Source: Candidatus Bathyarchaeota archaeon
GTDB taxonomy: Archaea > Thermoproteota > Bathyarchaeia > Bathyarchaeales > DTEX01
Direction of reading: 5' to 3'
Assembly: GCA_025059045.1 (NCBI GenBank)
Contig: JANXEA010000008.1
Coordinates: 124,001-188,000 of the forward strand
DNA length: 64,000 nt
A program made the translations under genes and the position numbers. Every line of letters begins with the position of its first letter. Positions within the stretch are counted from its first letter, which is position 1. Of this stretch, positions 1 through 64,000 are shown piece after piece. The notes under the pieces were generated by a model. It was given only the letters and a program-made list of their open reading frames with translations, searched no databases and was not told where the DNA came from.

Positions 1-35
1 TCTACTTTCAAGATGTTGGGAACGGGAAAACTCCT

Positions 36-1460
36 ATGAGTAAAAAAAAGGATAGAAGACCGTTGAATACTCTTGAATGCACGAACTGCGGCAACTTATC
101 GGAATCTGACCGTCCAATTTACTTGTGCCCCAAGTGCGGCGGTCTACTCCAATACAAAGTAATTGACCCCGCGAATATCGATATGCTGAGATTCTGCGGC
201 GAGTTTACCTTCTGGAGATATCGAAGTTTTCTGCCGAGTGTGGTGTTCACGGCAACTATGCAAGAGGGAGGGACCCCACTTTACAAGGCAAAACGGCTCT
301 CAACAAAGATCGGTCTGCATAACCTTTACTTCAAAGATGAGACGAGAAATCCAACCTGTTCATTCCGAGACAGATGCGCAGCTCTCATAATTTCAAATGT
401 TATAGATCTGGGGCTCGCATCCATCGTATGTGCAACTAACGGCAATATGGGCGCATCATTATCAGCTTACTCTGCAAGGTACGGAATTAGTTGCCATCTT
501 ATAGTCCCTAAAATTGTAGATATTGGGAAGATGGCGCAGATGATTGTATACGATGCAGATATAGAGGAATGCGGTGAGACTGTTGATGATGCAATTCTCA
601 AAGCTGAGAAGATGGCTGTAGAAAATAGCTGGTATCAAGCAACCCCTGAGCTGAACCCGCTAGTCATTGAGGCCCAAAAGACAATAGCCTTTGAGATATT
701 CGAGCAGGTGGGCGTTCCAGACTGGATCGTAATATCCATGGGAAGCGGGGGAACCCTCTATTCAATTTGGAAGGGATTTTTGGAGCTTCTAGAGATTGGC
801 TTAATAGATAATCTGCCAAGGATCTTGGGAGTCCAATCGGATGGATGTTCACCAATAGTAGATGCCTATTATAGGATAGATAGAGAAAGAAGAAAGCCGC
901 GGACCCACGCTATTGCAATATTTGTGCGAAAACCGATCTTTAAAGATTTAGCAATCAAAGCGATTCGAGAATCACAAGGCTCGGCAATTACTGTAAAGGA
1001 CGAAGAAATATTCTCGGCAGAGCAGGAAATTGCAAGGCTTGAAGGACTATTTGCCGAACCTGCAAGCTCAGGAACCGTCGCCGCGATTAAGAAGATTGTA
1101 CATGCATCTCTCATTGAACGAGATGAAAAAGTAGTTTGTGTTATAGGCGGAAGCGGATTGAAAGCTACAGACGTGTTGCAGGCCCTTTCTAGGAGACGCA
1201 AGACTGCGCTTGTTGGAGCAGATCTTAGTACGAAAGAGAAGATTCTTCGCATACTGGAGAAGGGCGATGCATATGGATATCAGATTTGGAAGGAGCTTGG
1301 CAGGACATTGACCAGATCAGCAGTATATCAGCATTTAGATGATCTCAGTAAACGCGGGTTGACCCATGTGTCCATTAGTGAGGGACGAAAGTATTTTGGA
1401 ATAACAGAGAAGGGGAAAAGAATTCTTAAAGCCATTGAGGATGTTAAAGCGATACTATAG
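36..1460 (+). CDS. Threonine-synthase-like PLP-fold protein fused to C-terminal winged helix, Schiff-base lysine replaced
   Basis: The protein has 474 residues. It opens with a zinc ribbon (C15xxC18 and C31xxC34), as in archaeal threonine synthases, followed by a fold-type II PLP domain: an ATNGNMGAS loop near 133-141 and the phosphate loop MGSGGTL. The catalytic motif usually written TGSFKDRG reads TCSFRDRC here, so the lysine that forms the Schiff base with PLP is R111 (codon CGA). Residues from about 395 form a winged helix resembling PadR (GYQIWKEL, then SAVYQHLDDLSKRGL). Normal threonine synthases of about 350-400 residues lack this tail. I infer a ligand-sensing transcription regulator rather than an enzyme; an unusual lyase cannot be excluded. 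The ECF S gene starts about 110 bases downstream on the same strand and is a possible target. Confidence 0.8.
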   Translation: MSKKKDRRPLNTLECTNCGNLSESDRPIYLCPKCGGLLQYKVIDPANIDMLRFCGEFTFWRYRSFLPSVVFTATMQEGGTPLYKAKRLSTKIGLHNLYFKDETRNPTCSFRDRCAALIISNVIDLGLASIVCATNGNMGASLSAYSARYGISCHLIVPKIVDIGKMAQMIVYDADIEECGETVDDAILKAEKMAVENSWYQATPELNPLVIEAQKTIAFEIFEQVGVPDWIVISMGSGGTLYSIWKGFLELLEIGLIDNLPRILGVQSDGCSPIVDAYYRIDRERRKPRTHAIAIFVRKPIFKDLAIKAIRESQGSAITVKDEEIFSAEQEIARLEGLFAEPASSGTVAAIKKIVHASLIERDEKVVCVIGGSGLKATDVLQALSRRRKTALVGADLSTKEKILRILEKGDAYGYQIWKELGRTLTRSAVYQHLDDLSKRGLTHVSISEGRKYFGITEKGKRILKAIEDVKAIL

Positions 1461-1511
1461 CATACAAGTGGAGTTGGTTTCTTAAAACTTGTATTCTCTA
1501 GCCTCTAGCAA

Positions 1512-1521
1512 TATTTTTATA
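1512..1521 (+). promoter_or_regulatory. Candidate TATA box for the ECF S-component gene
   Basis: An AT-rich element, TATTTTTATA, lies about 50 bases before the ATG at 1570, in the short gap after the threonine-synthase-like gene. The spacing fits an archaeal promoter with a leader of about 25 bases. This is inference from motif and position only. Confidence 0.35.
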
Positions 1522-1569
1522 CCGGAGATAGTAAAGTTATAACTTGACTACGGAAGATGGTTCAACGAT

Positions 1570-2301
1570 ATGCATAAAAAGCTTTCTGCTACCATCATCT
1601 CCATAGCTACGATATCAACATCCCTTGTCCTAGTCGCGACCGTAGTATTTTCTATAAGTGTACCCGCAACTCAGGGGTTTTTCAATATAGGCGAGTCAAT
1701 GATATTTCTAACTTCTTTACTGTTCGGCCCAAAAGTAGGAGCCTTTGCGGGCGGGGTGGGATCGATGCTAGCAGATTTATTTCTTGGTTATCCCCATTAT
1801 GCCCCCGGCACTCTTATCATTAAAGCGGCTGAGGGTTTTGTGGTCGGCATCATAAAAAAGAATAATCCTAAATTCAGATCTATTATTTATTGGAAGATTT
1901 TTACCCTCATTTTCGGCCTAGTAGCTGGAGGCCTCCTTACATTGATAGGAACTATGTACTATAGCGGCCACATGGACATATCTTTAGGGAATACAAGCTT
2001 TTCATTGTTTGTACCTCAAGAGTTCTGGATCTTTCTAGGCACCATTCTCACACTATCAATAGCTACTGTCGGATTTAAGACTGAACCTGAATTCGGGTGG
2101 ACTGTGTTCTCAGTTTTGTGCGGCGGGTTTGTGATGGTTTCAGGTTATTTCATTTATCAGACATTCTTTATCGGGTGGCTCTTTGGCGTACAAGTTTGGG
2201 GACTAGCAGAAATACCCATTAATATTGGTCAGATGATAGTCGGCGCAACAATCGCTCTTCCCGCAGCAAGGATCATTGGGCGAGCGTTTCCTCAAAACTA
2301 A
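1570..2301 (+). CDS. ECF transporter S component (ECF-ribofla_trS type)
   Basis: This is a 243-residue integral membrane protein with about six hydrophobic segments. The central stretch (FFNIGESMIFLTSLLFGPK, GAFAGGVGSMLADLFLGYP, then APGTLIIKAAEGFVVG) is the signature of substrate-binding S components of energy-coupling-factor vitamin importers, related to PF07155. Such proteins capture a vitamin or trace solute and work with a shared transmembrane T subunit and two ATPases. Those partners are not in this window and are presumably encoded elsewhere. The substrate cannot be read from the sequence. The preceding gene encodes a PLP-fold/winged-helix protein, so a B6 or amino-acid link is possible, but this is only inference. 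Confidence 0.8.
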   Translation: MHKKLSATIISIATISTSLVLVATVVFSISVPATQGFFNIGESMIFLTSLLFGPKVGAFAGGVGSMLADLFLGYPHYAPGTLIIKAAEGFVVGIIKKNNPKFRSIIYWKIFTLIFGLVAGGLLTLIGTMYYSGHMDISLGNTSFSLFVPQEFWIFLGTILTLSIATVGFKTEPEFGWTVFSVLCGGFVMVSGYFIYQTFFIGWLFGVQVWGLAEIPINIGQMIVGATIALPAARIIGRAFPQN

Positions 2302-2486
2302 ATGTGAGCCCCAAACATTTTTTGATCAGTAAATGTTCATTCTCCTACTAGTGTCTACCTGTTTTCAACACTACTTTTCCTTCTCCATGTAGTGGAAGCC
2401 CAAATAAACATTGATAGGTTATATTAAAAGTTCAGCGCAGATTAAAGATAATATAAAGGACAGCTTACAGTTAGAAGATTTTAAAG

Positions 2487-3179
2487 ATGGTGGGTGGTTT
2501 GAAAGCTATAATAGGAACAGACTTTCACGGGGACCAGAGCTCCTTCAAAAGTTTCGCTAATGTGGCTGAAAAAGAAGATGTTGATGTCATAATTGTCTGC
2601 GGCGACATTACAAATTTTGGCACCCCAGAAGATGCGAAGCAGCTTATGGCAACCGTTACAGTCATAAATCGACTAGTTCTGTTTGTTCCAGGAAATTGCG
2701 ATCCACCGTCATTGACAGAATTGAAGATGGATGGTGCTTATTGTATACATGGCACATCTTTTGAGTTTCAAGGCTTCAATTTCATAGGTTTAGGTGGAAG
2801 CCCAAAGACCCCGTTTGGAACCCCTTTGGAGATGACTGAGGAAGAGATTAGCCGCGTCTTGGATGCTGCTGTAGGCTCTATCATTAATGTTAATCCGATT
2901 GTCCTAGTATCTCACTCTCCACCATTTAACACGAGATTGGACAGAACTTCACTAGGCATTCATGTTGGCAGCCTAAGCATTAGAAGGTTCATAGAGGAAA
3001 AAAGGCCTTTGGCGGTCTTCTGCGGGCACATCCATGAGGCGAGGGGAAAAGATCAGATTGATGGAACAGTTCTGGTTAATCCTGGACCAGCAAGACATGG
3101 TAGCTTTGTCTTGGCAAGATTAAATAATAATGATGTCTCATTGGAATTCAGCCCACGTGCGCTTAGGGGCAATATTTAA
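2487..3179 (+). CDS. Calcineurin-like metallophosphoesterase (MJ0936/YfcE type)
   Basis: The 230-residue protein has the ordered metal-binding motifs of the family: GTDFHGD near the N terminus, CGDITNFG, PGNCD, VSHSPP and GHIHEARG. The start ATG at 2487 gives an N terminus that runs straight into the first motif. Archaeal proteins of this size are usually phosphodiesterases acting on small or cyclic phosphodiesters; the natural substrate is unknown. The FKBP gene begins about 35-50 bases downstream on the same strand, so the two may be cotranscribed. Confidence 0.85.
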   Translation: MVGGLKAIIGTDFHGDQSSFKSFANVAEKEDVDVIIVCGDITNFGTPEDAKQLMATVTVINRLVLFVPGNCDPPSLTELKMDGAYCIHGTSFEFQGFNFIGLGGSPKTPFGTPLEMTEEEISRVLDAAVGSIINVNPIVLVSHSPPFNTRLDRTSLGIHVGSLSIRRFIEEKRPLAVFCGHIHEARGKDQIDGTVLVNPGPARHGSFVLARLNNNDVSLEFSPRALRGNI

Positions 3180-3226
3180 AAAGGGTTGATGAGTTTAAGA
3201 CTTAACTTCAACGGGTGGAAAATCTG

Positions 3227-3973
3227 ATGCCGTTTAAGAAAGGCGATTTCGTTCTCGTCGACTACATTGGAAGAATCTCGGAAACTAAAGAGGTCTTTGA
3301 TACTACACTCGAAGAAGTGGCGAGGAATAGCGGAATATATAGAGAAGGGGGGATTTATGAGCCAGTATTGGTGGTTTTAGGTGAAGGCTGGCTACTTAAG
3401 GCGCTTGAAGATAGCGTTATGAACCTCGATATTGGAAAGACGGAGACCGTTGAGATTCCGCCAGAGAAAGCCTTTGGAAATCGTGACGCGGAGAAAGTGA
3501 AATTATATCCATTAAGAAAATTGACGGCGAAGGGGGTGACGCCGCAGGTCGGCATGCGCGTTGAAGTCGATGGACGCCTTGCAACAGTTAGAACCATTGG
3601 GTCCGGCAGGGTTCTACTCGATTTTAATCCACCTCTTGCTGGAAAAACTCTGATCTACGAAGTTACTGTTAGAAAGCTATTAGAAGCGACGGAAGAGAAG
3701 ATGCTGGCCTTGATTCATAGAAGAATACCTCAGATTAGCATTGAAAAGTTCTCTTTAGAGGTCAGCGGAGATGAGGTTAAGATCAATATTCCAGAAGAGG
3801 CATTTTATCTTGATGGCTTACAGATATCAAAGAGGGGCATATTCTCCGATTTTCAAAAGTTTTTTCCTGAAATAAGAACTGTAACTTTCATTGAGAGCTT
3901 CACAAGGGTGGAGAAGGCAGGAGGAGAGCCTTCTTCAACGCAAGACCAGAAGGGCAGTGCAAGCTCTCCATAA
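3227..3973 (+). CDS. FKBP-type peptidyl-prolyl cis-trans isomerase, long archaeal form
   Basis: The product is a cytoplasmic proline isomerase and folding helper of about 248 residues. The FKBP core (GDFVLVDYIGRI, then LEDSVMNLDIGKTETVEIPPEKAFG) is interrupted by an insert-in-flap region that contains VGMRVEVDGR, as in SlyD-like archaeal FKBPs. The C-terminal 90 residues form the extra domain of the long archaeal class. The frame is open from a GTG at 3215. I prefer ATG 3227 because a GGGTGGA element sits about eight bases before it. The 3' end overlaps the convergent UPF0179 gene by 74 bases. Confidence 0.85.
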   Translation: MPFKKGDFVLVDYIGRISETKEVFDTTLEEVARNSGIYREGGIYEPVLVVLGEGWLLKALEDSVMNLDIGKTETVEIPPEKAFGNRDAEKVKLYPLRKLTAKGVTPQVGMRVEVDGRLATVRTIGSGRVLLDFNPPLAGKTLIYEVTVRKLLEATEEKMLALIHRRIPQISIEKFSLEVSGDEVKINIPEEAFYLDGLQISKRGIFSDFQKFFPEIRTVTFIESFTRVEKAGGEPSSTQDQKGSASSP

Positions 3974-4370
3974 CGGAGATAATCTCGCACCTGTCCCCAT
4001 CACTTAGCCCTACTGGATTACAGAGCTCATGGTTCTCGCACATAATCCCGGTACAATCAGGACGTTTAAATTCAATTATAGCCGAGCGAATCGCGTACTT
4101 TGCCAGTATTGCTGCGGGGCGCTCAGCAGCGGCTACCTCAACAACCTGCATATCCGCGTCAGTCAGAGGGCAGTGAAGGATCTTATTTCGCATGTTAACA
4201 ATTCTGTATATACGTCCAGGCTTAATGCTGCCAATACACACCTTTCTGTATTCGCATCCACTACATTTTACGCTTGGCCCTTGAAATAGGAACTCCAAAC
4301 CAATTCTGGCTTGCGACCTGCTGATTAAGGTGATAATCAGCTTGCATTCTCGCCCTTTTATGCTCATCAA
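3900..4370 (-). CDS. UPF0179 family protein
   Basis: This 156-residue archaeal protein of unknown function has two cysteine clusters, KCSGCEYRKVC near residues 35-45 and CTGIMCENHELC near 105-116. They look suited to binding zinc or an iron-sulfur cluster. Length and spacing agree with UPF0179. It overlaps the egsA gene by four bases (4367-4370), which suggests translational coupling. Its last 74 bases run antisense to the end of the FKBP gene. No function should be assigned from sequence alone. Confidence 0.8.
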   Translation of the reverse strand: MMSIKGRECKLIITLISRSQARIGLEFLFQGPSVKCSGCEYRKVCIGSIKPGRIYRIVNMRNKILHCPLTDADMQVVEVAAAERPAAILAKYAIRSAIIEFKRPDCTGIMCENHELCNPVGLSDGDRCEIISVMESLHCPSGLALKKALLLPSPPL

Positions 4371-5440
4371 TCTATCACGCCAGTTTCTCTGGCAAGATTA
4401 TAAGCGGTCTCGCGGGTAAGTGGTTTCTCATTCAGAATCGTGTATCTTTCAGGTCGAATATTGCGGGCTAAAACCAGCGCCTCAACTATATAACTAGGAT
4501 CGATTCCGATCTCCCTTGCATTTATTGGCGCCCCAACCTCCCGCAATGTATCTCTTATTGATTCCCAGTCTAATCCGTGTAGGCGAGCCATCAATATTGC
4601 TCCCAAACCACACTGCTCTCCATGCAAAGCGGGCTTGGGCGTTATGAGGTCTAACGCATGGCTGAAAAGGTGTTCCGAGCCACTGCAAGGTTTACTTGTT
4701 CCACCAATACACATTGCGACGCCGCAGCTGACCAAAGCCTCAAGTAAGACTCTTAAACCAGACTCGGAGCCAGGCTTTATAGATCCAGCATGCCTAACGA
4801 CATGCTGAGCGCTTAGTAATGCGAGACTGGCAGCGTATTCGGCGTAATACTCGCCTTTTCTTTCATGTGCAAGCTTCCAGTCTCTTGTAGAAGTGAATTT
4901 TGCAAGAACGTCACCACAGCCACTTGCTATGAGACGATATGGAACGCTAATTATCACGTCAGTATCAACTATAACCGCGATTGGAGAGCGCGCTGTCATT
5001 GAGTATGGTCTATCTAAGCCCTTCACCGATGCAAAGGGACTGGCCATTCCATCATGTGAAGCGGTTGTTGGAATACTTATAAAGGGAATACCCAGATTAG
5101 CAGCACTTAATTTTGCAACATCAATTTTCGCGCCTCCGCCTATGCCTAATACGGCCTGAGGCTTCGTCTCCCCTATCTTTTCTTCAACCAGTCTTACATC
5201 CAAAAGCGTTGGTGGGTTAGCAGAGACAATATAATGGTTAACCTCGATACCTTCATCTTCCAGTATGCCAATGACCTTTTGTCCCGCTAGCCTCATGGTT
5301 CTGGTACCAGTTACAACGAAAACTTTCTTTGAGAAGCCTAATTTCAGGCAGACATCTCCAACCTGCACTAAGGTGCCTTTTCCAATCACAACATGCCTTG
5401 GAAGCTCCATCCAGTGAATGTTCGATTCCAAATGGTTCAT
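4367..5440 (-). CDS. egsA: sn-Glycerol-1-phosphate dehydrogenase [NAD(P)+]
   Basis: The enzyme reduces dihydroxyacetone phosphate to sn-glycerol 1-phosphate, the backbone of archaeal ether lipids. The 357-residue protein has the family features: GIGGGAKIDVAK at the nucleotide site, ISIPTTASHDGMASP, a metal-binding SGSEHLFSHALD segment, and GEQCGLGAILMARLHG. It is a strong marker that the DNA is archaeal. UPF0179 follows with a four-base overlap. Upstream is a divergent gap of about 300 bases before the aCPSF1 gene. Confidence 0.95.
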   Translation of the reverse strand: MNHLESNIHWMELPRHVVIGKGTLVQVGDVCLKLGFSKKVFVVTGTRTMRLAGQKVIGILEDEGIEVNHYIVSANPPTLLDVRLVEEKIGETKPQAVLGIGGGAKIDVAKLSAANLGIPFISIPTTASHDGMASPFASVKGLDRPYSMTARSPIAVIVDTDVIISVPYRLIASGCGDVLAKFTSTRDWKLAHERKGEYYAEYAASLALLSAQHVVRHAGSIKPGSESGLRVLLEALVSCGVAMCIGGTSKPCSGSEHLFSHALDLITPKPALHGEQCGLGAILMARLHGLDWESIRDTLREVGAPINAREIGIDPSYIVEALVLARNIRPERYTILNEKPLTRETAYNLARETGVID

Positions 5441-5741
5441 CTCGTTAGTGATGAGTAAAGACTATTGCAAGTTCAGATTTAAGTATTCCATCTATCTTAT
5501 TGAGCGAACTTTCAAAAGCCTTAAATGTAACCTCTCGTTATTCTACTTGCTAATCTTATGAGAGAGAACAGGAAAATAGCAGCGACACAATTCTAAGAGG
5601 ACCTTCAAAGGATGCATAAGATCATTCGAAATCCGTGGCATGGTGTGAAACATAAAGGATACATTGTACCTGACGTGTTATTGTCTACCTCAGTTCTCAG
5701 GTAGCCATACAGGTCGATAAGGCGATTGTAAACTTTGGAGT
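5441..5741. other. Divergent intergenic region between egsA and aCPSF1
   Basis: The 301 bases separate two divergent genes and should contain both promoters. A short plus-strand reading frame of 30 codons runs from ATG 5612 to a stop at 5702-5704, but nothing in it resembles a known protein and I do not call it. I see no structured RNA or clear inverted repeat. Confidence 0.4.
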
Positions 5742-5744
5742 TTG

Positions 5745-7667
5745 ATGGAATTGACATCAAATGAGAAGAGCAAAATCGAGATAAGACAAACAATATTCGA
5801 GCATATACCTAAGGAAGCGGAGATCACCCGGATCGAATTCGAGGGGCCAGCTCTGGCCATCTACACCAAGAAACCAGAGATAAGAGTTACAAATAGTCGC
5901 ATAATAACCGACATCGTAGACCTGATAAAGAAGAGGATCGTCATCCGTTCTGATCCATCCGTCAGAGTTCGGGAGGCGGAGGCCCAGAGGATCATCACGG
6001 AAATCATTCCAAAGGAGGCTGAAATAACAAACATCCTTTTCGACCCAACGCTTGGCGAAGTGATCATTGAAGCAAAAAAACCAGGTCTTGCTATTGGGAA
6101 GGACGGCGCGATTCTCCAGGAAATTGTCGTAAAAACTAGGTGGATTCCAAGAATCCTAAGAAGCCCGCCTAAACTTTCAAAGATAATGGCGCATGTTAGG
6201 CATTTGTTATACTCAGGCAGCAGAGAAAGAGAGAGAATTCTACGTAATGTAGGCGAGAGAATATTTAGACCACTAGTTTATGAAGTTGGCGATGCGAGAA
6301 TAACTTTGCTTGGGGGAGCACAAGAGGTTGGCAGGTCATGTGTTTTAGTGCAAACAAGAGAGAGCAACGTTATGATTGATTGTGGTATAAATCCAGGTTC
6401 GACGAGGCCCTTCGAGTCTTTTCCACGTTTGGATGCACCGCAGTTCGATCTGGATTCCTTAGACGCCGTTATTATAAGTCATGCTCATTTAGATCATTGC
6501 GGCTTCTTACCGTTCTTGTATAAATACGGTTATGATGGGCCTACATACTGCTCTGTTCCAAATTTGAGTCTCATGACGTTGCTCCAGCTTGATTATCTGG
6601 ACGTACTGACCAAGCAGGGATTGGCTCTCCCCTATGACCAGAAAGACGTACGTGAAATGATATTGCACACCATTCCGCTTCGATTCGGCGTTGTGACGGA
6701 TATTGCTCCAGACATCAGGTTGACGCTGCATAATGCAGGTCATATTTTAGGTTCTTCGATTGTTCACCTGCATATTGGTGAGGGCTATCATAATATCGTC
6801 TATACGGGTGACTTCAAATATGGGAAGACGATGCTATTGGAGGCCGCTGCTGTAAATTTTCCAAGGGTTGAGACAATAATTACGGAGGCAACGTATAGCG
6901 CCACAGGGGATGTGATGCCCTCCAGAGAAGAAGCAGAGAAGACGCTGGTTTCGATTATAAATGAGACGTTAAGCGCTGGCGGAAAGGTTATGATCCCTGT
7001 GCCTGCTGTGGGAAGAGCCCAGGAGATTATGTTAATCCTCGATGAGTATATGAAGAGGGGGGAGCTGAAAGAGGCGCCTGTCTTCATTGAGGGGATGATA
7101 TCTGAAGCTACGGCGATTCATACCGCGCATCCAGAGTACCTTTCAAGGGAAGTTAGAAACAAAATATTAAATGAGGATGTTAACCCCTTCGAGTCTGATT
7201 ACTTTACAGTTGTTGAGCATCCAAGTGCAAGGCAGGAGATAATAGAAGGTGAACCGAGCATAATCGTAGCTACAGCAGGGATGCTTGAGGGTGGACCAAT
7301 AATAGACTATTTCCAGAATTTGGCGCAGGACAAGAAGAACACATTAGTCTTTGTAAGCTACCAGATCGAAGGGACACTGGGCAGAAGAGTGCAGAAAGGC
7401 GCATCTGAAGTTTCAATACTTAATTCTGAGGGGAAAATTAAGGTGATAAAGTGCAACCTCAACGTTAAAACTGTAGATGGATTTTCAGGTCACTCTGATA
7501 GGAGGCAAATTATAAGTTATATACGCCGTATCTCTCCTAACGCTGAAAATATCATTGTTTGTCATGGTGAAAAAACAAAGTGCATAGGTCTAGCCAACTA
7601 TTTCGCAGAGAAATACAAAATCAATTCAAGAGCGCCGAGCATGCTAGAAACCCTTAGGCTCAGATAG
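5745..7667 (+). CDS. aCPSF1, KH-domain beta-CASP ribonuclease (transcription termination factor)
   Basis: The protein has about 640 residues. Residues 1-150 hold KH-type RNA-binding modules (PGLAIGKDGAILQEIV). A metallo-beta-lactamase domain begins near 180 with the metal motif HAHLDHCGF near 246, and a beta-CASP domain follows (TEATYSA, PAVGRAQEIMLIL, ATAGMLEGGP, VDGFSGHSDRRQI). This is the archaeal homologue of CPSF73, known in other archaea to cleave RNA 3' ends at U-rich sites and cause termination. A TTG at 5742 also opens the frame; the adjacent ATG 5745 follows a GGAG after four bases. The last eight bases overlap the convergent PUA gene. Confidence 0.93.
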   Translation: MELTSNEKSKIEIRQTIFEHIPKEAEITRIEFEGPALAIYTKKPEIRVTNSRIITDIVDLIKKRIVIRSDPSVRVREAEAQRIITEIIPKEAEITNILFDPTLGEVIIEAKKPGLAIGKDGAILQEIVVKTRWIPRILRSPPKLSKIMAHVRHLLYSGSRERERILRNVGERIFRPLVYEVGDARITLLGGAQEVGRSCVLVQTRESNVMIDCGINPGSTRPFESFPRLDAPQFDLDSLDAVIISHAHLDHCGFLPFLYKYGYDGPTYCSVPNLSLMTLLQLDYLDVLTKQGLALPYDQKDVREMILHTIPLRFGVVTDIAPDIRLTLHNAGHILGSSIVHLHIGEGYHNIVYTGDFKYGKTMLLEAAAVNFPRVETIITEATYSATGDVMPSREEAEKTLVSIINETLSAGGKVMIPVPAVGRAQEIMLILDEYMKRGELKEAPVFIEGMISEATAIHTAHPEYLSREVRNKILNEDVNPFESDYFTVVEHPSARQEIIEGEPSIIVATAGMLEGGPIIDYFQNLAQDKKNTLVFVSYQIEGTLGRRVQKGASEVSILNSEGKIKVIKCNLNVKTVDGFSGHSDRRQIISYIRRISPNAENIIVCHGEKTKCIGLANYFAEKYKINSRAPSMLETLRLR

Positions 7668-8178
7668 ATTTCTTAATACGGGCTTCTCTCGCAATTTTCC
7701 ATATGTCATCGCCGACATAATGAAGCGTCTTGAGCACCCTGCCCCTCCGGAGTTTCCTCAAAGCCTCAGCATTTACTAAAGATTTTGACACGGCAATTGG
7801 CATCTTGTTCCTTTCATCGACAACCAAAACTAGCTCGTTCTCTTCGAAATCTTCATTAACTATTCTTACGCCAGGGGCCATCACATCAGCCCCATTACAT
7901 ATGTGAGGTATTGCGCCCATATCCACATAAACTACCGGAAGCGATGTAAGATAATCCTTGAAAAATAGTGTTGGAAAAACTTCTTCTTCGACGCTTGCCA
8001 CGAGTGGGGCACCGTTTATAATATAGACTCGGCTCTTCGAAGTTTCGAAGACTTCCACATTGGGTTTTGAGCCGAATAACCGCACCGTGTCAATTCCAAG
8101 TCTTCTTGAAAGAGTCTGCATTAAACTCCTTACGTCTCTTTTCTCGAGGTAAAAACGGCGAAAACTCTCAGACATCAC
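7660..8178 (-). CDS. PUA-domain RNA-binding protein, MCT-1/Tma20-like
   Basis: The 172-residue protein has an N-terminal pre-PUA region (RRFYLEKRDVRSLMQTLSRR) and a C-terminal PUA domain that includes IPHICNGADVMAPGVRIV and ELVLVVDERNKMPIAVSKS. This order matches the archaeal relatives of eukaryotic MCT-1/Tma20, which act on ribosomes in initiation or recycling. A role at the archaeal ribosome is inference. It is convergent with aCPSF1, with an eight-base overlap, and divergent from the Lsm gene across 83 bases. Confidence 0.82.
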   Translation of the reverse strand: MMSESFRRFYLEKRDVRSLMQTLSRRLGIDTVRLFGSKPNVEVFETSKSRVYIINGAPLVASVEEEVFPTLFFKDYLTSLPVVYVDMGAIPHICNGADVMAPGVRIVNEDFEENELVLVVDERNKMPIAVSKSLVNAEALRKLRRGRVLKTLHYVGDDIWKIAREARIKKSI

Positions 8179-8261
8179 TTCTTAGTTGGTTAGCAATAAA
8201 TATAAATCTGCGGATTCTATTATGGGAAAGCAGTGTTTAACCAAGGGGAAAACTGAGGAAA

Positions 8262-8480
8262 ATGGCGCTACAAATACTCGAGGAAAGTCTTGGAAAAACC
8301 GTCCTAATCAGGCTTAGGGGAGGAAAGAGCATAAGGGGGAAACTTAAGGGTTTTGATCAGCATTTGAACCTTGTACTTGAAAAAGCAGAGGATGTTACGG
8401 ATATGGAGAGTGTACAGGAGCTCGGGTTAATTATAGTAAGAGGAGATAATGTCGTCATGATATCGCCGCCTCCCAGATGA
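8262..8480 (+). CDS. Lsm/Sm-like archaeal protein (SmAP)
   Basis: The 72-residue protein contains the Sm1 motif (GKTVLIRLRGGKSIRGKLKGFDQHLNLVL split by the usual turn) and an Sm2 motif ending LIIVRGDNVVMISPP. Sm proteins of this type form heptameric rings that bind U-rich RNA. It lies ten bases before the L37e gene, an arrangement common in archaea, and its stop codon overlaps the ribosome binding site of that gene. Confidence 0.93.
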   Translation: MALQILEESLGKTVLIRLRGGKSIRGKLKGFDQHLNLVLEKAEDVTDMESVQELGLIIVRGDNVVMISPPPR

Positions 8481-8490
8481 GGTGTAAATA

Positions 8491-8679
8491 TTGGGGAAAG
8501 GAACACCCTCTTTTGGGAAAAGAATGGGAAAGACGGTTCACATACGTTGCAGAAGATGCGGAAGAAGATCTTATCATGTTTCAAAAAAGAGGTGCGCCGC
8601 CTGCGGGTTCGGTGAGTCTCCAAGAATTAGACGCTATTCTTGGCAGACGAAAAAGTTGACGAGACAAAGAATAATTTGA
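8491..8679 (+). CDS. rpl37e: Large-subunit ribosomal protein L37e
   Basis: The 62-residue basic protein starts [11 protein letters not shown] and has a zinc-binding set C-RRC-G then CAACGFGES, typical of L37e. The start is a TTG at 8491; a GAGGTG element at 8479-8484 is six bases upstream and overlaps the stop of the Lsm gene, so the two are translated from one message. Any ATG-only search would miss or truncate this gene. Confidence 0.93.
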
Positions 8680-8804
8680 TGTTCTCAGGTCTCACACCGG
8701 CATTACTGCCTCGAAATTACATGCTTCCGACCAGATTTTCAATCAATATCTATATGAAGACTTCTAGGCGTTAAAGATAAGCATACATGATCATTAAAGA
8801 AGCA

Positions 8805-8812
8805 TTTAAATA
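8805..8812 (+). promoter_or_regulatory. Candidate TATA box for rps10
   Basis: TTTAAATA lies 41-48 bases before the ATG at 8853. The spacing leaves room for a short leader. The region between L37e and S10 is otherwise AT-rich and holds no reading frame of interest. Confidence 0.45.
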
Positions 8813-8852
8813 ATACCGCTTTAAAAGATAACGAAAGCCGCGGGGCCATAGC

Positions 8853-9161
8853 ATGGTGAAAAAAGCAAGGATAAAACTGACCAGCACCGACTACCGAAAA
8901 CTCGATGATATATGTAGAGAGCTTAAGACAATAGCGGAGAAGAGCGGGGTCAAAGCGAACGGCCCTGTTCATCTCCCCACAAAAAGGTTGAAGGTTCCCG
9001 TGATGAAATCTCCCTGCGGCGAGGGCTCAAAGACTTGGGATAAATGGGAACTTAGAATTCACAAGAGACTCATAGATGTTGAGGCTGAAGAAAGAGTTAT
9101 GAGACGGATAATGAGGATGAGGGTTCCGGAAGAAGTTTTTATCAGCATAGAACTGATTTAG
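8853..9161 (+). CDS. rps10: Small-subunit ribosomal protein S10
   Basis: The 102-residue protein matches archaeal S10 over its full length, including GPVHLPTKRLKVPVMKSPCG and KWELRIHKRLIDVEA. In many archaea this gene follows the EF-1alpha gene; here it stands alone, after its own apparent promoter. The following bases (to 9213) are T-rich and separate it from the convergent AN1/protease gene. Confidence 0.95.
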   Translation: MVKKARIKLTSTDYRKLDDICRELKTIAEKSGVKANGPVHLPTKRLKVPVMKSPCGEGSKTWDKWELRIHKRLIDVEAEERVMRRIMRMRVPEEVFISIELI

Positions 9162-9213
9162 AGTCATTTCATTTTTCTCAAAAATAATGACGACTGAATT
9201 CATATTTCACTCA

Positions 9214-10038
9214 TTATAGGATGATCTTCACGATCGCCAGAAATAAGAAGAGAGATGCTAGAAAAATTGACAGCCAAGCCTTTACATTCCAATGGTAGAT
9301 CTTGGCACCATCCATCATACCGAAGGGCAAAATATTTAGCAGAGCAAGCCATGCTCCGAGGAACGCGCCATTAAGAAGCGTAACCGCCAAATAATGATCT
9401 ACAATATAGAAGTGCATAATAAGCAATGTATAGGAGATCATGATTGTTGTGAAGGGACCGGCGAGAGAAACAAGGCCTACTATTCTTCTTGTGGCCGCTC
9501 CGATCATCACGACTGCGCCGGGCGAAATGAACTTTATTGGTATCGGCAGGATTGATATGATTGATAATAGCGTGCCTATACGATCCAGTCTGAACTCAGC
9601 CCACAATCCAAAGTATTTCGCGGTGATCTTATGCGCGAGCTCATGTGAAATAAACAAGAACGCGAATAATGAAACTGGAGCGACCAGTCTATCTAGGTTA
9701 TAAAAGAGAGTTTCGGCCCATTTCGAGGCGTTTACAAAAAGGGAAAGCCCTACGGCCATGACAATTATGGTTCCTAATAAAATATGAACAAGTTCAGTCG
9801 TGCTCGTCAGTCTTGGTCTCAAGAATTTGAAGGGGGTTAGAGAAGATACCTCTATTTCGCGAAAGCCCTGTTCGCCTCTACTTGGGGGTTTCTCTAACGA
9901 TAATTTACGTGATCTCACCCTAGATATTTCGGGACATGAATGCATCTCCGGTAACCTGTGGTCAGGGCAGAAATATCCACTGCAGAATGGACACTTAAAG
10001 GGAATAGCAACCTCTTTACCGCAGAAGTCGCATCTCAA
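9214..10038 (-). CDS. Membrane site-2-type metalloprotease with N-terminal AN1 zinc finger
   Basis: The 274-residue protein begins with an AN1-type zinc finger (residues 1-40: C3xxC6, C16xxC19, C24, H27, H33, C35). Several transmembrane helices follow. The third hydrophobic segment carries SHELAHK, the HExxH zinc motif of M50 proteases (H132, E133, H136), and a later helix carries NILPFGMMDG, the second M50 motif with its metal-binding aspartate. Site-2 proteases cut transmembrane segments, often to release regulators. The AN1 finger probably recruits the substrate or a ubiquitin-like partner; that is inference. Confidence 0.85.
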   Translation of the reverse strand: MRCDFCGKEVAIPFKCPFCSGYFCPDHRLPEMHSCPEISRVRSRKLSLEKPPSRGEQGFREIEVSSLTPFKFLRPRLTSTTELVHILLGTIIVMAVGLSLFVNASKWAETLFYNLDRLVAPVSLFAFLFISHELAHKITAKYFGLWAEFRLDRIGTLLSIISILPIPIKFISPGAVVMIGAATRRIVGLVSLAGPFTTIMISYTLLIMHFYIVDHYLAVTLLNGAFLGAWLALLNILPFGMMDGAKIYHWNVKAWLSIFLASLFLFLAIVKIIL

Positions 10039-10192
10039 TTAGCATCCAACCTGAATTTATTTTGCGTCTATCATGAGGACTATTATTTAAATAATAACTT
10101 AAAAGCCTAAATGGACATAATACCCTAAGTATCGTGAGGTAAAATTAAAATAAAAAGAAAAATGCAACGTTAACAGATCAGCCATGTTCGCA

Positions 10193-10299
10193 GCCGGGGT
10201 GGCCGAGTGGATTAAGGCGCAGGCCTTGAGAGAAAGATGCCAAAGATAGCCTGTGGCCCTTCGAGGGCCGCATGGGTTCGAATCCCATCCCCGGCGCCA
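10193..10299 (+). tRNA. tRNA-Ser(UGA) with a 17-base intron and encoded CCA
   Basis: The acceptor arms GCCGGGG (10193-10199) and CCCCGGC (10289-10295) pair perfectly. The D arm is GCC/GGC, the anticodon stem CAGGC/GCCTG, and the loop CTTGAG plus A after removal of about 17 bases (about 10224-10240) at the canonical 37/38 position. This gives anticodon TGA. A long variable arm (GCCCT-TCG-AGGGC), discriminator G and CCA at 10297-10299 support serine. The exact intron ends can shift by a base or two. Confidence 0.9.
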
Positions 10300-10622
10300 G
10301 CAACTCCGCCGCCATATACTCTCCTTTTAAGTCTGAGATGCTCAGTATGAAGAGCGAAATCTATGATTAATGAGAGAGACTATTAGGGTATCAACGACGA
10401 GACTTCGATAAGTCGCCCACAGCCTGTAGCCTTGATACAGCCCATTCTCTGCTACATCAGATTTCAACTCAGCCGGAGAAGCCATTTGGTATTCGTCCGC
10501 TACGAACATTTTTTTAAGCATTAAAAGTAAGCGGTGCGAGTTGTGGTCTAAAGGATTTTCATACCGCTAGTTCATGTACATAATTTTTTTAATTCATTAA
10601 TTATTGTTAATAGGAGAGTTAA
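10300..10622. other. Intergenic region before the M20 amidohydrolase gene
   Basis: These 323 bases lie between tRNA-Ser and the amidohydrolase gene. The last 60 bases are very AT-rich and end in AGGAGAGTTAA, a clear ribosome binding site for ATG 10623, so the promoter is probably here. I found no reading frame, RNA gene or repeat that I can support. Confidence 0.5.
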
Positions 10623-12068
10623 ATGGACCAGTATAAAGAATTTGTTTGCTCTTGGATAGATACTAATAAGGGCTCGATCATAAGGGTCAGCGACAAGATT
10701 TGGGAGCTCGCTGAGTTAGGACTAGCTGAGTTTAAATCATCAAGGATTCTGATCGAGCAGATGGAAAGACATGACTTCAAAGTTGATCAGGGGATTGCTG
10801 GGATGCCAACGGCCTTCTTGGCAGAGTGGGGAGAGGGTGAACCGATAATCGCCATATTAGGTGAGTATGATGCCTTGCCAGGTCTCTCCCAAGACAGAGT
10901 TCCAGTCAGGTCGCCCCTAGAGCCCGGAAAACCCGGTCACGGATGTGGCCACAATATTCATGGTGCAAGCGGTATGGCGGCTGCTATAGCGTTGAAGAAT
11001 GCAATGGACGAGTTTGGTCTGAAAGGAATTATAAGGTTTTATGGTTGCCCGGCTGAGGAGAACTTCAGCGGCAAGGTATTCATGGTGAGGGACGGCTACT
11101 TCAAAGATGTGGACGTTGCTCTAAGTCATCACCCTTCTTCAATGAATGCAGTCAGTCTAAAAAGCAGCTTATGCGTAAGTTCGGTTAAATTTCATTTCTA
11201 CGGTATGGCTGCACATGCAGCTGTCTCACCTGAGCAAGGTAGAAGCTCATTGGATGCGGTGGAGTTAATGAATATTGGAGTCAACTATCTTCGCGAACAC
11301 ATAATACAGGATGCTAGGATCCATTACATAATTCAAAGCGGCGGGGAGCAGCCAAACATTGTACCCGCATATGCACAGAGCTGGTATTACTTAAGGGCCC
11401 CAGAAATTGATCAACTAAAATTCATTTACAGCTGGGTCTTGGACATCGCTGAAGGGGCTGCAAAGATGACACGAACGCAATTAAGAGTGGAACCCCTAGG
11501 CGGACTATATAATTTAATTCCGAACAGGACCATAGCTGAAGTCATAGTCAAGAATATGAGGGAAATTGGTCTACCTCGTTACACAGACGAAGAAATGAGA
11601 ATCGCCGAAGAAGTCGCTAAGTCAATAAGCAGAGAAGTGAAGATTGAAGAGCTGAAGAAGTCCGGCCGTCCAGGGTGGGATAGACTGGTTGACAAGATCA
11701 TAGATGACGAAGTCCCAGATCCTTGGGGAGATGGAGAGTGGAGTCATGGAAGCACTGATGTCGGCGACGTGAGCTGGCAGGTACCAACAGTCGAGTTCAA
11801 CACTGCTGCATGGGTTCTAGGAACACCAGCCCATTCTTGGCAAGCCGTAGCACAGAGCGGCACTAGTTTGGGGCATAAATCCCTGATATTCGCAGCCAAG
11901 GTAATGGCTACAACCGCCTTAGACTTATTAAGCGACAATCATCTACTTGAACAGGCACGAATGGAACACAGCAAGAGATTAGGATCAAGAAATTATGAGT
12001 CACCTTTGCCAGAGTATGCAAAGCCACCGCTGGACTTCTGGCAAAAACTATATAATAAGAAGAGTTGA
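10623..12068 (+). CDS. M20 family amidohydrolase, AbgB-like
   Basis: The 481-residue protein has the M20 metallopeptidase layout: GEYDALPG, then HGCGHNIHG with metal-binding histidines, PAEENFSGK with the catalytic acid pair, and a lid domain after about residue 190 (FYGMAAHAAVSPEQGRSSLDAVELM). The C-terminal part contains GSTDVGDVSWQVP, typical of the AbgB (p-aminobenzoyl-glutamate hydrolase subunit B) group. These enzymes cleave amide bonds of acylated amino acids or related amides. The true substrate here is unknown. A strong GGAG ribosome binding site precedes the ATG. Confidence 0.85.
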   Translation: MDQYKEFVCSWIDTNKGSIIRVSDKIWELAELGLAEFKSSRILIEQMERHDFKVDQGIAGMPTAFLAEWGEGEPIIAILGEYDALPGLSQDRVPVRSPLEPGKPGHGCGHNIHGASGMAAAIALKNAMDEFGLKGIIRFYGCPAEENFSGKVFMVRDGYFKDVDVALSHHPSSMNAVSLKSSLCVSSVKFHFYGMAAHAAVSPEQGRSSLDAVELMNIGVNYLREHIIQDARIHYIIQSGGEQPNIVPAYAQSWYYLRAPEIDQLKFIYSWVLDIAEGAAKMTRTQLRVEPLGGLYNLIPNRTIAEVIVKNMREIGLPRYTDEEMRIAEEVAKSISREVKIEELKKSGRPGWDRLVDKIIDDEVPDPWGDGEWSHGSTDVGDVSWQVPTVEFNTAAWVLGTPAHSWQAVAQSGTSLGHKSLIFAAKVMATTALDLLSDNHLLEQARMEHSKRLGSRNYESPLPEYAKPPLDFWQKLYNKKS

Positions 12069-12179
12069 GAAGGGGTTACCATTAACGCCTATATCAATAA
12101 TTTTCGAGTTTCTCCACTACCCTGCCAACAACACATCGAATTTAAGTAATCAGCGTCCCCCATTGCCAGACCTTATAAA

Positions 12180-12380
12180 CTATTTATGCAATAAGAGAAA
12201 CCTTCGGATTGATCTGTCATATGTTCTCTCGATTTCCTGCGGGAAGAAGCAAGCCGGCAGCTCGCCATGAGTTCGATGATTTCTTATGCATTCACAGCAT
12301 TTCCCCTTTATGTCGCATGGATAAGTGCAGATGCAATTCCGAAGGTTAACCTCTATATTTGGGCATTCCCTTCTGCCCAT
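12180..12380 (-). CDS. DUF6485 family small cysteine-rich protein
   Basis: The 66-residue protein carries the arrangement known from DUF6485: ECPNIE, then CICTYPC, KGKCCECIRNHR, GELPACFFP and ERTYDRSI. The seven cysteines suggest a metal-binding fold. Function is unknown. A GGGAGG element lies upstream of the ATG at 12380. It stands alone between convergent neighbours, in what would otherwise look like a 420-base gap. Confidence 0.8.
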   Translation of the reverse strand: MGRRECPNIEVNLRNCICTYPCDIKGKCCECIRNHRTHGELPACFFPQEIERTYDRSIRRFLLLHK

Positions 12381-12490
12381 CTTTCTTCAATCCTCCCAAA
12401 TCTTCTCTTCGCTTGGACCAAGATAACTTTTTGGGAAACTCCCGCCGCTTAATCTACTCTAAGAATATTGCTCCTACCCCCATTTTAAAA

Positions 12491-13543
12491 TTACATCCAA
12501 GGATCAATAATAACTTTTAGAGCATTAGATCCTCTATCCTCGAGCATCTTAAAAGCCTCTTCAATCTTTTCTAGTGGAAACTTGTGCGTTATAAACTTCC
12601 TAACATTCACTTTTCTTGAAGCAATTAAGTCAATGGCCTCAAGATATTGCCGTCTATTGGATGCATTCGCGCCATGTATATGAAGTTCATTGTAATGAAT
12701 AAGATTTGAATCAATCTGCACGTACGGATCATCTTTTGAGACACCTGCAAAGTAACTTATATCCGCATCTACAGCTGCCATTTCCAGAGCCATTTTTTGA
12801 ACATCTTTATCTGATGTCGCGCATATGATTACATCCGCGCCTACCCCATCCGTCAACTCAAGCACTTTTTCCACCGGGTCTTCTTTGCTAGCGTCCACAA
12901 AGAAGTCAGCCTGCAGCCCAATTTTCTTAGCCAATATGAGACGCGGGGATGATCTGTTCACGAGGATTACCCTGGCTCCCAAATGCTTTGCATATTCTGT
13001 ATGAAGCATGCCGATTATGCCTGCTCCTATTATGACGACTACAAAGTTTTTAGTGCGCTTTTTGAATGGATGCCAGCCATTAATTACGCAGGAGAGGGGC
13101 TCGACAATACACGCCTCGTCAAATGACACATGCTCAGGAATCTTTAGAACGCATCCTTGCCGAACAGCTTCTTTCGGCACTAGAAGGAATTGGGCAAAGC
13201 CTCCATTATACTGGTAGCCTATTGCCTTATACTTATTCCTACATCTATTCTCCTCACCATTTCTACACGCATCGCATTTTCCACAGCCTATCACCGTTTC
13301 TATCGCTACCTTTTCGCCTCTGAAATAACCGGACACACCATTTCCGACTTCTTCTATGACCCCAGAAATCTCGTGACCGGTGATTGGCACATCTATTCTT
13401 TTTTCGCCGCGAAATATGCGTAAGTCTGTTCCGCAGATTGCGCAAGACTTAACCTTTACCAGTATCTCCCCTTGCCCACATTTGGGATTATCAGTTTCTT
13501 GGATCTCAAAACGTTCTTTTCCGACAAGTACTGCTGCTTTCAT
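12491..13543 (-). CDS. Zinc-dependent medium-chain alcohol (polyol/threonine-type) dehydrogenase
   Basis: The 350-residue MDR protein has the catalytic zinc site (CAICGTDLRIF, GHEISGVIEEVG), four structural-zinc cysteines (CGKCDACRNGEENRC), and a nucleotide fold (VVIIGAGIIGMLH). It resembles sorbitol and threonine dehydrogenases, oxidising a secondary alcohol with NAD(P). In this setting a sugar, sugar alcohol or sugar acid is the likely substrate, but specificity cannot be read from the sequence. It is divergent from the E2 gene. Confidence 0.85.
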   Translation of the reverse strand: MKAAVLVGKERFEIQETDNPKCGQGEILVKVKSCAICGTDLRIFRGEKRIDVPITGHEISGVIEEVGNGVSGYFRGEKVAIETVIGCGKCDACRNGEENRCRNKYKAIGYQYNGGFAQFLLVPKEAVRQGCVLKIPEHVSFDEACIVEPLSCVINGWHPFKKRTKNFVVVIIGAGIIGMLHTEYAKHLGARVILVNRSSPRLILAKKIGLQADFFVDASKEDPVEKVLELTDGVGADVIICATSDKDVQKMALEMAAVDADISYFAGVSKDDPYVQIDSNLIHYNELHIHGANASNRRQYLEAIDLIASRKVNVRKFITHKFPLEKIEEAFKMLEDRGSNALKVIIDPWM

Positions 13544-13680
13544 ACTGCCTCACAACGAAACTACATGCCAATATGGAGAAAAAGTTTTCTATTGGTTTAA
13601 CATTCGTTTCAAGGCAGGAATCAAAGTTAAAAGATGCCTAAAAAATTTGATTGGATGAGGTTCGGAGGAGAAATGCTAGA

Positions 13681-14892
13681 ATGGTCGTCGAGGTCATAAT
13701 GCCAAAGATGGGCCAGACTATGGAAAAGGGTAAAATCGTTAAGTGGCTTAAGAAAGAGGGAGAAAGAGTTGAGAAGGGAGAACCTCTACTAGAGATAGAG
13801 ACTGACAAGACAACAATAGAGGTTGAGGCGAGAGCTTCAGGCATACTTAAGAAGATATTGGCCAGAGAGGGAGAAGAGCTGCCAATAGCGACGACCATCG
13901 CCTATATAGGTGGAGAGGATGAGCCTCTACCTGAAGGTGTTGGGGGAATAACCAACTTAGCGACAGCCCAACTAACTGCAGAAGCTTTCAGAGAGCAGCC
14001 TAAAGTAGGGGATGAAGGGAGAATTAAGGTTTCTCCTCTCGCAAGGAAAATCGCGGAGGAAAAAGGTGTCGACTTAACAAATGTTAAGGGAACAGGTCCC
14101 GATGGAAGAATAACTAAGGAGGATGTCCTAGCATATTTGGCAAGCATGACTGCCCCGCCAGTTTCGATTGAAAAGGCGCCGGCGGCACCGTCGTCGGAAT
14201 ATCAATTATTGCCCATGTCAAGCATGCGTAAAGCAATCGCCAGGAAGATGACGGAAAGCAAAATGCATGTCCCACATTTCTATGTTAGTGTCGAGATAGA
14301 TATGACCGAAGCCGCTAAGCTTAGAGACAATCTCATGCCAATGTTTGAAGCTAAAGCCGGAACCAGGTTATCCTTCACCCACATGATCATAAAAGCTGTG
14401 GCCATGGCTCTCAAAGAGTATCCGCAACTTAACTCCACGATTAATGGAGAAAACATAAAGATCTGGCGTGAAATAAACATAGGTATAGCCGTAAGCCTAG
14501 ATGATGGACTATTGGTGCCAGTGTTAAGAGGAGCTGACAAGATGGATCTCTTTAAGATATCTCAAGAGGCTGATAGGCTTATTACGCGGGCAAGGGAGAA
14601 GAAATTACGAGAAGAAGAATTCTCAGGAGGAACATTCACCATATCAAACATGGGAACATTAGGAGTTGAGTCTTTCATCGCCATAATTAATATTCCCGAA
14701 ACAGCGATCCTAGCTACGGGAAGGATCTCAGATAAACCAGTTGTTTTGAACGGTCAGATAGCGATAAGAAAAATAATGAACGCCACCTTATCCGTGGACC
14801 ATCGGGTTGTCGATGGAGCAGTCGCTGCCAAATTCCTTAACAGAATAAAGCAGATTTTAGAGGCCCCGTATAATCTATTAATCCCTGGATAG
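13681..14892 (+). CDS. 2-oxoacid dehydrogenase E2 (lipoyl acyltransferase), without neighbouring E1/E3
   Basis: From ATG 13681 the protein has about 403 residues. It has one lipoyl domain with the modified lysine in ETDKTTIEV, an E3/E1-binding domain (VSPLARKIAEEKGVDL, GTGPDGRITKEDV), and a catalytic acyltransferase domain ending in the active-site motif DHRVVDGA. The upstream frame from TTG 13651 is less likely because GGAGGAG at about 13664-13670 is correctly placed for 13681. E2 forms the core of pyruvate or branched-chain 2-oxoacid complexes, but no E1, E3 or lipoate-ligase gene is present in the window. Confidence 0.9.
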   Translation: MVVEVIMPKMGQTMEKGKIVKWLKKEGERVEKGEPLLEIETDKTTIEVEARASGILKKILAREGEELPIATTIAYIGGEDEPLPEGVGGITNLATAQLTAEAFREQPKVGDEGRIKVSPLARKIAEEKGVDLTNVKGTGPDGRITKEDVLAYLASMTAPPVSIEKAPAAPSSEYQLLPMSSMRKAIARKMTESKMHVPHFYVSVEIDMTEAAKLRDNLMPMFEAKAGTRLSFTHMIIKAVAMALKEYPQLNSTINGENIKIWREINIGIAVSLDDGLLVPVLRGADKMDLFKISQEADRLITRAREKKLREEEFSGGTFTISNMGTLGVESFIAIINIPETAILATGRISDKPVVLNGQIAIRKIMNATLSVDHRVVDGAVAAKFLNRIKQILEAPYNLLIPG

Positions 14893-14958
14893 AAGGTACG
14901 GTCTTTGAGCATAGATAAATAGAGCGTTGCACAGTGCCGACTGTTCATATTTTTTATT

Positions 14959-15933
14959 TTAACCTACTTCGATGAAGACACCCATTCGCCTCAAGAACTT
15001 CTCCAGCTCATCTTTTCGGGGCATAGCTGTTATTGCCCCTCTTCTCGTCACTATTAAAGCTCCAATAGCGTTCGCCACTGTAATGCACTCTTCCAATCTC
15101 CATCCCCTGCATAAACCTACAATGAGCCCCGCGTTCCAACCATCACCAGCCCCAGTTGTATCCACCACCCTAACTTTAAAAGCTGGAGCTGAAACCTCTT
15201 CGCCATCTTTGCTCATTATAAGCGATCCTCTTGAACCCATCTTTATTCCCGCTACTTCAACTCCAAATTCTAACACTTTTTTCGCCGCTTCATGAGGGTC
15301 ATTTGTCCCAAACATAAATTCGGCCTCATCAATCGAAAATGCCGCTATATCACATGACCTAAGGATCTTCGTATACACTCTTCTAATCGATGAGATAGAG
15401 TCCCAGACATCAATTCTCAATGTCGGATCGAATGACACCTTTACACCAGCTCTTTTAGCATACTCCACAGCCTTTAAAACAGCTCTTCTAGACGGATTCC
15501 GAGACAGAGAAAAACCAGAAGTATGCAGAATCTTAGCCCCGGCAATATACTTCGGATCGATATCTTCCGGAGATAACATACTATCAGCCGTTCTACCAAC
15601 CCATGGTTCCCTATAAAAAATGAAGCTTCGTTCACCTGTGAGAGGCTCATTCATAACAAAAGCGAGAGTTGTTCTTCTTCCCTTCTTTATCTTAACCTGC
15701 GACGTATCTACGCCATTACGCTGAAACTCTTTTATTATATAATCTCCAAACGGGTCCTCTCCAACAGCGGTTATTGCACCAGCAGATAAGTTGAGCTTGG
15801 ACACCCCTACTATAGTGTTCATCGGAGCCCCGCCAAAGCATCTCTCGAAAATCGCTGCTTTTGTTAAGGGTCCAGGTTTTGCCGAGACTAAGTCTACTAC
15901 ACTCTCTCCAATTCCGATTACATCGACACTCAT
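14959..15933 (-). CDS. PfkB family carbohydrate kinase
   Basis: The protein has about 325 residues and the ribokinase fold: an N-terminal GIGESVVDLV and CFGGAPMNTIVGVSKL substrate region, and the ATP/anion-hole signature DTTGAGDGWNAG near the C terminus with catalytic aspartate GAGD. The usual GDAF is GDGW here. Relatives phosphorylate fructose, ketodeoxygluconate or ribose; I cannot choose. I prefer ATG 15933 over TTG 15948 because a GGAGG site lies seven bases before it. It sits beside oxidoreductases and upstream of a glycan island, suggesting a sugar-catabolic role. Confidence 0.85.
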   Translation of the reverse strand: MSVDVIGIGESVVDLVSAKPGPLTKAAIFERCFGGAPMNTIVGVSKLNLSAGAITAVGEDPFGDYIIKEFQRNGVDTSQVKIKKGRRTTLAFVMNEPLTGERSFIFYREPWVGRTADSMLSPEDIDPKYIAGAKILHTSGFSLSRNPSRRAVLKAVEYAKRAGVKVSFDPTLRIDVWDSISSIRRVYTKILRSCDIAAFSIDEAEFMFGTNDPHEAAKKVLEFGVEVAGIKMGSRGSLIMSKDGEEVSAPAFKVRVVDTTGAGDGWNAGLIVGLCRGWRLEECITVANAIGALIVTRRGAITAMPRKDELEKFLRRMGVFIEVG

Positions 15934-16085
15934 TTGGTTCCTCCACAAATTTCTCGGCAGGAATAGTTTTGCAGCATCATATAATACAATACTTGCATAA
16001 TAATTTCAGTCTTTTTTAAGTGGAGACCGAAATGAGATTAAGCTGCCAAGGGTGATGGGATAACATAAGACAACAAAAATTTTGT

Positions 16086-17150
16086 CTAGGATGAAGCAAG
16101 AAGCATATGTGCTTCCTTAAGCATTCTTGGAACATCTAGGCTGTATGGACATTTCTCCACACATTTTCCACATTGGACACACGCATCCGCCTTCACCTCC
16201 ATATGCCTGTACCTACCTCTAGCCCAGTCTCTTAATCCATAATTCTTGAAGTAAGCTAGTTGACGAAGGATTATTGGAATACGTATCTTCTGCGGGCAAG
16301 GTTGGCAGTATCCGCAACCGCGGCAAAAGCTCTTGCCAAGCGACTCCGCAGCTTTGACAAGTTCATTCCTCTCTTCTTCAGTCATCTTGGAGAAGGTTTC
16401 ACCTACCCTAACGTTCTCTTCAACCTCGGATATGCTCATCATTCCGGGGATAGCTATGCTTACCGCGTCGTTTGATAATACAAACCTGAGTGCATTCTCC
16501 GCTGTAATTGGAATTTTTGAGTACGATCTTAGCTCGGGTGGAGGATTTGCTAGGATTCCGCCTGCAAGAGGCTTCATTGCGATTACGCCAACATCCAAAC
16601 TCTTCGCTAGAGGCAGGATCTTTTCGTCAACAAGCTCATCATTCAAAATGTTATATGAGACCATTATTACCTCGAAGATGCCGGATCTTATTCCTCTTTC
16701 CATCGTCTCGTGAAAGCGGTGACAACTGAAGCCAATATGTCCTATCACACCATCTTTCTTGGCCTCTACAAGGGCTTCCATTGCCCCACCAGGACCCATA
16801 ACCTTCTGATAGTCCGACTCGTATCTGAGGTTATGGCAAAGGTAAAGATCTATATAGTCTGTGCGTAATAGTTTAAGACTTTCATGAATATCTTTTCTCA
16901 TATTTTCAGCAGTTGTTGCTGTACTCTTAGTTGAAATGTAAAACTCCTCTCTTCTTTCACTCACAGCCTCTCCAATCTTCTCTTCGCTGTCACCGTATGC
17001 TCTAGCCGTGTCGATAAAGTTGACCCCAAGGTCCAGAGCTCTATTCAATACCTTGCTACTTGTCGCTTTATCTATTAACGGCAGTTTGATGGCGCCGAAG
17101 CCTATTATTGAAACCTCAAGTCCAGTCCGCCCCAGCCTTCTCTTAATCAT
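16086..17150 (-). CDS. Aldo/keto reductase with C-terminal ferredoxin-like 4Fe-4S domain
   Basis: The 354-residue protein has an aldo/keto reductase barrel (GRTGLEVSIIGFGAIKLP, FIDTARAYGDSEEKIG, TDYIDLYLCHN) covering about 280 residues, then cysteine motifs CRGCGYCQPC and CVQCGKCVEKCP that should hold iron-sulfur clusters. This fusion is common in anaerobic archaea and bacteria and probably couples carbonyl reduction to ferredoxin. It overlaps the upstream membrane-protein gene by four bases, so the two are cotranscribed. Confidence 0.88.
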   Translation of the reverse strand: MIKRRLGRTGLEVSIIGFGAIKLPLIDKATSSKVLNRALDLGVNFIDTARAYGDSEEKIGEAVSERREEFYISTKSTATTAENMRKDIHESLKLLRTDYIDLYLCHNLRYESDYQKVMGPGGAMEALVEAKKDGVIGHIGFSCHRFHETMERGIRSGIFEVIMVSYNILNDELVDEKILPLAKSLDVGVIAMKPLAGGILANPPPELRSYSKIPITAENALRFVLSNDAVSIAIPGMMSISEVEENVRVGETFSKMTEEERNELVKAAESLGKSFCRGCGYCQPCPQKIRIPIILRQLAYFKNYGLRDWARGRYRHMEVKADACVQCGKCVEKCPYSLDVPRMLKEAHMLLASS

Positions 17151-17791
17151 TCATCATCCTCGCCTTTCTGTGATGATTTAACCTTGAAAATCTTGTCTAA
17201 ATAGTCATGAAAGAAGAACCATATTGCAAATACGCCCACCGCTAATCCCACTCCAATTGATAAGCCAAGCGTCAATGCACCCTTCACCTGATCGCTTAAT
17301 GCGGTAATATCAATGAGCATTGCTGTTATAAGAAGCAAGACTATGAGCATTGCATAGCTTCTAAGGCGGGTTTCAACTTTTACACGACCAATCAGCAGGT
17401 CAAATATAGCGAAAATGATGATGGCAATTATCACTATACTTGCGACACGTACACCGTAATAGAGGGCATCGGCCACAATTTCCATATATCTTTGTTCTAA
17501 GAAGAGATTTGCAATACTCAGGAATGCTATCAATCCAAGACCTAGATCAGCTAAAAATATTATGACGTTCTCCAATGAGAAAGGGAGGGGGATAAACTGT
17601 TTCACTATTATTTCTAACCTTGCAACTCTCATCAACCTTTTTAAAAAGAGGTTCAATACTTTAACCACGACAAGCGTAAGTGATACCATAATTATGGCTA
17701 TTAATATCTTCGGCAAAAGGCCAATAATTTCTGTTGAGATCTGCATGAATAATTTATTCAATATATCAAAGACCGTTTCCTCTTGCAACAC
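17147..17791 (-). CDS. Membrane protein with conserved TM helices (MscS-transmembrane-like), no beta domain
   Basis: The 214-residue protein has about five hydrophobic helices, for example LLPKILIAIIMVSLTLVV and SIVIIAIIIFAIFDLLIG. It resembles the membrane part of small mechanosensitive-channel-like proteins but lacks the soluble MscS beta domain, so channel function is uncertain. The start is a GTG. The stop overlaps the aldo/keto reductase start by four bases. The charged tail (KSSQKGEDDE) is probably cytoplasmic. Confidence 0.6.
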   Translation of the reverse strand: MLQEETVFDILNKLFMQISTEIIGLLPKILIAIIMVSLTLVVVKVLNLFLKRLMRVARLEIIVKQFIPLPFSLENVIIFLADLGLGLIAFLSIANLFLEQRYMEIVADALYYGVRVASIVIIAIIIFAIFDLLIGRVKVETRLRSYAMLIVLLLITAMLIDITALSDQVKGALTLGLSIGVGLAVGVFAIWFFFHDYLDKIFKVKSSQKGEDDE

Positions 17792-17865
17792 CCAAAGCCT
17801 CTTTTTGAAAAAAGACGCGTCTCCATTGATAAATCTTGCTTATAATCCCTCAGCCAGCAAAGTTT

Positions 17866-19188
17866 TCAATGAATAACGATCCATAGAGAACGATATATAA
17901 TGTAAAGTGTGGCTATTACTACTAAAAGGGATAGTATTCTAAATATTGTTAGCAGTGTTTCTCTCGAAAATTCAACACTCATTCTATATCCAGCCAAGCT
18001 CTGACTGTATAATAATTGCGAGTACGTTCTAGCGGCATCTTCTGGAACCACAGATACTTCTGGGATTAAGGACAGGGCAAGGATTGTAGCTGTCACCTTT
18101 ATTAGCATAGTAATCAAGAATGCTAGCATAAAGTTTCCGTCAACCGCATATCCTAAGATGCTTGAGATTATTTGAGCTGAATTTCCAAGAATCGTAAGAA
18201 GAATACCTGATCTTACTGCCCCAAATATCTCTTTGTACCTTGCAAAGAGAAATATTCCCAAAAAGTTTGCACCGGCAAATGTAAAGGATGTGTAAGCGTT
18301 TATTGCTGGATGTAAAAGCGGCCATGGAGTAATCCATACAATTATAGGTCCAGCGGCATTTAGCGCGAGGCCTAAGCGGAGACTCCTAAAAGACTTATTT
18401 CTCCAAAACAGGGAGGCGATGATGCTAGAGAGAGTACCCATGAGGCTCATTGAGGCGGTCAGAAAATCGGGCGCATTCAAACAGTTCATAAGATATGGTG
18501 TCCAGATTATTCCCATAAAGTTACTTGAGGCTGTTAGTGTAACAAAAAAGAGCGAAGTCGAGAATAACTTCTCCGGTTGAGTGATGACTGGCGGAAAGTA
18601 ATGTCTCTCAAGATCGGACAAACTCAGGAATAGAAGGAGAAATGTGGAAATAAACCCAATAGCGGAGCCAAGTGGAAAAATAAAATCGAATTCTCTTCCA
18701 TCAGGAAGAAATGCAAGCAAAAAGACCCCGACCGCGTAACCCATTATGCTGGAAACACCATTAGCAGCCGACCTTTCAGCCGTTATCTTCCTAACATGAT
18801 CCTCTGTTAATTCACTATATATTATAAAGGTTAGAAAGATGCTGACGAGAGATGAAAAGATCACGTGAAAGACATACAAGAGCGAGATGTGCAAAGTATT
18901 TCTGGCGAATGGCATTAGCAGCCACATCGCCCTTTCCAATGTATGAAAAGCCAGCAGCTTGACTTTCAATCTTTCCGGAACAAATCTTGGATTCTTGTAG
19001 ATCGATATGCCCGTAATTAGGGACGCAACTGCTGAAAGAAACACTATAAACGATATCTCGTTAACCTTCTGTTGAACAGAGACCAAATATACAACGAATA
19101 GACCTTTTGTAAGGGATGTATAAAAGCCGGCGAAAAATGCCTCTAATATCATTAACAACCTGAACTTGAAATTTTCAGTGTATCCCAA
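17866..19188 (-). CDS. Major facilitator superfamily transporter
   Basis: The 440-residue protein has about twelve hydrophobic segments in two halves, including FAGFYTSLTKGLFVVYLVS and SSNFMGIIWTPYLMN. The layout fits MFS carriers. No substrate motif is visible. It is the only evident carrier next to the glycan island, and since the island's hydrolases lack signal peptides it is a candidate importer of glycosides or released sugars. That link is inference. Confidence 0.75.
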   Translation of the reverse strand: MGYTENFKFRLLMILEAFFAGFYTSLTKGLFVVYLVSVQQKVNEISFIVFLSAVASLITGISIYKNPRFVPERLKVKLLAFHTLERAMWLLMPFARNTLHISLLYVFHVIFSSLVSIFLTFIIYSELTEDHVRKITAERSAANGVSSIMGYAVGVFLLAFLPDGREFDFIFPLGSAIGFISTFLLLFLSLSDLERHYFPPVITQPEKLFSTSLFFVTLTASSNFMGIIWTPYLMNCLNAPDFLTASMSLMGTLSSIIASLFWRNKSFRSLRLGLALNAAGPIIVWITPWPLLHPAINAYTSFTFAGANFLGIFLFARYKEIFGAVRSGILLTILGNSAQIISSILGYAVDGNFMLAFLITMLIKVTATILALSLIPEVSVVPEDAARTYSQLLYSQSLAGYRMSVEFSRETLLTIFRILSLLVVIATLYIIYRSLWIVIH

Positions 19189-19265
19189 ATTTATTCATCA
19201 CCAATTTATTGAAACTTCAGAGCATATTTTGGTCGTTGCCCTCATCAAGTCTTAGTCCTAACCTT

Positions 19266-21266
19266 CTAATCCAAAGGAATCCAAACGCACATCTCCGACG
19301 GTCCCCGATTTCCCCAGGCATAATATGGAATTAATTTTGCGTTTATCTCCTCCGGCTCCTTAATTACACGTTCACGGTAAAGTTTATTTTTCCAGTCGCC
19401 TTCCCGATACACATGGAACCTGCCCTCCAAGCTGATTAGTCTCTCGCCTGCAACGGCATCCTCTTTCTCTAAGAAACTGATATCACGTGGGATAAAGACT
19501 TCATTTATTCCCACATAGTCCGGCAGATCAATTGATTCAAGACAATATACTATCGGTCCTCTCTTCACTGCCACTTGATTTCTGCATTCCTCAACAAGCG
19601 GATGGGCTTCAATAAGTTTTGGTCTCATAGACATGTAGACTTCGACTTCATCACCCTTTTGCCATACCTGAGTGAAAGGCATATAAGTTCCCGGCCGAAC
19701 TTCATCACAAATCTCTTGTCCGTTAACCTTAATTATTGTTCTGTCTGACCACTCAGGGATCCGGAGATAGAGCGTAAATTTCTTGCCAGATGGCTTATCT
19801 ATGCAAAGTTTCACATACCCCTCCCACGGATATTCTGTCTCCTGTCTTATAACAATCTCATCGCCATTTAGTTTGGTCATAAGCATGTTGCTTCCATAGA
19901 GGTTTACCCATACTCCATCATGGGACAACAGATATGCATACATGGCTGACTGCGCGATTATGCGAACAATGTTAGGTGGACAGCAGAAACATTTTATATA
20001 AGGCTCTCTAACTCTCGACCAACGTAATCTATAGGGTAACTCAACTTGTCTTAGTGTGTTTGTATAAAAGAATTTGGTTCCATCTAAACTGATGGCGGCG
20101 AGAATGGCATTATATAGAGTCAATTCCAAGATTTCGGCAAATCTAGCTTGACCGAGTATCTTCAGCATGCGCCAATTCCATAAAATGTTTCCGACAGCGG
20201 CACAGCTTTCGTTATGCGCTATTGCATTTGGTAGCTGGTACTCAAGACCATAGGCCTGATGGACAAGCTGTATCTCTCTATGCACTTCTCCGCCATAGGG
20301 TGATGCACCGTCATATAAGGCTCCGCAAGCACCTGTAATATACATCTTTGTGTTCACAAGATTCTGCCAAACCTTTTCAAGCATACTTAAAAGGGATTCG
20401 TCACCAATTTCAGCGTATATATCTGCGACTCCAGCATAGAGATAGTTAGCTCTGACAGCATGACCCACAATTCTTTCGTGCATACGTAACGGTTTTCTAT
20501 CTTGATTCTGATCTGTCCCATCTCCGACAATGTCGCGAATCTCAATTAACCTTTTTGCCAGTTCAAGATATTTTGTCTTGCCTGTTACGCGGTAAAGGTC
20601 AATGACGCCCATATAATGTGAAGGGCATACGGCATTTCTAGCAAGTTTAACCGGATCCTTGCAACATATATCGTAGAGATATTCACATGCTCTTTCAGCA
20701 ATTTCCAGAAATGATCTATCTCCAGTAACTAGAAAATGTGCAGACGCCGCTGTCATCAGATGCCCCATATTGTATGTTACAAAATGATCCGGATCAGGGA
20801 AATCATCAACTTTCTCCCCGCGGCGACTTTTTATTATGACTGGAGTGTGGATATACCCATCTTTCCTTTGAACTCTCGAAAACACACCTACTATTTTATC
20901 CAATTGTCTGCGCAGATCCTCATTTCTGGTATACGCGTATGCGTATACTGCGGCTTCAAACCATTTATAAAAGTCACCATCATGCCATGGAGGACCTCTG
21001 TGGTTTCCCTCTTCGATACCAGCCGCTATTAGGAAGTTGGCATATGCGTGACTAATTTGAGGATCATTTAACAGCCGCCACATATTAGGAATCATAACAC
21101 TGAAGCATTTCTCAGATTTTTCGCCCCAGAAGCCACCAGTCCATCTTATTTCTCCAATCTTTGGGCTCTTAAGTCGGGCATATGGGCTTATTTTTTCTTC
21201 TTTGATTCCTACGGCAAACTCGCCCGCACCATCCACAGGATTAGACCTGTTCATATAACTACACAC
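19266..21266 (-). CDS. Glycoside hydrolase family 127 (beta-L-arabinofuranosidase-like)
   Basis: The 666-residue protein has the GH127 (former DUF1680) alpha/alpha barrel and C-terminal beta domains. The zinc and nucleophile site is present: E353 and C355 in NESC, and C428/C429 in KCFCCPPN, which match E338, C340, C417 and C418 of the characterised HypBA1 enzyme. The position expected for the acid/base glutamate appears to be Q337, 16 residues before E353, so the substrate or mechanism may differ. No signal peptide is visible. It is divergent from the GH2 gene across 74 bases. Confidence 0.88.
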   Translation of the reverse strand: MCSYMNRSNPVDGAGEFAVGIKEEKISPYARLKSPKIGEIRWTGGFWGEKSEKCFSVMIPNMWRLLNDPQISHAYANFLIAAGIEEGNHRGPPWHDGDFYKWFEAAVYAYAYTRNEDLRRQLDKIVGVFSRVQRKDGYIHTPVIIKSRRGEKVDDFPDPDHFVTYNMGHLMTAASAHFLVTGDRSFLEIAERACEYLYDICCKDPVKLARNAVCPSHYMGVIDLYRVTGKTKYLELAKRLIEIRDIVGDGTDQNQDRKPLRMHERIVGHAVRANYLYAGVADIYAEIGDESLLSMLEKVWQNLVNTKMYITGACGALYDGASPYGGEVHREIQLVHQAYGLEYQLPNAIAHNESCAAVGNILWNWRMLKILGQARFAEILELTLYNAILAAISLDGTKFFYTNTLRQVELPYRLRWSRVREPYIKCFCCPPNIVRIIAQSAMYAYLLSHDGVWVNLYGSNMLMTKLNGDEIVIRQETEYPWEGYVKLCIDKPSGKKFTLYLRIPEWSDRTIIKVNGQEICDEVRPGTYMPFTQVWQKGDEVEVYMSMRPKLIEAHPLVEECRNQVAVKRGPIVYCLESIDLPDYVGINEVFIPRDISFLEKEDAVAGERLISLEGRFHVYREGDWKNKLYRERVIKEPEEINAKLIPYYAWGNRGPSEMCVWIPLD

Positions 21267-24499
<3,233 letters not shown>

Positions 24500-24532
24500 A
24501 TAGAGTAATAGTTCAAATGCCCTACGAGAGAT

Positions 24533-25927
24533 ATGGAAACCTTCAAACTCAACTGGTCCTCCATAAGTTGGAGAGTGCCAGAATGGTTCAAAGATGCCAA
24601 ATTCGGCATCTATTGCCATTTTGGAGTTTACTGTGTACCTGCATTTGATAATGAATGGTACTCACATAACATGTATGTTGATGGGCATAAAGCGAACAGG
24701 TATCATATAGAGAAGTTTGGGCATCCATCAAAGTTTGGATATAAGGATTTTATTCCTCTTTTTAAAGCGGAGAAATTTGATGCCGATGAATGGTGCAACA
24801 TCTTTCTTGAGTCAGGCGCAAAATTCGCCGGAGTTGTAGCTGAACATGCTGATGGCTTTGCAATGTGGGATAGCGACCACACAGATTGGTGCGCAGGCAA
24901 AATGGGGCCAGAAAGGGACATCGTAAGCGAGGTGTGCAACGCTGTTAAAAAAATGGGGCTAAAATTCATTACAACTTTCCACCATCACTGGAATTGGGGG
25001 TGGTACCCAACAGACGATGAGACAGTAGATGCCTCAAACCCAATTTATTCTGGACTTTACGGGCCTAGAGCGCCTAGATGTGCCTTTGGAATAAACCCTT
25101 CAATTCTGCCCGACAACAATTTTCAGACACTATGGATGAAGAAAATTATGGAGGTTATAGACAAATATGCTCCAGACATCATATACTTTGACAGCAGGCT
25201 TAACATTATTGACGAAAAATATAGAGAGGAGGTAGTTGAATATTATTATGATAGAATTGGAAGACTAGGCCAGCACGGTGTTGTCACATATAAGTGCCAG
25301 GATCTTCCAGCGGGTGTCGGGGTTGTAACCGTAGAAAGATCGAGAATGAACAATCTAAAAGAGTATGTTTGGATGGAAGACGATTCGATCGATTGGAAAT
25401 CCTGGTGCTACGTTCAGAATCCAAATTTTAAGGATCCAGGGAGAATAATTGCTCAGCTAGTCGATGTTGTAAGCAAAAATGGCGTATTACTATTAAATAT
25501 TACGCCAAAATCTGATGGCGAGATTCCAGAGGAAGTTAAGAAAATACTTTTGGAAATTGGTGAATGGTTAAGAATAAATGGAGAGGCCATTTACGGATCT
25601 AGACCATGGCGTATATATGGGGAGGGCCCAACACAGTTCTCGGGCGATATCGTAAGGGAGGAGACCATTGGCAGTTACAAACCTGGTGATATACGTTTCA
25701 CCCGCAAATCTAACACATTATACGCGATCCTTTTGGAATGGCCTGGACACAATATTACGATTAATTCATTGAAAAAGTCTGATGTTAAGGTTCATGAAGT
25801 CACTTTGCTTGGTCTGGACAAAAAGTTGAGGTGGACGCAGAATGATGAAGGATTAAACGTGTGTATGCCAAGAGTAAAACCTTGCAATTATGCGTATACT
25901 TTAAAAATTTTATTAGACTACCTCTAG
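24533..25927 (+). CDS. Glycoside hydrolase family 29 alpha-L-fucosidase
   Basis: The 464-residue protein starts directly with the GH29 barrel (WFKDAKFGIYCHFGVYCVPA) and continues with HADGFAMWDS, TTFHHHWNWGW and the nucleophile aspartate in IIYFDSRL near residue 220. GH29 enzymes release alpha-L-fucose with retention. There is no signal peptide. A TTAAATA element at about 24496-24502, inside the end of the GH2 gene, is about 30 bases before the ATG, so it may also have its own leaderless transcript. Confidence 0.9.
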   Translation: METFKLNWSSISWRVPEWFKDAKFGIYCHFGVYCVPAFDNEWYSHNMYVDGHKANRYHIEKFGHPSKFGYKDFIPLFKAEKFDADEWCNIFLESGAKFAGVVAEHADGFAMWDSDHTDWCAGKMGPERDIVSEVCNAVKKMGLKFITTFHHHWNWGWYPTDDETVDASNPIYSGLYGPRAPRCAFGINPSILPDNNFQTLWMKKIMEVIDKYAPDIIYFDSRLNIIDEKYREEVVEYYYDRIGRLGQHGVVTYKCQDLPAGVGVVTVERSRMNNLKEYVWMEDDSIDWKSWCYVQNPNFKDPGRIIAQLVDVVSKNGVLLLNITPKSDGEIPEEVKKILLEIGEWLRINGEAIYGSRPWRIYGEGPTQFSGDIVREETIGSYKPGDIRFTRKSNTLYAILLEWPGHNITINSLKKSDVKVHEVTLLGLDKKLRWTQNDEGLNVCMPRVKPCNYAYTLKILLDYL

Positions 25928-25949
25928 AGTTTAGGGAGACAAATTTAGG

Positions 25950-27113
25950 ATGAGACGAGGCAAAAAATGTCTACTAAAAAAGAAGAGGATGGATAAGTGC
26001 CTACATCATGAAGAGCCTGACAGAGTACCCATAAGCGACTCATTTTGGAGCAGCTTCATAAAAAGATGGTGTAAAGAATTTAACCTTCCAGACGGCACAG
26101 ATATATATCGATACTACGACTTAGACTGGATCGTAACAATACCTAACATGGATCCACACATAAAGCAGTTTGAGATAATACAAATGGATAATGAAGGGGT
26201 AACTGTTCGAACTGGTTTTGAAGCTGTTATACGTAAAAAGTTTGCGGATCCCATGCCCGCCTTCCTAGAGTTTAGTATTGATACAATTGAAAAGGCTGAA
26301 AAATTCGAGTATGATGATCCATGGGACAAAAGAAGATACTTTTCGGGCGGAGACAATCAGATCGCAGGTGTCGGGGATACCTTTCAGACGAATTTGCCTC
26401 CTTGGATTGAGACGGTTAGATCTTTATACACACACTTTCCTGTTTACGGAAGCGTTTGTGAAGCGAACGAGCTCTTGACACGTTTGGTTGGAAGGAGAAA
26501 TATGCTCCTTTGGATTGCGCGATACCCTGAAAGATTTGGGCGAGTAATAGAAAGGGCAAATGAATTTGCTCTAGGAATAGCTGAAGCGCAAATCAAGGCT
26601 GCAGAAGGTTTACTGGATGGAATAGTAATATGGGGTGACTTCGCTTATACAAAGGACATGTTCTATTCTCCATCATATTGGCGTGAGTATTTTAAGCCAG
26701 GAGTAAAGGAGATAGTGGATCTTTGCCACAAATATGGCTTACCAGTCATCTATCACGGATGCGGCAACATATCACGAGTAATAGAAGATTTTATAGAAAT
26801 AAAGGTTGATGCGCTGAATCCGCTTGAAGCGAAGGCCGGATTAGATGTTATTGAACTACGGAGGAAATACGGGCATAAAATTGGTTTTTGTGGAAACATG
26901 GATGTGATTGATTGGGCGACCAAAAGCGCAGATGAATTGAAAGCAATTGTGCTTCGAAAGCTGAATGCCGCAAAAGGAGGCGGATACATCTTCCAGTCCG
27001 ATCACTCGGTCCCCAGTAATATTTCAGGATGGAGATACGATTTTGTCATAAAGCTTGTTCGAAAATACGGCAAATACCCGCTTAATCTAGGCGAGTACGA
27101 TATACCATTATAG
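25950..27113 (+). CDS. Uroporphyrinogen decarboxylase superfamily protein, first copy
   Basis: The 387-residue protein has the URO-D barrel (HEEPDRVPISDSFW, GDFAYTKDMFYSP, YHGCGNISRVIEDF, IGFCGNMDV, SDHSVP). It follows the GH29 gene by 22 bases. It is not a haem enzyme by context, since no haem genes are nearby. Relatives include methylcobamide:CoM methyltransferases; the H-x-C of their zinc site is kept as HGC, but their later cysteine is missing. It may act on an O-methylated or acidic sugar. GGGAG precedes ATG 25950. Confidence 0.8.
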   Translation: MRRGKKCLLKKKRMDKCLHHEEPDRVPISDSFWSSFIKRWCKEFNLPDGTDIYRYYDLDWIVTIPNMDPHIKQFEIIQMDNEGVTVRTGFEAVIRKKFADPMPAFLEFSIDTIEKAEKFEYDDPWDKRRYFSGGDNQIAGVGDTFQTNLPPWIETVRSLYTHFPVYGSVCEANELLTRLVGRRNMLLWIARYPERFGRVIERANEFALGIAEAQIKAAEGLLDGIVIWGDFAYTKDMFYSPSYWREYFKPGVKEIVDLCHKYGLPVIYHGCGNISRVIEDFIEIKVDALNPLEAKAGLDVIELRRKYGHKIGFCGNMDVIDWATKSADELKAIVLRKLNAAKGGGYIFQSDHSVPSNISGWRYDFVIKLVRKYGKYPLNLGEYDIPL

Positions 27114-27114
27114 G

Positions 27115-28515
27115 CTAGATGGAACCGATAGTTGCCTCACCAAAGTCAACTGTCTTTGCGGCTAATACTCTGCTAAAGTAATCAATGTCGCCCGCTTGAC
27201 CCCCCTTAAATGCTATCTCAAGTCCATTAATAACGTCGCTGTCGCTGTATACATAGCAGAGCGGAGCAGCTATTCCAATTGGCTTAGCTATTTGAAGTGC
27301 TTTGATACCTAGTCGACTTTGTATCATACCAGCTGTATCTCCACCACATATCACGATTCTCCTGATTTTAGTCTTCTCTATGATTTCTAAAGTGATTTCG
27401 CCGAGCCCCAAACCCAGCAATTCATTAGCCTCACTATACTCTATGCATGCTTCCTCAATTTTTCTTTTCATAAACTCTATTCTCGGATCCTTCATTCCCT
27501 TCGCTGAATGTATGATAACTGATACACCGCGCTTTAAGAAGGTGATAGCTTCCTGAACAACCCTATTCATTTCACGCTCCCTTTCGGATGCGTCAAGGAT
27601 ACTTGTCGGGCATAATGGTATCTCTCTAAAACCCATTTTTACAGCATAATCAATCTGTCTCTCAGTATTAGGCGAACATGTTCCCGATACAACCAGAATA
27701 GGCTTCTTTGCAGACAGCCGATGCCTAGACTGTTCTAATGCCATCCTAGTTATCCCAAGATCAGCCCAGATTTTCCCGAATCCATAACCGAGTTCTTGAG
27801 ACCCAACTATGAACAATGGTTTATCGCGCCGTAGACTCCAGAGTACTTCGCAAATGATCTTCATGTCACGATTTGATAAACAATCAAAGATGATGATTGA
27901 TGCGGATAATTCTTTTAATCGATCTATTTGGCGAAGTATGTGCTTTTTTCCTTTCCTAATGTCTAAAATGTTTATCAATCCGGTTTTTATCGTCGTCTGT
28001 TCTGATAAGCATAATCTTAGATCTGATTCATGCATGGGGGTAACTGGATGATTTCGCAATGAAGGATGCCTATCAAGCCGATAAATTTGTCCATTTGTAA
28101 ACGCAGCGTAATGGTTTCCGAAAATTGTAAACCTATTAAATTTTGGCGCCGCTGGTATCAGAGGTACAAAATCAGGGGAAAAAATTTTCATAGCAATCTC
28201 TATAGCTAACCCTATATTTCCTATCTCCTTAGATGAGTCAAAGGTGGAACATATTTTATATATGTAAATTGGGGTGCCATAGGACTTCATCTTTTCGAAG
28301 ATGGGTGGAAGATGACTTCTCATTTCATCTGAGCGCATGGATCTCGATGTTCCAGCTATGCCTATGGCTCTAGCTTTTGGAAAATGCTCACGTATAAAAT
28401 TCGCCTCTTTTGCATCAGTTAGGACTATAGTTGGCATTCCAGAAACCGTCAAGGTTTCCGCCAATGCCATGGATCCCGTAAAATCGTCACCGTAAAATGA
28501 TAAGAGTGGATCCAT
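27115..28515 (-). CDS. Four-carbon acid sugar kinase family protein (DUF1537; OtnK/OiaK-like)
   Basis: The 466-residue protein has both halves of the family: an N-terminal substrate domain (YGDDFTGSMALAETL) and a C-terminal nucleotide-binding domain (VVSGTCSPNTERQIDYA, then ICGGDTAGMI and FKGGQAGD). Members phosphorylate 3-oxo-tetronate, 3-oxo-isoapionate or related sugar acids. The gene lies seven bases after the RLP gene in one run, the pairing known for OiaK and OiaX in bacterial apiose catabolism. I infer that it makes the phosphorylated substrate of the RLP. Confidence 0.88.
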   Translation of the reverse strand: MDPLLSFYGDDFTGSMALAETLTVSGMPTIVLTDAKEANFIREHFPKARAIGIAGTSRSMRSDEMRSHLPPIFEKMKSYGTPIYIYKICSTFDSSKEIGNIGLAIEIAMKIFSPDFVPLIPAAPKFNRFTIFGNHYAAFTNGQIYRLDRHPSLRNHPVTPMHESDLRLCLSEQTTIKTGLINILDIRKGKKHILRQIDRLKELSASIIIFDCLSNRDMKIICEVLWSLRRDKPLFIVGSQELGYGFGKIWADLGITRMALEQSRHRLSAKKPILVVSGTCSPNTERQIDYAVKMGFREIPLCPTSILDASEREREMNRVVQEAITFLKRGVSVIIHSAKGMKDPRIEFMKRKIEEACIEYSEANELLGLGLGEITLEIIEKTKIRRIVICGGDTAGMIQSRLGIKALQIAKPIGIAAPLCYVYSDSDVINGLEIAFKGGQAGDIDYFSRVLAAKTVDFGEATIGSI

Positions 28516-28522
28516 CGCAGCC

Positions 28523-29806
28523 TCACATCTCGAGTGCAGCCTTTAGCTCGGCGAAATCTTTCTCCGACCCGTCAAATTTTCCCTTCTCCACCAGGATGTC
28601 AATAGCCTGTCTAAAAGCCTTTGCACCTGCGGTTACGCCTAGTGGATGATGAAAGACCGCTCCGCCCACACCTATCCCAAAGTCAAATCCGAGAATCTCG
28701 AAAAGTTTTGGAAGCAAATTAGCTTTAATTGATCCGCCAACGAATGGAAATGTACGTTTCTTATTGAAAAGCGAACCTCGGAGACCCGCGACTGCCCGAG
28801 CAAACTTCTCATATTGAACCCCAAACTTACCATATGGGTTCGGAAGCATCACCATGTCTGACCCGGCTAAACGTGCAATCTTACCATAGACGAGATGAGA
28901 ACTTATGCCGTGGTATGGGCTGGCATAATAGACTCCGCCAAAGTTAAGGTGAGCTAGTATGGGAACATTCACTTTTTTGTTCCGGGCTAATGAGCTAATG
29001 AGACTTATGCCAGCTGACAAAAAATTAATCATCAGCGCGCTGGCGCCATTTTTAACTGCCTTCTCAGCTTTTCTGATACATCTCTCAGGGTGATCTGTAA
29101 CATTCACTGCGTAAATTTTCTCTTCACCAGTCTCCTTAATTGCCTTTTTCAGGCTCTCAGCATACACTTTAACCCTCTCTATTACCGGCGAAAAAACAGT
29201 ATCGCCCATAACCTCGTCGTCCTTAATAATGTCGGATCCGCCGACCGCGGCTTCGTATAGTAGATGTGCACCCACTTTCGGCGAGTATCCAGTTGGCGGT
29301 TTAAGTGTAGTACTTAATAAGGGCCGTTTTGAAATTCCCAGCAGTTCCCTTAAACCATCTATTCCGAAATTGGGTCCTGGAAGTTGATCTACAAGATCTC
29401 TTGGTAATGCGATGTCAATTAGTTTTATGCTGCCTAGGTGACAGATATTCCCGAAAATAGATGAGAGAAGCATTGGAATCTGCCCTCCAAAGTTTTTGCT
29501 GGGGATAGCCAACTGAATTATGCATTGTTTTATGTCGGACTCTCTAAAGTTTTCATTCTCTATATCAGGGCACTCCCATACGCTTAAGACTTTACCCTTA
29601 AAGGGTTTTAAATCAACGTCTTCTTCCGCAGTCGATAGTTTTATCCATTCACCTACAGTCTGCTCATTAGCCATTTTGTATGCGAGCTCGATTACAGATC
29701 GCTCCTTGGTTCTTACGAAGTAGGTTGCAACCACATATTTCTCTATTTCAGGATCTTCTGGCAGAATTATTTCATCTATTATCCTCAATTCGCCACCACT
29801 CACCAA
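28523..29806 (-). CDS. RuBisCO-like protein (form IV), possibly a sugar-acid-phosphate decarboxylase
   Basis: The 427-residue protein is a large-subunit RuBisCO homologue. It keeps K169 in TTLKPPTG (matching K175), the carbamylation motif GSDIIKDDE with K195, D197 and E198 (K201, D203 and E204), H286 and K327 in the loop 6 region, and phosphate-site glycines in GVGGAVFHHPLG. The usual K-P-K-L-G of true RuBisCO reads K-P-P-T-G, so this is not a carboxylase of Calvin type. The DUF1537 kinase neighbour points to OiaX-like decarboxylation of a phosphorylated 3-oxo acid; that activity is inferred. Confidence 0.88.
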   Translation of the reverse strand: MVSGGELRIIDEIILPEDPEIEKYVVATYFVRTKERSVIELAYKMANEQTVGEWIKLSTAEEDVDLKPFKGKVLSVWECPDIENENFRESDIKQCIIQLAIPSKNFGGQIPMLLSSIFGNICHLGSIKLIDIALPRDLVDQLPGPNFGIDGLRELLGISKRPLLSTTLKPPTGYSPKVGAHLLYEAAVGGSDIIKDDEVMGDTVFSPVIERVKVYAESLKKAIKETGEEKIYAVNVTDHPERCIRKAEKAVKNGASALMINFLSAGISLISSLARNKKVNVPILAHLNFGGVYYASPYHGISSHLVYGKIARLAGSDMVMLPNPYGKFGVQYEKFARAVAGLRGSLFNKKRTFPFVGGSIKANLLPKLFEILGFDFGIGVGGAVFHHPLGVTAGAKAFRQAIDILVEKGKFDGSEKDFAELKAALEM

Positions 29807-29831
29807 CTTGGATGAATATAAAAATCAGCAC

Positions 29832-30542
29832 TTATTTGGAACAATTAACCATATTTTTTATTGTCCTAACTGCAAGCCTAGGGCTTGACAATACTGGTTT
29901 TCCAGTATTTTCGGCGAGCACTCTCTCTATTCTCGTCATGGATCCCTGCGCCAAAACTATTACTTCAGCTTTTTCGGAAATCCGAGAAGCTGTCTCCATT
30001 ATAAGTTTGTCATGCATCTCTGGAAGACCATTCATCAGCGCCTGATATGCTCCCTCAGCCAACCCCTGGATTATTGAGATATCCTTGTTCTCTTCGAGAG
30101 CCTTTTTCTTTAGCAGATTGATCGTTGGGGTAAGTGTAGATCTCACTGTAGCCAAGACACCTATCACTGAAAAATTTTTCACAGCTTCTTCCGCCATGGG
30201 TTCGTCTATTCTCACTATTGGTTTCTCAATGATTGGTCTTGCAATATCCACCACCTCGCCTACAGATGAGCATGTATTAAGTATTATGTCGGCGCCAGCA
30301 TCAACTGCAAGAAAGAAGTATGATATTAGACGCCTAGCGATGAATGGTGTCACACCGCCGTGAAGCATCACTTCTCTTATAATGCTGTCATCTAAAATGT
30401 TAATGAGTTGGCAGTCCGGAAATTCTTCAGCGAAGATCTTCCGCATAATTTCCATAAGCCCTTGGCCAGTATAGATCGCGGCAACGCATACCAAATATTC
30501 ATTCGCCCCCTCACTCTGGAAAGTCAGAACTTGCTTAAGCAC
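29832..30542 (-). CDS. Asp/Glu/hydantoin racemase superfamily protein with one catalytic cysteine
   Basis: The 236-residue protein has the two-domain racemase fold with its first active cysteine in LNTCSSVGEV. The second half, where racemases have a cysteine in a GCT-like motif, reads VLAQGSMTRI and has none. Single-cysteine members are known as decarboxylases (arylmalonate decarboxylase), so a racemase reaction is doubtful. It overlaps the GH78 gene by 19 bases and precedes the RLP gene by 25, so it is part of the sugar-acid operon, perhaps an isomerase or decarboxylase of an acid sugar. Confidence 0.8.
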   Translation of the reverse strand: MLKQVLTFQSEGANEYLVCVAAIYTGQGLMEIMRKIFAEEFPDCQLINILDDSIIREVMLHGGVTPFIARRLISYFFLAVDAGADIILNTCSSVGEVVDIARPIIEKPIVRIDEPMAEEAVKNFSVIGVLATVRSTLTPTINLLKKKALEENKDISIIQGLAEGAYQALMNGLPEMHDKLIMETASRISEKAEVIVLAQGSMTRIERVLAENTGKPVLSSPRLAVRTIKNMVNCSK

Positions 30543-33217
30543 TCAATTTTAAAGTGGTAGTTTCCTGAGCCGACGTTTAGAACGATGCGGTCCGTCTCAA
30601 TCCTGTTGAACGTTATCTCTGGCAGGTCGCATATGAATTGTCCTTCTCTCCAGATTACTTTCTCATTTTCTTTAATTATTTGATTCTTGTCTAACAACGG
30701 AATGTGAACTTCAGCTTTGCTATTTACTGGAATAGATATCTCCATCATTAGCGAGTTAACATCTCGCCACCATTTTGAAACAATTAGACCTCTATGCGTA
30801 TTTATTGAGGCACCAGCATGATTAAGGTCTTTGATAAATTGTGGTTTAATAACTATTTTTTCGAAACCGGGATTTTCTGGATCAGCATTAATACCAGCAA
30901 TTGCTTTATAAAGCCATACATCTATACTGCCAAACATTATATGGTTGTGTGAGTTCATTCCTGCACCAGCAAGAAATTCCCATCTTTCCCACAGTGTTGT
31001 CGCTCCCTCCTTGATCATGTACCCCCAGCTCGGGTATGTGGTCTGAGTTAAAATTCTGTATGCAGTTTCAGCATGTCCGAATTTTGTTAAAGTCTCTAAC
31101 AAGTATCTTGTGCCTATTATCCCTGTGTTAATATGGTAGTCATGAACCCTAGTTATATCGTCGATGAGCTTCTTAAGCACCGATTCTCTAAATTCTGGGG
31201 GTGTAATGTCTAAGAATAGAGGGATGCAGTTTGCCGTTTGGCTGAACGCGGCGGTAGTGGTAGATTCCAAAATCTCTTTTAACGGTTGGTAATATCCGTC
31301 TTTAAGGTACTTCTTATTGAATGACTCCTTGATCTTTTCAGCCATTTCCATATATTTTTTCGATTCGTCCTCTTTTCCAATTATTCTCGCAATATTTGAC
31401 AGCAATAATATGTCTTCATAATAGCATAGTGTTGACACAACCTCTCCAGGTGTAATTGACGATCTTACCTGTCCTGGTTGACACCAGTCTCCGTACTTAC
31501 TGAATTTTAATATATAGTCTTCCGCCTTACTGTTCAGGAAGTCAACCCATTTTTTCATGACTCCATAGTTTTCCTGGAGGACTCTTACATCTCCATAGTA
31601 GAGGAATAAGTTCCATGGTATGATTATGCAGGCGGTTCCCCAGGCTGGATCTGCTGGATAAAAGTTCCAATATGGAGGGGCAACATCAGGCAGGCTACCA
31701 TCTTCCTTCTGCGATAACGCAATGTCTCTAAGCCACTTTGTATAGAAAGACGCCATATCAAGATAGAAGTTGTAAATTGCCTCTTCCGCTGTTAGCTGTG
31801 CATCTCCAAGCCAGCCCATTCGCTCGGCCCGTTGTGGGCAATCCGTCGGGATACTCATTAAGTTGCTTAATTGGCTCCACAGTATGTTTTTATGAATGCT
31901 ATTTACGAGCTGATTTGAGCATAGAAAACTACCACTAGGTCTAACGTCTGTGTGGACAACTATTCCTTGAAGAGTGAAGATGTTTGGTACACCTGGGAAA
32001 CCGGTGACCTCAACATACCTGAATCCATGATAGGTGAATCTTGGCTCATAAACTTCTAGACCTTCACCGCGCAGGATATAGGTATCGGTGCATGCGGCTC
32101 TGACATTCGGTGCCGTATTTATTGTTCCATCAGAATTTAGGATCTCAGCGAACCTTAATTTGACCACAGTCCCTCTGGCACCTGATACTATGATTCTTAC
32201 CCATCCTGTAAAGTTTTGTCCAAAGTCGAATACGAATACTCCAGGCTTCGGATTAGTTATGTTTACCGGTTGTACGGTCCTAATAGCTCTTATGGGCGGG
32301 AAGGTTGCTTGCGAGACTAATCTACCGCCAGGGGGGTCTACAATTTTTGCTTGATCCCATTCTGAGTCATCATACCCCCACAGATCCCAGCCTTTGGGTT
32401 CCAGTCTTGCATCATAGGTTTCACCGTCATAAATATCATCTTCAAGAATCGGACCCTTAGCAGCTCTCCATTCCTCGTTAGTCGTGATAAGCACTTGTTC
32501 TCCATTGGTCAATTCTATTCTCATCTGGAGTATAGCTCTAGGGTCTCCGTAGTGTTTGAATGAATTTCTTCTATGAGGCTTGACATTGTATCTTCCATTT
32601 CCAAGAATTATACCGACAACATTTTCTCCATCTCTCAACATGTTTGAAACATCATATGTTGAATATAGTACAACTTTTTCATAATCAGTCCAGGCTGGAT
32701 CAAGGTGTCTATCGCCTACTTTTTCACCATTTATTCTCAGCTCATAGTATCCCAGGCCGCTGACGTAGGCTCTTGCTGATTTCACCTTTCCATTCAAAAT
32801 AAACCTATGCCTAAGAAGATTTCCGCCAGAGATCCATCTAGCTTTCCATTCTTCTTGATGAAGTATGCCTGTCTCAAAAGTTGCAATCTTGCTCCAAGGG
32901 CTAATCCTTCCTTTGTCATCCCACCATCTTACTTTCCAGTAGTAGGTTTTGCAACTTTCAAGAAGTTTTCCTCCATATTCAATATTAGTAGATTTATTTG
33001 AGTAAACCTTTCCGCTATCCCACATATCTCCAACATCATTGAATATGTTCTCCTGCCAAGAGGCGACCAATATTTGGTAAGCGGATTGCATTCGACCACG
33101 TTCTTCATGGTTCAATGTCCACGATAAACGAGGTTTAGCCACGTCTACTCCGAGAGGATTCACAGCGTATTCGCAGAATAGTTCAGTTGGAGGAGGTATG
33201 AGACTATTTTCTTCCAT
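30524..33217 (-). CDS. Glycoside hydrolase family 78 alpha-L-rhamnosidase
   Basis: The 897-residue protein has the rhamnosidase domain order: N-terminal beta domains (CEYAVNPLGVDVAKPRLSW; GEKVGDRHLDPAWTDYEK), a barrel with DCPQRAERMGWLGDAQ near 457-472 containing the general acid, and a C-terminal beta domain (IDVWLYKAIAGI). GH78 enzymes invert and release alpha-L-rhamnose. It has no signal peptide. It heads a four-gene run with the racemase-like, RLP and kinase genes, so rhamnoside cleavage is linked to acid-sugar breakdown. Confidence 0.92.
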   Translation of the reverse strand: MEENSLIPPPTELFCEYAVNPLGVDVAKPRLSWTLNHEERGRMQSAYQILVASWQENIFNDVGDMWDSGKVYSNKSTNIEYGGKLLESCKTYYWKVRWWDDKGRISPWSKIATFETGILHQEEWKARWISGGNLLRHRFILNGKVKSARAYVSGLGYYELRINGEKVGDRHLDPAWTDYEKVVLYSTYDVSNMLRDGENVVGIILGNGRYNVKPHRRNSFKHYGDPRAILQMRIELTNGEQVLITTNEEWRAAKGPILEDDIYDGETYDARLEPKGWDLWGYDDSEWDQAKIVDPPGGRLVSQATFPPIRAIRTVQPVNITNPKPGVFVFDFGQNFTGWVRIIVSGARGTVVKLRFAEILNSDGTINTAPNVRAACTDTYILRGEGLEVYEPRFTYHGFRYVEVTGFPGVPNIFTLQGIVVHTDVRPSGSFLCSNQLVNSIHKNILWSQLSNLMSIPTDCPQRAERMGWLGDAQLTAEEAIYNFYLDMASFYTKWLRDIALSQKEDGSLPDVAPPYWNFYPADPAWGTACIIIPWNLFLYYGDVRVLQENYGVMKKWVDFLNSKAEDYILKFSKYGDWCQPGQVRSSITPGEVVSTLCYYEDILLLSNIARIIGKEDESKKYMEMAEKIKESFNKKYLKDGYYQPLKEILESTTTAAFSQTANCIPLFLDITPPEFRESVLKKLIDDITRVHDYHINTGIIGTRYLLETLTKFGHAETAYRILTQTTYPSWGYMIKEGATTLWERWEFLAGAGMNSHNHIMFGSIDVWLYKAIAGINADPENPGFEKIVIKPQFIKDLNHAGASINTHRGLIVSKWWRDVNSLMMEISIPVNSKAEVHIPLLDKNQIIKENEKVIWREGQFICDLPEITFNRIETDRIVLNVGSGNYHFKIECLSKF

Positions 33218-33370
33218 AGAGATTCACCGATGAGACTAAATGTCTATTACATAAAAGGCTTATGCCAATCAAGCGGCTTTATCATATTTCATTTGCAATT
33301 ATCTTCATTTTTCACATTCATGTAAATGTAAATTATTTATTGTTAGGCGAATTTGCTTTTGAATTGAAAA

Positions 33371-33384
33371 GTTTATATTTATAT
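33371..33384 (+). promoter_or_regulatory. Candidate TATA region for the second URO-D-like gene
   Basis: GTTTATATTTATAT lies about 33-46 bases before ATG 33417, within the 199-base divergent gap from the GH78 gene. Spacing suits an archaeal promoter with a very short leader. No operator was recognised. Confidence 0.4.
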
Positions 33385-33416
33385 CATTATCATTAAATTG
33401 ATTCTTCGGTAAAAAC

Positions 33417-34568
33417 ATGAATGAAAGGGAAAGATTCTTCGAAGTCGCCTTATTTGGCAACCCTGATAAGATTCCTCTCGCTATAGGCGACGCTAGACCC
33501 GCGACGAAAAATAGATGGGTTAGAGAGGGATTACCGGAAAATGCAAATGTTATTGAATATTTAGGATTAAAGGATTGTATTCTTAAGTCTGTTGAGATAT
33601 GCTCGTTCCCAAGCGAAGGGTTCAAATGGGAACCCAACCCTTCAAAGGTCAACATTGGACCTATCCCACCTTTTAGATTTAGGAAAGTTAAAGAGGATGA
33701 AAGATACAGGTTTTGGGTCGATAGCTTAGGCATAACTCAGATGGGATTAAAAGAAGATTGGGAGGATGGATGGAGCGGATTTGCTACAAGAGTTTTCATC
33801 GACTTCCCAGTCAAAAATAGATTAGACCTGGAAAAAATCAAGAAACGCTATTATCCGCGGGATCCTAGAAGATATCCAAAAGACTGGGATGAATTCGTAA
33901 GAAAACATAAGAAAAGAAATTATCTTCTTAGCGCTACTATAAGAGGCCCTTTCTGGTGGACACGTGACCTGATTGGACTTACGGGTATCGCCGTCGGAAT
34001 ATATCGCGAGCCCGAATTCATTAAAGAAATAATGGATATGTGCGCCGAGTTTCATATTGAAACATTGCGAAAAGCGTTTGAGGATTTAGAAATTGATTAT
34101 GTAATGATGAATGAGGATATAGCCTATAAGAAGGGCCCAATGATAAGTCCTGATGCCGCAAGAAAGTATATGGGTCCAGCATACAGAGAACTCACAAAAT
34201 TCTTTAGAGACCACGGAACAAAGATTATTGGTGTTGATAGTGACGGAAATATTGATAGTCTTATACCAGTTTGGCTGGATTTTGGCATATCATGGGTTAA
34301 GCCCTGCGAAGCGGCATCAGGCATTAATGTAGTAGAGCTGGGCAAGAAATATCCATCTCTAGTTATGAGCGGCGGGATCGACAAAAGAAAACTCTCTCAA
34401 ACTAAGGATGCTTTAGAAGAGGAAGTTCTCTCGAAAGTTCCAATTTTAGTTAAGAGGAAGGGATATTTTCCAGGAGTAGATCATGCTGTCCCACCTGATG
34501 TACCATTCGAAAACTTTGTATACCTAGTTTCTCTGCTAAAAGAAATCTGTGGATGGACAACACGATGA
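33417..34568 (+). CDS. Uroporphyrinogen decarboxylase superfamily protein, second copy
   Basis: This 383-residue URO-D-fold protein differs strongly from the first copy. Visible family segments are MNERERFFEVALFGNPDKIP, NEDIAYKKGPMISPDAARKY and, near the end, GYFPGVDHAVPPDVPF. The HxC zinc motif of corrinoid methyltransferases is absent (the equivalent segment is VDSDGNID). It is divergent from GH78 and convergent with the third URO-D-like gene. Proteins of this branch often occur among glycoside hydrolase genes, but their reaction is not known to me. Confidence 0.78.
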   Translation: MNERERFFEVALFGNPDKIPLAIGDARPATKNRWVREGLPENANVIEYLGLKDCILKSVEICSFPSEGFKWEPNPSKVNIGPIPPFRFRKVKEDERYRFWVDSLGITQMGLKEDWEDGWSGFATRVFIDFPVKNRLDLEKIKKRYYPRDPRRYPKDWDEFVRKHKKRNYLLSATIRGPFWWTRDLIGLTGIAVGIYREPEFIKEIMDMCAEFHIETLRKAFEDLEIDYVMMNEDIAYKKGPMISPDAARKYMGPAYRELTKFFRDHGTKIIGVDSDGNIDSLIPVWLDFGISWVKPCEAASGINVVELGKKYPSLVMSGGIDKRKLSQTKDALEEEVLSKVPILVKRKGYFPGVDHAVPPDVPFENFVYLVSLLKEICGWTTR

Positions 34569-34645
34569 AAGTAAGTAAAAAAATGCTCGCCACGAGAATG
34601 CAAGGTTAGTTGAACCAGAAAAATGTTCTATGGTTTCACAGTTTT

Positions 34646-35719
34646 TCATGATAATTTTTGGAGTAGCTTTTTCGCCTCCATTTCTGTCGGTGCATCAGCT
34701 ATTATGAAGAGCCTTTTACTATTAAGCGTAGCAATCATATTTTCCACACAGTTGAATGGAACGTGAAGCCAGATAGATTTGCCAGCTTCAAGGATCTTCT
34801 TGTACAAGGGTCTCCATTTTTGGGATTCTGGCGGCTCTTCACCAGCTCCCGGAACCCACTGAATCATGGTGATTTCCGGAATCTTTAGCAAAATATCAAG
34901 ATGTTGAATAGCATTTGGGCCGTCAAGATGATAAAGAACAAAGTCTAATTGGCTACACTGTCTGCGAAGGTATGGATCCACAAACTCCTTAAACATTCTT
35001 GGAGACAGGAACGCGCTTATGTCGCTTTGAACCTTACTTGTTCTTCCAGGAGCCCAGATCCTATAAACAGAGAACGCATTGCCTCCAACGTCATCCTTAA
35101 TCTTTTCATAAAAATGATTGTAGTAGATGAAATAGAGTTCCGTGATCTCCTCTAGCCTCGCATGCACCCATTTTGGACGTTTAAATAGATCGACTAACAG
35201 TTTCTCATGTCCTCTTAGTTGGGCGAGAGTGTCCAAACCCTCTATTAAATCAGGCATTCCTATTAGGTATCGCCCAAAACTACGCTTGGAGGCTTGAACA
35301 ATAAAATCGCAATGAAATTTCCACCACTTATTTTCCGGGTCAAATTCAAGGTGTTTATCTAGGTCAAGATCTGAGATTACTGGTTTGTACCAAACAGTTT
35401 TTGCATCTTCTCGGAAGATAGGTTCTGCTCCTAAGTAGAGCGCTAAGTCTCCTGGTCCAATCTCAGTATTGATTAATGGAAATGCTTCTCCTCCAAAAAA
35501 TGTGTTTCTCATCCTGATTTCAGAATTACGGATCCTATAATCAATATTAGTTCGCCTTTCCATGAATGTTTTAGGTGCGCGTACTTTCTTTCTCACCACT
35601 GTCTCTTTTGGCGCATAAATTGCTAAGATTGGTCGATTAATATCCTCGCCGAGCCACCAAGCTGAAAGCCTATCTCTTGCTTCTTTCCAATCTTCTTTAA
35701 ATTCGAGCAATGGGGTCAC
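34646..35719 (-). CDS. Uroporphyrinogen decarboxylase/methionine-synthase-like barrel protein, third copy
   Basis: The 357-residue protein starts at a GTG with TPLLEFKEDWKEARDRLSAWW, a beginning seen in a divergent URO-D branch. The barrel has LIGMPDLIEGLDTLAQLRG, LSPRMFKEFVDPYL, LYHLDGPNAIQHLDILL and MIQWVPGAG. There is no HxC motif. It may act on a sugar-derived acid or methyl group; I cannot name a reaction. It stands alone on the minus strand between the second URO-D gene and the GH31 gene. Confidence 0.72.
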   Translation of the reverse strand: MTPLLEFKEDWKEARDRLSAWWLGEDINRPILAIYAPKETVVRKKVRAPKTFMERRTNIDYRIRNSEIRMRNTFFGGEAFPLINTEIGPGDLALYLGAEPIFREDAKTVWYKPVISDLDLDKHLEFDPENKWWKFHCDFIVQASKRSFGRYLIGMPDLIEGLDTLAQLRGHEKLLVDLFKRPKWVHARLEEITELYFIYYNHFYEKIKDDVGGNAFSVYRIWAPGRTSKVQSDISAFLSPRMFKEFVDPYLRRQCSQLDFVLYHLDGPNAIQHLDILLKIPEITMIQWVPGAGEEPPESQKWRPLYKKILEAGKSIWLHVPFNCVENMIATLNSKRLFIIADAPTEMEAKKLLQKLS

Positions 35720-35999
35720 CGTGGCAAATGATAACGAATAAAAACGCGCCTACTAATTTATTTTATCTCAAACGTCTCAACCAAAAAATTATCATGATTA
35801 CCTTGAAACTGTTTCAGGACGAGCTTTGATGAATCTTCAGACAGACCTACCTAATGTAAAAACTTGCTAGGTAAATTAGTATTTATTGCTGTTAAAGATA
35901 AATGGTATTTCACTTGCCGCTTGTATGATTGACTATATTTAAGCATGAACCTAATTTTTAAGATGTACATGATATTGTTATTTGCGGATGTGATTCAGG

Positions 36000-38261
36000 A
36001 TGAAGCAGAAGAACTATTTCGTATACGATTTTTTAGATCTTGATGATCCGTTGGCCTCAAAGGACATAGTTTGGCATGCATGTAGACCGGTATCTATCCA
36101 TGCCAGGAGCGGTGTAGTGACCCTTAGCGTCCCATTTGAAGCAATGGAAAGAAGAAAAAACGGTCTCGCTATTATGGAGGGAGTAAATCGCAGGAGTTAT
36201 AATTTGCGAGTCATGGCTTACGGTAGCGATATAGTTCGCGTTTCCATCGCATTTGGTGGGAAACTGCCTCGGGATGAGGATAACCCAATGTTTGAGTGGG
36301 ATCCTTCTTTAAAACAGGAGGACTTGTTTCCTGTTGCGACTGAATTTGGATGGGACATATTTGATTCTAATGGTATGTTGAGGATGTCAATTAGAACGCT
36401 TGAGAGACCTGTCAAAAAGTGGAGTAATCTAATAGGTCCGCCTCCAGAGTCTTTTGAAGCAACCATTTTCCCTGATGGAAATGTCTCCGTCCCATTCATG
36501 GCTTGGGATTTATTCACACCTGATCAATGGGAGTCTATTAGTCTGGGATTTATTGAACGTAACGGATCCGCTCATCGTTCTTTCTTTTCATTGCATGCCA
36601 AAAACGATGAAAAGTTTGCGGGAACAGGAGAACGTTTTTCAAGAATGAATCTTGCAGGAAAAACTATCGTACTGGAAAATGTAGATGCCCTAGGCGTGAA
36701 TAATAGGAGGTCATATAAAAATGTGCCCTTCTATGTTTCAAGCCGACCATATGGATTGTTCACGGCTACCACTTCAAGTATGCGCTTATCATTTGCGGAC
36801 ATTTCAACTAGGGCGGTCCAAGCTCTCCTTGAGGATGACTGGATCGATCTCTTCTTTATTGGCGGCGGCAGTGTTGAGAGTATTGTTAGAAACTATCGCC
36901 GCATCACAGGCTTTCCTAGACCAGTTCCCCTGTGGTCTCTTGGGGTATGGATGAGTAGGATGAGCTACTTCTCAGCTGATGAGGTCAGAAGAGTGGCTGG
37001 AAGACTTAGAAGTGAAGAATTCCCATGTGATGTGATTCATTTAGATACAGGATGGTTCAGTAGGGACTGGAAGTGCGATTGGAAGTTCAGCCCCGAAAGG
37101 TTTCCTAATCCAAAAGAGTTTATGGATGAGATGCGTCGACTTGGGTTTAGAATATCATTATGGCAGCTCCCCTCAGTTGGACGGGATACTGAACTTTTTG
37201 AATTCGCATCGAAGAATGGATACTTGCCTCCAAAGCGAAAGAATCTTGAAGGTGCTGAAGACTTCTCCACCACTATAGACTTCACAAATCCAGAGGCGAT
37301 CGTCTGGTATCAGGGTTTGTTAAGGAATCTTCTCGAGATGGGCGCTTCAGTGATCAAGGCTGACTTTGGGGAGACAATCGATATGGATGCCGAATATCAT
37401 GGAATGCCAGCGAATCTCTTACGCAACATCTATTGCCTGCTTTACCAAAGGGCGGCGTTCGAGATTACCGAGAAGGTGAAGGGTGAGGGGATTATTTGGG
37501 CTAGAGCAGGTTGGGCTGGTTGCCAACGTTTCCCTGTTCATTGGGGAGGTGATAGCGCATGCACATGGGATGGTCTTGCGGGTACAATTAGAGGCGGTTT
37601 ACATCTTGGGGTTTCAGGTTTCGCTTTCTGGAGCCATGATGTCCCAGGATTTCACGGGGTGCCAAACTTCATGAACAGCTGGCCTGACAGCACATTATAC
37701 TTGAGGTGGACACAAGTAGCAACATTTACATCCCACTTTAGATATCACGGCACTTCCCCTAGAGAGCCATATGAGTATCCCGAGGTGGCCTCCCTTGTCC
37801 GAAAGTGGCTTAGGCTTAGGTACGCCATAATCCCGTACCTCTTTAATGAATGTAGAAAAGTTATTAAGACAGGTCTTCCAATTTTTCGCGCATTAATATT
37901 CCATCATAGCGATGACCCATTCTCATGGTTCATCGACGATGAATTTTATTGTGGAGACTCTTTACTTGTTGCTCCGATTCTGAACCCTGAGGGGATAAGA
38001 GATGTCTATTTGCCAGCTGGCGAATGGACAGACATCTGGACAGGGAGCACAATCCAAGGCCCAATCCTGCTGAAGAATGTCAAGTGTCCTCTATCAAGGA
38101 TACCTGTTTATGCCAAAACAGGCTCAACAATCAAGGTGTATCCGAAGATTGTTCAATGTACAGATGAAATGACCCTTTCGGATGCGGTTGATCTTGCTTT
38201 CGATTCCTCCTACACTGGATTCTCTCATTCCATTCTTGGGAGGGTTACTGGGCTTGAGTAA
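36000..38261 (+). CDS. Glycoside hydrolase family 31, alpha-xylosidase-like
   Basis: The 753-residue protein has an N-terminal beta domain, the GH31 barrel (VIHLDTGWFSRDWKCDWKF), the nucleophile aspartate in IKADFGET near residue 455, and the acid/base aspartate in HWGGDSACTW near 518, followed by beta domains (GDSLLVAPIL, DVYLPAGEWTDIWTG). The DFGE form is typical of alpha-xylosidases such as YicI, whereas alpha-glucosidases usually have WxDMNE. It has no signal peptide. Release of alpha-xylose from plant oligosaccharides is the best guess. The preceding 280 bases are AT-rich and hold its promoter. Confidence 0.9.
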   Translation: MKQKNYFVYDFLDLDDPLASKDIVWHACRPVSIHARSGVVTLSVPFEAMERRKNGLAIMEGVNRRSYNLRVMAYGSDIVRVSIAFGGKLPRDEDNPMFEWDPSLKQEDLFPVATEFGWDIFDSNGMLRMSIRTLERPVKKWSNLIGPPPESFEATIFPDGNVSVPFMAWDLFTPDQWESISLGFIERNGSAHRSFFSLHAKNDEKFAGTGERFSRMNLAGKTIVLENVDALGVNNRRSYKNVPFYVSSRPYGLFTATTSSMRLSFADISTRAVQALLEDDWIDLFFIGGGSVESIVRNYRRITGFPRPVPLWSLGVWMSRMSYFSADEVRRVAGRLRSEEFPCDVIHLDTGWFSRDWKCDWKFSPERFPNPKEFMDEMRRLGFRISLWQLPSVGRDTELFEFASKNGYLPPKRKNLEGAEDFSTTIDFTNPEAIVWYQGLLRNLLEMGASVIKADFGETIDMDAEYHGMPANLLRNIYCLLYQRAAFEITEKVKGEGIIWARAGWAGCQRFPVHWGGDSACTWDGLAGTIRGGLHLGVSGFAFWSHDVPGFHGVPNFMNSWPDSTLYLRWTQVATFTSHFRYHGTSPREPYEYPEVASLVRKWLRLRYAIIPYLFNECRKVIKTGLPIFRALIFHHSDDPFSWFIDDEFYCGDSLLVAPILNPEGIRDVYLPAGEWTDIWTGSTIQGPILLKNVKCPLSRIPVYAKTGSTIKVYPKIVQCTDEMTLSDAVDLAFDSSYTGFSHSILGRVTGLE

Positions 38262-38308
38262 CTTTAACCCAGATAGCCGTAAATGTCTTTAGGCCGTTTA
38301 ATGGATCG

Positions 38309-39766
38309 TTACTGCTCGATACGTCTTATTCTCAACGCCATGTATGACTTGCCAGGTAGGTCGACTTTACTACCTTTCACGAATCTCTCTCCTAGCTGTT
38401 CAATAGTCATGTTCCATGTGTCAATTATATCCACATTATATTGTGATCCTTCTGGCAGAAAATCTAGAATCCTAAATCTTGGACGGTTAATGCCGAAATA
38501 TATGAGGAAATAGCGGTTATCCTCTGTGTAACAACCTACTGCTCTACCAGTCTTGAAATCTATCGGTTTTAATGCGTAATATGGGATGGATTCCATTATT
38601 TTGCGTAGGAATTCTATTCTCCTCGGGCTTTCACCATGAAGCGTTCCTCCTTTTGACCACCATAATATCTCTTCACGGTTCCAATACGTCTCTCCATGCG
38701 TTACATAGGCTACGCTTGCGTATCCAACCCAAAACCTTCGAACAACCTCTTCAGGCGGAAGATTTCCCCAGTCACGATGAATGTCTCCTTCATATCCACA
38801 TTCGTCCACGATGATTGGTTTTCCAAACTCTTTCCTCCACTCCTTTATTTTAGATGCTAAGTCAAGATCCTGATACTGAACACTCACATGTGTGACCCAT
38901 GGTTTACTGTAATCATATAATGTTCTGCAGTTGTGGATCGATCTTAGATGGCCATAGGGATCATTCTCAACTATTATCTTGAAGTATCTGTCCCATTCAT
39001 CCATCGTCATGGATTGCATAAGATCATATTCGTTGGCTAGGGACCACCAGACGTTGCGGAATGCGGATAATCGGGCGACTATGTATTTCAGGTAACGTTC
39101 ATTGGTCTCACTTCCCATCTTGCTGTATCCCCATCGGTCGTAGGGGTGGAACAGGATAATGTCTGCTTGGATACTTAGATTAAGAAGATCCATTACTCTT
39201 TGTTCAAGGTGTTGGAAAAATTTTGGGTTGAATCTGGTGTAATCCCATCCATCTGAAATATTTCCTTCAAAAGGATAGTATATTGGCTCATTACTGTTGA
39301 AGACGTAATGCTTTGGAAAGACGCACATTCGAAGCTTGTTGAATGGCGATTTTTTTAATGTCTCAATCGTCTTTCTTTCGAGATCTTCTCCTTGATGAAT
39401 CCATGCGTAGCAAGTTGTTCCAACTGGCAGGAAGGGTTGTCCATCAGCATACTCAAAATGGTAAGCATCCCTAACTTTAACTGGTCCATGATTTTCAGGT
39501 GATGGATCAACACATTCGAGAAGCCCTGACTTCCCATCTAATTCCGGAATATTACTTTTTATCACATATTTCCATGGGCCCAAATTATCTGGCATGAACC
39601 TGATCTTATAGGTACCTTCTCCATCATAGAAACCTCTAATGAGTAGTCGCCTGTCTTTTTGGGTAAATTCCGCCATTATCTCTACATCTAGGAAGGGATT
39701 TCCCTTCTCAGGTCCCTTATAGGATACTTCGAAAATTCCCCATTGCTCAACCTTAGGAACCTCCAA
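38309..39766 (-). CDS. DUF5060 / apiosidase-like (DUF4038-related) glycoside hydrolase
   Basis: The 485-residue protein begins with a DUF5060 beta domain (WGIFEVSYKG, FYDGEGTYKIRFMPDNLGPW), then a TIM barrel with ADGQPFLPVGTTCYAWIHQ, SLANEYDLM near the middle (E is a likely acid/base) and IIVDECGYEGD (E is a likely nucleophile), and a small C-terminal beta domain. The barrel is related to DUF4038, the family that includes the GH140 apiosidases of rhamnogalacturonan II. The exact glycosidic bond is inferred. No signal peptide. It is convergent with GH31. Confidence 0.8.
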   Translation of the reverse strand: MEVPKVEQWGIFEVSYKGPEKGNPFLDVEIMAEFTQKDRRLLIRGFYDGEGTYKIRFMPDNLGPWKYVIKSNIPELDGKSGLLECVDPSPENHGPVKVRDAYHFEYADGQPFLPVGTTCYAWIHQGEDLERKTIETLKKSPFNKLRMCVFPKHYVFNSNEPIYYPFEGNISDGWDYTRFNPKFFQHLEQRVMDLLNLSIQADIILFHPYDRWGYSKMGSETNERYLKYIVARLSAFRNVWWSLANEYDLMQSMTMDEWDRYFKIIVENDPYGHLRSIHNCRTLYDYSKPWVTHVSVQYQDLDLASKIKEWRKEFGKPIIVDECGYEGDIHRDWGNLPPEEVVRRFWVGYASVAYVTHGETYWNREEILWWSKGGTLHGESPRRIEFLRKIMESIPYYALKPIDFKTGRAVGCYTEDNRYFLIYFGINRPRFRILDFLPEGSQYNVDIIDTWNMTIEQLGERFVKGSKVDLPGKSYMALRIRRIEQ

Positions 39767-39973
39767 ACCTGAACCTCCAACGCACCCTATTTGAGATAAG
39801 GTGATATTTACATCCCTATTTAGCCTTTCGTCTATTCAGCAACCTGACTCCAAATGTCTACCAAGGATAATGTTTTGGAATCATTAGATTCCCATCGCAT
39901 ACAAATATGCCATAATGAATATTAAATCTACCCTAATATCTGATGTAAAATCAGTTAGATCCTTATTGGTCTG

Positions 39974-40705
39974 GTGCAGAGTTTGTCTACGAGTAATAAA
40001 AATGTAATAGTTGTGCCCAAATTATCTAGAGAAGCAGAGATCGGTCTTAAGCATAAGGAAAAGTTTCTTTCCAAACTTTCCGTCGGTAGGTTGTTGGATG
40101 TCGGATGTAATAATGGTGAAATCACATTGTTGTATGCGCGCTTCTGCAGAGCATATGAGGTTTACGGTATCGATATTGACCCCTCGTTTGTCGAAGCTGC
40201 TAGAGGAAGAGGCATTAAAACCTTCCTATGTGATATAAATAAAGACACATTTCCATTTGAGAACGAGTTCTTCGATCTAGTAACAGCAACTGAGGTTCTC
40301 GAGCATCTTTACGATACTGATCATGCATTATCTGAGATATGGCGAGTATTGAAGCGTAATGGCTTCTTCTTAATTAGTGTTCCAAATCTTGCCGCATGGC
40401 ACAGCAGAATCAGTCTACTCCTGGGATTTCAGCCATATCAATGTGAAGTAAGCTTTCATTATCATGTGGGTACGATCATAGAGTTAGATGGTGCGAATGG
40501 GCATATCAGAGCTTTTACTCTGCGCGCATTGAGACATCTATTAGAGAGGAAGGGTTTCGAAGTATTAGCCATAGCTGGCGGACCGTCGGAGCATATTCCA
40601 AAAATAAGGGAGAAATTGGGAAGGTTCCCTTTGATTTTAGATAATCTTCTATCGAGATTTCCGTCGATTGCTGGTCATGTGATCATTCTCTGCAAAAAGA
40701 GATAA
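39974..40705 (+). CDS. Class I SAM-dependent methyltransferase
   Basis: The 243-residue protein carries the Rossmann methyltransferase motifs LLDVGCNNGEI, VYGIDIDPSFV, and FDLVTATEVLEHLYD with a following VPNLAAWHSR. A GTG at 39974 is taken as start, but later starts are possible. Similar proteins methylate lipids, sugars or quinones. It stands alone between the glycan island and tRNA-Gly, so its role is open. Confidence 0.75.
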   Translation: MQSLSTSNKNVIVVPKLSREAEIGLKHKEKFLSKLSVGRLLDVGCNNGEITLLYARFCRAYEVYGIDIDPSFVEAARGRGIKTFLCDINKDTFPFENEFFDLVTATEVLEHLYDTDHALSEIWRVLKRNGFFLISVPNLAAWHSRISLLLGFQPYQCEVSFHYHVGTIIELDGANGHIRAFTLRALRHLLERKGFEVLAIAGGPSEHIPKIREKLGRFPLILDNLLSRFPSIAGHVIILCKKR

Positions 40706-40789
40706 GTAAGGAGAGAAGTAATGTTATTTGTAGACAACTTTTCCTTTAGGTGGATAGAAGACCTAATTTAGAATTTTTTGTCCAAAATA

Positions 40790-40866
40790 TGGTGCGGCCG
40801 CCGGGATTTGAACCCGGGTCGCCAGCGTGGCAGGCTGGCGTCCTAGCCAAACTAGACTACGGCCGC
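40790..40866 (-). tRNA. tRNA-Gly(GCC), intronless, CCA encoded
   Basis: On the minus strand the acceptor GCGGCCG pairs with CGGCCGC; the anticodon stem CCAGC/GCTGG encloses loop CTGCCAC with anticodon GCC; the T stem CCGGG/CCCGG encloses TTCAAAT. Discriminator A at 40793 is followed by encoded CCA at 40790-40792. No intron. Confidence 0.93.
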
Positions 40867-40922
40867 AACTAGAGATCGTTAGGTGTTAATCTATTAAAAT
40901 GTTTTTGCTCTAGGCCTTCAGC

Positions 40923-41834
40923 CTATTTCTCTAGCATAATGTCGATGGCCCTTCTTGCCTGTTCAGCGATTTTTGGCGGCAGTTTAATCTTGTGCCTCTC
41001 TTCCTTTAGTGATCTGTAGATCTTCTCTAGTGTTATGAGTTTCATGTTCACGCAGACCGCATCTTCGTATGCTGGTATGTATACTGCGTCGCTTCTTTCC
41101 TTCCGTAACCTATGCAGTAATCCGATCTCGGTTGCTACTATGAATTCTTTGGCGTGGCTCATTTTGGCTTCTCTGCACATTTTTGAGGTGCTGCCTACGA
41201 AGTCGGCTGCGGCGCATACTTCTGGTGTGCATTCTGGGTGGGCCATGACTTCGGCTTGTGGGTAGATCTTTTTAAGCTTCTGGATTCCCTCTTTGTTAAA
41301 GAGTATGTGGACGGGGCAGAAACCGTAGGCGGGTATAGGCACAATATCCTTTTTGGCTGACTTTTTTGTATAGTGTGTTAGGTTCCAGTCTGGTCCGAAG
41401 AGGATGGTGTCAGAATCTAACCTATTTATGATCTCGGCGGAGTTTGCGGATGTGCAGATAGCATCACTCTGGGCTTTCGCTTCTGCTAACGTGTTTATGT
41501 AGAGGACAACTTTTGCCTTCGGGTATTTTTCCCTATATAATTTGATTAACTCTGCAGGGAGCATGGAGGCCATTGGGCATAGAGCGTTCCTATCTGGAAG
41601 AAGGACTGTCTTGTCCGGATTCAGGATAGCTGCTGTCTCCGCCATGAAACTGACCCCTGCAAACACGATGATCTTAGCATCCGTTTTTGTCGCATATAAT
41701 GAGAGTTCTAGGCTATCCCCTACGAAGTCAGCGATGTCTTGCACTTCGGGCCTCTGGTAATTGTGGGCAAGTATCACCGCTCTTTTTTCCTTCTTCATCT
41801 TCTCTATCTTCTCAATCATCACCTGCTGATCCAT
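40923..41834 (-). CDS. nadA: Quinolinate synthase A
   Basis: NadA condenses iminoaspartate with dihydroxyacetone phosphate to quinolinate, using a 4Fe-4S cluster. The protein has about 303 residues and shows AVILAHNYQRPEVQDIADFVGDSL, FAGVSFMAETAAIL, the cysteines of CPMASM, GFCPVH and AVCVNMKLITLEKI, and MAHPECTPEV. The frame extends to 41876, but ATG 41834 follows GTGGGG closely and matches the usual N terminus. It lies about 38 bases after the SepCysS stop on the same strand. nadB and nadC are not in the window. Confidence 0.93.
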   Translation of the reverse strand: MDQQVMIEKIEKMKKEKRAVILAHNYQRPEVQDIADFVGDSLELSLYATKTDAKIIVFAGVSFMAETAAILNPDKTVLLPDRNALCPMASMLPAELIKLYREKYPKAKVVLYINTLAEAKAQSDAICTSANSAEIINRLDSDTILFGPDWNLTHYTKKSAKKDIVPIPAYGFCPVHILFNKEGIQKLKKIYPQAEVMAHPECTPEVCAAADFVGSTSKMCREAKMSHAKEFIVATEIGLLHRLRKERSDAVYIPAYEDAVCVNMKLITLEKIYRSLKEERHKIKLPPKIAEQARRAIDIMLEK

Positions 41835-41872
41835 GTTAATCCCCCACTTTTCTGTACGACTCCATAATATCT

Positions 41873-43144
41873 TCATCTCTCTGCTGATTTTTCTGAAATC
41901 TTGCCAGTTTCAATTCCGAATTCTTTTATGTATTTTTCTACTATCTCTTGTAATGCATCTCTCACTTTTTCAACTTCGCCCCATTGCAGCCCATATAAAG
42001 ATATTTTCATGTATCTACTTATCCCCCTTTGAAGACCAACTATCCCTCTCTTCATCATCTCTTCGGCCAGGAAGAAACCTCGCCTCTTGTGGTATTTTGA
42101 GATCTCCCAGATGATCGGGACCTCGAAATGCATAAGATGATGCCTATGCGGTCTCTCCCCTTCTAGAAATATGCCTCCAATTTTCTCCATTTCTCTTACA
42201 AACCAGTTCACCTTCTCTAGCTCACTATCCCACCTATTAACCCTCTCCACAACATATGGAAATGAGTACATTGCCGAGATGAGGGGAACACCGCCAATGC
42301 TGCAGCCGAAGAAATTGGGAAACTTTCCTCTAAAGCTTCTGCCGCTTCCTTCAGCGATGATTTCGGATCCTCTTAAGACACTTTCAACCCATTCTTCACT
42401 AAAGATTAGGAAGCCGAGTGGGCCGAGAGACGCCATTGACTTGTGCGCTGAGATTGTTAAGAAGTCGGCTCCAATGCTTTTCATGTTAACTGGCATGACG
42501 CCTCCCGTGTAGGCGGCGTTAACCATATATGGTATGCCATACTCTTCAGATATTTTGCCAACCTCTTCGACCGGATTCAGGTTCCCATAGTATGGCTCAG
42601 CATGCGTGACCAAGAGAAGTGCAGGTTTCTTCCCAAACCTCTTCTTAACCTCCTCGATCTTAGATCTGAAGCCATCTGGATCCACGCGGTATTCGGGTTG
42701 ACCCGTTTGGGGGGCTTCGACTATATTTAGGCCCGCAAGCTCCGCGGCGATGAGCGTTGTGTAATGGCAGAATGGGTCCGCCACAACTACACTCGCGTAC
42801 TCTCCAGAACTGTTAGCATACTCGCGTATAGTCCTCATGACGGCATATTGGGCCGACCTGCAGCCAAAAGTATGCTCTGCATATGATCCACCATAGAACT
42901 CTGCTACATCCTTTAGGAACTCGTCGACTGGAGGCTTCGAAACCAAGCTTGACCTTCCATGCAGACAGTCGAAGCAGATGGAGTAGCCTACCTTCATCCA
43001 TCCTTCTTCAATGAGTCTCTCTTGTACGGCTTCAGGTACGATGCCACCCCTCATGATGGGATTCACAATGATTGCTGTTTTGTACGGATTTTCCAGCCTA
43101 GAATATCTCTCTAACCTCTGAGCTTTAGCCAAACAGACCACCAA
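41873..43144 (-). CDS. pscS: O-phospho-L-seryl-tRNA:Cys-tRNA synthase (SepCysS)
   Basis: The PLP enzyme converts Sep-tRNA(Cys) to Cys-tRNA(Cys), the second step of the indirect archaeal route. The 423-residue protein has NPIMRGGIVPEA, C57 and C60 in ICFDCLHGRSS (matching the iron-sulfur/persulfide cysteines), PLP lysine K235 in SAHKSMASLGPLG, and C281 in FFGCSIGG, the third essential cysteine. A length of 423 is slightly above the usual 370-400. A tRNA-Cys gene lies upstream on the same strand, which supports the assignment. No SepRS gene is in view. Confidence 0.88.
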   Translation of the reverse strand: MVVCLAKAQRLERYSRLENPYKTAIIVNPIMRGGIVPEAVQERLIEEGWMKVGYSICFDCLHGRSSLVSKPPVDEFLKDVAEFYGGSYAEHTFGCRSAQYAVMRTIREYANSSGEYASVVVADPFCHYTTLIAAELAGLNIVEAPQTGQPEYRVDPDGFRSKIEEVKKRFGKKPALLLVTHAEPYYGNLNPVEEVGKISEEYGIPYMVNAAYTGGVMPVNMKSIGADFLTISAHKSMASLGPLGFLIFSEEWVESVLRGSEIIAEGSGRSFRGKFPNFFGCSIGGVPLISAMYSFPYVVERVNRWDSELEKVNWFVREMEKIGGIFLEGERPHRHHLMHFEVPIIWEISKYHKRRGFFLAEEMMKRGIVGLQRGISRYMKISLYGLQWGEVEKVRDALQEIVEKYIKEFGIETGKISEKSAER

Positions 43145-43260
43145 ATTTTATTTCATGAAACAACTCTTCCACAATCATTAATCTTTCTGTGATCGGGCAG
43201 ACGGTTAACCAAAGCATGAGACATGGCTTCCCTTTGCAAGCAACTTTGAAGATTTGTTGA

Positions 43261-43332
43261 AGCCGGGAGAGGGATTTGAACCCTCGTGCAGCGGTCTGCA
43301 GCCGCTTGCCTATGCCACTCGGCCATCCCGGC
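43261..43332 (-). tRNA. tRNA-Cys(GCA)
   Basis: The acceptor GCCGGGA/TCCCGGC pairs fully; anticodon stem AGCGG/CCGCT encloses CTGCAGA with anticodon GCA; the T stem is GAGGG/CCCTC. The discriminator is U (A at 43261 on the plus strand), a hallmark of tRNA-Cys. CCA is not encoded. It lies 116 bases before the SepCysS gene, same strand. Confidence 0.93.
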
Positions 43333-43795
43333 CTAATTATCCAGATGATAATGCTGACAACAACAATTTATCAGGGTTATATGAAAAATTAAATCGACTT
43401 TTTCAGGTTGATGCTTGTAAGTAGTCATTAAGAGATTAAGTTCATACCAGTAGACAAAGGTTATCCCTCATCATCGCCACCATGCATCCCACGACGAATA
43501 TCTAGGGTAGAAAATGACTCTTTTAAATATTACTAAATTATCCTTTGACTTTTTTAAAGAATCTCTGACCAGCAGAATGGAGGGGCGGGACAGTTGAGCA
43601 CATATGGGCGGCTATACTAAAGGCTAAAATGGGTAATTCTAGGGACCAATGCCATCAAGTCTCATCAAGAGAATGAATGCCTATTAAATATTAAAATAAG
43701 AAAATTATAATTTCAGATTCTAATACAAACAGTTTTACAGTGTGTGCAAGCCATAATGTTTCAAGGTAGAACAGTATATTGCAAGGTGGATTTTA
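43333..43795. other. Intergenic region between tRNA-Cys and glycosyltransferase gene
   Basis: These 463 bases are AT-rich. I find no supportable reading frame, repeat or RNA structure. Near the end an AAGGTGGA element serves the ATG at 43796. The promoter of the plus-strand glycosyltransferase gene must lie here. Confidence 0.5.
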
Positions 43796-44833
43796 ATGGC
43801 TAAGGTTGCTATTGTTTATCCACTCATCATTAAGGGTTCTGGTGTGGGAAGAGTAATTTATGAAATCTCGAAGCGCCTCTGCAAAGAGCACAAGATAGAT
43901 GTTTATACGTTTATGTGCGATCTTCCTATCTCTAAAGATATCGGTGTTTTTCTTTACAGAAAGCCTATTTTTCAAAGCTATGATTCCTTACTGGTTTCCT
44001 TGACTATAAAACATCTTCTCAATTCTACGAAGCTCTCAAAGTATGACCTCATATGGATTCACTCGGTGCCTTCAACATTATCAGCGCTTAGGATTAGAAA
44101 AATGGGCATTCCAATCTTATACACATTTCATGGTATTAGAACGATTCGTGATTTTCGGATGCAAATATATAGGGTTATAGCGAGCATCACTTTTCCCAAA
44201 ATGGACTGTATAGTAGGCGTTTCAAGGTTTGTTACCGAAGAGGCTAGGAGATATGGAGGGAGAGCTCTAACTATATATAATGGCTGCGATCTGGAGCTGT
44301 TTCATCCTACATGGGAGGATGAGGGATTCATTTTGTTCTCTGGGGTTGGCGGTAAACACAAGGGTTTAGAGTTCGCAATAATCGCGTCAAGGTTGGCTAG
44401 AGTCCCATTAAAGGTTACAGGAGGGTGCCCTAAGGACTCTAAAATATTGGCGGAAAAGATTGGCGCCGACGTAGAGTTTTTAGGGGTTATATCAGATGAT
44501 GATCTGATAAAATTTTATCAACGGTGTTCATTCCTAGTTTCAGGCTCATTTCATGAAGCTTTTGGTCTTAATCTGCTGGAGGCTCAGGCATGCGGGAAGC
44601 CTGTTATCGCAAGGAATTGTTCAGCGATACCTGAGGTGGTTAGGCATGGGGAGACAGGCTTCCTGTACAATAATATGAAGGAACTAGTTAGTTACATAAG
44701 GTTGTTATGGATTGATGAAGATTTGCGTAGTAGGATGGGTTCGAGTGCCAGAAAGCATGCAGAGAAATTCTCTTGGGATGTTACATCATCCAAATATCGG
44801 AAAGTGATAAACAGTTTAACAACATTACGTTAG
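43796..44833 (+). CDS. Glycosyltransferase family 4
   Basis: The 345-residue GT-B protein has an N-terminal acceptor domain (GSGVGRVIYEISKRLCKEH) and a C-terminal sugar-nucleotide domain (LFSGVGGKHKGLEFAIIAS, SGSFHEAFGLNLLEAQACGKPVI). The EAFGLNLLEA segment holds the conserved E-x7-E. GT4 enzymes transfer sugars from nucleotide donors, acting on the inner face of the membrane. It opens the glycan-assembly region and is followed by a large membrane protein gene after 116 bases. Confidence 0.85.
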   Translation: MAKVAIVYPLIIKGSGVGRVIYEISKRLCKEHKIDVYTFMCDLPISKDIGVFLYRKPIFQSYDSLLVSLTIKHLLNSTKLSKYDLIWIHSVPSTLSALRIRKMGIPILYTFHGIRTIRDFRMQIYRVIASITFPKMDCIVGVSRFVTEEARRYGGRALTIYNGCDLELFHPTWEDEGFILFSGVGGKHKGLEFAIIASRLARVPLKVTGGCPKDSKILAEKIGADVEFLGVISDDDLIKFYQRCSFLVSGSFHEAFGLNLLEAQACGKPVIARNCSAIPEVVRHGETGFLYNNMKELVSYIRLLWIDEDLRSRMGSSARKHAEKFSWDVTSSKYRKVINSLTTLR

Positions 44834-44949
44834 ATAATTATGTGGGTCAAGTTAAGTGAGATCGAAGAATCTGCCTTGAAGAGTTGAGAATAACGAAGAC
44901 CTTATCTTATAGAGAAGGATATTAGGTTTTCGCGAATTTAAAGATTGGA

Positions 44950-47493
44950 GTGTCCGAATTGGGTAGACAGGTCGCATATGATATCTTTGCATGCATACTT
45001 CTATTCGCGTTGTCAACAACCATCATCTTCTACATGTATGATGAAGGCGTCATACCAGGAGGATCAGATTGGCCGACGCATCTCTCTAACATAAAACTCA
45101 TTGCGGATAATCTGCCTAATCTTCCTAGATGGGATCCAAGAATGGGTCTTGGATCGCCCTTCATGCACACCTATCCTCCATTAAGCCATATTATGATCGC
45201 CTTCACATCTTGGGCATTTAAAATAAACCTTTTTGACGCTTGCAAATTTCATCTCATCTTTATATTATTTGTTGGCTCATTCTCCACGTACATACTAGGA
45301 AGGGAGATTAGTATTGGGAGATTTGGCTCTTTTTCTTCCGGAGTTCTGTTCATGGCTTCATATAGCCTCTATGATTGGATTGGGTTAGGTTCTGTTCCAA
45401 ATATTACTGCCGTTATGTTTACGCCTCTAGCATTATATGGATTCTTGAGAGCGGTCAGAAAGAACACTGCCCAAGATATTTTTCTAGCCGGTTTACTTTA
45501 TACGCCTGTGCTTCTGTCGCACCTTATGAACACTTTCATATTAGGTGTCTTATTGATTTTTACTGGACTCTTCCTCATAGTCATCAACCCTGAACTTCTC
45601 TACATATCTAGAGGGCCGATGGAGCCGCCGAGGTATACCATGCGCCTCCCAAAGGTGCTCTTTCTAAGTCTTCTAGAAGCCCTCGCCATATCTTCTTGGT
45701 GGTACTTGCCCTTTCTACCTGACCTAATGATCTATCTTGAGACGCAGGCAAGATGGGGGGTAATTGGTGTAGGACCTGAGACCGGGGGATTAAATCTTCT
45801 ACGCCTGTTTACCCCTTCAATTTACTACTCTGGTTTAGGACACACGATCTTGTCATTGGCGTCGTTTTCTGTCCCAATTATAAGGATTATGAGAAAACAA
45901 AGGATTCGCGAAATCAAGACGCTACCCTTTATATGGTTTATAATATGTGTAGTTGGAGGGATTTCTCCATATTTGAGGATACCTATCGGTCTCCCAATAA
46001 GATTTGGTCCATATCTTGCTCAGTCAATGGCGTTGCTTTGCGGCCTTTTCATTGAGGCTTGCAAGGATTTTTATGAAAAATCATTTAGGTCAAGATACGG
46101 AGTATTCGTCGCACTGGTTTTGCTGCTCACTTGTATTGTTGTTCAACCTATTGGTGAGGTGTCGCAATTTAGTATGATAAAAAATGCTACAGGAGGCTCT
46201 TTAGTCGATTTATTATCTGCAAAAATGAAAAAAGGAGAGAGGCTTGCAACATCAACTTACAATTGGATAAACGTTTTTTCAGACATTTGGCAAACTTACG
46301 GCGGAATGTCGAATAATGAGTTCTCATACAAGTTCTGGTACTTCATGTTCATAAACAAGACAGCTGAGCGCCTACCATTCTTCGCAAAAAACTTTAACGT
46401 CAAGTACTTCTGGGGAAAACCATTTGATACTCCATATCTCAGGCAGCTTAACCATGGGATCTACGAAATCGTAAACATCAATTCCTCTCTCGTTGAGTCC
46501 ACAGAGGGCAAACTACTTATACTATATATTGGAGAAGAAGAATACTATACAGAATATTTCTTTTTAGCCATATCTCAGACAGAATCACTTGACGTTCTCC
46601 TAGTTTACGGGGGGAAGTTTCTCGAGGACTTTGACTCGGCAATTCTACGTCACTTCAACATCATTTATCTATCAGACCTCAACTACAGAAATATACAAAC
46701 TTTCACATCTATGCTTCAGGATTTCCTTGATTCAGGAGGCGGCATAATACTAGAATCTCTTGAGCCGGGCGATATCCCACCATTATTTCCGGTCGGCAAA
46801 ACATCCACCATCAAGGCGACTTTTAATCTAACAGCAGCCAGTAACAATAAAATTGTAAGCGGCATCAACCTGGCCTCCTTCTCTAAATCTGGATTAGACG
46901 CCCATATTGTCTATGCTCAAGAGTTAAGGCAAGGCTCAGACATAATTCTAAGAGACGAAGACCGCCCAATTATCGTCGGATGGAATTATAGTCGTGGAAA
47001 AGTCGTATGGTCTGGATTGAACCTCCCATACCTGGCTATGTTGCAAGGCAATATCGAAGCCTCAAAAATGTTATCACAAATACTTAGATACGTATCCTCA
47101 TCTCCCAAAAATGAACGGGCAAAATTTACTTTTACTCTCGAAAACGAACGGGTGACGGTCAACGTAAAAGATGCGACAAATGAGACTGGTATCTGGGTGA
47201 AGATAAGTTATGATCCCAGATGGACTGCAAGCATGAATGGTGTGGGTTGCAAAATAATTAAGGCCGGACCGGGAACAATGTTAATCTTTCCCATGAAAAG
47301 CGGCGATTACACTATAGAACTAATTTATGGAAAATCGCTTCTTGAACAAATTGGAGAAACAGCCACCGTTATTGGGCTACTGATGATACCGGCATCGCTC
47401 TTAGCCTCAAAGTGGAAAATCCCAAAAGGATGGACGAAGACAAGACATATTGGTTCGAGTCTGAGTCGACAATTAGGTGAACAAAAACTATAA
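44950..47493 (+). CDS. Large multi-spanning membrane protein, PTPS-related/GT-C-like
   Basis: The 847-residue protein starts at a GTG and has about ten hydrophobic helices in its first 400 residues, with a loop GGSDWPTHLSNIKLIADNLPNLP near 40-60 followed by GSPFMHTYPPLSH. This matches the PTPS_related membrane family (PF10131), similar in plan to GT-C glycosyltransferases. The exposed C-terminal 400 residues contain a GATase-like segment (DFLDSGGGIILES) and end with another helix. A role in surface glycan assembly using lipid-linked sugars is inferred from neighbours. Confidence 0.65.
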   Translation: MSELGRQVAYDIFACILLFALSTTIIFYMYDEGVIPGGSDWPTHLSNIKLIADNLPNLPRWDPRMGLGSPFMHTYPPLSHIMIAFTSWAFKINLFDACKFHLIFILFVGSFSTYILGREISIGRFGSFSSGVLFMASYSLYDWIGLGSVPNITAVMFTPLALYGFLRAVRKNTAQDIFLAGLLYTPVLLSHLMNTFILGVLLIFTGLFLIVINPELLYISRGPMEPPRYTMRLPKVLFLSLLEALAISSWWYLPFLPDLMIYLETQARWGVIGVGPETGGLNLLRLFTPSIYYSGLGHTILSLASFSVPIIRIMRKQRIREIKTLPFIWFIICVVGGISPYLRIPIGLPIRFGPYLAQSMALLCGLFIEACKDFYEKSFRSRYGVFVALVLLLTCIVVQPIGEVSQFSMIKNATGGSLVDLLSAKMKKGERLATSTYNWINVFSDIWQTYGGMSNNEFSYKFWYFMFINKTAERLPFFAKNFNVKYFWGKPFDTPYLRQLNHGIYEIVNINSSLVESTEGKLLILYIGEEEYYTEYFFLAISQTESLDVLLVYGGKFLEDFDSAILRHFNIIYLSDLNYRNIQTFTSMLQDFLDSGGGIILESLEPGDIPPLFPVGKTSTIKATFNLTAASNNKIVSGINLASFSKSGLDAHIVYAQELRQGSDIILRDEDRPIIVGWNYSRGKVVWSGLNLPYLAMLQGNIEASKMLSQILRYVSSSPKNERAKFTFTLENERVTVNVKDATNETGIWVKISYDPRWTASMNGVGCKIIKAGPGTMLIFPMKSGDYTIELIYGKSLLEQIGETATVIGLLMIPASLLASKWKIPKGWTKTRHIGSSLSRQLGEQKL

Positions 47494-47521
47494 TTCAATT
47501 TAATTAATGGAAAGTCGTTGT

Positions 47522-48718
47522 ATGAAGATTGGAGTCTTGACTTCTGGTTTTCATCCGGACAGATTAGATGCGCGTAATCGTTCAGTTTGGGAGATAAACT
47601 CGAGACTAAAAAAAAGAGGGCATGAAGTAACAATAATAACTGACACATATGTACCATCATACGAAAGATTGGGGGTCAAAGTATATGGATTGGCTTCAAA
47701 ATCATCATTTGGTTTCTTCTCCGATGCCCAAAATATTGTCAGAAATTTAAACTTGGATTTATGCCACTTTTATGGAAGCTTATCAGGAGCAATATTGTTT
47801 TCTCATTTCTTCCACGATTTTAGTGGAACTGCTATCGTAGGCATTTATGACAATCCTTTGACAATTAATGACATGTTCAATCTAACAACGCAAGACCTGT
47901 GCTGGAGCTCTCTAAGCACACTGCATTCCCTGCTTAATTCTGCAATTCCTTCATATCTTGTTAGCATTCATCTGAGAAAAATTGAAAAAATAATACTTCT
48001 TGGAGATGACAAAAGGGTTGATTCAAAACTTCTCACAAAGAAGACCACAATAGTTCCGCATGGGGTTGATTATTATAAATTCGCTCAATACAACCTCAAA
48101 TATGCAGAAAGTTTAAAAGCTCATATGGGTTTCTGCAAAAACGACAAGATAGTTTTGTACCTTGGGCATTGTTCACCAAGCAGGGGATTGGACGATTTAA
48201 TTGCTTCATTCCACATAATCAAAAAAGAGACCCCAAAAGCAAAACTGTTACTAGTAGTTACTCCCACATCTTATTTGGGGTACATTCAAAAAATTATCAG
48301 AAAATATAATCTTACAGATAGGGTAAAAATTGTAGCGCGATGGGTTTACAATCCTGAGCATTACTTTTGGCTTTCAGATGTTGTTGTTGTCCCTTATAGA
48401 TTCAAGGACTCCCTCAGAATACCATTTGTTCTATTAGAGGCTATGGCATCTGGCAAGCCCATTGTCGCCACTGATGTTGCTTGCTCAAGCTTTAGTTTCA
48501 AAAATGAGGTGGATGGTTTAGTAGTTAAGGCCGGGCGAAGGGACGATCTTGCCTCGGCCATACTAAAATTTCTTCTAGACGATTCGCTCGCAAAAATATG
48601 TGGATTCAACGCCCAAACAAAAGTCAAGTCGCTCGATTGGGAAGTTGTAGTAGAAAAAATCGAAAACATATACAGAGAGGTGACTAACAAAAACGTTGAA
48701 AAAAGAAAAAATTGTTAG
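47522..48718 (+). CDS. Glycosyltransferase family 4
   Basis: The protein has about 398 residues. The acceptor domain begins MKIGVLTSGFHPDRLDARNR; the donor domain has VLYLGHCSPSRGLDDLIASF, VVVPYRFKDSLRIPFVLLEAMASGKPIVAT. The frame also opens at ATG 47507, but MKIGVL is a typical GT4 start. It overlaps the next methyltransferase gene by 23 bases. The preceding membrane-protein gene ends 28 bases upstream. Confidence 0.83.
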   Translation: MKIGVLTSGFHPDRLDARNRSVWEINSRLKKRGHEVTIITDTYVPSYERLGVKVYGLASKSSFGFFSDAQNIVRNLNLDLCHFYGSLSGAILFSHFFHDFSGTAIVGIYDNPLTINDMFNLTTQDLCWSSLSTLHSLLNSAIPSYLVSIHLRKIEKIILLGDDKRVDSKLLTKKTTIVPHGVDYYKFAQYNLKYAESLKAHMGFCKNDKIVLYLGHCSPSRGLDDLIASFHIIKKETPKAKLLLVVTPTSYLGYIQKIIRKYNLTDRVKIVARWVYNPEHYFWLSDVVVVPYRFKDSLRIPFVLLEAMASGKPIVATDVACSSFSFKNEVDGLVVKAGRRDDLASAILKFLLDDSLAKICGFNAQTKVKSLDWEVVVEKIENIYREVTNKNVEKRKNC

Positions 48719-49424
48719 AGCGACATTTGATAACAATGCATCGATTTATGAACAAAAAACGTTTAAAGAGACCATCGGCCTACGCTATTTAGGTTGGATT
48801 GAGAGAAGCTTCATCTCTTCAGAGATACCATCATACATCAAAACTGTTTTGGATGTTGGAACGGGAACAGGGAGAAATATTGAGATAATAATCCGCCGGT
48901 GCGCCTTTGTTTATGGAGTTGACATATCACGCGGGATGTTAACCATGGCTAAAAGGAGAAAAATTCAGAATAGTTTCTTCGTAATAGCTGACGCTAAGCA
49001 CCTTCCATTTCCATCCGAGATTTTTGATTGTGTTGTTTGTATTCGTGTACTCAAATATATTCCAGAATGGAGGAAAACAATAAAAGAAATTTCACGAGTA
49101 CTAAAACCGAAAGGAAAATTAATTCTGACATTCCCTAACATTCTATCCGTCCAGTTCATAAGCTCCTTAAGAGAGCTATATTCAACTTTTAGACCTTGGG
49201 AAGTTGTGTCCACACTTATAGGCTGCGGTTTTGTCATAATGAAGATAAGGCCGGAGACTATTCTTCCATTCCCATTGTATAAAAGGATAAGGGACAAAAC
49301 CTTTCTCAGAATCATTATAGAATTAGAACGTGTCTTTCAGGCAGTTATTCCTAAATATCTCCTAAGTAGAACAATTCTAATTTCATGCATAAAATGTGGT
49401 AAGTTATCCGTCCCAACATTCTAA
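48696..49424 (+). CDS. Class I SAM-dependent methyltransferase (UbiE-like)
   Basis: The 242-residue protein shows VLDVGTGTGRNIEIIIRR, VYGVDISRGMLTMA, AKHLPFPSEIFDCVVCIRVL and a final GKLILTFPN. The start is a TTG inside the end of the GT4 gene. Sugar or lipid methylation during glycan synthesis is likely from context. It ends the plus-strand run; the next gene is convergent. Confidence 0.78.
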   Translation: MKKEKIVRATFDNNASIYEQKTFKETIGLRYLGWIERSFISSEIPSYIKTVLDVGTGTGRNIEIIIRRCAFVYGVDISRGMLTMAKRRKIQNSFFVIADAKHLPFPSEIFDCVVCIRVLKYIPEWRKTIKEISRVLKPKGKLILTFPNILSVQFISSLRELYSTFRPWEVVSTLIGCGFVIMKIRPETILPFPLYKRIRDKTFLRIIIELERVFQAVIPKYLLSRTILISCIKCGKLSVPTF

Positions 49425-49468
49425 ACCAAAAATATTTCGCATAGTAAATGAAGTAAGAATCGGTTGAT

Positions 49469-50512
49469 TCAGTTAAGCTTTTCGAGTAGTGCAGATTTGA
49501 CCGCGTCCCAGCTCCGCTTAGTTACTAGAAATTCTCTCATCCGATTGGCATACTGTTTCTTCAATGCATTTATGTTTATAATGTATTTTGAGATCTTCAT
49601 GCATAATTCACTCGGAGACTTTGCTAGAATGATCTCCTTATCGGAATAGTCTTGCCTACTAAAATATTTAGTATGGGTTATCTTAGCGACGGGTGTCCCG
49701 ATTAGTCCCGCTTCAATAGAGGATATTCCGATCTCTTCATCGGTACACCTTTCTATAAACAGGTCCGAGGATGAGAGAAGTTTAAGGAATTCTCTTCTAG
49801 GCATTGTTGGTAATATTCTTATGTCTAAATTTTTTGATTCAAGGTTCTCTAGAGGGGAATATCTATATCGGATAGGGCTAACTATGCAAAATTCAATCCT
49901 TCTTTCGGAAAGATTTCCAATTTTTCCAGCTAGCATTACTAGCATTTCCATGCTCAGCAGACGAGGTGAGTTTACGAAGGAAGTATAAGTCGTTATCCTA
50001 ATTAGATCGCTCGATGCATTTGAGGCTTGTAAATGCGAATATAATTTTATGTCATCTGGTAGAATAAATTGGGGCAGAATCACGTAGTCTTTTGGTCGCC
50101 CATTTCTTTCCCAAGAAGTCTCAGATCGGAAAATGAAGAAATCCCATATTCTTGAGAACTTTAAAGCCTTCCAGTATGCTATAAGTGGTAACCGCCCCGC
50201 CATTCCGCTTAGACTGAACTGCATAACTGATTGCAGAAATTCATCCGTTACAAAGCCATGAATAAATAATGCCTTTTTCGATCTTATGAATAACGGGTTC
50301 CACCAAAAATTTGATCCAGTAAATATTACTACATCACATTTTCTAAGATTGGGAAGAACCCTCCATTCCTCATATAATTTGAAAACATTCTTTGCCTCTA
50401 ATTTCAATATTTTTGCATTAAACCCCTCTGATCTGAGACCTTCAAAAAGATCCCGTGCAGTTGTATAGGTTCCACCTACCGCATAACCAGGCGATATTAT
50501 AGCTATATTCAT
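49469..50512 (-). CDS. Glycosyltransferase family 4-like protein
   Basis: The 347-residue protein begins MNIAIISPGYAVGGTYTTARDLFEGL, a GT4 acceptor-side start, and has a later segment LLSSSDLFIERCTDEEIGISSIEAGLIGTPVAKI in place of the donor-site E-x7-E (SIEAGLIG). It is the last gene of a long minus-strand run and follows the GT2 gene by 73 bases. Confidence 0.72.
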   Translation of the reverse strand: MNIAIISPGYAVGGTYTTARDLFEGLRSEGFNAKILKLEAKNVFKLYEEWRVLPNLRKCDVVIFTGSNFWWNPLFIRSKKALFIHGFVTDEFLQSVMQFSLSGMAGRLPLIAYWKALKFSRIWDFFIFRSETSWERNGRPKDYVILPQFILPDDIKLYSHLQASNASSDLIRITTYTSFVNSPRLLSMEMLVMLAGKIGNLSERRIEFCIVSPIRYRYSPLENLESKNLDIRILPTMPRREFLKLLSSSDLFIERCTDEEIGISSIEAGLIGTPVAKITHTKYFSRQDYSDKEIILAKSPSELCMKISKYIININALKKQYANRMREFLVTKRSWDAVKSALLEKLN

Positions 50513-50585
50513 TATGATGCCTCAAATCCTTTAATATAGGAAATTAGAACCCAAAATCTCCTTCCACAATGAAAAGTAATTGCTT

Positions 50586-51455
50586 TCACACATCATTCTT
50601 TCTTACATCAAATAAATCTTTCATCCTCCCATAAGAATAGCCTAGCATGTAGGGTATAGAGAATAACGCCACATATAAGATATCGTATATTGTCATTCCC
50701 TTCCCTCCGATTTCTTTTCCCGACATTAATAATTTTCTACCTACAACTGAACGTGTTACACCTCCCCAGAAAACCCTCTCAGCCATCCACTTAAATGTCA
50801 ACTTTTGAGGGCTGATTTTGTGGTATACAATTGCCTTAGGCGTATAGAAAATTTTATACCCCCTTCTCCTGACATTCTGGCATAACATTGTTTCCTCACC
50901 GCTCAATAATTTTGAATCCCTCCTACCTAACTTGGTATAGAATGGGTCAGAACTTCCAATTATACGTCTCTTTACGGCGAAATTGGCTCCAACTATCATT
51001 TCATTTTCACCAATGGTCCTAGGAGTTTCTCCAAGAGAAAGAGTTGATATAGCAAATTTTGCATAATTCGACTTCGAGAAGAAAGGCGGTTTTCTCGGCC
51101 ATATTGGAATAACCTTTCCGCCGCAGATAGCGATTTTTTCATCTATTTCAAAAGGAAAACATAATTGATAGAGCCATTGCTTATCTGCAATACAATCTGC
51201 ATCTATAAATGCTATAATGTCATTTTTTGCCCTTCTTACTCCTCGATTCCTTGCTGCTGATAACCCTTCTAACGGCGCATAGATGTATTGTACCTTGCTT
51301 GGGAGACTAAATTTCTTAAAATAGGGCGAGGACGAGCTGTCCACGATTACAATTTCATAACTAATATTTTCCTGGTTCAAGAGACTTTCAATGCACTCAC
51401 TGATCAAGTTCAGGGGTTCATTATATATGCAGAGGATTATAGAGGCTTGAGACAT
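50586..51455 (-). CDS. Glycosyltransferase family 2 with C-terminal membrane segment
   Basis: The 289-residue GT-A protein has SIILCIYNEPLNLISECIES, EIVIVDSSSSPYF, GLSAARNRGVRRAKNDIIAF with the metal-binding motif IDADC, and SGEETMLCQNVRRRGYKI. A hydrophobic stretch near residue 260 (YDILYVALFSIPYMLGYSYG) may anchor it in the membrane. It transfers a single sugar; the donor is unknown. Confidence 0.82.
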   Translation of the reverse strand: MSQASIILCIYNEPLNLISECIESLLNQENISYEIVIVDSSSSPYFKKFSLPSKVQYIYAPLEGLSAARNRGVRRAKNDIIAFIDADCIADKQWLYQLCFPFEIDEKIAICGGKVIPIWPRKPPFFSKSNYAKFAISTLSLGETPRTIGENEMIVGANFAVKRRIIGSSDPFYTKLGRRDSKLLSGEETMLCQNVRRRGYKIFYTPKAIVYHKISPQKLTFKWMAERVFWGGVTRSVVGRKLLMSGKEIGGKGMTIYDILYVALFSIPYMLGYSYGRMKDLFDVRKNDV

Positions 51456-51465
51456 TAAAAATCAA

Positions 51466-52596
51466 CTATTCCAAACTTTTATAGAGTCTTATGTAATCCT
51501 CGATTACGCAATCCCAAGATGCATTCTTCAAGACAAAACTGTAGGCCCCTTCAATGAGAGAGTGTGCTAATTCAGGACTTTCAAGTATCGAGAGTATTGC
51601 CTCAGCTAGGCGTCTCCTATCTTTTGGAACGAAAAGAGCGTTGCTTTTTCCGCCGATAGTATAAATGCTCCACTCATCCTCAATACATACGATGGGTCTT
51701 CTAGCCGCCGCTGACTCCAACAGCGTGTAACCGCTGCCTCTTCCCGCATAAAAGACCGCGGCGCCGGACAGAACCTTCGGAACATTAGCATATCTAACCT
51801 TCCCCAGGAAACGAATCTTATCTTCCACTCCTCTCTCTACTGCCAGGGATTCCAGCCTTGCTCTTTCAATACCATCTCCTGCTATAACAAAGTTAATGTC
51901 GGTTCTTTCAAGTACTAGCGGAGCTGCATCGATGAGCAGATCAACTTCTTTGACAGGATCAAGTCTTCCCAAGTAAAGGACGTATCCACCATTACGCTCT
52001 CTAAGACCTGAAAATCTCCTAAAATCAATCGCCAACCTAATTTTTTCAACCCTTCTAGGTTGAAATTTTCTTACATAATTAGCAGCTTCATCCGTCGGTG
52101 CAATTACAGCATCCGCATGTTTAATCGCATATTTAAAAAGGCTTAAGTTCAAAACCTTCCTTAAGAATCGGATGGAAGAATAATCTGTAAAGGCTTTTCC
52201 TACATTATGGACTGAAAGGACATATGGTTTCCTTCCTATATTGGACAGTAGTGCAGCCACAATTGTGATGAAATATTCATTACCATGAATGTGAATAATG
52301 CCTTCTTCTTCTGACAACCTCTTGACAAAGATTGGATGTGGAAAAGGGTTAGATATTTCTGGAAGAATGCCGCCAAATGTCGGGGGATTAATCCCAAAAA
52401 ATTCTAAAATTTCCAGGTTTCCCAGTGTTATCCTTCCTTTAGGATCAGAGGGAATAAAAAGCTTACCTGTTTCAATACTCCCGACAGTATATATCCTCGT
52501 CTCAATACCTCTCCTGGATAATGCCTCGGTTAATTCCCTAACATGAACCCCAATACCTGATTCCGTTATGCCAGGAGCTACATGTATAATTCTCAA
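51466..52596 (-). CDS. Glycosyltransferase family 4
   Basis: The 376-residue protein has MRIIHVAPGITESGIGVHVREL and YVLYLGRLDPVKEVDLLIDAA. The donor end (RGSGYTLLESAAARRPIV) keeps the family spacing. It lies between two GT2 genes of the same strand with gaps of 10 and 15 bases, indicating an operon. Confidence 0.86.
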   Translation of the reverse strand: MRIIHVAPGITESGIGVHVRELTEALSRRGIETRIYTVGSIETGKLFIPSDPKGRITLGNLEILEFFGINPPTFGGILPEISNPFPHPIFVKRLSEEEGIIHIHGNEYFITIVAALLSNIGRKPYVLSVHNVGKAFTDYSSIRFLRKVLNLSLFKYAIKHADAVIAPTDEAANYVRKFQPRRVEKIRLAIDFRRFSGLRERNGGYVLYLGRLDPVKEVDLLIDAAPLVLERTDINFVIAGDGIERARLESLAVERGVEDKIRFLGKVRYANVPKVLSGAAVFYAGRGSGYTLLESAAARRPIVCIEDEWSIYTIGGKSNALFVPKDRRRLAEAILSILESPELAHSLIEGAYSFVLKNASWDCVIEDYIRLYKSLE

Positions 52597-52611
52597 TCTA
52601 ATAATCTCACC

Positions 52612-53346
52612 TTAGTGCAATGCTAATACCTTTCCGTTCAGTTTCCATTTTAGGAGTGAGAAGAACATTTTAACTGGATCTCTGTATATGCTTACCTTTG
52701 AGTTTCCTTTGTAGTTATAGGTTACAGGGATGTAGCCTATTCTGAAGCCTCTTCTTGCGGCCTTTATGAGTATCTCGCTGTCTATCTCGAAGCCATTGGA
52801 GGTTAAGGGTTGAATTGCTTCGATTACATTCCGTCTGAAGGCCTTGAAGCCTGTCTGGAGATCTTCAAATCTGACGCCAAACATATGTTTGATGAAGAAG
52901 CCGTAGATGCGGCTTAAATATGCTCTAATAAGCTTTATGTTGCCATTATTCCTGTTTATCCAAATCTTTCTTGAACCTACTATAATATCATTCCCATCTA
53001 TCGCATCAAGCATATCTGGGATCTTCTCTGGAGGATACTCGAGATCAGAGTCGATGAGCACTATAAATTCCCCTCTCGCCTCCTCGAAGCATCTCCTCAC
53101 GCCGAAGCCCTTCCCCATCCTCCTCGGGAAGTGTAATGCCTTAACATTGCTATGGCTTTTAGCAAGCTTGTCTATGATCTGAGGCGTCATGTCGCTGCTT
53201 CCATCCTCCTCCAAGATTATCTCGAATGGCTTACCATACCGTTTTAGGGCCTCATAAACCCTCTCAAAGCATTCCTCAAGCCGCTCCTCCTCATTATAGG
53301 CCGGCATAATCACCGAAATGATAGGCTTCTCTTGGGCGCTACTCAT
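52612..53346 (-). CDS. Glycosyltransferase family 2, dolichol-phosphate-mannose-synthase-like
   Basis: The 244-residue protein has SVIMPAYNEEERLEECFERV, EIILEEDGSSDMTPQIID, GKGFGVRRCFEEARGEF, IDSDLEYPPEKIP and GSRK, all typical of DPM1-like enzymes that attach a sugar from a nucleotide to polyprenol phosphate. There is no membrane domain, as in the short catalytic subunits. Its 5' end overlaps the gene for the secreted protein by eight bases. It probably supplies lipid-linked sugars for the locus. Confidence 0.88.
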   Translation of the reverse strand: MSSAQEKPIISVIMPAYNEEERLEECFERVYEALKRYGKPFEIILEEDGSSDMTPQIIDKLAKSHSNVKALHFPRRMGKGFGVRRCFEEARGEFIVLIDSDLEYPPEKIPDMLDAIDGNDIIVGSRKIWINRNNGNIKLIRAYLSRIYGFFIKHMFGVRFEDLQTGFKAFRRNVIEAIQPLTSNGFEIDSEILIKAARRGFRIGYIPVTYNYKGNSKVSIYRDPVKMFFSLLKWKLNGKVLALH

Positions 53347-53998
53347 CCCTTCTGAACCTCCATTTATATATGAGGTATACTGTTGCGGTTACAGCAGGGA
53401 TGAAAAGAAGCGGAGTAGGCCATGGCAGTTCAGGTATAACTTCATGGGTAACTGAATAACTTCCAAAGTTTGGAGCCCTATCGCGCAAATTAGGGCTGAA
53501 CGTTACCACGATAACGCCTATGGTACTCTTAACTTTCTCAGGGTACCCTATACCGGAGAGGGACGTGGTAAGACGGATTGAGTATCCGACAATAGTTATC
53601 TCAATTGAAGCCCTATAAATCCACGTACCTGAGACCCACTCATATAGGCCGGGATTATTTCCTCCAGCCTGAAGATAAAAGTCAGCACCTCCATAAAGCT
53701 GGTCCCCACCGTCCCTAGTATCTAAGTAAACACGATATAAACGAATGAGTGATGGCTGAGGGGTCGTTGAGCAGTTGACTATGAACCGGAAGTGCGTCCC
53801 ATTGTTCGTCAAGTAGACATATAAGATATCTACGGATGCTGGATTAGCATCCCTCCTCGGGTCCGTCCCAATCAATATTGGTTCAATAAAGGCATGAGCC
53901 GCACTTACATTTGGGGCAAGAAGAAGAATGGACATCAAAATTGCAAAAAGAATAAGTCTACATGTAAGGAGCCTATCCAACCTATGTGCTTCCTCCAT
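53339..53998 (-). CDS. Secreted protein with C-terminal sortase-type signal (PELPWP motif), probable archaeosortase substrate
   Basis: The 219-residue protein has an N-terminal Sec signal peptide (LILFAILMSILLLAPNVSAAHA), a beta-rich outside domain that includes YLDTRDGGDQLYGGADFYLQ, and a tripartite tail: PELPWP, one transmembrane helix (PLLFIPAVTATVYLIY), then a basic cluster KWRFRRDE. That motif-helix-basic order is the plan of PEP-CTERM, PGF-CTERM and PEFG-CTERM proteins cut by exosortases and archaeosortases. An archaeosortase gene lies in the same operon. Substrate status is inferred. Confidence 0.72.
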   Translation of the reverse strand: MEEAHRLDRLLTCRLILFAILMSILLLAPNVSAAHAFIEPILIGTDPRRDANPASVDILYVYLTNNGTHFRFIVNCSTTPQPSLIRLYRVYLDTRDGGDQLYGGADFYLQAGGNNPGLYEWVSGTWIYRASIEITIVGYSIRLTTSLSGIGYPEKVKSTIGVIVVTFSPNLRDRAPNFGSYSVTHEVIPELPWPTPLLFIPAVTATVYLIYKWRFRRDE

Positions 53999-54503
53999 GA
54001 ATCTTTGCCTTGCCTAATACCTTGATGAGGTAGGCTATACTTACAAAGCCAAGCGCTAAGGCCAAAGCAAGCAGGAAAAGCCAAGCCTTGAGATTAAATG
54101 GTAGTAAAGCATCTAGAAAGGCGGTGAAGGCCGGGTTGTAGTAGGCTATCTCTGAGATGAGAAGGACTGAAAGGGATAAAATTGGAAGCAGATCTATTAG
54201 CGAAATTCCGATATGAGCATCAGTTTTTCCTTCGGTGGCCGTCATCTTGAGATCCCCATCTTTCCCAACCGCTTTGCCTTGAGCCTTGAAGGACGAGGTT
54301 CCAGCATCGCCCCTCAGGAACGATGCAGCAGGAGGTCCCCAGACTCCAACGACCTTCTCGTACACCATCTTGGCATATGGCTCCCTCCTGAAGAGTTCGG
54401 CCAGTTTCTCCTTTGGCTTCTCCCTCATCAACTTCTCGATAAGCTTCCTGTCCTCCTCTGGAATCAAATCCCAGTTTTCATACACAGCACGCCAGTCAGC
54501 CAT
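53982..54503 (-). CDS. Two-helix membrane protein of unknown function
   Basis: I do not recognise this 173-residue protein. The first 115 residues are soluble and charged (EEDRKLIEKLMREKPKEKLA). Two hydrophobic helices follow (about 102-125, LIDLLPILSLSVLLISEIAY, and 136-160, LKAWLFLLALALALGFVSIA). It sits three bases after the bactofilin-like gene and overlaps the secreted-protein gene by 17, so it belongs to the surface-polymer operon. Confidence 0.7.
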   Translation of the reverse strand: MADWRAVYENWDLIPEEDRKLIEKLMREKPKEKLAELFRREPYAKMVYEKVVGVWGPPAASFLRGDAGTSSFKAQGKAVGKDGDLKMTATEGKTDAHIGISLIDLLPILSLSVLLISEIAYYNPAFTAFLDALLPFNLKAWLFLLALALALGFVSIAYLIKVLGKAKIHGGST

Positions 54504-54506
54504 ACT

Positions 54507-55715
54507 CTACAACTCCATAAGCTCCTTGATTGCTTCCTCAGCTGTGAAGACCTTACGCCTCGAAGCCTCCACACTACTTCTTTCCATCTTCTCCTCGTCT
54601 TTTCTCCCGTCTCCCTCATTCTTAGGCTCCGCTGATTCTTTAGCCTCGGCTGCATCAACTCCTGTTCCGCCTTTCCGAAGTGATTGAGAAAGCCTCTTCC
54701 ATTCATCCATGATTGCTTCTTGCTTGTCGGTTAGAGGCTTCTTTTCTCCTCCAGTCTCGACCTTTTCCGTAGGCTTCTTCTCTTGATGCGAATCTTTCAT
54801 ATCAGACTGCCCTATCGCCGATGGACTCTTGGGATTAAGATTCTCGTCTAAGAAGCCCTTCTTGATCAGCCTGTCGATTATTTCTCTGACCTCAACAGGC
54901 TCCATTAGGAGACGGAGACAAACCTCTTCAATTGTCTTACACTTTATAATTGCTGAGAGGACCTTTGCTTCTTGGATAGACAATCCTTCTAGCTTATACC
55001 CCCTATAGAAGCCGGATCTTATAGCATCAAGCTCTTTAATCCGTTCTTCAAGATAGGAGAGGACCTCCTTAGCCACGTCTATCCGCTCAGCTGGCCTCTC
55101 TTGGACTGGAACTTTAAGGTCGGTCTCCCTTGGCTTCTCCACAGTCTCGGCAGATGGCTTATAAGGAGATGTTATGATCTGAGAGCCTGAGAGCACTCTC
55201 CTAGTTATCCTTGCGTTAGGCCCGATCTTGACGGTTCTCTCTGTCGAGACGGCCTCGACAGTCGCGTTCTCTTCGAGTATTATATCCCTAAGCGAGTCGA
55301 CGACGCCATTGATCACACAATTTCGCCCGACAACTACAACTCCTTCAGAAAGAACGTGACCCTCAACTATCGTTGACTCCCCCAATTCGACGCCGCCGAA
55401 AGCCTTGATACTTCCGTAAATGTGGCAGTTCCTGCCTACTTTCAAGCTTCCCTGAACAACCAAGGGATTATTGATGACTGTGCCGTCGGGTATGCTTATG
55501 TCACCGGTAACCCTCAACACTTCACTTGGAACCTTCACTCTTGCCTCTTCTCTAGCCTTCTCAAGCGGCGGAACTTCGACATCTGGCTTCTCTTCATATG
55601 TAGTCTGTTCAGGAACTCTTCTTGGACCCCTATCCTTCCTCCTAAAATACTCAAAGATTACGGGTGAGAAGAGAACCCCCAAAATAATGAGGGGTAAGAG
55701 CGACAACAGATTCAT
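54507..55715 (-). CDS. Membrane-anchored bactofilin-like (polymer-forming) protein with helix-turn-helix-like region
   Basis: The 402-residue protein starts with one hydrophobic helix (LLSLLPLIILGVLFSPVIFEY) and a charged linker. Residues about 65-185 form a right-handed beta-helix of the bactofilin type, with repeats such as VTGDISIPDGTVI, VQGSLKVGRNCHIYGSIKA, EGHVLSEGVVVVGRNCVING. A region near 255-310 (VLSAIIKCKTIEEVCLRLL, EIIDRLIKKGFL) looks like a winged helix, and the tail is charged and probably disordered. Bactofilins polymerise and place cell-wall machinery in bacteria; here it may place the GT2 synthase. Confidence 0.78.
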   Translation of the reverse strand: MNLLSLLPLIILGVLFSPVIFEYFRRKDRGPRRVPEQTTYEEKPDVEVPPLEKAREEARVKVPSEVLRVTGDISIPDGTVINNPLVVQGSLKVGRNCHIYGSIKAFGGVELGESTIVEGHVLSEGVVVVGRNCVINGVVDSLRDIILEENATVEAVSTERTVKIGPNARITRRVLSGSQIITSPYKPSAETVEKPRETDLKVPVQERPAERIDVAKEVLSYLEERIKELDAIRSGFYRGYKLEGLSIQEAKVLSAIIKCKTIEEVCLRLLMEPVEVREIIDRLIKKGFLDENLNPKSPSAIGQSDMKDSHQEKKPTEKVETGGEKKPLTDKQEAIMDEWKRLSQSLRKGGTGVDAAEAKESAEPKNEGDGRKDEEKMERSSVEASRRKVFTAEEAIKELMEL

Positions 55716-57034
55716 ATCATCAGCCCACCATTTACACGCAGATGTGAAGTGTCCTTCGCATTCCTCCCGTTTCTGTTATTATTGCCGACGTGTCGAGTAT
55801 GGTTCCATCTATGGTTGCCCCCTCGCGTGAGGATCAGATCGATCAGCGCCTTGGAGCAGCAGAACGCCATCAGTAAGAAGGCGAAGGTAAGCGCTGGAAG
55901 TAGCCAAAACATGCGTCTCCTCCTGTCAAGATAGACCCCTGAGCCTACCTCAAAGAACGGGGCGAAGTTGCCGACAGTGCTATAGGTGAAGATTGATAGG
56001 ACGAAGATATACTGCTTCAGACTCTCCCATGAAAGAAGCATTGATTCACGAAGAATATAGCATGAAGCCCCCACAATCCATCCTACAAGAACGAGAATAG
56101 GCATAAAATAGATGCATAAGAGGAGAGTAAGATCAGCCTTCTCGTATAAGCTGAGGTGAGGAGCCCTAACCACTTTCCCCAAATGCTTCAGGGCGCATTG
56201 CATGTGTCCCTTAGCCCATCTATATCTCTGATTCCAGTAAGCCCTCCATGATGTTACAGCCTCCTCGTAAGCCTCGGCATCATTTACATATCTGATCTGG
56301 TAACCTTTCAGGGCAAGCCTAATAGTTAGGTCGGTATCCTCGGTTAGCATATCACTGTCCCATCCTCCAACCTTTTCTAACGCATCCCTTCTGAATCCTC
56401 CAACGGTTCCGCCGTATTGAGGAACAAGAACAAGCTCATCTCTAGCCTGCTGGTCTATCCTATAGCCGCCTATCCTCTCTAAAGTGACGATCTTTGAGAC
56501 GATCGAATCGTCCTCATTCATAACTGTAACCCTTCCCTGAACCGCGCCAACTTCAGGATCAACGAACGGGGCTACAAGTTTCTCAATTATGTCGCGCTGC
56601 GGGTAGTAATCCGCGTCGAAGGTCAGAATTATCTCGCCCGTGGCAAACTTTATTCCATCGTTAAGAGCCGCTGGCTTCCCGCCGCCACCGTTTGGGCGAT
56701 GCACAACTTTAATGTAACTGAATCTCGAGGCGAAGTCGTCACCTATCTGGCCAGTCGCATCAGTTGATCCATCGTCAATCAATATTACTTCGAGCCTATC
56801 CTTCGGGTAGGTTAGCTCAGTCATCCGATGCAAAAGGTTCCCGATCACCATCTCCTCATTATGGGCTGGTATAAGAACGCTTACTCTTGGAGTGTAGACC
56901 CCATTAATTCTGCGAAAAGATTTCATGAAGGACTGGGGCTTGCAGAATAATGCATAATAGGTGAAGATCATGTGTCGGCACATGTATGCAACCATTATCA
57001 TGCAAAGAAAGATTGTGATAACCGTCAGAATCAT
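55712..57034 (-). CDS. Processive membrane glycosyltransferase family 2 (PgaC/hyaluronan-synthase-like)
   Basis: The 440-residue protein has an N-terminal helix, the GT2 core, and at least three C-terminal helices. Motifs in order are VSVLIPAHNEEMVIGNLL, IDDGSTDATG, TFDADYYPQ, a TEDTD segment and NQRYRWAKGH, the QxxRW element of processive beta-glycan synthases such as PgaC, hyaluronan and cellulose synthase. A length of 440 is usual for this group. It probably makes or exports a polysaccharide. Its ends overlap both neighbours by four bases. Confidence 0.9.
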   Translation of the reverse strand: MILTVITIFLCMIMVAYMCRHMIFTYYALFCKPQSFMKSFRRINGVYTPRVSVLIPAHNEEMVIGNLLHRMTELTYPKDRLEVILIDDGSTDATGQIGDDFASRFSYIKVVHRPNGGGGKPAALNDGIKFATGEIILTFDADYYPQRDIIEKLVAPFVDPEVGAVQGRVTVMNEDDSIVSKIVTLERIGGYRIDQQARDELVLVPQYGGTVGGFRRDALEKVGGWDSDMLTEDTDLTIRLALKGYQIRYVNDAEAYEEAVTSWRAYWNQRYRWAKGHMQCALKHLGKVVRAPHLSLYEKADLTLLLCIYFMPILVLVGWIVGASCYILRESMLLSWESLKQYIFVLSIFTYSTVGNFAPFFEVGSGVYLDRRRRMFWLLPALTFAFLLMAFCCSKALIDLILTRGGNHRWNHTRHVGNNNRNGRNAKDTSHLRVNGGLMI

Positions 57035-57555
57035 TTCATGTTCTCTCTCCTAAGCCAAGACATGCCAAGAGACCATGTCGAAACAACCCAGACGAAGTCC
57101 ACCATAGGTCCCAAGACAAAATGGGCAAAATAGAAGGCAGATAGACCGTAATTATATGCTATCGAGACAACCGCAGCGAGTCTGCTTAGATTCCATATAA
57201 AGCCGATAGACATGCTTAGAATAAACCATGCAGTCTTAACCTTAATGTTGCCCTTCAACAATCCAATAGTAAACGCCGATATAAAGGAAAATATTAGAAG
57301 AGTAATAAGCCCGGAACACTCTATCAACACCTTGAACCCCACAACACTACCGTCAAGCAGTCTCACATACATGAGATACTGAGAAGCTACATACTGCGTC
57401 CTGATCCCCGAGGCATCAAGCATAACCATTGCTGTTCGGGCTATTAGATCCCAAGCATATCCTGACGCAAGAAAAATAGCTATAACAGAGGCTAGGCAAA
57501 TCATCAGGAACGCATGAAACATTGCAGGCCTTTCCTTCTCAGGATACGCGTCCAT
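57031..57555 (-). CDS. Exosortase/archaeosortase family transpeptidase
   Basis: The 174-residue protein has about five transmembrane helices. It carries the family catalytic residues: C80 in LIECSGLI, R125 in WNLSRLAAVV and H145 in FAHFVLGP. Archaeosortases cleave a C-terminal sorting signal from exported proteins and attach them to a lipid or glycan. The gene is first in a nine-gene minus-strand operon that includes a probable substrate, a polysaccharide synthase and a bactofilin-like protein. Confidence 0.9.
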   Translation of the reverse strand: MDAYPEKERPAMFHAFLMICLASVIAIFLASGYAWDLIARTAMVMLDASGIRTQYVASQYLMYVRLLDGSVVGFKVLIECSGLITLLIFSFISAFTIGLLKGNIKVKTAWFILSMSIGFIWNLSRLAAVVSIAYNYGLSAFYFAHFVLGPMVDFVWVVSTWSLGMSWLRRENMK

Positions 57556-57740
57556 GAATGTCTACTTGCTCCATATATAGATTCCAAATACATACTATTG
57601 AATGATTTTCGTAGTCAACTTGATATTCCAAGCGTGAATATCAGGGTTTCCGAGAGATGATCGGGTAACACTTGTTAACTTTTTGCTATCTTTTTGTTTT
57701 CAATTGTATACGGACTGAAATATTTACATAAAAATGTTAA

Positions 57741-57768
57741 AATACACCGTTCTTTAACGGGGTGTATT
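57741..57768. repeat. Inverted repeat AATACACC-n12-GGTGTATT, candidate operator or attenuator
   Basis: Eight bases at 57741-57748 are exactly repeated in inverse at 57761-57768. The intervening bases (GTTCTTTAACGG) can extend the stem by three pairs, GTT with AAC, around a CTTT loop, leaving GG as a bulge. The arms could be an operator for a dimeric regulator, or the RNA hairpin could act in the leader of either unit. Confidence 0.6.
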
Positions 57769-57841
57769 CTTGAACCATCACGGTGCCATTGGCTTGATTA
57801 AAATATTTTGCCAAATTAGAAAATTAAAACCGGGACAACCC

Positions 57842-57850
57842 TTTTATATA
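57842..57850 (+). promoter_or_regulatory. Candidate TATA box for the KaiC-like gene
   Basis: TTTTATATA lies 63-71 bases before ATG 57913, allowing a leader of about 35 bases. It is downstream of the hairpin, so the hairpin would lie upstream of this promoter. Confidence 0.4.
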
Positions 57851-57912
57851 GAGAGAGAATAAAAATAAAAGAGTCCCAGTTCAAATTCATTGAAATAGGG
57901 CTTTGATTTTTC

Positions 57913-58635
57913 ATGATCACCCAGCGAGTACCCACAAGGATTCCGAAATTCGACGATTTAATAGGTGGAGGTTTCCCTAACAATAGCATGGTTCTTCTCG
58001 TGGGCTACCCTGGCGCGGGAAAAACAACATTTTCCTCACAGTTCATATATAACGGGGTAGTCAAAGACCATTCTAGAGGCGTCTATGTCTGCTTTGCCGA
58101 GACAAAGGAGACCTTCCTAAGGAACATGCTTAGGTTCGGATGGGACTTCGAAAAGTTGGAAAGAGAGGGCGAAGTAGCAATACTTGACCTCTCAGTCACT
58201 CGAGAAACAGGTCTTCAGAAGAATCTTGACATAATAATAGAAACACTGACCAATATTGGCGCCACGAGACTAATTTTAGACTCATTCACCGCGATGGGCA
58301 TGGCATTCAAGGAATTAATTGACGCGCGTCTCATGATCCATCTCCTATATAGGTTTCTAAAAAAAGCAAACTGCATATCAATCCTCATCGTCGATCAGCC
58401 CTGGGGCACAACATCAATGGGAGAGGGAATCTTGGAGTTTTTAGCAGACGGGATAATCTACTTGGAAACATACTTCAATAGGAGGGGCAAACTCTCCAGA
58501 AGGGTAAGAATACTAAAAATGCGCGGTACAGATCATACGCTACTGCCACACCCATATGAAATTACCAATGAAGGCTTCACAATCCTGGACGTCCCATCGA
58601 GAAAAAGGTCCGCAAAAACGGTGAGATCAACTTAA
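57913..58635 (+). CDS. KaiC-like RecA-superfamily ATPase
   Basis: The 240-residue protein contains one KaiC domain: IPKFDDLIGGGFPNNSMVLLV, Walker A in GYPGAGKTTFS (about 31-40), GVYVCFAETKETFLRNM, and a Walker B ending LILDSFTAMG. It has no second KaiC repeat. Such archaeal proteins act as ATP-driven regulators in motility, sensing or gene control. Its divergence from the archaeosortase operon makes a regulatory role for surface polymer synthesis attractive but unproven. Confidence 0.85.
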   Translation: MITQRVPTRIPKFDDLIGGGFPNNSMVLLVGYPGAGKTTFSSQFIYNGVVKDHSRGVYVCFAETKETFLRNMLRFGWDFEKLEREGEVAILDLSVTRETGLQKNLDIIIETLTNIGATRLILDSFTAMGMAFKELIDARLMIHLLYRFLKKANCISILIVDQPWGTTSMGEGILEFLADGIIYLETYFNRRGKLSRRVRILKMRGTDHTLLPHPYEITNEGFTILDVPSRKRSAKTVRST

Positions 58636-58850
58636 AAGATCCAAGGTCAAACCTTAGAATACCAGTGTTATATACGTACGGATTCCATGTTATTTACTTA
58701 TGTTTCAGTTATTCATGGGATTGACCTATACTACAGATTCTAACAATAAACTTTTTAAAATATATTAAACATAAACGATTAAAAAATACAGGTGCCATGT
58801 ATATTTTTTCTTCACAATTATCATAAAATTTCTTGTCCAAATAAAAATCT

Positions 58851-59225
58851 GTGCCCTCAAGCACACAGACACAATCATTAAGCATAAACTCGTCCACCTT
58901 CGCAGTCAAATTAAGTAACAAAAATCAATCCGGAGAAGAACACTATAAATGTCGTCATTGCCACCATCTCACCCCAAAGAAGGACGCGATAATCTCAGGA
59001 TACGACTCCGAACATTCGCTCAGACACATCCACTGCCAATGCTGCGGCAGAATTATTGCATGGCCCACAAATGGCACCAGAATAAGAAGCGCACTTGAGG
59101 GCATTTTTCTAACAATAACGGGAGGCACGCTTGCTTTTCTACTCTACCCATATCTGAACGTTTATGGGTTACAGATCGGCTTATACACCTCAGTCTTCGG
59201 CATAATAAAAGCGGCGATCCTCTAA
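58851..59225 (+). CDS. Small zinc-ribbon membrane protein
   Basis: The 124-residue reading frame starts at a GTG. After 30 residues without clear features it has two cysteine pairs, KCRHCHH and HCQCCGR, that form a zinc ribbon, and then two hydrophobic segments (IFLTITGGTLAFLLYPYL, YGLQIGLYTSVFGIIKAAIL). I do not recognise a family. The paired cysteines and hydrophobic end support a real gene, but the N terminus is uncertain, with no ATG in frame before the ribbon. Confidence 0.55.
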   Translation: MPSSTQTQSLSINSSTFAVKLSNKNQSGEEHYKCRHCHHLTPKKDAIISGYDSEHSLRHIHCQCCGRIIAWPTNGTRIRSALEGIFLTITGGTLAFLLYPYLNVYGLQIGLYTSVFGIIKAAIL

Positions 59226-59303
59226 ATACGCTAACATCTAAAGGAAAGCGGAGAAAGACAGATTTTTAAACATGTCCAGATTGCATATATTTTGTGATAC
59301 AAG

Positions 59304-59510
59304 ATGCCTAAGACCGAAATGGACCTTAGATCCGAACTCATTTGTACACGTGTCACCTCTGCGATAAAAGAAGCCGTAATTGAAGAAGCACAGTTGGAGG
59401 GGTTAACACCCTCAGAGTGGCTTCGCAACCTAATTGTTAAGGAACTAAAGCAGAGGGGGGCCCTTCAGAGGACATACAAGTTTCCAGACATTGAACCAAA
59501 TGATCAATGA
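59304..59510 (+). CDS. Small ribbon-helix-helix-like protein
   Basis: The 68-residue protein has a short beta strand (ELICTRVTSAIKEAVIEEA) and two helices (TPSEWLRNLIVKELKQRG), the pattern of CopG/Arc-type DNA-binding proteins. It starts at ATG 59304. No toxin gene lies beside it, so it is more likely a lone regulator than an antitoxin. Its target is unknown; it could act on the nearby genes or on itself. Confidence 0.7.
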   Translation: MPKTEMDLRSELICTRVTSAIKEAVIEEAQLEGLTPSEWLRNLIVKELKQRGALQRTYKFPDIEPNDQ

Positions 59511-59781
59511 GGCACATAAATAACCTATATCTTCTCCTCAGTCAATCTGCAGCATTCCATAGTTTAACGGCAAGACATGATTATCAATGAAGAACTTTTG
59601 AATTCAGAAGATGTGCAAAACTTTGATGCTGGACTATCAAAGCAGCGTCATATGCGCTAGTGACCTCCTATAGGATCGCCCTCAGCCCAGAATAAGGAGA
59701 CTTTGCTTCCCAACATGTATAAGAAACCTAAAAAATCTTTAGAAGATGGAGGTGAGACAAAATATCTTTGTCTCCAAAAGA

Positions 59782-59911
59782 TGGTGCCGCGGGCCGGACT
59801 TGAACCGGCGACAGCCCGGTTTCAAACCTATTTGGGCTTCAGCTTCACCCTCGCCCGCTGTTCAAATAGTCGCATGCGGTCGGGTGCTCTCCCAAACTGA
59901 GCTACCGCGGC
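59782..59911 (-). tRNA. tRNA-Phe(GAA) with two introns, CCA encoded
   Basis: The acceptor is GCCGCGG/CCGCGGC, D arm GCTC/GAGC, T arm GCCGG-TTCAAGT-CCGGC, discriminator A (59785) and CCA (59782-59784). Reading as three exons, 59881-59911, 59837-59843 and 59785-59820, gives a perfect anticodon arm CCCGG-CTGAAGA-CCGGG, anticodon GAA. This implies a 37-base intron at 30/31 (59844-59880) and a 16-base intron at the canonical 37/38 (59821-59836). A single-intron reading leaves anticodon TGA with a five-base variable loop, which does not fit serine. Confidence 0.8.
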
Positions 59912-59949
59912 ATCAAGAAAATAGAATTGCCCCATCTTTATATAAAAAT

Positions 59950-60846
59950 TTAGGCCTCTGTAACATAGTTCCTTAGAATTCCGATCTTCTCAATCTCTGC
60001 TTCAACAACGTCTCCTGGCTTCAAAAACTTCGGATAAGGTTTCATGAATGCCCCAACACCTGCAGGCGTTCCGGTTGCGATGATGTCGCATGGCTCTAGC
60101 GTCATCACCCTGCTAAGATGATGCACAACCTCATAAACGTTAAATATCATATTCTTTGTGGAGGAACATTGTCTAACCTCATCGTTTACACGTGTATACA
60201 TTTGTAGGTTATTCGGGTCGCCTATCTGATCCGATGTGACGATGAATGGGCCGATAGGGGCAAACGTGTCGAAGCTTTTTCCTCTCGTCCATTGTCCGTC
60301 CTTAAACTGGATGTCGCGTGCAGACACGTCGTTAAAGACCGTGTATCCAAAAATATATTTGGATGCCTCTGAGACTGGAATGTCCTTTCCTCTTTTACCA
60401 ATTATTACCGCAAGCTCAACCTCATAATCCAGCTTACTAACAAACCTCGGCTTCACTATATACTCTTCTGGTCCAATGATACATGTTCTGGGCTTCATGA
60501 AGATAATTGGCTCCTCAGGTACAGGGGATCCGGATTCTTCGGCATGGTCTCTATAATTCAGACCTAGGCATATGATCTTAGGCGGTGAAGAGATAGGCGC
60601 CTTAAGAACGACTTCGTTTAACCTCAGAGTTGACCTTTCTTTTTCATTCTCTGATAGATAGGAAAATTTTTCGACCAGACTCTTCAGTATCTCCTCAGGT
60701 CTCGAAGTAGCTGACATCAGGTTCTCTATACGCCCTGGTATTGCGTAGGAGCAAAGTCTCGCTACCGCTTTGATATCGAGTAATGAATCCCCATTCAAGA
60801 CTCCAAAACTCTCTTCACCGTCGATCAAGAAACGCGCGATCTTCAA
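59950..60846 (-). CDS. Fumarylacetoacetate hydrolase (FAH) family protein
   Basis: The 298-residue protein has an N-terminal FAH_N part and the catalytic fold: ICLGLNYRDHAEES, IIFMKPRTCI, LDYEVELAVIIGKRG with metal-binding acids, GYTVFNDVSARDIQ, RGKSFDTFAPIGP and IIATGTPAGVG. Members include hydrolases of 2,4-diketo-3-deoxy acids and dehydratases of 2-keto-3-deoxy sugar acids, so sugar-acid breakdown is plausible. It starts at a TTG 88 bases from the divergent pus10 gene. Confidence 0.88.
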   Translation of the reverse strand: MKIARFLIDGEESFGVLNGDSLLDIKAVARLCSYAIPGRIENLMSATSRPEEILKSLVEKFSYLSENEKERSTLRLNEVVLKAPISSPPKIICLGLNYRDHAEESGSPVPEEPIIFMKPRTCIIGPEEYIVKPRFVSKLDYEVELAVIIGKRGKDIPVSEASKYIFGYTVFNDVSARDIQFKDGQWTRGKSFDTFAPIGPFIVTSDQIGDPNNLQMYTRVNDEVRQCSSTKNMIFNVYEVVHHLSRVMTLEPCDIIATGTPAGVGAFMKPYPKFLKPGDVVEAEIEKIGILRNYVTEA

Positions 60847-60939
60847 GTTTCAGGCACCCAAACTTTTTGGTAGAAAGCCAAATATAAACCATTCAGAACT
60901 ATCAAGCCTTGGAAAGTTCTCTGTTATTGTAGAGTGATA

Positions 60940-62283
60940 ATGGGAAGTGCTAGGATGGACATAATAGATGTCGCCGAGAAGATGTTGGCAAAGTATTCCC
61001 TGTGCAATAGTTGCCTAGGCAGGCAGTTTGCTTTTCTGGGTCATGGAATGGATAATGAGGATAGAGGTAGAATGATAAAAACCATCCTCACGATGAGGGC
61101 TCACATGATGGTTCTTGAAGGCGAAAAGAGGGGAATATCTCTTCTTAAGATTTTAGCCGTGAACGGTTCTTTTCCAATGGCCCGAGAAACTCTCCAGAAA
61201 CTCAAAAGAAAAATTACCAGCGAGAGCCAGACATGTTTCCTATGTGAGAACAACTTACAAAAGTTAGATTCATACGTGGAGAAAGCCGCACGCTTACTTG
61301 GGGATTACGAATTTGATACGCTTCTTGTCGGTATTAAACTTCCACCAGAGGTTGAAGAGAGAGAAGACGAGTTTAGAGCCAGATTTGGAGTTAAGTACGG
61401 GGAGAACTTAAGAAATGAATTCAGCCGACTACTTGGGAAAAAGATATGCGATACTACAGGAAAAATAGTTGACTTCGCCAATCCTCATGTAGTTATAATC
61501 GTTAATCCGTTTAGCGGTGACGTGAAAATACAAGTCAAGTCTCTCTATATTATGGGAAGGTATAGAAAACTTGTTCGAGGCATCCCCCAGTCAAGGTGGA
61601 TATGCTCCGAGTGCAGAGGTGTAGGTTGCCAAAAATGCGGAGGAACAGGCAGAATTTATCAGGAATCGGTTGAAGAACTTATCGGCAAACCGATTCTGGA
61701 CGCGACGCATGGAAGCGACTTTGCTTTTCATGGGGCGGGACGCGAAGATGTAGACGCAAGAATGCTGGGCCGTGGCAGACCATTCATCATTCAGATCAAA
61801 AAGCCACGTAAGAGAAGCATTGACCTATCCGAAATCGAGAAGGCAATAAACACAAGTGCAAATGGAAAGATAGAAGTAAGAAATCTCAAATTTGTAAACA
61901 GAAACATGGTTAAACGGATAAAAACCGCTGAATCGGCGCCTAAAACCTACAAGGTCATCGTAAAGTTCGACCGAGAAATCACTGATGAAGAGATAGACAA
62001 ATTGTCGTCATCATTATCTGAGACAATAGTCCATCAGCAGACCCCCCTAAGAGTAATACGGAGAAGATCTGACAAAGTTCGGGAAAAAAAGATATATGAG
62101 ACGAGAATAAAAAGGATTTCACCAAACACGATATTAATGAGAATCAGATGCCAAGGAGGACTGTACGTAAAGGAGCTAGTCACTGGGGATAATGGGCGAA
62201 CAAGACCCAGTGTTTCAGAGATCATTGGCGCAAGGGCAGAACCTATAGATCTTGATGTAATGGAGGTTTCGTACGAGGGATAA
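60940..62283 (+). CDS. pus10: tRNA pseudouridine synthase Pus10
   Basis: The protein has about 447 residues. An N-terminal zinc/THUMP-containing region has SLCNSCLGRQFAFLGHGM and CFLCENNL; the catalytic domain contains LDATHGSDFAFHGAGREDVDARMLGRGRPF, where the D of GREDVDARM is the likely catalytic aspartate. Pus10 makes pseudouridine 54 and 55 in archaeal tRNAs. GTG 60934 also opens the frame. It is followed after five bases by rpl21e. Confidence 0.92.
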   Translation: MGSARMDIIDVAEKMLAKYSLCNSCLGRQFAFLGHGMDNEDRGRMIKTILTMRAHMMVLEGEKRGISLLKILAVNGSFPMARETLQKLKRKITSESQTCFLCENNLQKLDSYVEKAARLLGDYEFDTLLVGIKLPPEVEEREDEFRARFGVKYGENLRNEFSRLLGKKICDTTGKIVDFANPHVVIIVNPFSGDVKIQVKSLYIMGRYRKLVRGIPQSRWICSECRGVGCQKCGGTGRIYQESVEELIGKPILDATHGSDFAFHGAGREDVDARMLGRGRPFIIQIKKPRKRSIDLSEIEKAINTSANGKIEVRNLKFVNRNMVKRIKTAESAPKTYKVIVKFDREITDEEIDKLSSSLSETIVHQQTPLRVIRRRSDKVREKKIYETRIKRISPNTILMRIRCQGGLYVKELVTGDNGRTRPSVSEIIGARAEPIDLDVMEVSYEG

Positions 62284-62288
62284 AAGGA

Positions 62289-62579
62289 ATGTCTAAGGGG
62301 TATCGAAATAAAACCCGGGCATTACTAAGGAAAAAAGTTAGGGAACATGGAAAATTAGGTCTAAGCAGGCTTCTTCACACATATAACCCAGGCGATAAGG
62401 TTGTAATAAAGATTGATCCTAGCGTCCACAAAGGCATGCCGCATCGCCGATACCATGGCAAGATAGGTGTGATAGTAGGTAAAAGAGGAAGATCTTACGA
62501 GGTAACAGTTACGCAAGGAGACGAAATCAAAGAGGTTATTGTCAGACCTGAACACCTGCAGCCGCATCGTGAGGGGTAA
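62289..62579 (+). CDS. rpl21e: Large-subunit ribosomal protein L21e
   Basis: The 96-residue basic protein begins MSKGYRNKTRALLRKKVRE and contains PGDKVVIKIDPSVHKGMPH and RYHGKIGVIVGKRG, the full L21e pattern. It is two bases before the rpo4 gene and five after pus10, in a single transcription unit typical of archaea. Confidence 0.95.
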   Translation: MSKGYRNKTRALLRKKVREHGKLGLSRLLHTYNPGDKVVIKIDPSVHKGMPHRRYHGKIGVIVGKRGRSYEVTVTQGDEIKEVIVRPEHLQPHREG

Positions 62580-62581
62580 AT

Positions 62582-62932
62582 ATGGCGAGGAGATTGATAA
62601 AGACTCAGCCAATTTCTATCCCACAAGTGAAAAAAATACTCCAATCCATCGGTGAGGAGAATTTAGATCAGTTTCAGCGCAGATCACTTGACTATGCCAT
62701 AAAATTCTCCAAAATAGATGCAGCCTCAGCAGAGAGCTTACTAGAAGAATTGAAGAAAGAAGCGTTGATGGAAGAAGAAGAGGCTATTCAAATAATCAAT
62801 TGTATGCCGAAAAGTATAGAAGAGTTAAGGGTTTTTTTGGCTGGCGGCAGAAAGATAATTGAAACATCCAAATTGGAGCTAATCTTAAATCTTTTAGACA
62901 AGTACAGAAGCAAAGGTGAAGATCAAAGTTAA
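62582..62932 (+). CDS. rpo4: DNA-directed RNA polymerase subunit Rpo4 (RpoF)
   Basis: The 116-residue protein matches the archaeal Rpb4 homologue: ARRLIKTQPISIPQVKKIL, FQRRSLDYAIKFSKID, LMEEEEAIQIINCMPKSIEELR. Rpo4 binds Rpo7 to form the stalk of RNA polymerase. Coupling to rpl21e and the DUF655/ksgA genes is a conserved archaeal order. Confidence 0.92.
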   Translation: MARRLIKTQPISIPQVKKILQSIGEENLDQFQRRSLDYAIKFSKIDAASAESLLEELKKEALMEEEEAIQIINCMPKSIEELRVFLAGGRKIIETSKLELILNLLDKYRSKGEDQS

Positions 62933-63187
62933 TGGAAGAAAAATATTATTAACATTTTTGTCATTAAATGTAGATATTAATCCTCTTGGGATGACAAATA
63001 ATGACACATCTAATATTTCTGAAGGAGACATCAAACTCCAAAACATTTACTAATGGGTGTTTGTCCATAAGATTTTTTAGATTAGCCTCACATTATTCGG
63101 CTAAAAAGGAAAAGACGCATACAATCTGATTTTTGGTTTAGAAGGTAAAAATTCTGTCTAAAAGAAGGCGGAGGGGAAGAAAGGAGA

Positions 63188-63766
63188 TTGTCTGAAAGCA
63201 GAGAAAGAGAAATGAGACAACTTTATGAAGAAAACGCCTTGGTACTTGATTATTTACCCTTCGGAAAACCTGGAACTGGAGGAAAATTTAGATCCGGTCC
63301 AATTGTCCAAATGATAGGCGAGAATTACTTTACTCTGCTTGAGGCAAACGTAAAGGCCGGGGTCATCCTTAAACCTTTAGACAGAGTCTATGTTGGTAAA
63401 GAAGCTCGAAAAGAGATATCATATATACTTGGCCGAATTGGTTATGATGAATTAACTGCAAACGCTAGATCAGAACTTGAAAACGCCATAGAGAAGATAA
63501 TTCTTAGCCGAGAAAGGGAATTCGTCAATTTCTTTAATACAGCACAGCCCATTACGCCTAGAATGCACGCTCTGGAGCTAATTCCAGGCATTGGAAAGAA
63601 ATACATGTGGAACATCATAAATGAGAGAGAAAGACAACCCTTTCAAAGCTTTGACGATCTTCAACGACGGGTCAATATTCCGAATCCCGCTAAACTGATA
63701 ACTAAGCGAATAATAGAGGAACTCTCAGAACAAAGCAAATACAGGTTATTCACACGATCCTCGTGA
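63188..63766 (+). CDS. DUF655 family predicted RNA-binding protein
   Basis: The 192-residue protein has an OB-like first half (ALVLDYLPFGKPGTGGK, PIVQMIGENYFTLLEANVK) and helix-hairpin-helix motifs in the second half (LELIPGIGKKYMWNIINERE). It matches DUF655, found in nearly all archaea between the rpo4 and ksgA genes. The start is a TTG preceded by AAGGAG. A 255-base gap with nothing I recognise separates it from rpo4. Confidence 0.9.
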   Translation: MSESREREMRQLYEENALVLDYLPFGKPGTGGKFRSGPIVQMIGENYFTLLEANVKAGVILKPLDRVYVGKEARKEISYILGRIGYDELTANARSELENAIEKIILSREREFVNFFNTAQPITPRMHALELIPGIGKKYMWNIINERERQPFQSFDDLQRRVNIPNPAKLITKRIIEELSEQSKYRLFTRSS

Positions 63767-63830
63767 TTTAAGCGTGAATAACTTAGGACGTCAATTTTTT
63801 ATACAAACCTTTCTTCCAGGCCGGGTGAAT

Positions 63831-64000
63831 ATGAACCTACGTGAGGAGGCTCAACGAATAATACTCCAGTATAGAATTAAACCGCGGAAACGGTTGGGGC
63901 AACATTTCTTAGTAGAGGAAGAAGCTATACAAAGGATTATCTCACACGCTTCCCTAACACCCAAAGATAGGGTTTTGGAGATCGGTGCAGGCTTAGGTTT
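63831..64000 (+). CDS. ksgA: 16S rRNA dimethyladenosine transferase KsgA/RsmA, cut by window end
   Basis: The first 56 codons are present: RKRLGQHFLVEEEAIQRI and VLEIGAGLG, the N-terminal and SAM-binding motifs of KsgA. The ATG 63831 has a GGGTGA site six bases upstream. The enzyme dimethylates two adenosines near the end of 16S rRNA. Only the 5' part is in view. Confidence 0.92.
   Translation, partial: MNLREEAQRIILQYRIKPRKRLGQHFLVEEEAIQRIISHASLTPKDRVLEIGAGLG

Follow-up and report, generated by a model that had tools for sequence, protein, structure and literature searches.

The locus studied here raises the question of what a RuBisCO-like protein (RLP) could be doing in an archaeon when its gene lies in one run with those of an acid-sugar kinase, a racemase-like protein and a rhamnosidase. 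The reactions known for RLPs are few, i.e., those of the methionine-salvage enolase, a sulfur-linked isomerase and two apiose enzymes (PMC6302742). Within the window, the whole 64,000-nucleotide stretch of Candidatus Bathyarchaeota DNA that was analysed, the four minus-strand open reading frames of the run were confirmed, with spacings of 7, 25 and -19 bases as given in the sequence-only reading, and the Pfam matches of all four products are far above chance level. The glycosidase island is broader than 27115-33217, and the run is flanked by GH127, GH2, GH29, GH31 and apiosidase-like proteins and also by three URO-D-like genes. The features are as follows.

19266..21266, minus strand: GH127 (beta-L-arabinofuranosidase family), 327 bits
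21341..24499, plus strand: GH2 beta-galactosidase, LacZ type, NCBIfam Bga2A 1105 bits, above cut-off
24533..25927, plus strand: GH29 alpha-L-fucosidase, 310 bits
27115..28515, minus strand: DUF1537 (four-carbon acid sugar) kinase, OiaK clade, 466 aa (PF07005, PF17042)
28523..29806, minus strand: RLP, 427 aa (PF00016, 152 bits; trees, AU tests, residue table)
29832..30494, open reading frame to 30542, minus strand: Asp/Glu racemase-like protein (PF01177), 236-aa open reading frame (Pfam, alignments)
30524..33217, minus strand: GH78 alpha-L-rhamnosidase, 897 aa (PF17389, 372 bits), encoded by the gene that opens the run
36000..38261, plus strand: GH31 glycosidase, alpha-xylosidase-like, Pfam 270 bits
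38309..39766, minus strand: apiosidase-like glycosidase (PF13204 + DUF5060 + DUF5605), 68 bits, cut-off 26.5

The GH78 protein matched five rhamnosidase domains in Pfam, PF17389 being the best and four more following. The GH31 protein scored 407 bits against the NCBIfam alpha-xylosidase profile, under the cut-off of 606, and the nearest solved structure to the apiosidase-like protein is 4n0r. With pectin-type glycosidases around the run, plant-polysaccharide degradation is supported as its setting.

The RuBisCO-like protein

D-apiose is catabolised by way of an OiaK/OiaX module, which also includes OiaT and was reportedly described by Carter et al. 2018 (cited in PMC6302742). This module resembles the run in that an RLP gene is followed directly by that of an OiaK-clade DUF1537 kinase, in a plant cell-wall sugar setting. 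The RLP of the window, however, did not prove to be OiaX-like as the sequence-only reading had supposed: it matched RuBisCO_large (152 bits) and RuBisCO_large_N (34 bits) in Pfam, reached only 147 bits against the OiaX equivalog NF042437 (cut-off 700), and its placement in the OiaX/DUF1537-linked clade was rejected in two AU tests (p 2.9e-5 and 4.3e-8). Its best NCBIfam matches were the two MtnW profiles (313 and 270 bits), both under their cut-offs (409 and 514), and the grouping with methionine-salvage RLPs, which the same reading had named as an outcome that would speak against it, was rejected (AU p 0.008); no mtn genes occur among the annotated genes of the window. The form III RuBisCO profile TIGR03326 gave 225 bits (cut-off 497). 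In the trees, the window RLP together with a Fibrobacterota RLP (50% identical, with an OiaK-type kinase of its own next to it) is the sister of uncharacterised archaeal RLPs, which mostly adjoin FGGY kinases. Judged from trees and profiles, the protein is neither OiaX nor MtnW and belongs to a branch without known function.

The active site is mixed. The motif GSDIIKDDE is present, the K-P-K-L-G of carboxylases is not kept, both as noted earlier, and the latter reads KPPTG. The metal triad (Lys195, Asp197, Glu198) is retained and, according to the residue table, so are K175 (Lys169), the loop-6 K334 (Lys327), N123 and E60. The changes relative to the RuBisCO active site are K177P, R295L, H327M, S379G and T65E, and the Glu in place of Thr65 was found in the window RLP only. 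A RuBisCO carboxylase was rejected, as K177, R295, H327 and S379 are missing. The P1-site residues W66, G380, G403 and G404 are kept, and those of the second phosphate (P2) site, R295 and H327, are lost; without K177, R295 and H327, the substrate is likely to be a monophosphate. The triad, K175 and K334 are shared with OiaX, but in OiaX the changes lie on the W66/G380 side and the R295 side is retained, which is the reverse of the window RLP. The phosphate would therefore probably lie at the other end of the substrate, which argues against an identical reaction. The second phosphate site is lost in MtnW (YkrW) as well, but MtnW has changed E60 and N123 and carries Ser at position 334, where RuBisCO and the OiaX clade, like the window RLP, have Lys.

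The kinase and the racemase-like protein

The kinase, with SBD_N (189 bits) and NBD_C (93 bits) domains, matched OiaK (NF042436) best among three NCBIfam kinase families, at 391 bits against 179 bits for the OtnK profile, although the cut-off of 700 was not reached. In the kinase tree it falls inside the RLP-linked OiaK clade (support 100/100), apart from OtnK, so that the OiaK-type kinase proposed earlier is borne out by both clade and profile. From this membership, the enzyme would phosphorylate a 3-oxo acid.

The racemase-like protein matched Asp_Glu_race (PF01177) at 58.6 bits (cut-off 31). Its gene probably starts at TTG 30494 rather than GTG 30542, because an archaeal orthologue with 68% identity starts there and the tblastn matches from other relatives begin at 30476-30485; the spacing to the rhamnosidase gene would then be about +29 instead of -19. 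Across the 12 aligned sequences the first catalytic Cys is invariant, and every one of them has AQ-x-SM at the second site, so that one Cys only was found in the alignment where true racemases have two. The sequence-only reading had regarded this protein as a distinct third enzyme, but it is not unique to the window, since its gene recurs beside OiaK-type kinases in Bacteroidota and haloarchaea, i.e., in Rufibacter, Haladaptatus (two species), Haloprofundus and Natronosalvus; the order in Haladaptatus (both species) and Haloprofundus is racemase, class II aldolase, kinase. In Deinococcus, further PF01177 relatives lie with NAD(P)-dependent oxidoreductases, DUF1537 kinases and aldolases; in Paraburkholderia they lie with sugar transporters. 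ApnO occurs in 5 and the racemase in 6 of the 18 compared loci with an OiaK-clade kinase, and no locus has both. Because the chance of zero overlap is ~0.09 and the 18 loci are not independent, a replacement of ApnO by the PF01177 protein is only suggestive.

Related loci and the rest of the genome

The nearest relatives of both the RLP and the kinase (50% and 44% identity) form a pair in a Fibrobacterota MAG (JADFYW010000006) with the same gene order, and each window protein is the sister of its counterpart there (UFBoot 100), so that the two genes travel together. Unlike the window, this locus has a DUF849-type 3-keto-acid cleavage enzyme upstream and neither racemase nor rhamnosidase. All three families occur as an RLP-kinase-racemase run on a Rufibacter tibetensis plasmid, which likewise has pectin-degrading neighbours (an adjoining pectinesterase, with GH28 nearby), but its RLP is of the OiaX clade. 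In three archaeal loci (L036-L038) with uncharacterised sister RLPs (41-43%), an FGGY kinase stands in place of the DUF1537 kinase, together with a class II aldolase; across the sister archaeal loci the FGGY kinases are xylulokinase-like, and the aldolases, found in three, are of the ribulose/fuculose-phosphate type. Haloarchaeal plasmids carry OiaX-clade RLP-kinase pairs, one of them with a homologue of ApnO (apionate oxidoisomerase). The earlier suggestion that the apiose RLP function is here first extended to archaea is therefore weakened, as its archaeal occurrence is not new. A relative (G007) keeps several of the glycosidases, including a 70% orthologue of the GH127 protein, and the racemase; the RLP is absent.

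The window also differs from the OiaK/OiaX module in having the racemase-like protein and in its missing partners. A single search of the genome (~98% complete) found no convincing ApnO (best match 20 bits), and RpiB was likewise absent from the ~98% complete genome in a single search. RpiB is a requirement of the L-erythrulose-1-phosphate branch. A hydroxyisobutyrate/LtnD-type dehydrogenase is present in the genome.

A possible acid-sugar pathway and its alternatives

The gene set probably serves to break down an unusual sugar acid of plant origin. The locus is best read as a variant kinase-RLP acid-sugar pathway whose RLP clade is separate from OiaX and MtnW. We give nearly an even chance to the run being a unit for the breakdown of a 3-oxo acid sugar, with the intracellular glycosidase island feeding into it. 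In favour of this are the pair shared with Fibrobacterota, the OiaK-clade kinase, the recurring partners, the retained K334, the glycosidase island and the gene content of G007; against it are the lack of a convincing ApnO and of RpiB, the Glu for Thr65, the reversed phosphate site and the presence of the racemase without the RLP in G007. The glycosidases would free a rare pectic sugar, which would be oxidised to an oxo acid by enzymes encoded elsewhere in the genome. Apiose is plausible as this sugar, given the pectin-type glycosidases and the apiosidase-like protein, and the GH78 rhamnosidase may be coupled directly to the pathway, as the sequence-only reading proposed. The PF01177 protein may then rearrange or isomerise the oxo acid through its single catalytic Cys in place of the ApnO step, and the OiaK-type kinase would phosphorylate the product. 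A true racemase step on 3-oxo-isoapionate would make no sense, since its C2 has no hydrogen. With Lys195 carbamylated and Mg2+ held by Lys195, Asp197 and Glu198, the RLP would take the phosphomonoester and, as a decarboxylase or hydrolase, cleave the bond to the carboxylate-bearing carbon by means of Lys169 and Lys327. It would thus fill the slot of OiaX in bacteria and apparently that of the class II aldolase in some haloarchaea.

Two alternatives are both rather unlikely, and equally so in our view. The RLP could be an enolase or isomerase of a ketose 1-phosphate, bound at P1 as in MtnW and in RuBP binding, with no C-C cleavage; the conserved P1 and lost P2 residues follow the MtnW pattern, and the xylulokinase-like kinases and aldolases beside the sister archaeal RLPs agree with this, but K334, E60 and N123, changed in MtnW, are kept here and the partner kinase is of the OiaK type, not FGGY. 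Alternatively, the substrate could be a linear acid sugar (e.g., 3-oxo-tetronate or a 3-oxo-pentonate), with the PF01177 protein epimerising or isomerising C2 and the RLP in the role of OtnC; the product would be a ketose phosphate, e.g., DHAP. The acidic C2 hydrogen of a linear 3-oxo acid could be moved by a PF01177-type enzyme, and the Deinococcus and Paraburkholderia neighbourhoods and the LtnD-type dehydrogenase are consistent with such a route; the kinase, however, groups away from OtnK and scores far lower against it.

The sequence-only reading taken strictly, with the bacterial D-apiose route in which OiaK and OiaX lead through 3-oxo-isoapionate 4-phosphate to L-erythrulose 1-phosphate, is very improbable: the kinase clade and the apiosidase-like protein within the island would fit, but the RLP lies outside the OiaX clade (AU p 4e-8), falls far short of the equivalog score and keeps the opposite phosphate site, and neither a convincing ApnO nor RpiB was found. 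An MtnW enolase or a CO2-fixing RuBisCO located here by accident is largely refuted and the least probable of all, for although the MtnW profiles are the top matches, their cut-offs, the AU test, K334 and the lack of mtn genes in the window speak against the former and the four missing residues against the latter.

Returning to the variant kinase-RLP pathway, a wider proposal, to which we give rather less than an even chance, is that the window, Fibrobacterota and FGGY-linked archaeal RLPs form a new functional class acting on P1-end monophosphates supplied by the neighbouring sugar-acid kinase, with PF01177 in the place of ApnO, in an undescribed branch of pectic acid-sugar breakdown. An RLP clade with a mixed active site, paired with two unrelated kinase families, is a testable case of the re-use of the RuBisCO fold, and the locus is a concrete lead on the archaeal breakdown of rare pectic sugars. 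The PF01177 protein would be an unrecognised partner of OiaK-type kinases across several phyla.

A RhaA-like isomerase, an FGGY kinase and a class II aldolase, suited to rhamnose, lie together on another contig of the genome, and because of this separate cluster a part of the RLP in rhamnose catabolism is unlikely.

Gene organization

The run is real. ORF calling and Pfam searches confirmed the four minus-strand genes, with the families and ORF spacings described in the sequence-only reading:

27115-28515, minus strand, DUF1537 kinase
28523-29806, minus strand, RuBisCO large chain-type protein (RLP)
29832-30542 as the longest ORF, minus strand, Asp/Glu racemase-like protein (PF01177)
30524-33217, minus strand, GH78 rhamnosidase

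All the spacings hold for the ORFs as they stand, but the racemase-like gene probably begins at TTG 30494 rather than 30542: an orthologue 68% identical to its protein starts at that position, and matches from other relatives begin at 30476-30485 (window coordinates). The 19-base racemase/rhamnosidase overlap is therefore likely a longest-ORF artefact.

The kinase and the RLP

The interpretation that fits best is a kinase-RLP acid-sugar module of the known kind in variant form, its RLP belonging to a clade that is still unassigned; this general reading carries moderate confidence. Among NCBIfam profiles the kinase ranked OiaK (3-oxo-isoapionate kinase) highest (391 bits, below the 700-bit equivalog cut-off), followed by OtnK (179) and D-threonate kinase (101). 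All RLP-linked kinases, including this one, formed a single clade (100/100) apart from OtnK and archaeal PdxA-linked kinases; haloarchaeal kinases adjoining class II aldolases joined it in a wider tree.

The sequence-only reading had proposed a route similar to that of OiaX and OiaK, for apiose or another branched or acid sugar, and a tree as a check on the RLP. When placed, the RLP fell outside both the OiaX-type and the methionine-salvage (MtnW) groupings. Constraining it to the OiaX-type clade cost 52 log units in one test (AU p 2.9e-5) and 204 in a second (AU p 4.3e-8), and grouping it with MtnW cost 18 (AU p 0.008), although MtnW was its first-ranked profile (313 bits, cut-off 409), far above OiaX (147 bits, cut-off 700). 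In two trees its sister was an RLP from a Fibrobacterota MAG (support 100/100 and 100/99). Archaeal RLPs L036, L037 and L039 formed the sister group of these two (99/95 and 97/94), with L038 joining them in the first tree. Thus one kinase clade has partners from two separate RLP clades.

An FGGY kinase adjoins the RLP in L036-L038; these loci (894-7083, 6804-10369 and 9312-12875, respectively) combine the RLP with a xylulokinase-like FGGY kinase and a class II aldolase. Immediately upstream of the Fibrobacterota RLP-kinase pair is a 3-keto-acid cleavage (DUF849-type) enzyme gene (L033, 8867-9679).

In spinach numbering, the RLP keeps E60, W66, N123, K175, K201, D203, E204, H294, K334, G380, G403 and G404, with substitutions T65E, K177P, R295L, H325M, H327M, S379G and G381S. 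In RuBisCO the second phosphate is held by R295 and H327, and the first by T65, W66 and glycines. OiaX keeps R295 and has W66 and G380 altered, whereas the window RLP shows the reverse; MtnW shares its phosphate-site pattern but lacks E60, N123 and K334, all present here. These residues suggest a monophosphate substrate bound at the first phosphate site, with a carboxylate near K334. Decarboxylation, hydrolysis and isomerisation are all candidate reactions.

The third enzyme and archaeal precedents

The PF01177 protein had been regarded as a distinct third enzyme. In Paraburkholderia and Caballeronia, however, its relatives neighbour sugar transporters as well as NAD(P)-dependent oxidoreductases; in Deinococcus, an oxidoreductase, a DUF1537 kinase and a class II aldolase; and in Haladaptatus and Haloprofundus, a Gfo-type dehydrogenase, a class II aldolase and an OiaK-type kinase. 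One lies close to the RLP-kinase pair of Natronosalvus, and another immediately follows the RLP and kinase of Rufibacter, adjoining pectinesterase and GH28:

Rufibacter plasmid L088, 7992-14112, consecutive RLP, OiaK-type kinase, racemase-like protein, symporter and pectinesterase

The protein is therefore a recurrent partner in several bacteria and haloarchaea, not peculiar to this archaeon. Alignments of the relatives show one invariant Cys (C91 of the window ORF), and AQ-x-SM at the position of the racemases' second Cys.

Nor is the extension of the RLP route to archaea new. Deposited annotation gives Haloarcula sp. JP-L23 an RLP and DUF1537 kinase with an ApnO (apionate oxidoisomerase) homologue (40-45%) nearby, and Natronosalvus an RLP and kinase; both RLPs fell in the OiaX clade, which means that a putative OiaX-type route was already present in the archaeal record. 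No published account of such a route in archaea was found in the literature searched. The Haloarcula set lies on a plasmid (L090, 6986-11628), comprises an OiaX-clade RLP, an OiaK-type kinase and an ApnO homologue, and likely encodes a canonical apionate route.

Genomic setting

Pathway genes were sought in the 98%-complete window genome, where the ApnO query gave just a 20-bit match and RpiB was not found; there were five Gfo-type matches and, at a contig end, a 3-hydroxyisobutyrate-type dehydrogenase. The genome's sole class II aldolase adjoins a RhaA-like isomerase and an FGGY kinase, which offers a separate route for GH78-released rhamnose:

L104 (another contig of the same genome), 6477-10114, FGGY kinase, RhaA-like isomerase and class II aldolase

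The run is embedded in an island with GH127, GH2, GH29, GH31, an apiosidase-like protein (PF13204) and three URO-D-like genes (Pfam). G007, a genome from the same family, shares a related island in which GH2, GH29, the racemase, GH127 and one URO-D-like gene are 65-72% identical, but it lacks the RLP. Among the 21 genomes of the family the RLP is present in the window genome only, two others giving weak RuBisCO-type matches and nothing stronger. Aceric acid is a sugar of rhamnogalacturonan-II. A GH127 member from another source has been identified as an aceric acid hydrolase (PMC10850190), which makes a pectic side-chain diet plausible for this archaeon. Interleaved with the glycosidases are the URO-D/MtaA-like genes, possibly corrinoid methyltransferases for O-methyl sugars:

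25950-27113, URO-D/MtaA-like, H-x-C ... C pattern kept
33417-34568, URO-D/MtaA-like
34646-35719, URO-D/MtaA-like, 65% orthologue within the G007 island

The two ORFs that separate GH127 from an aldo-keto reductase gene (17866-19188 and 17147-17791) had no Pfam match, and the reductase itself (16086-17150) carries a C-terminal 4Fe-4S ferredoxin domain.
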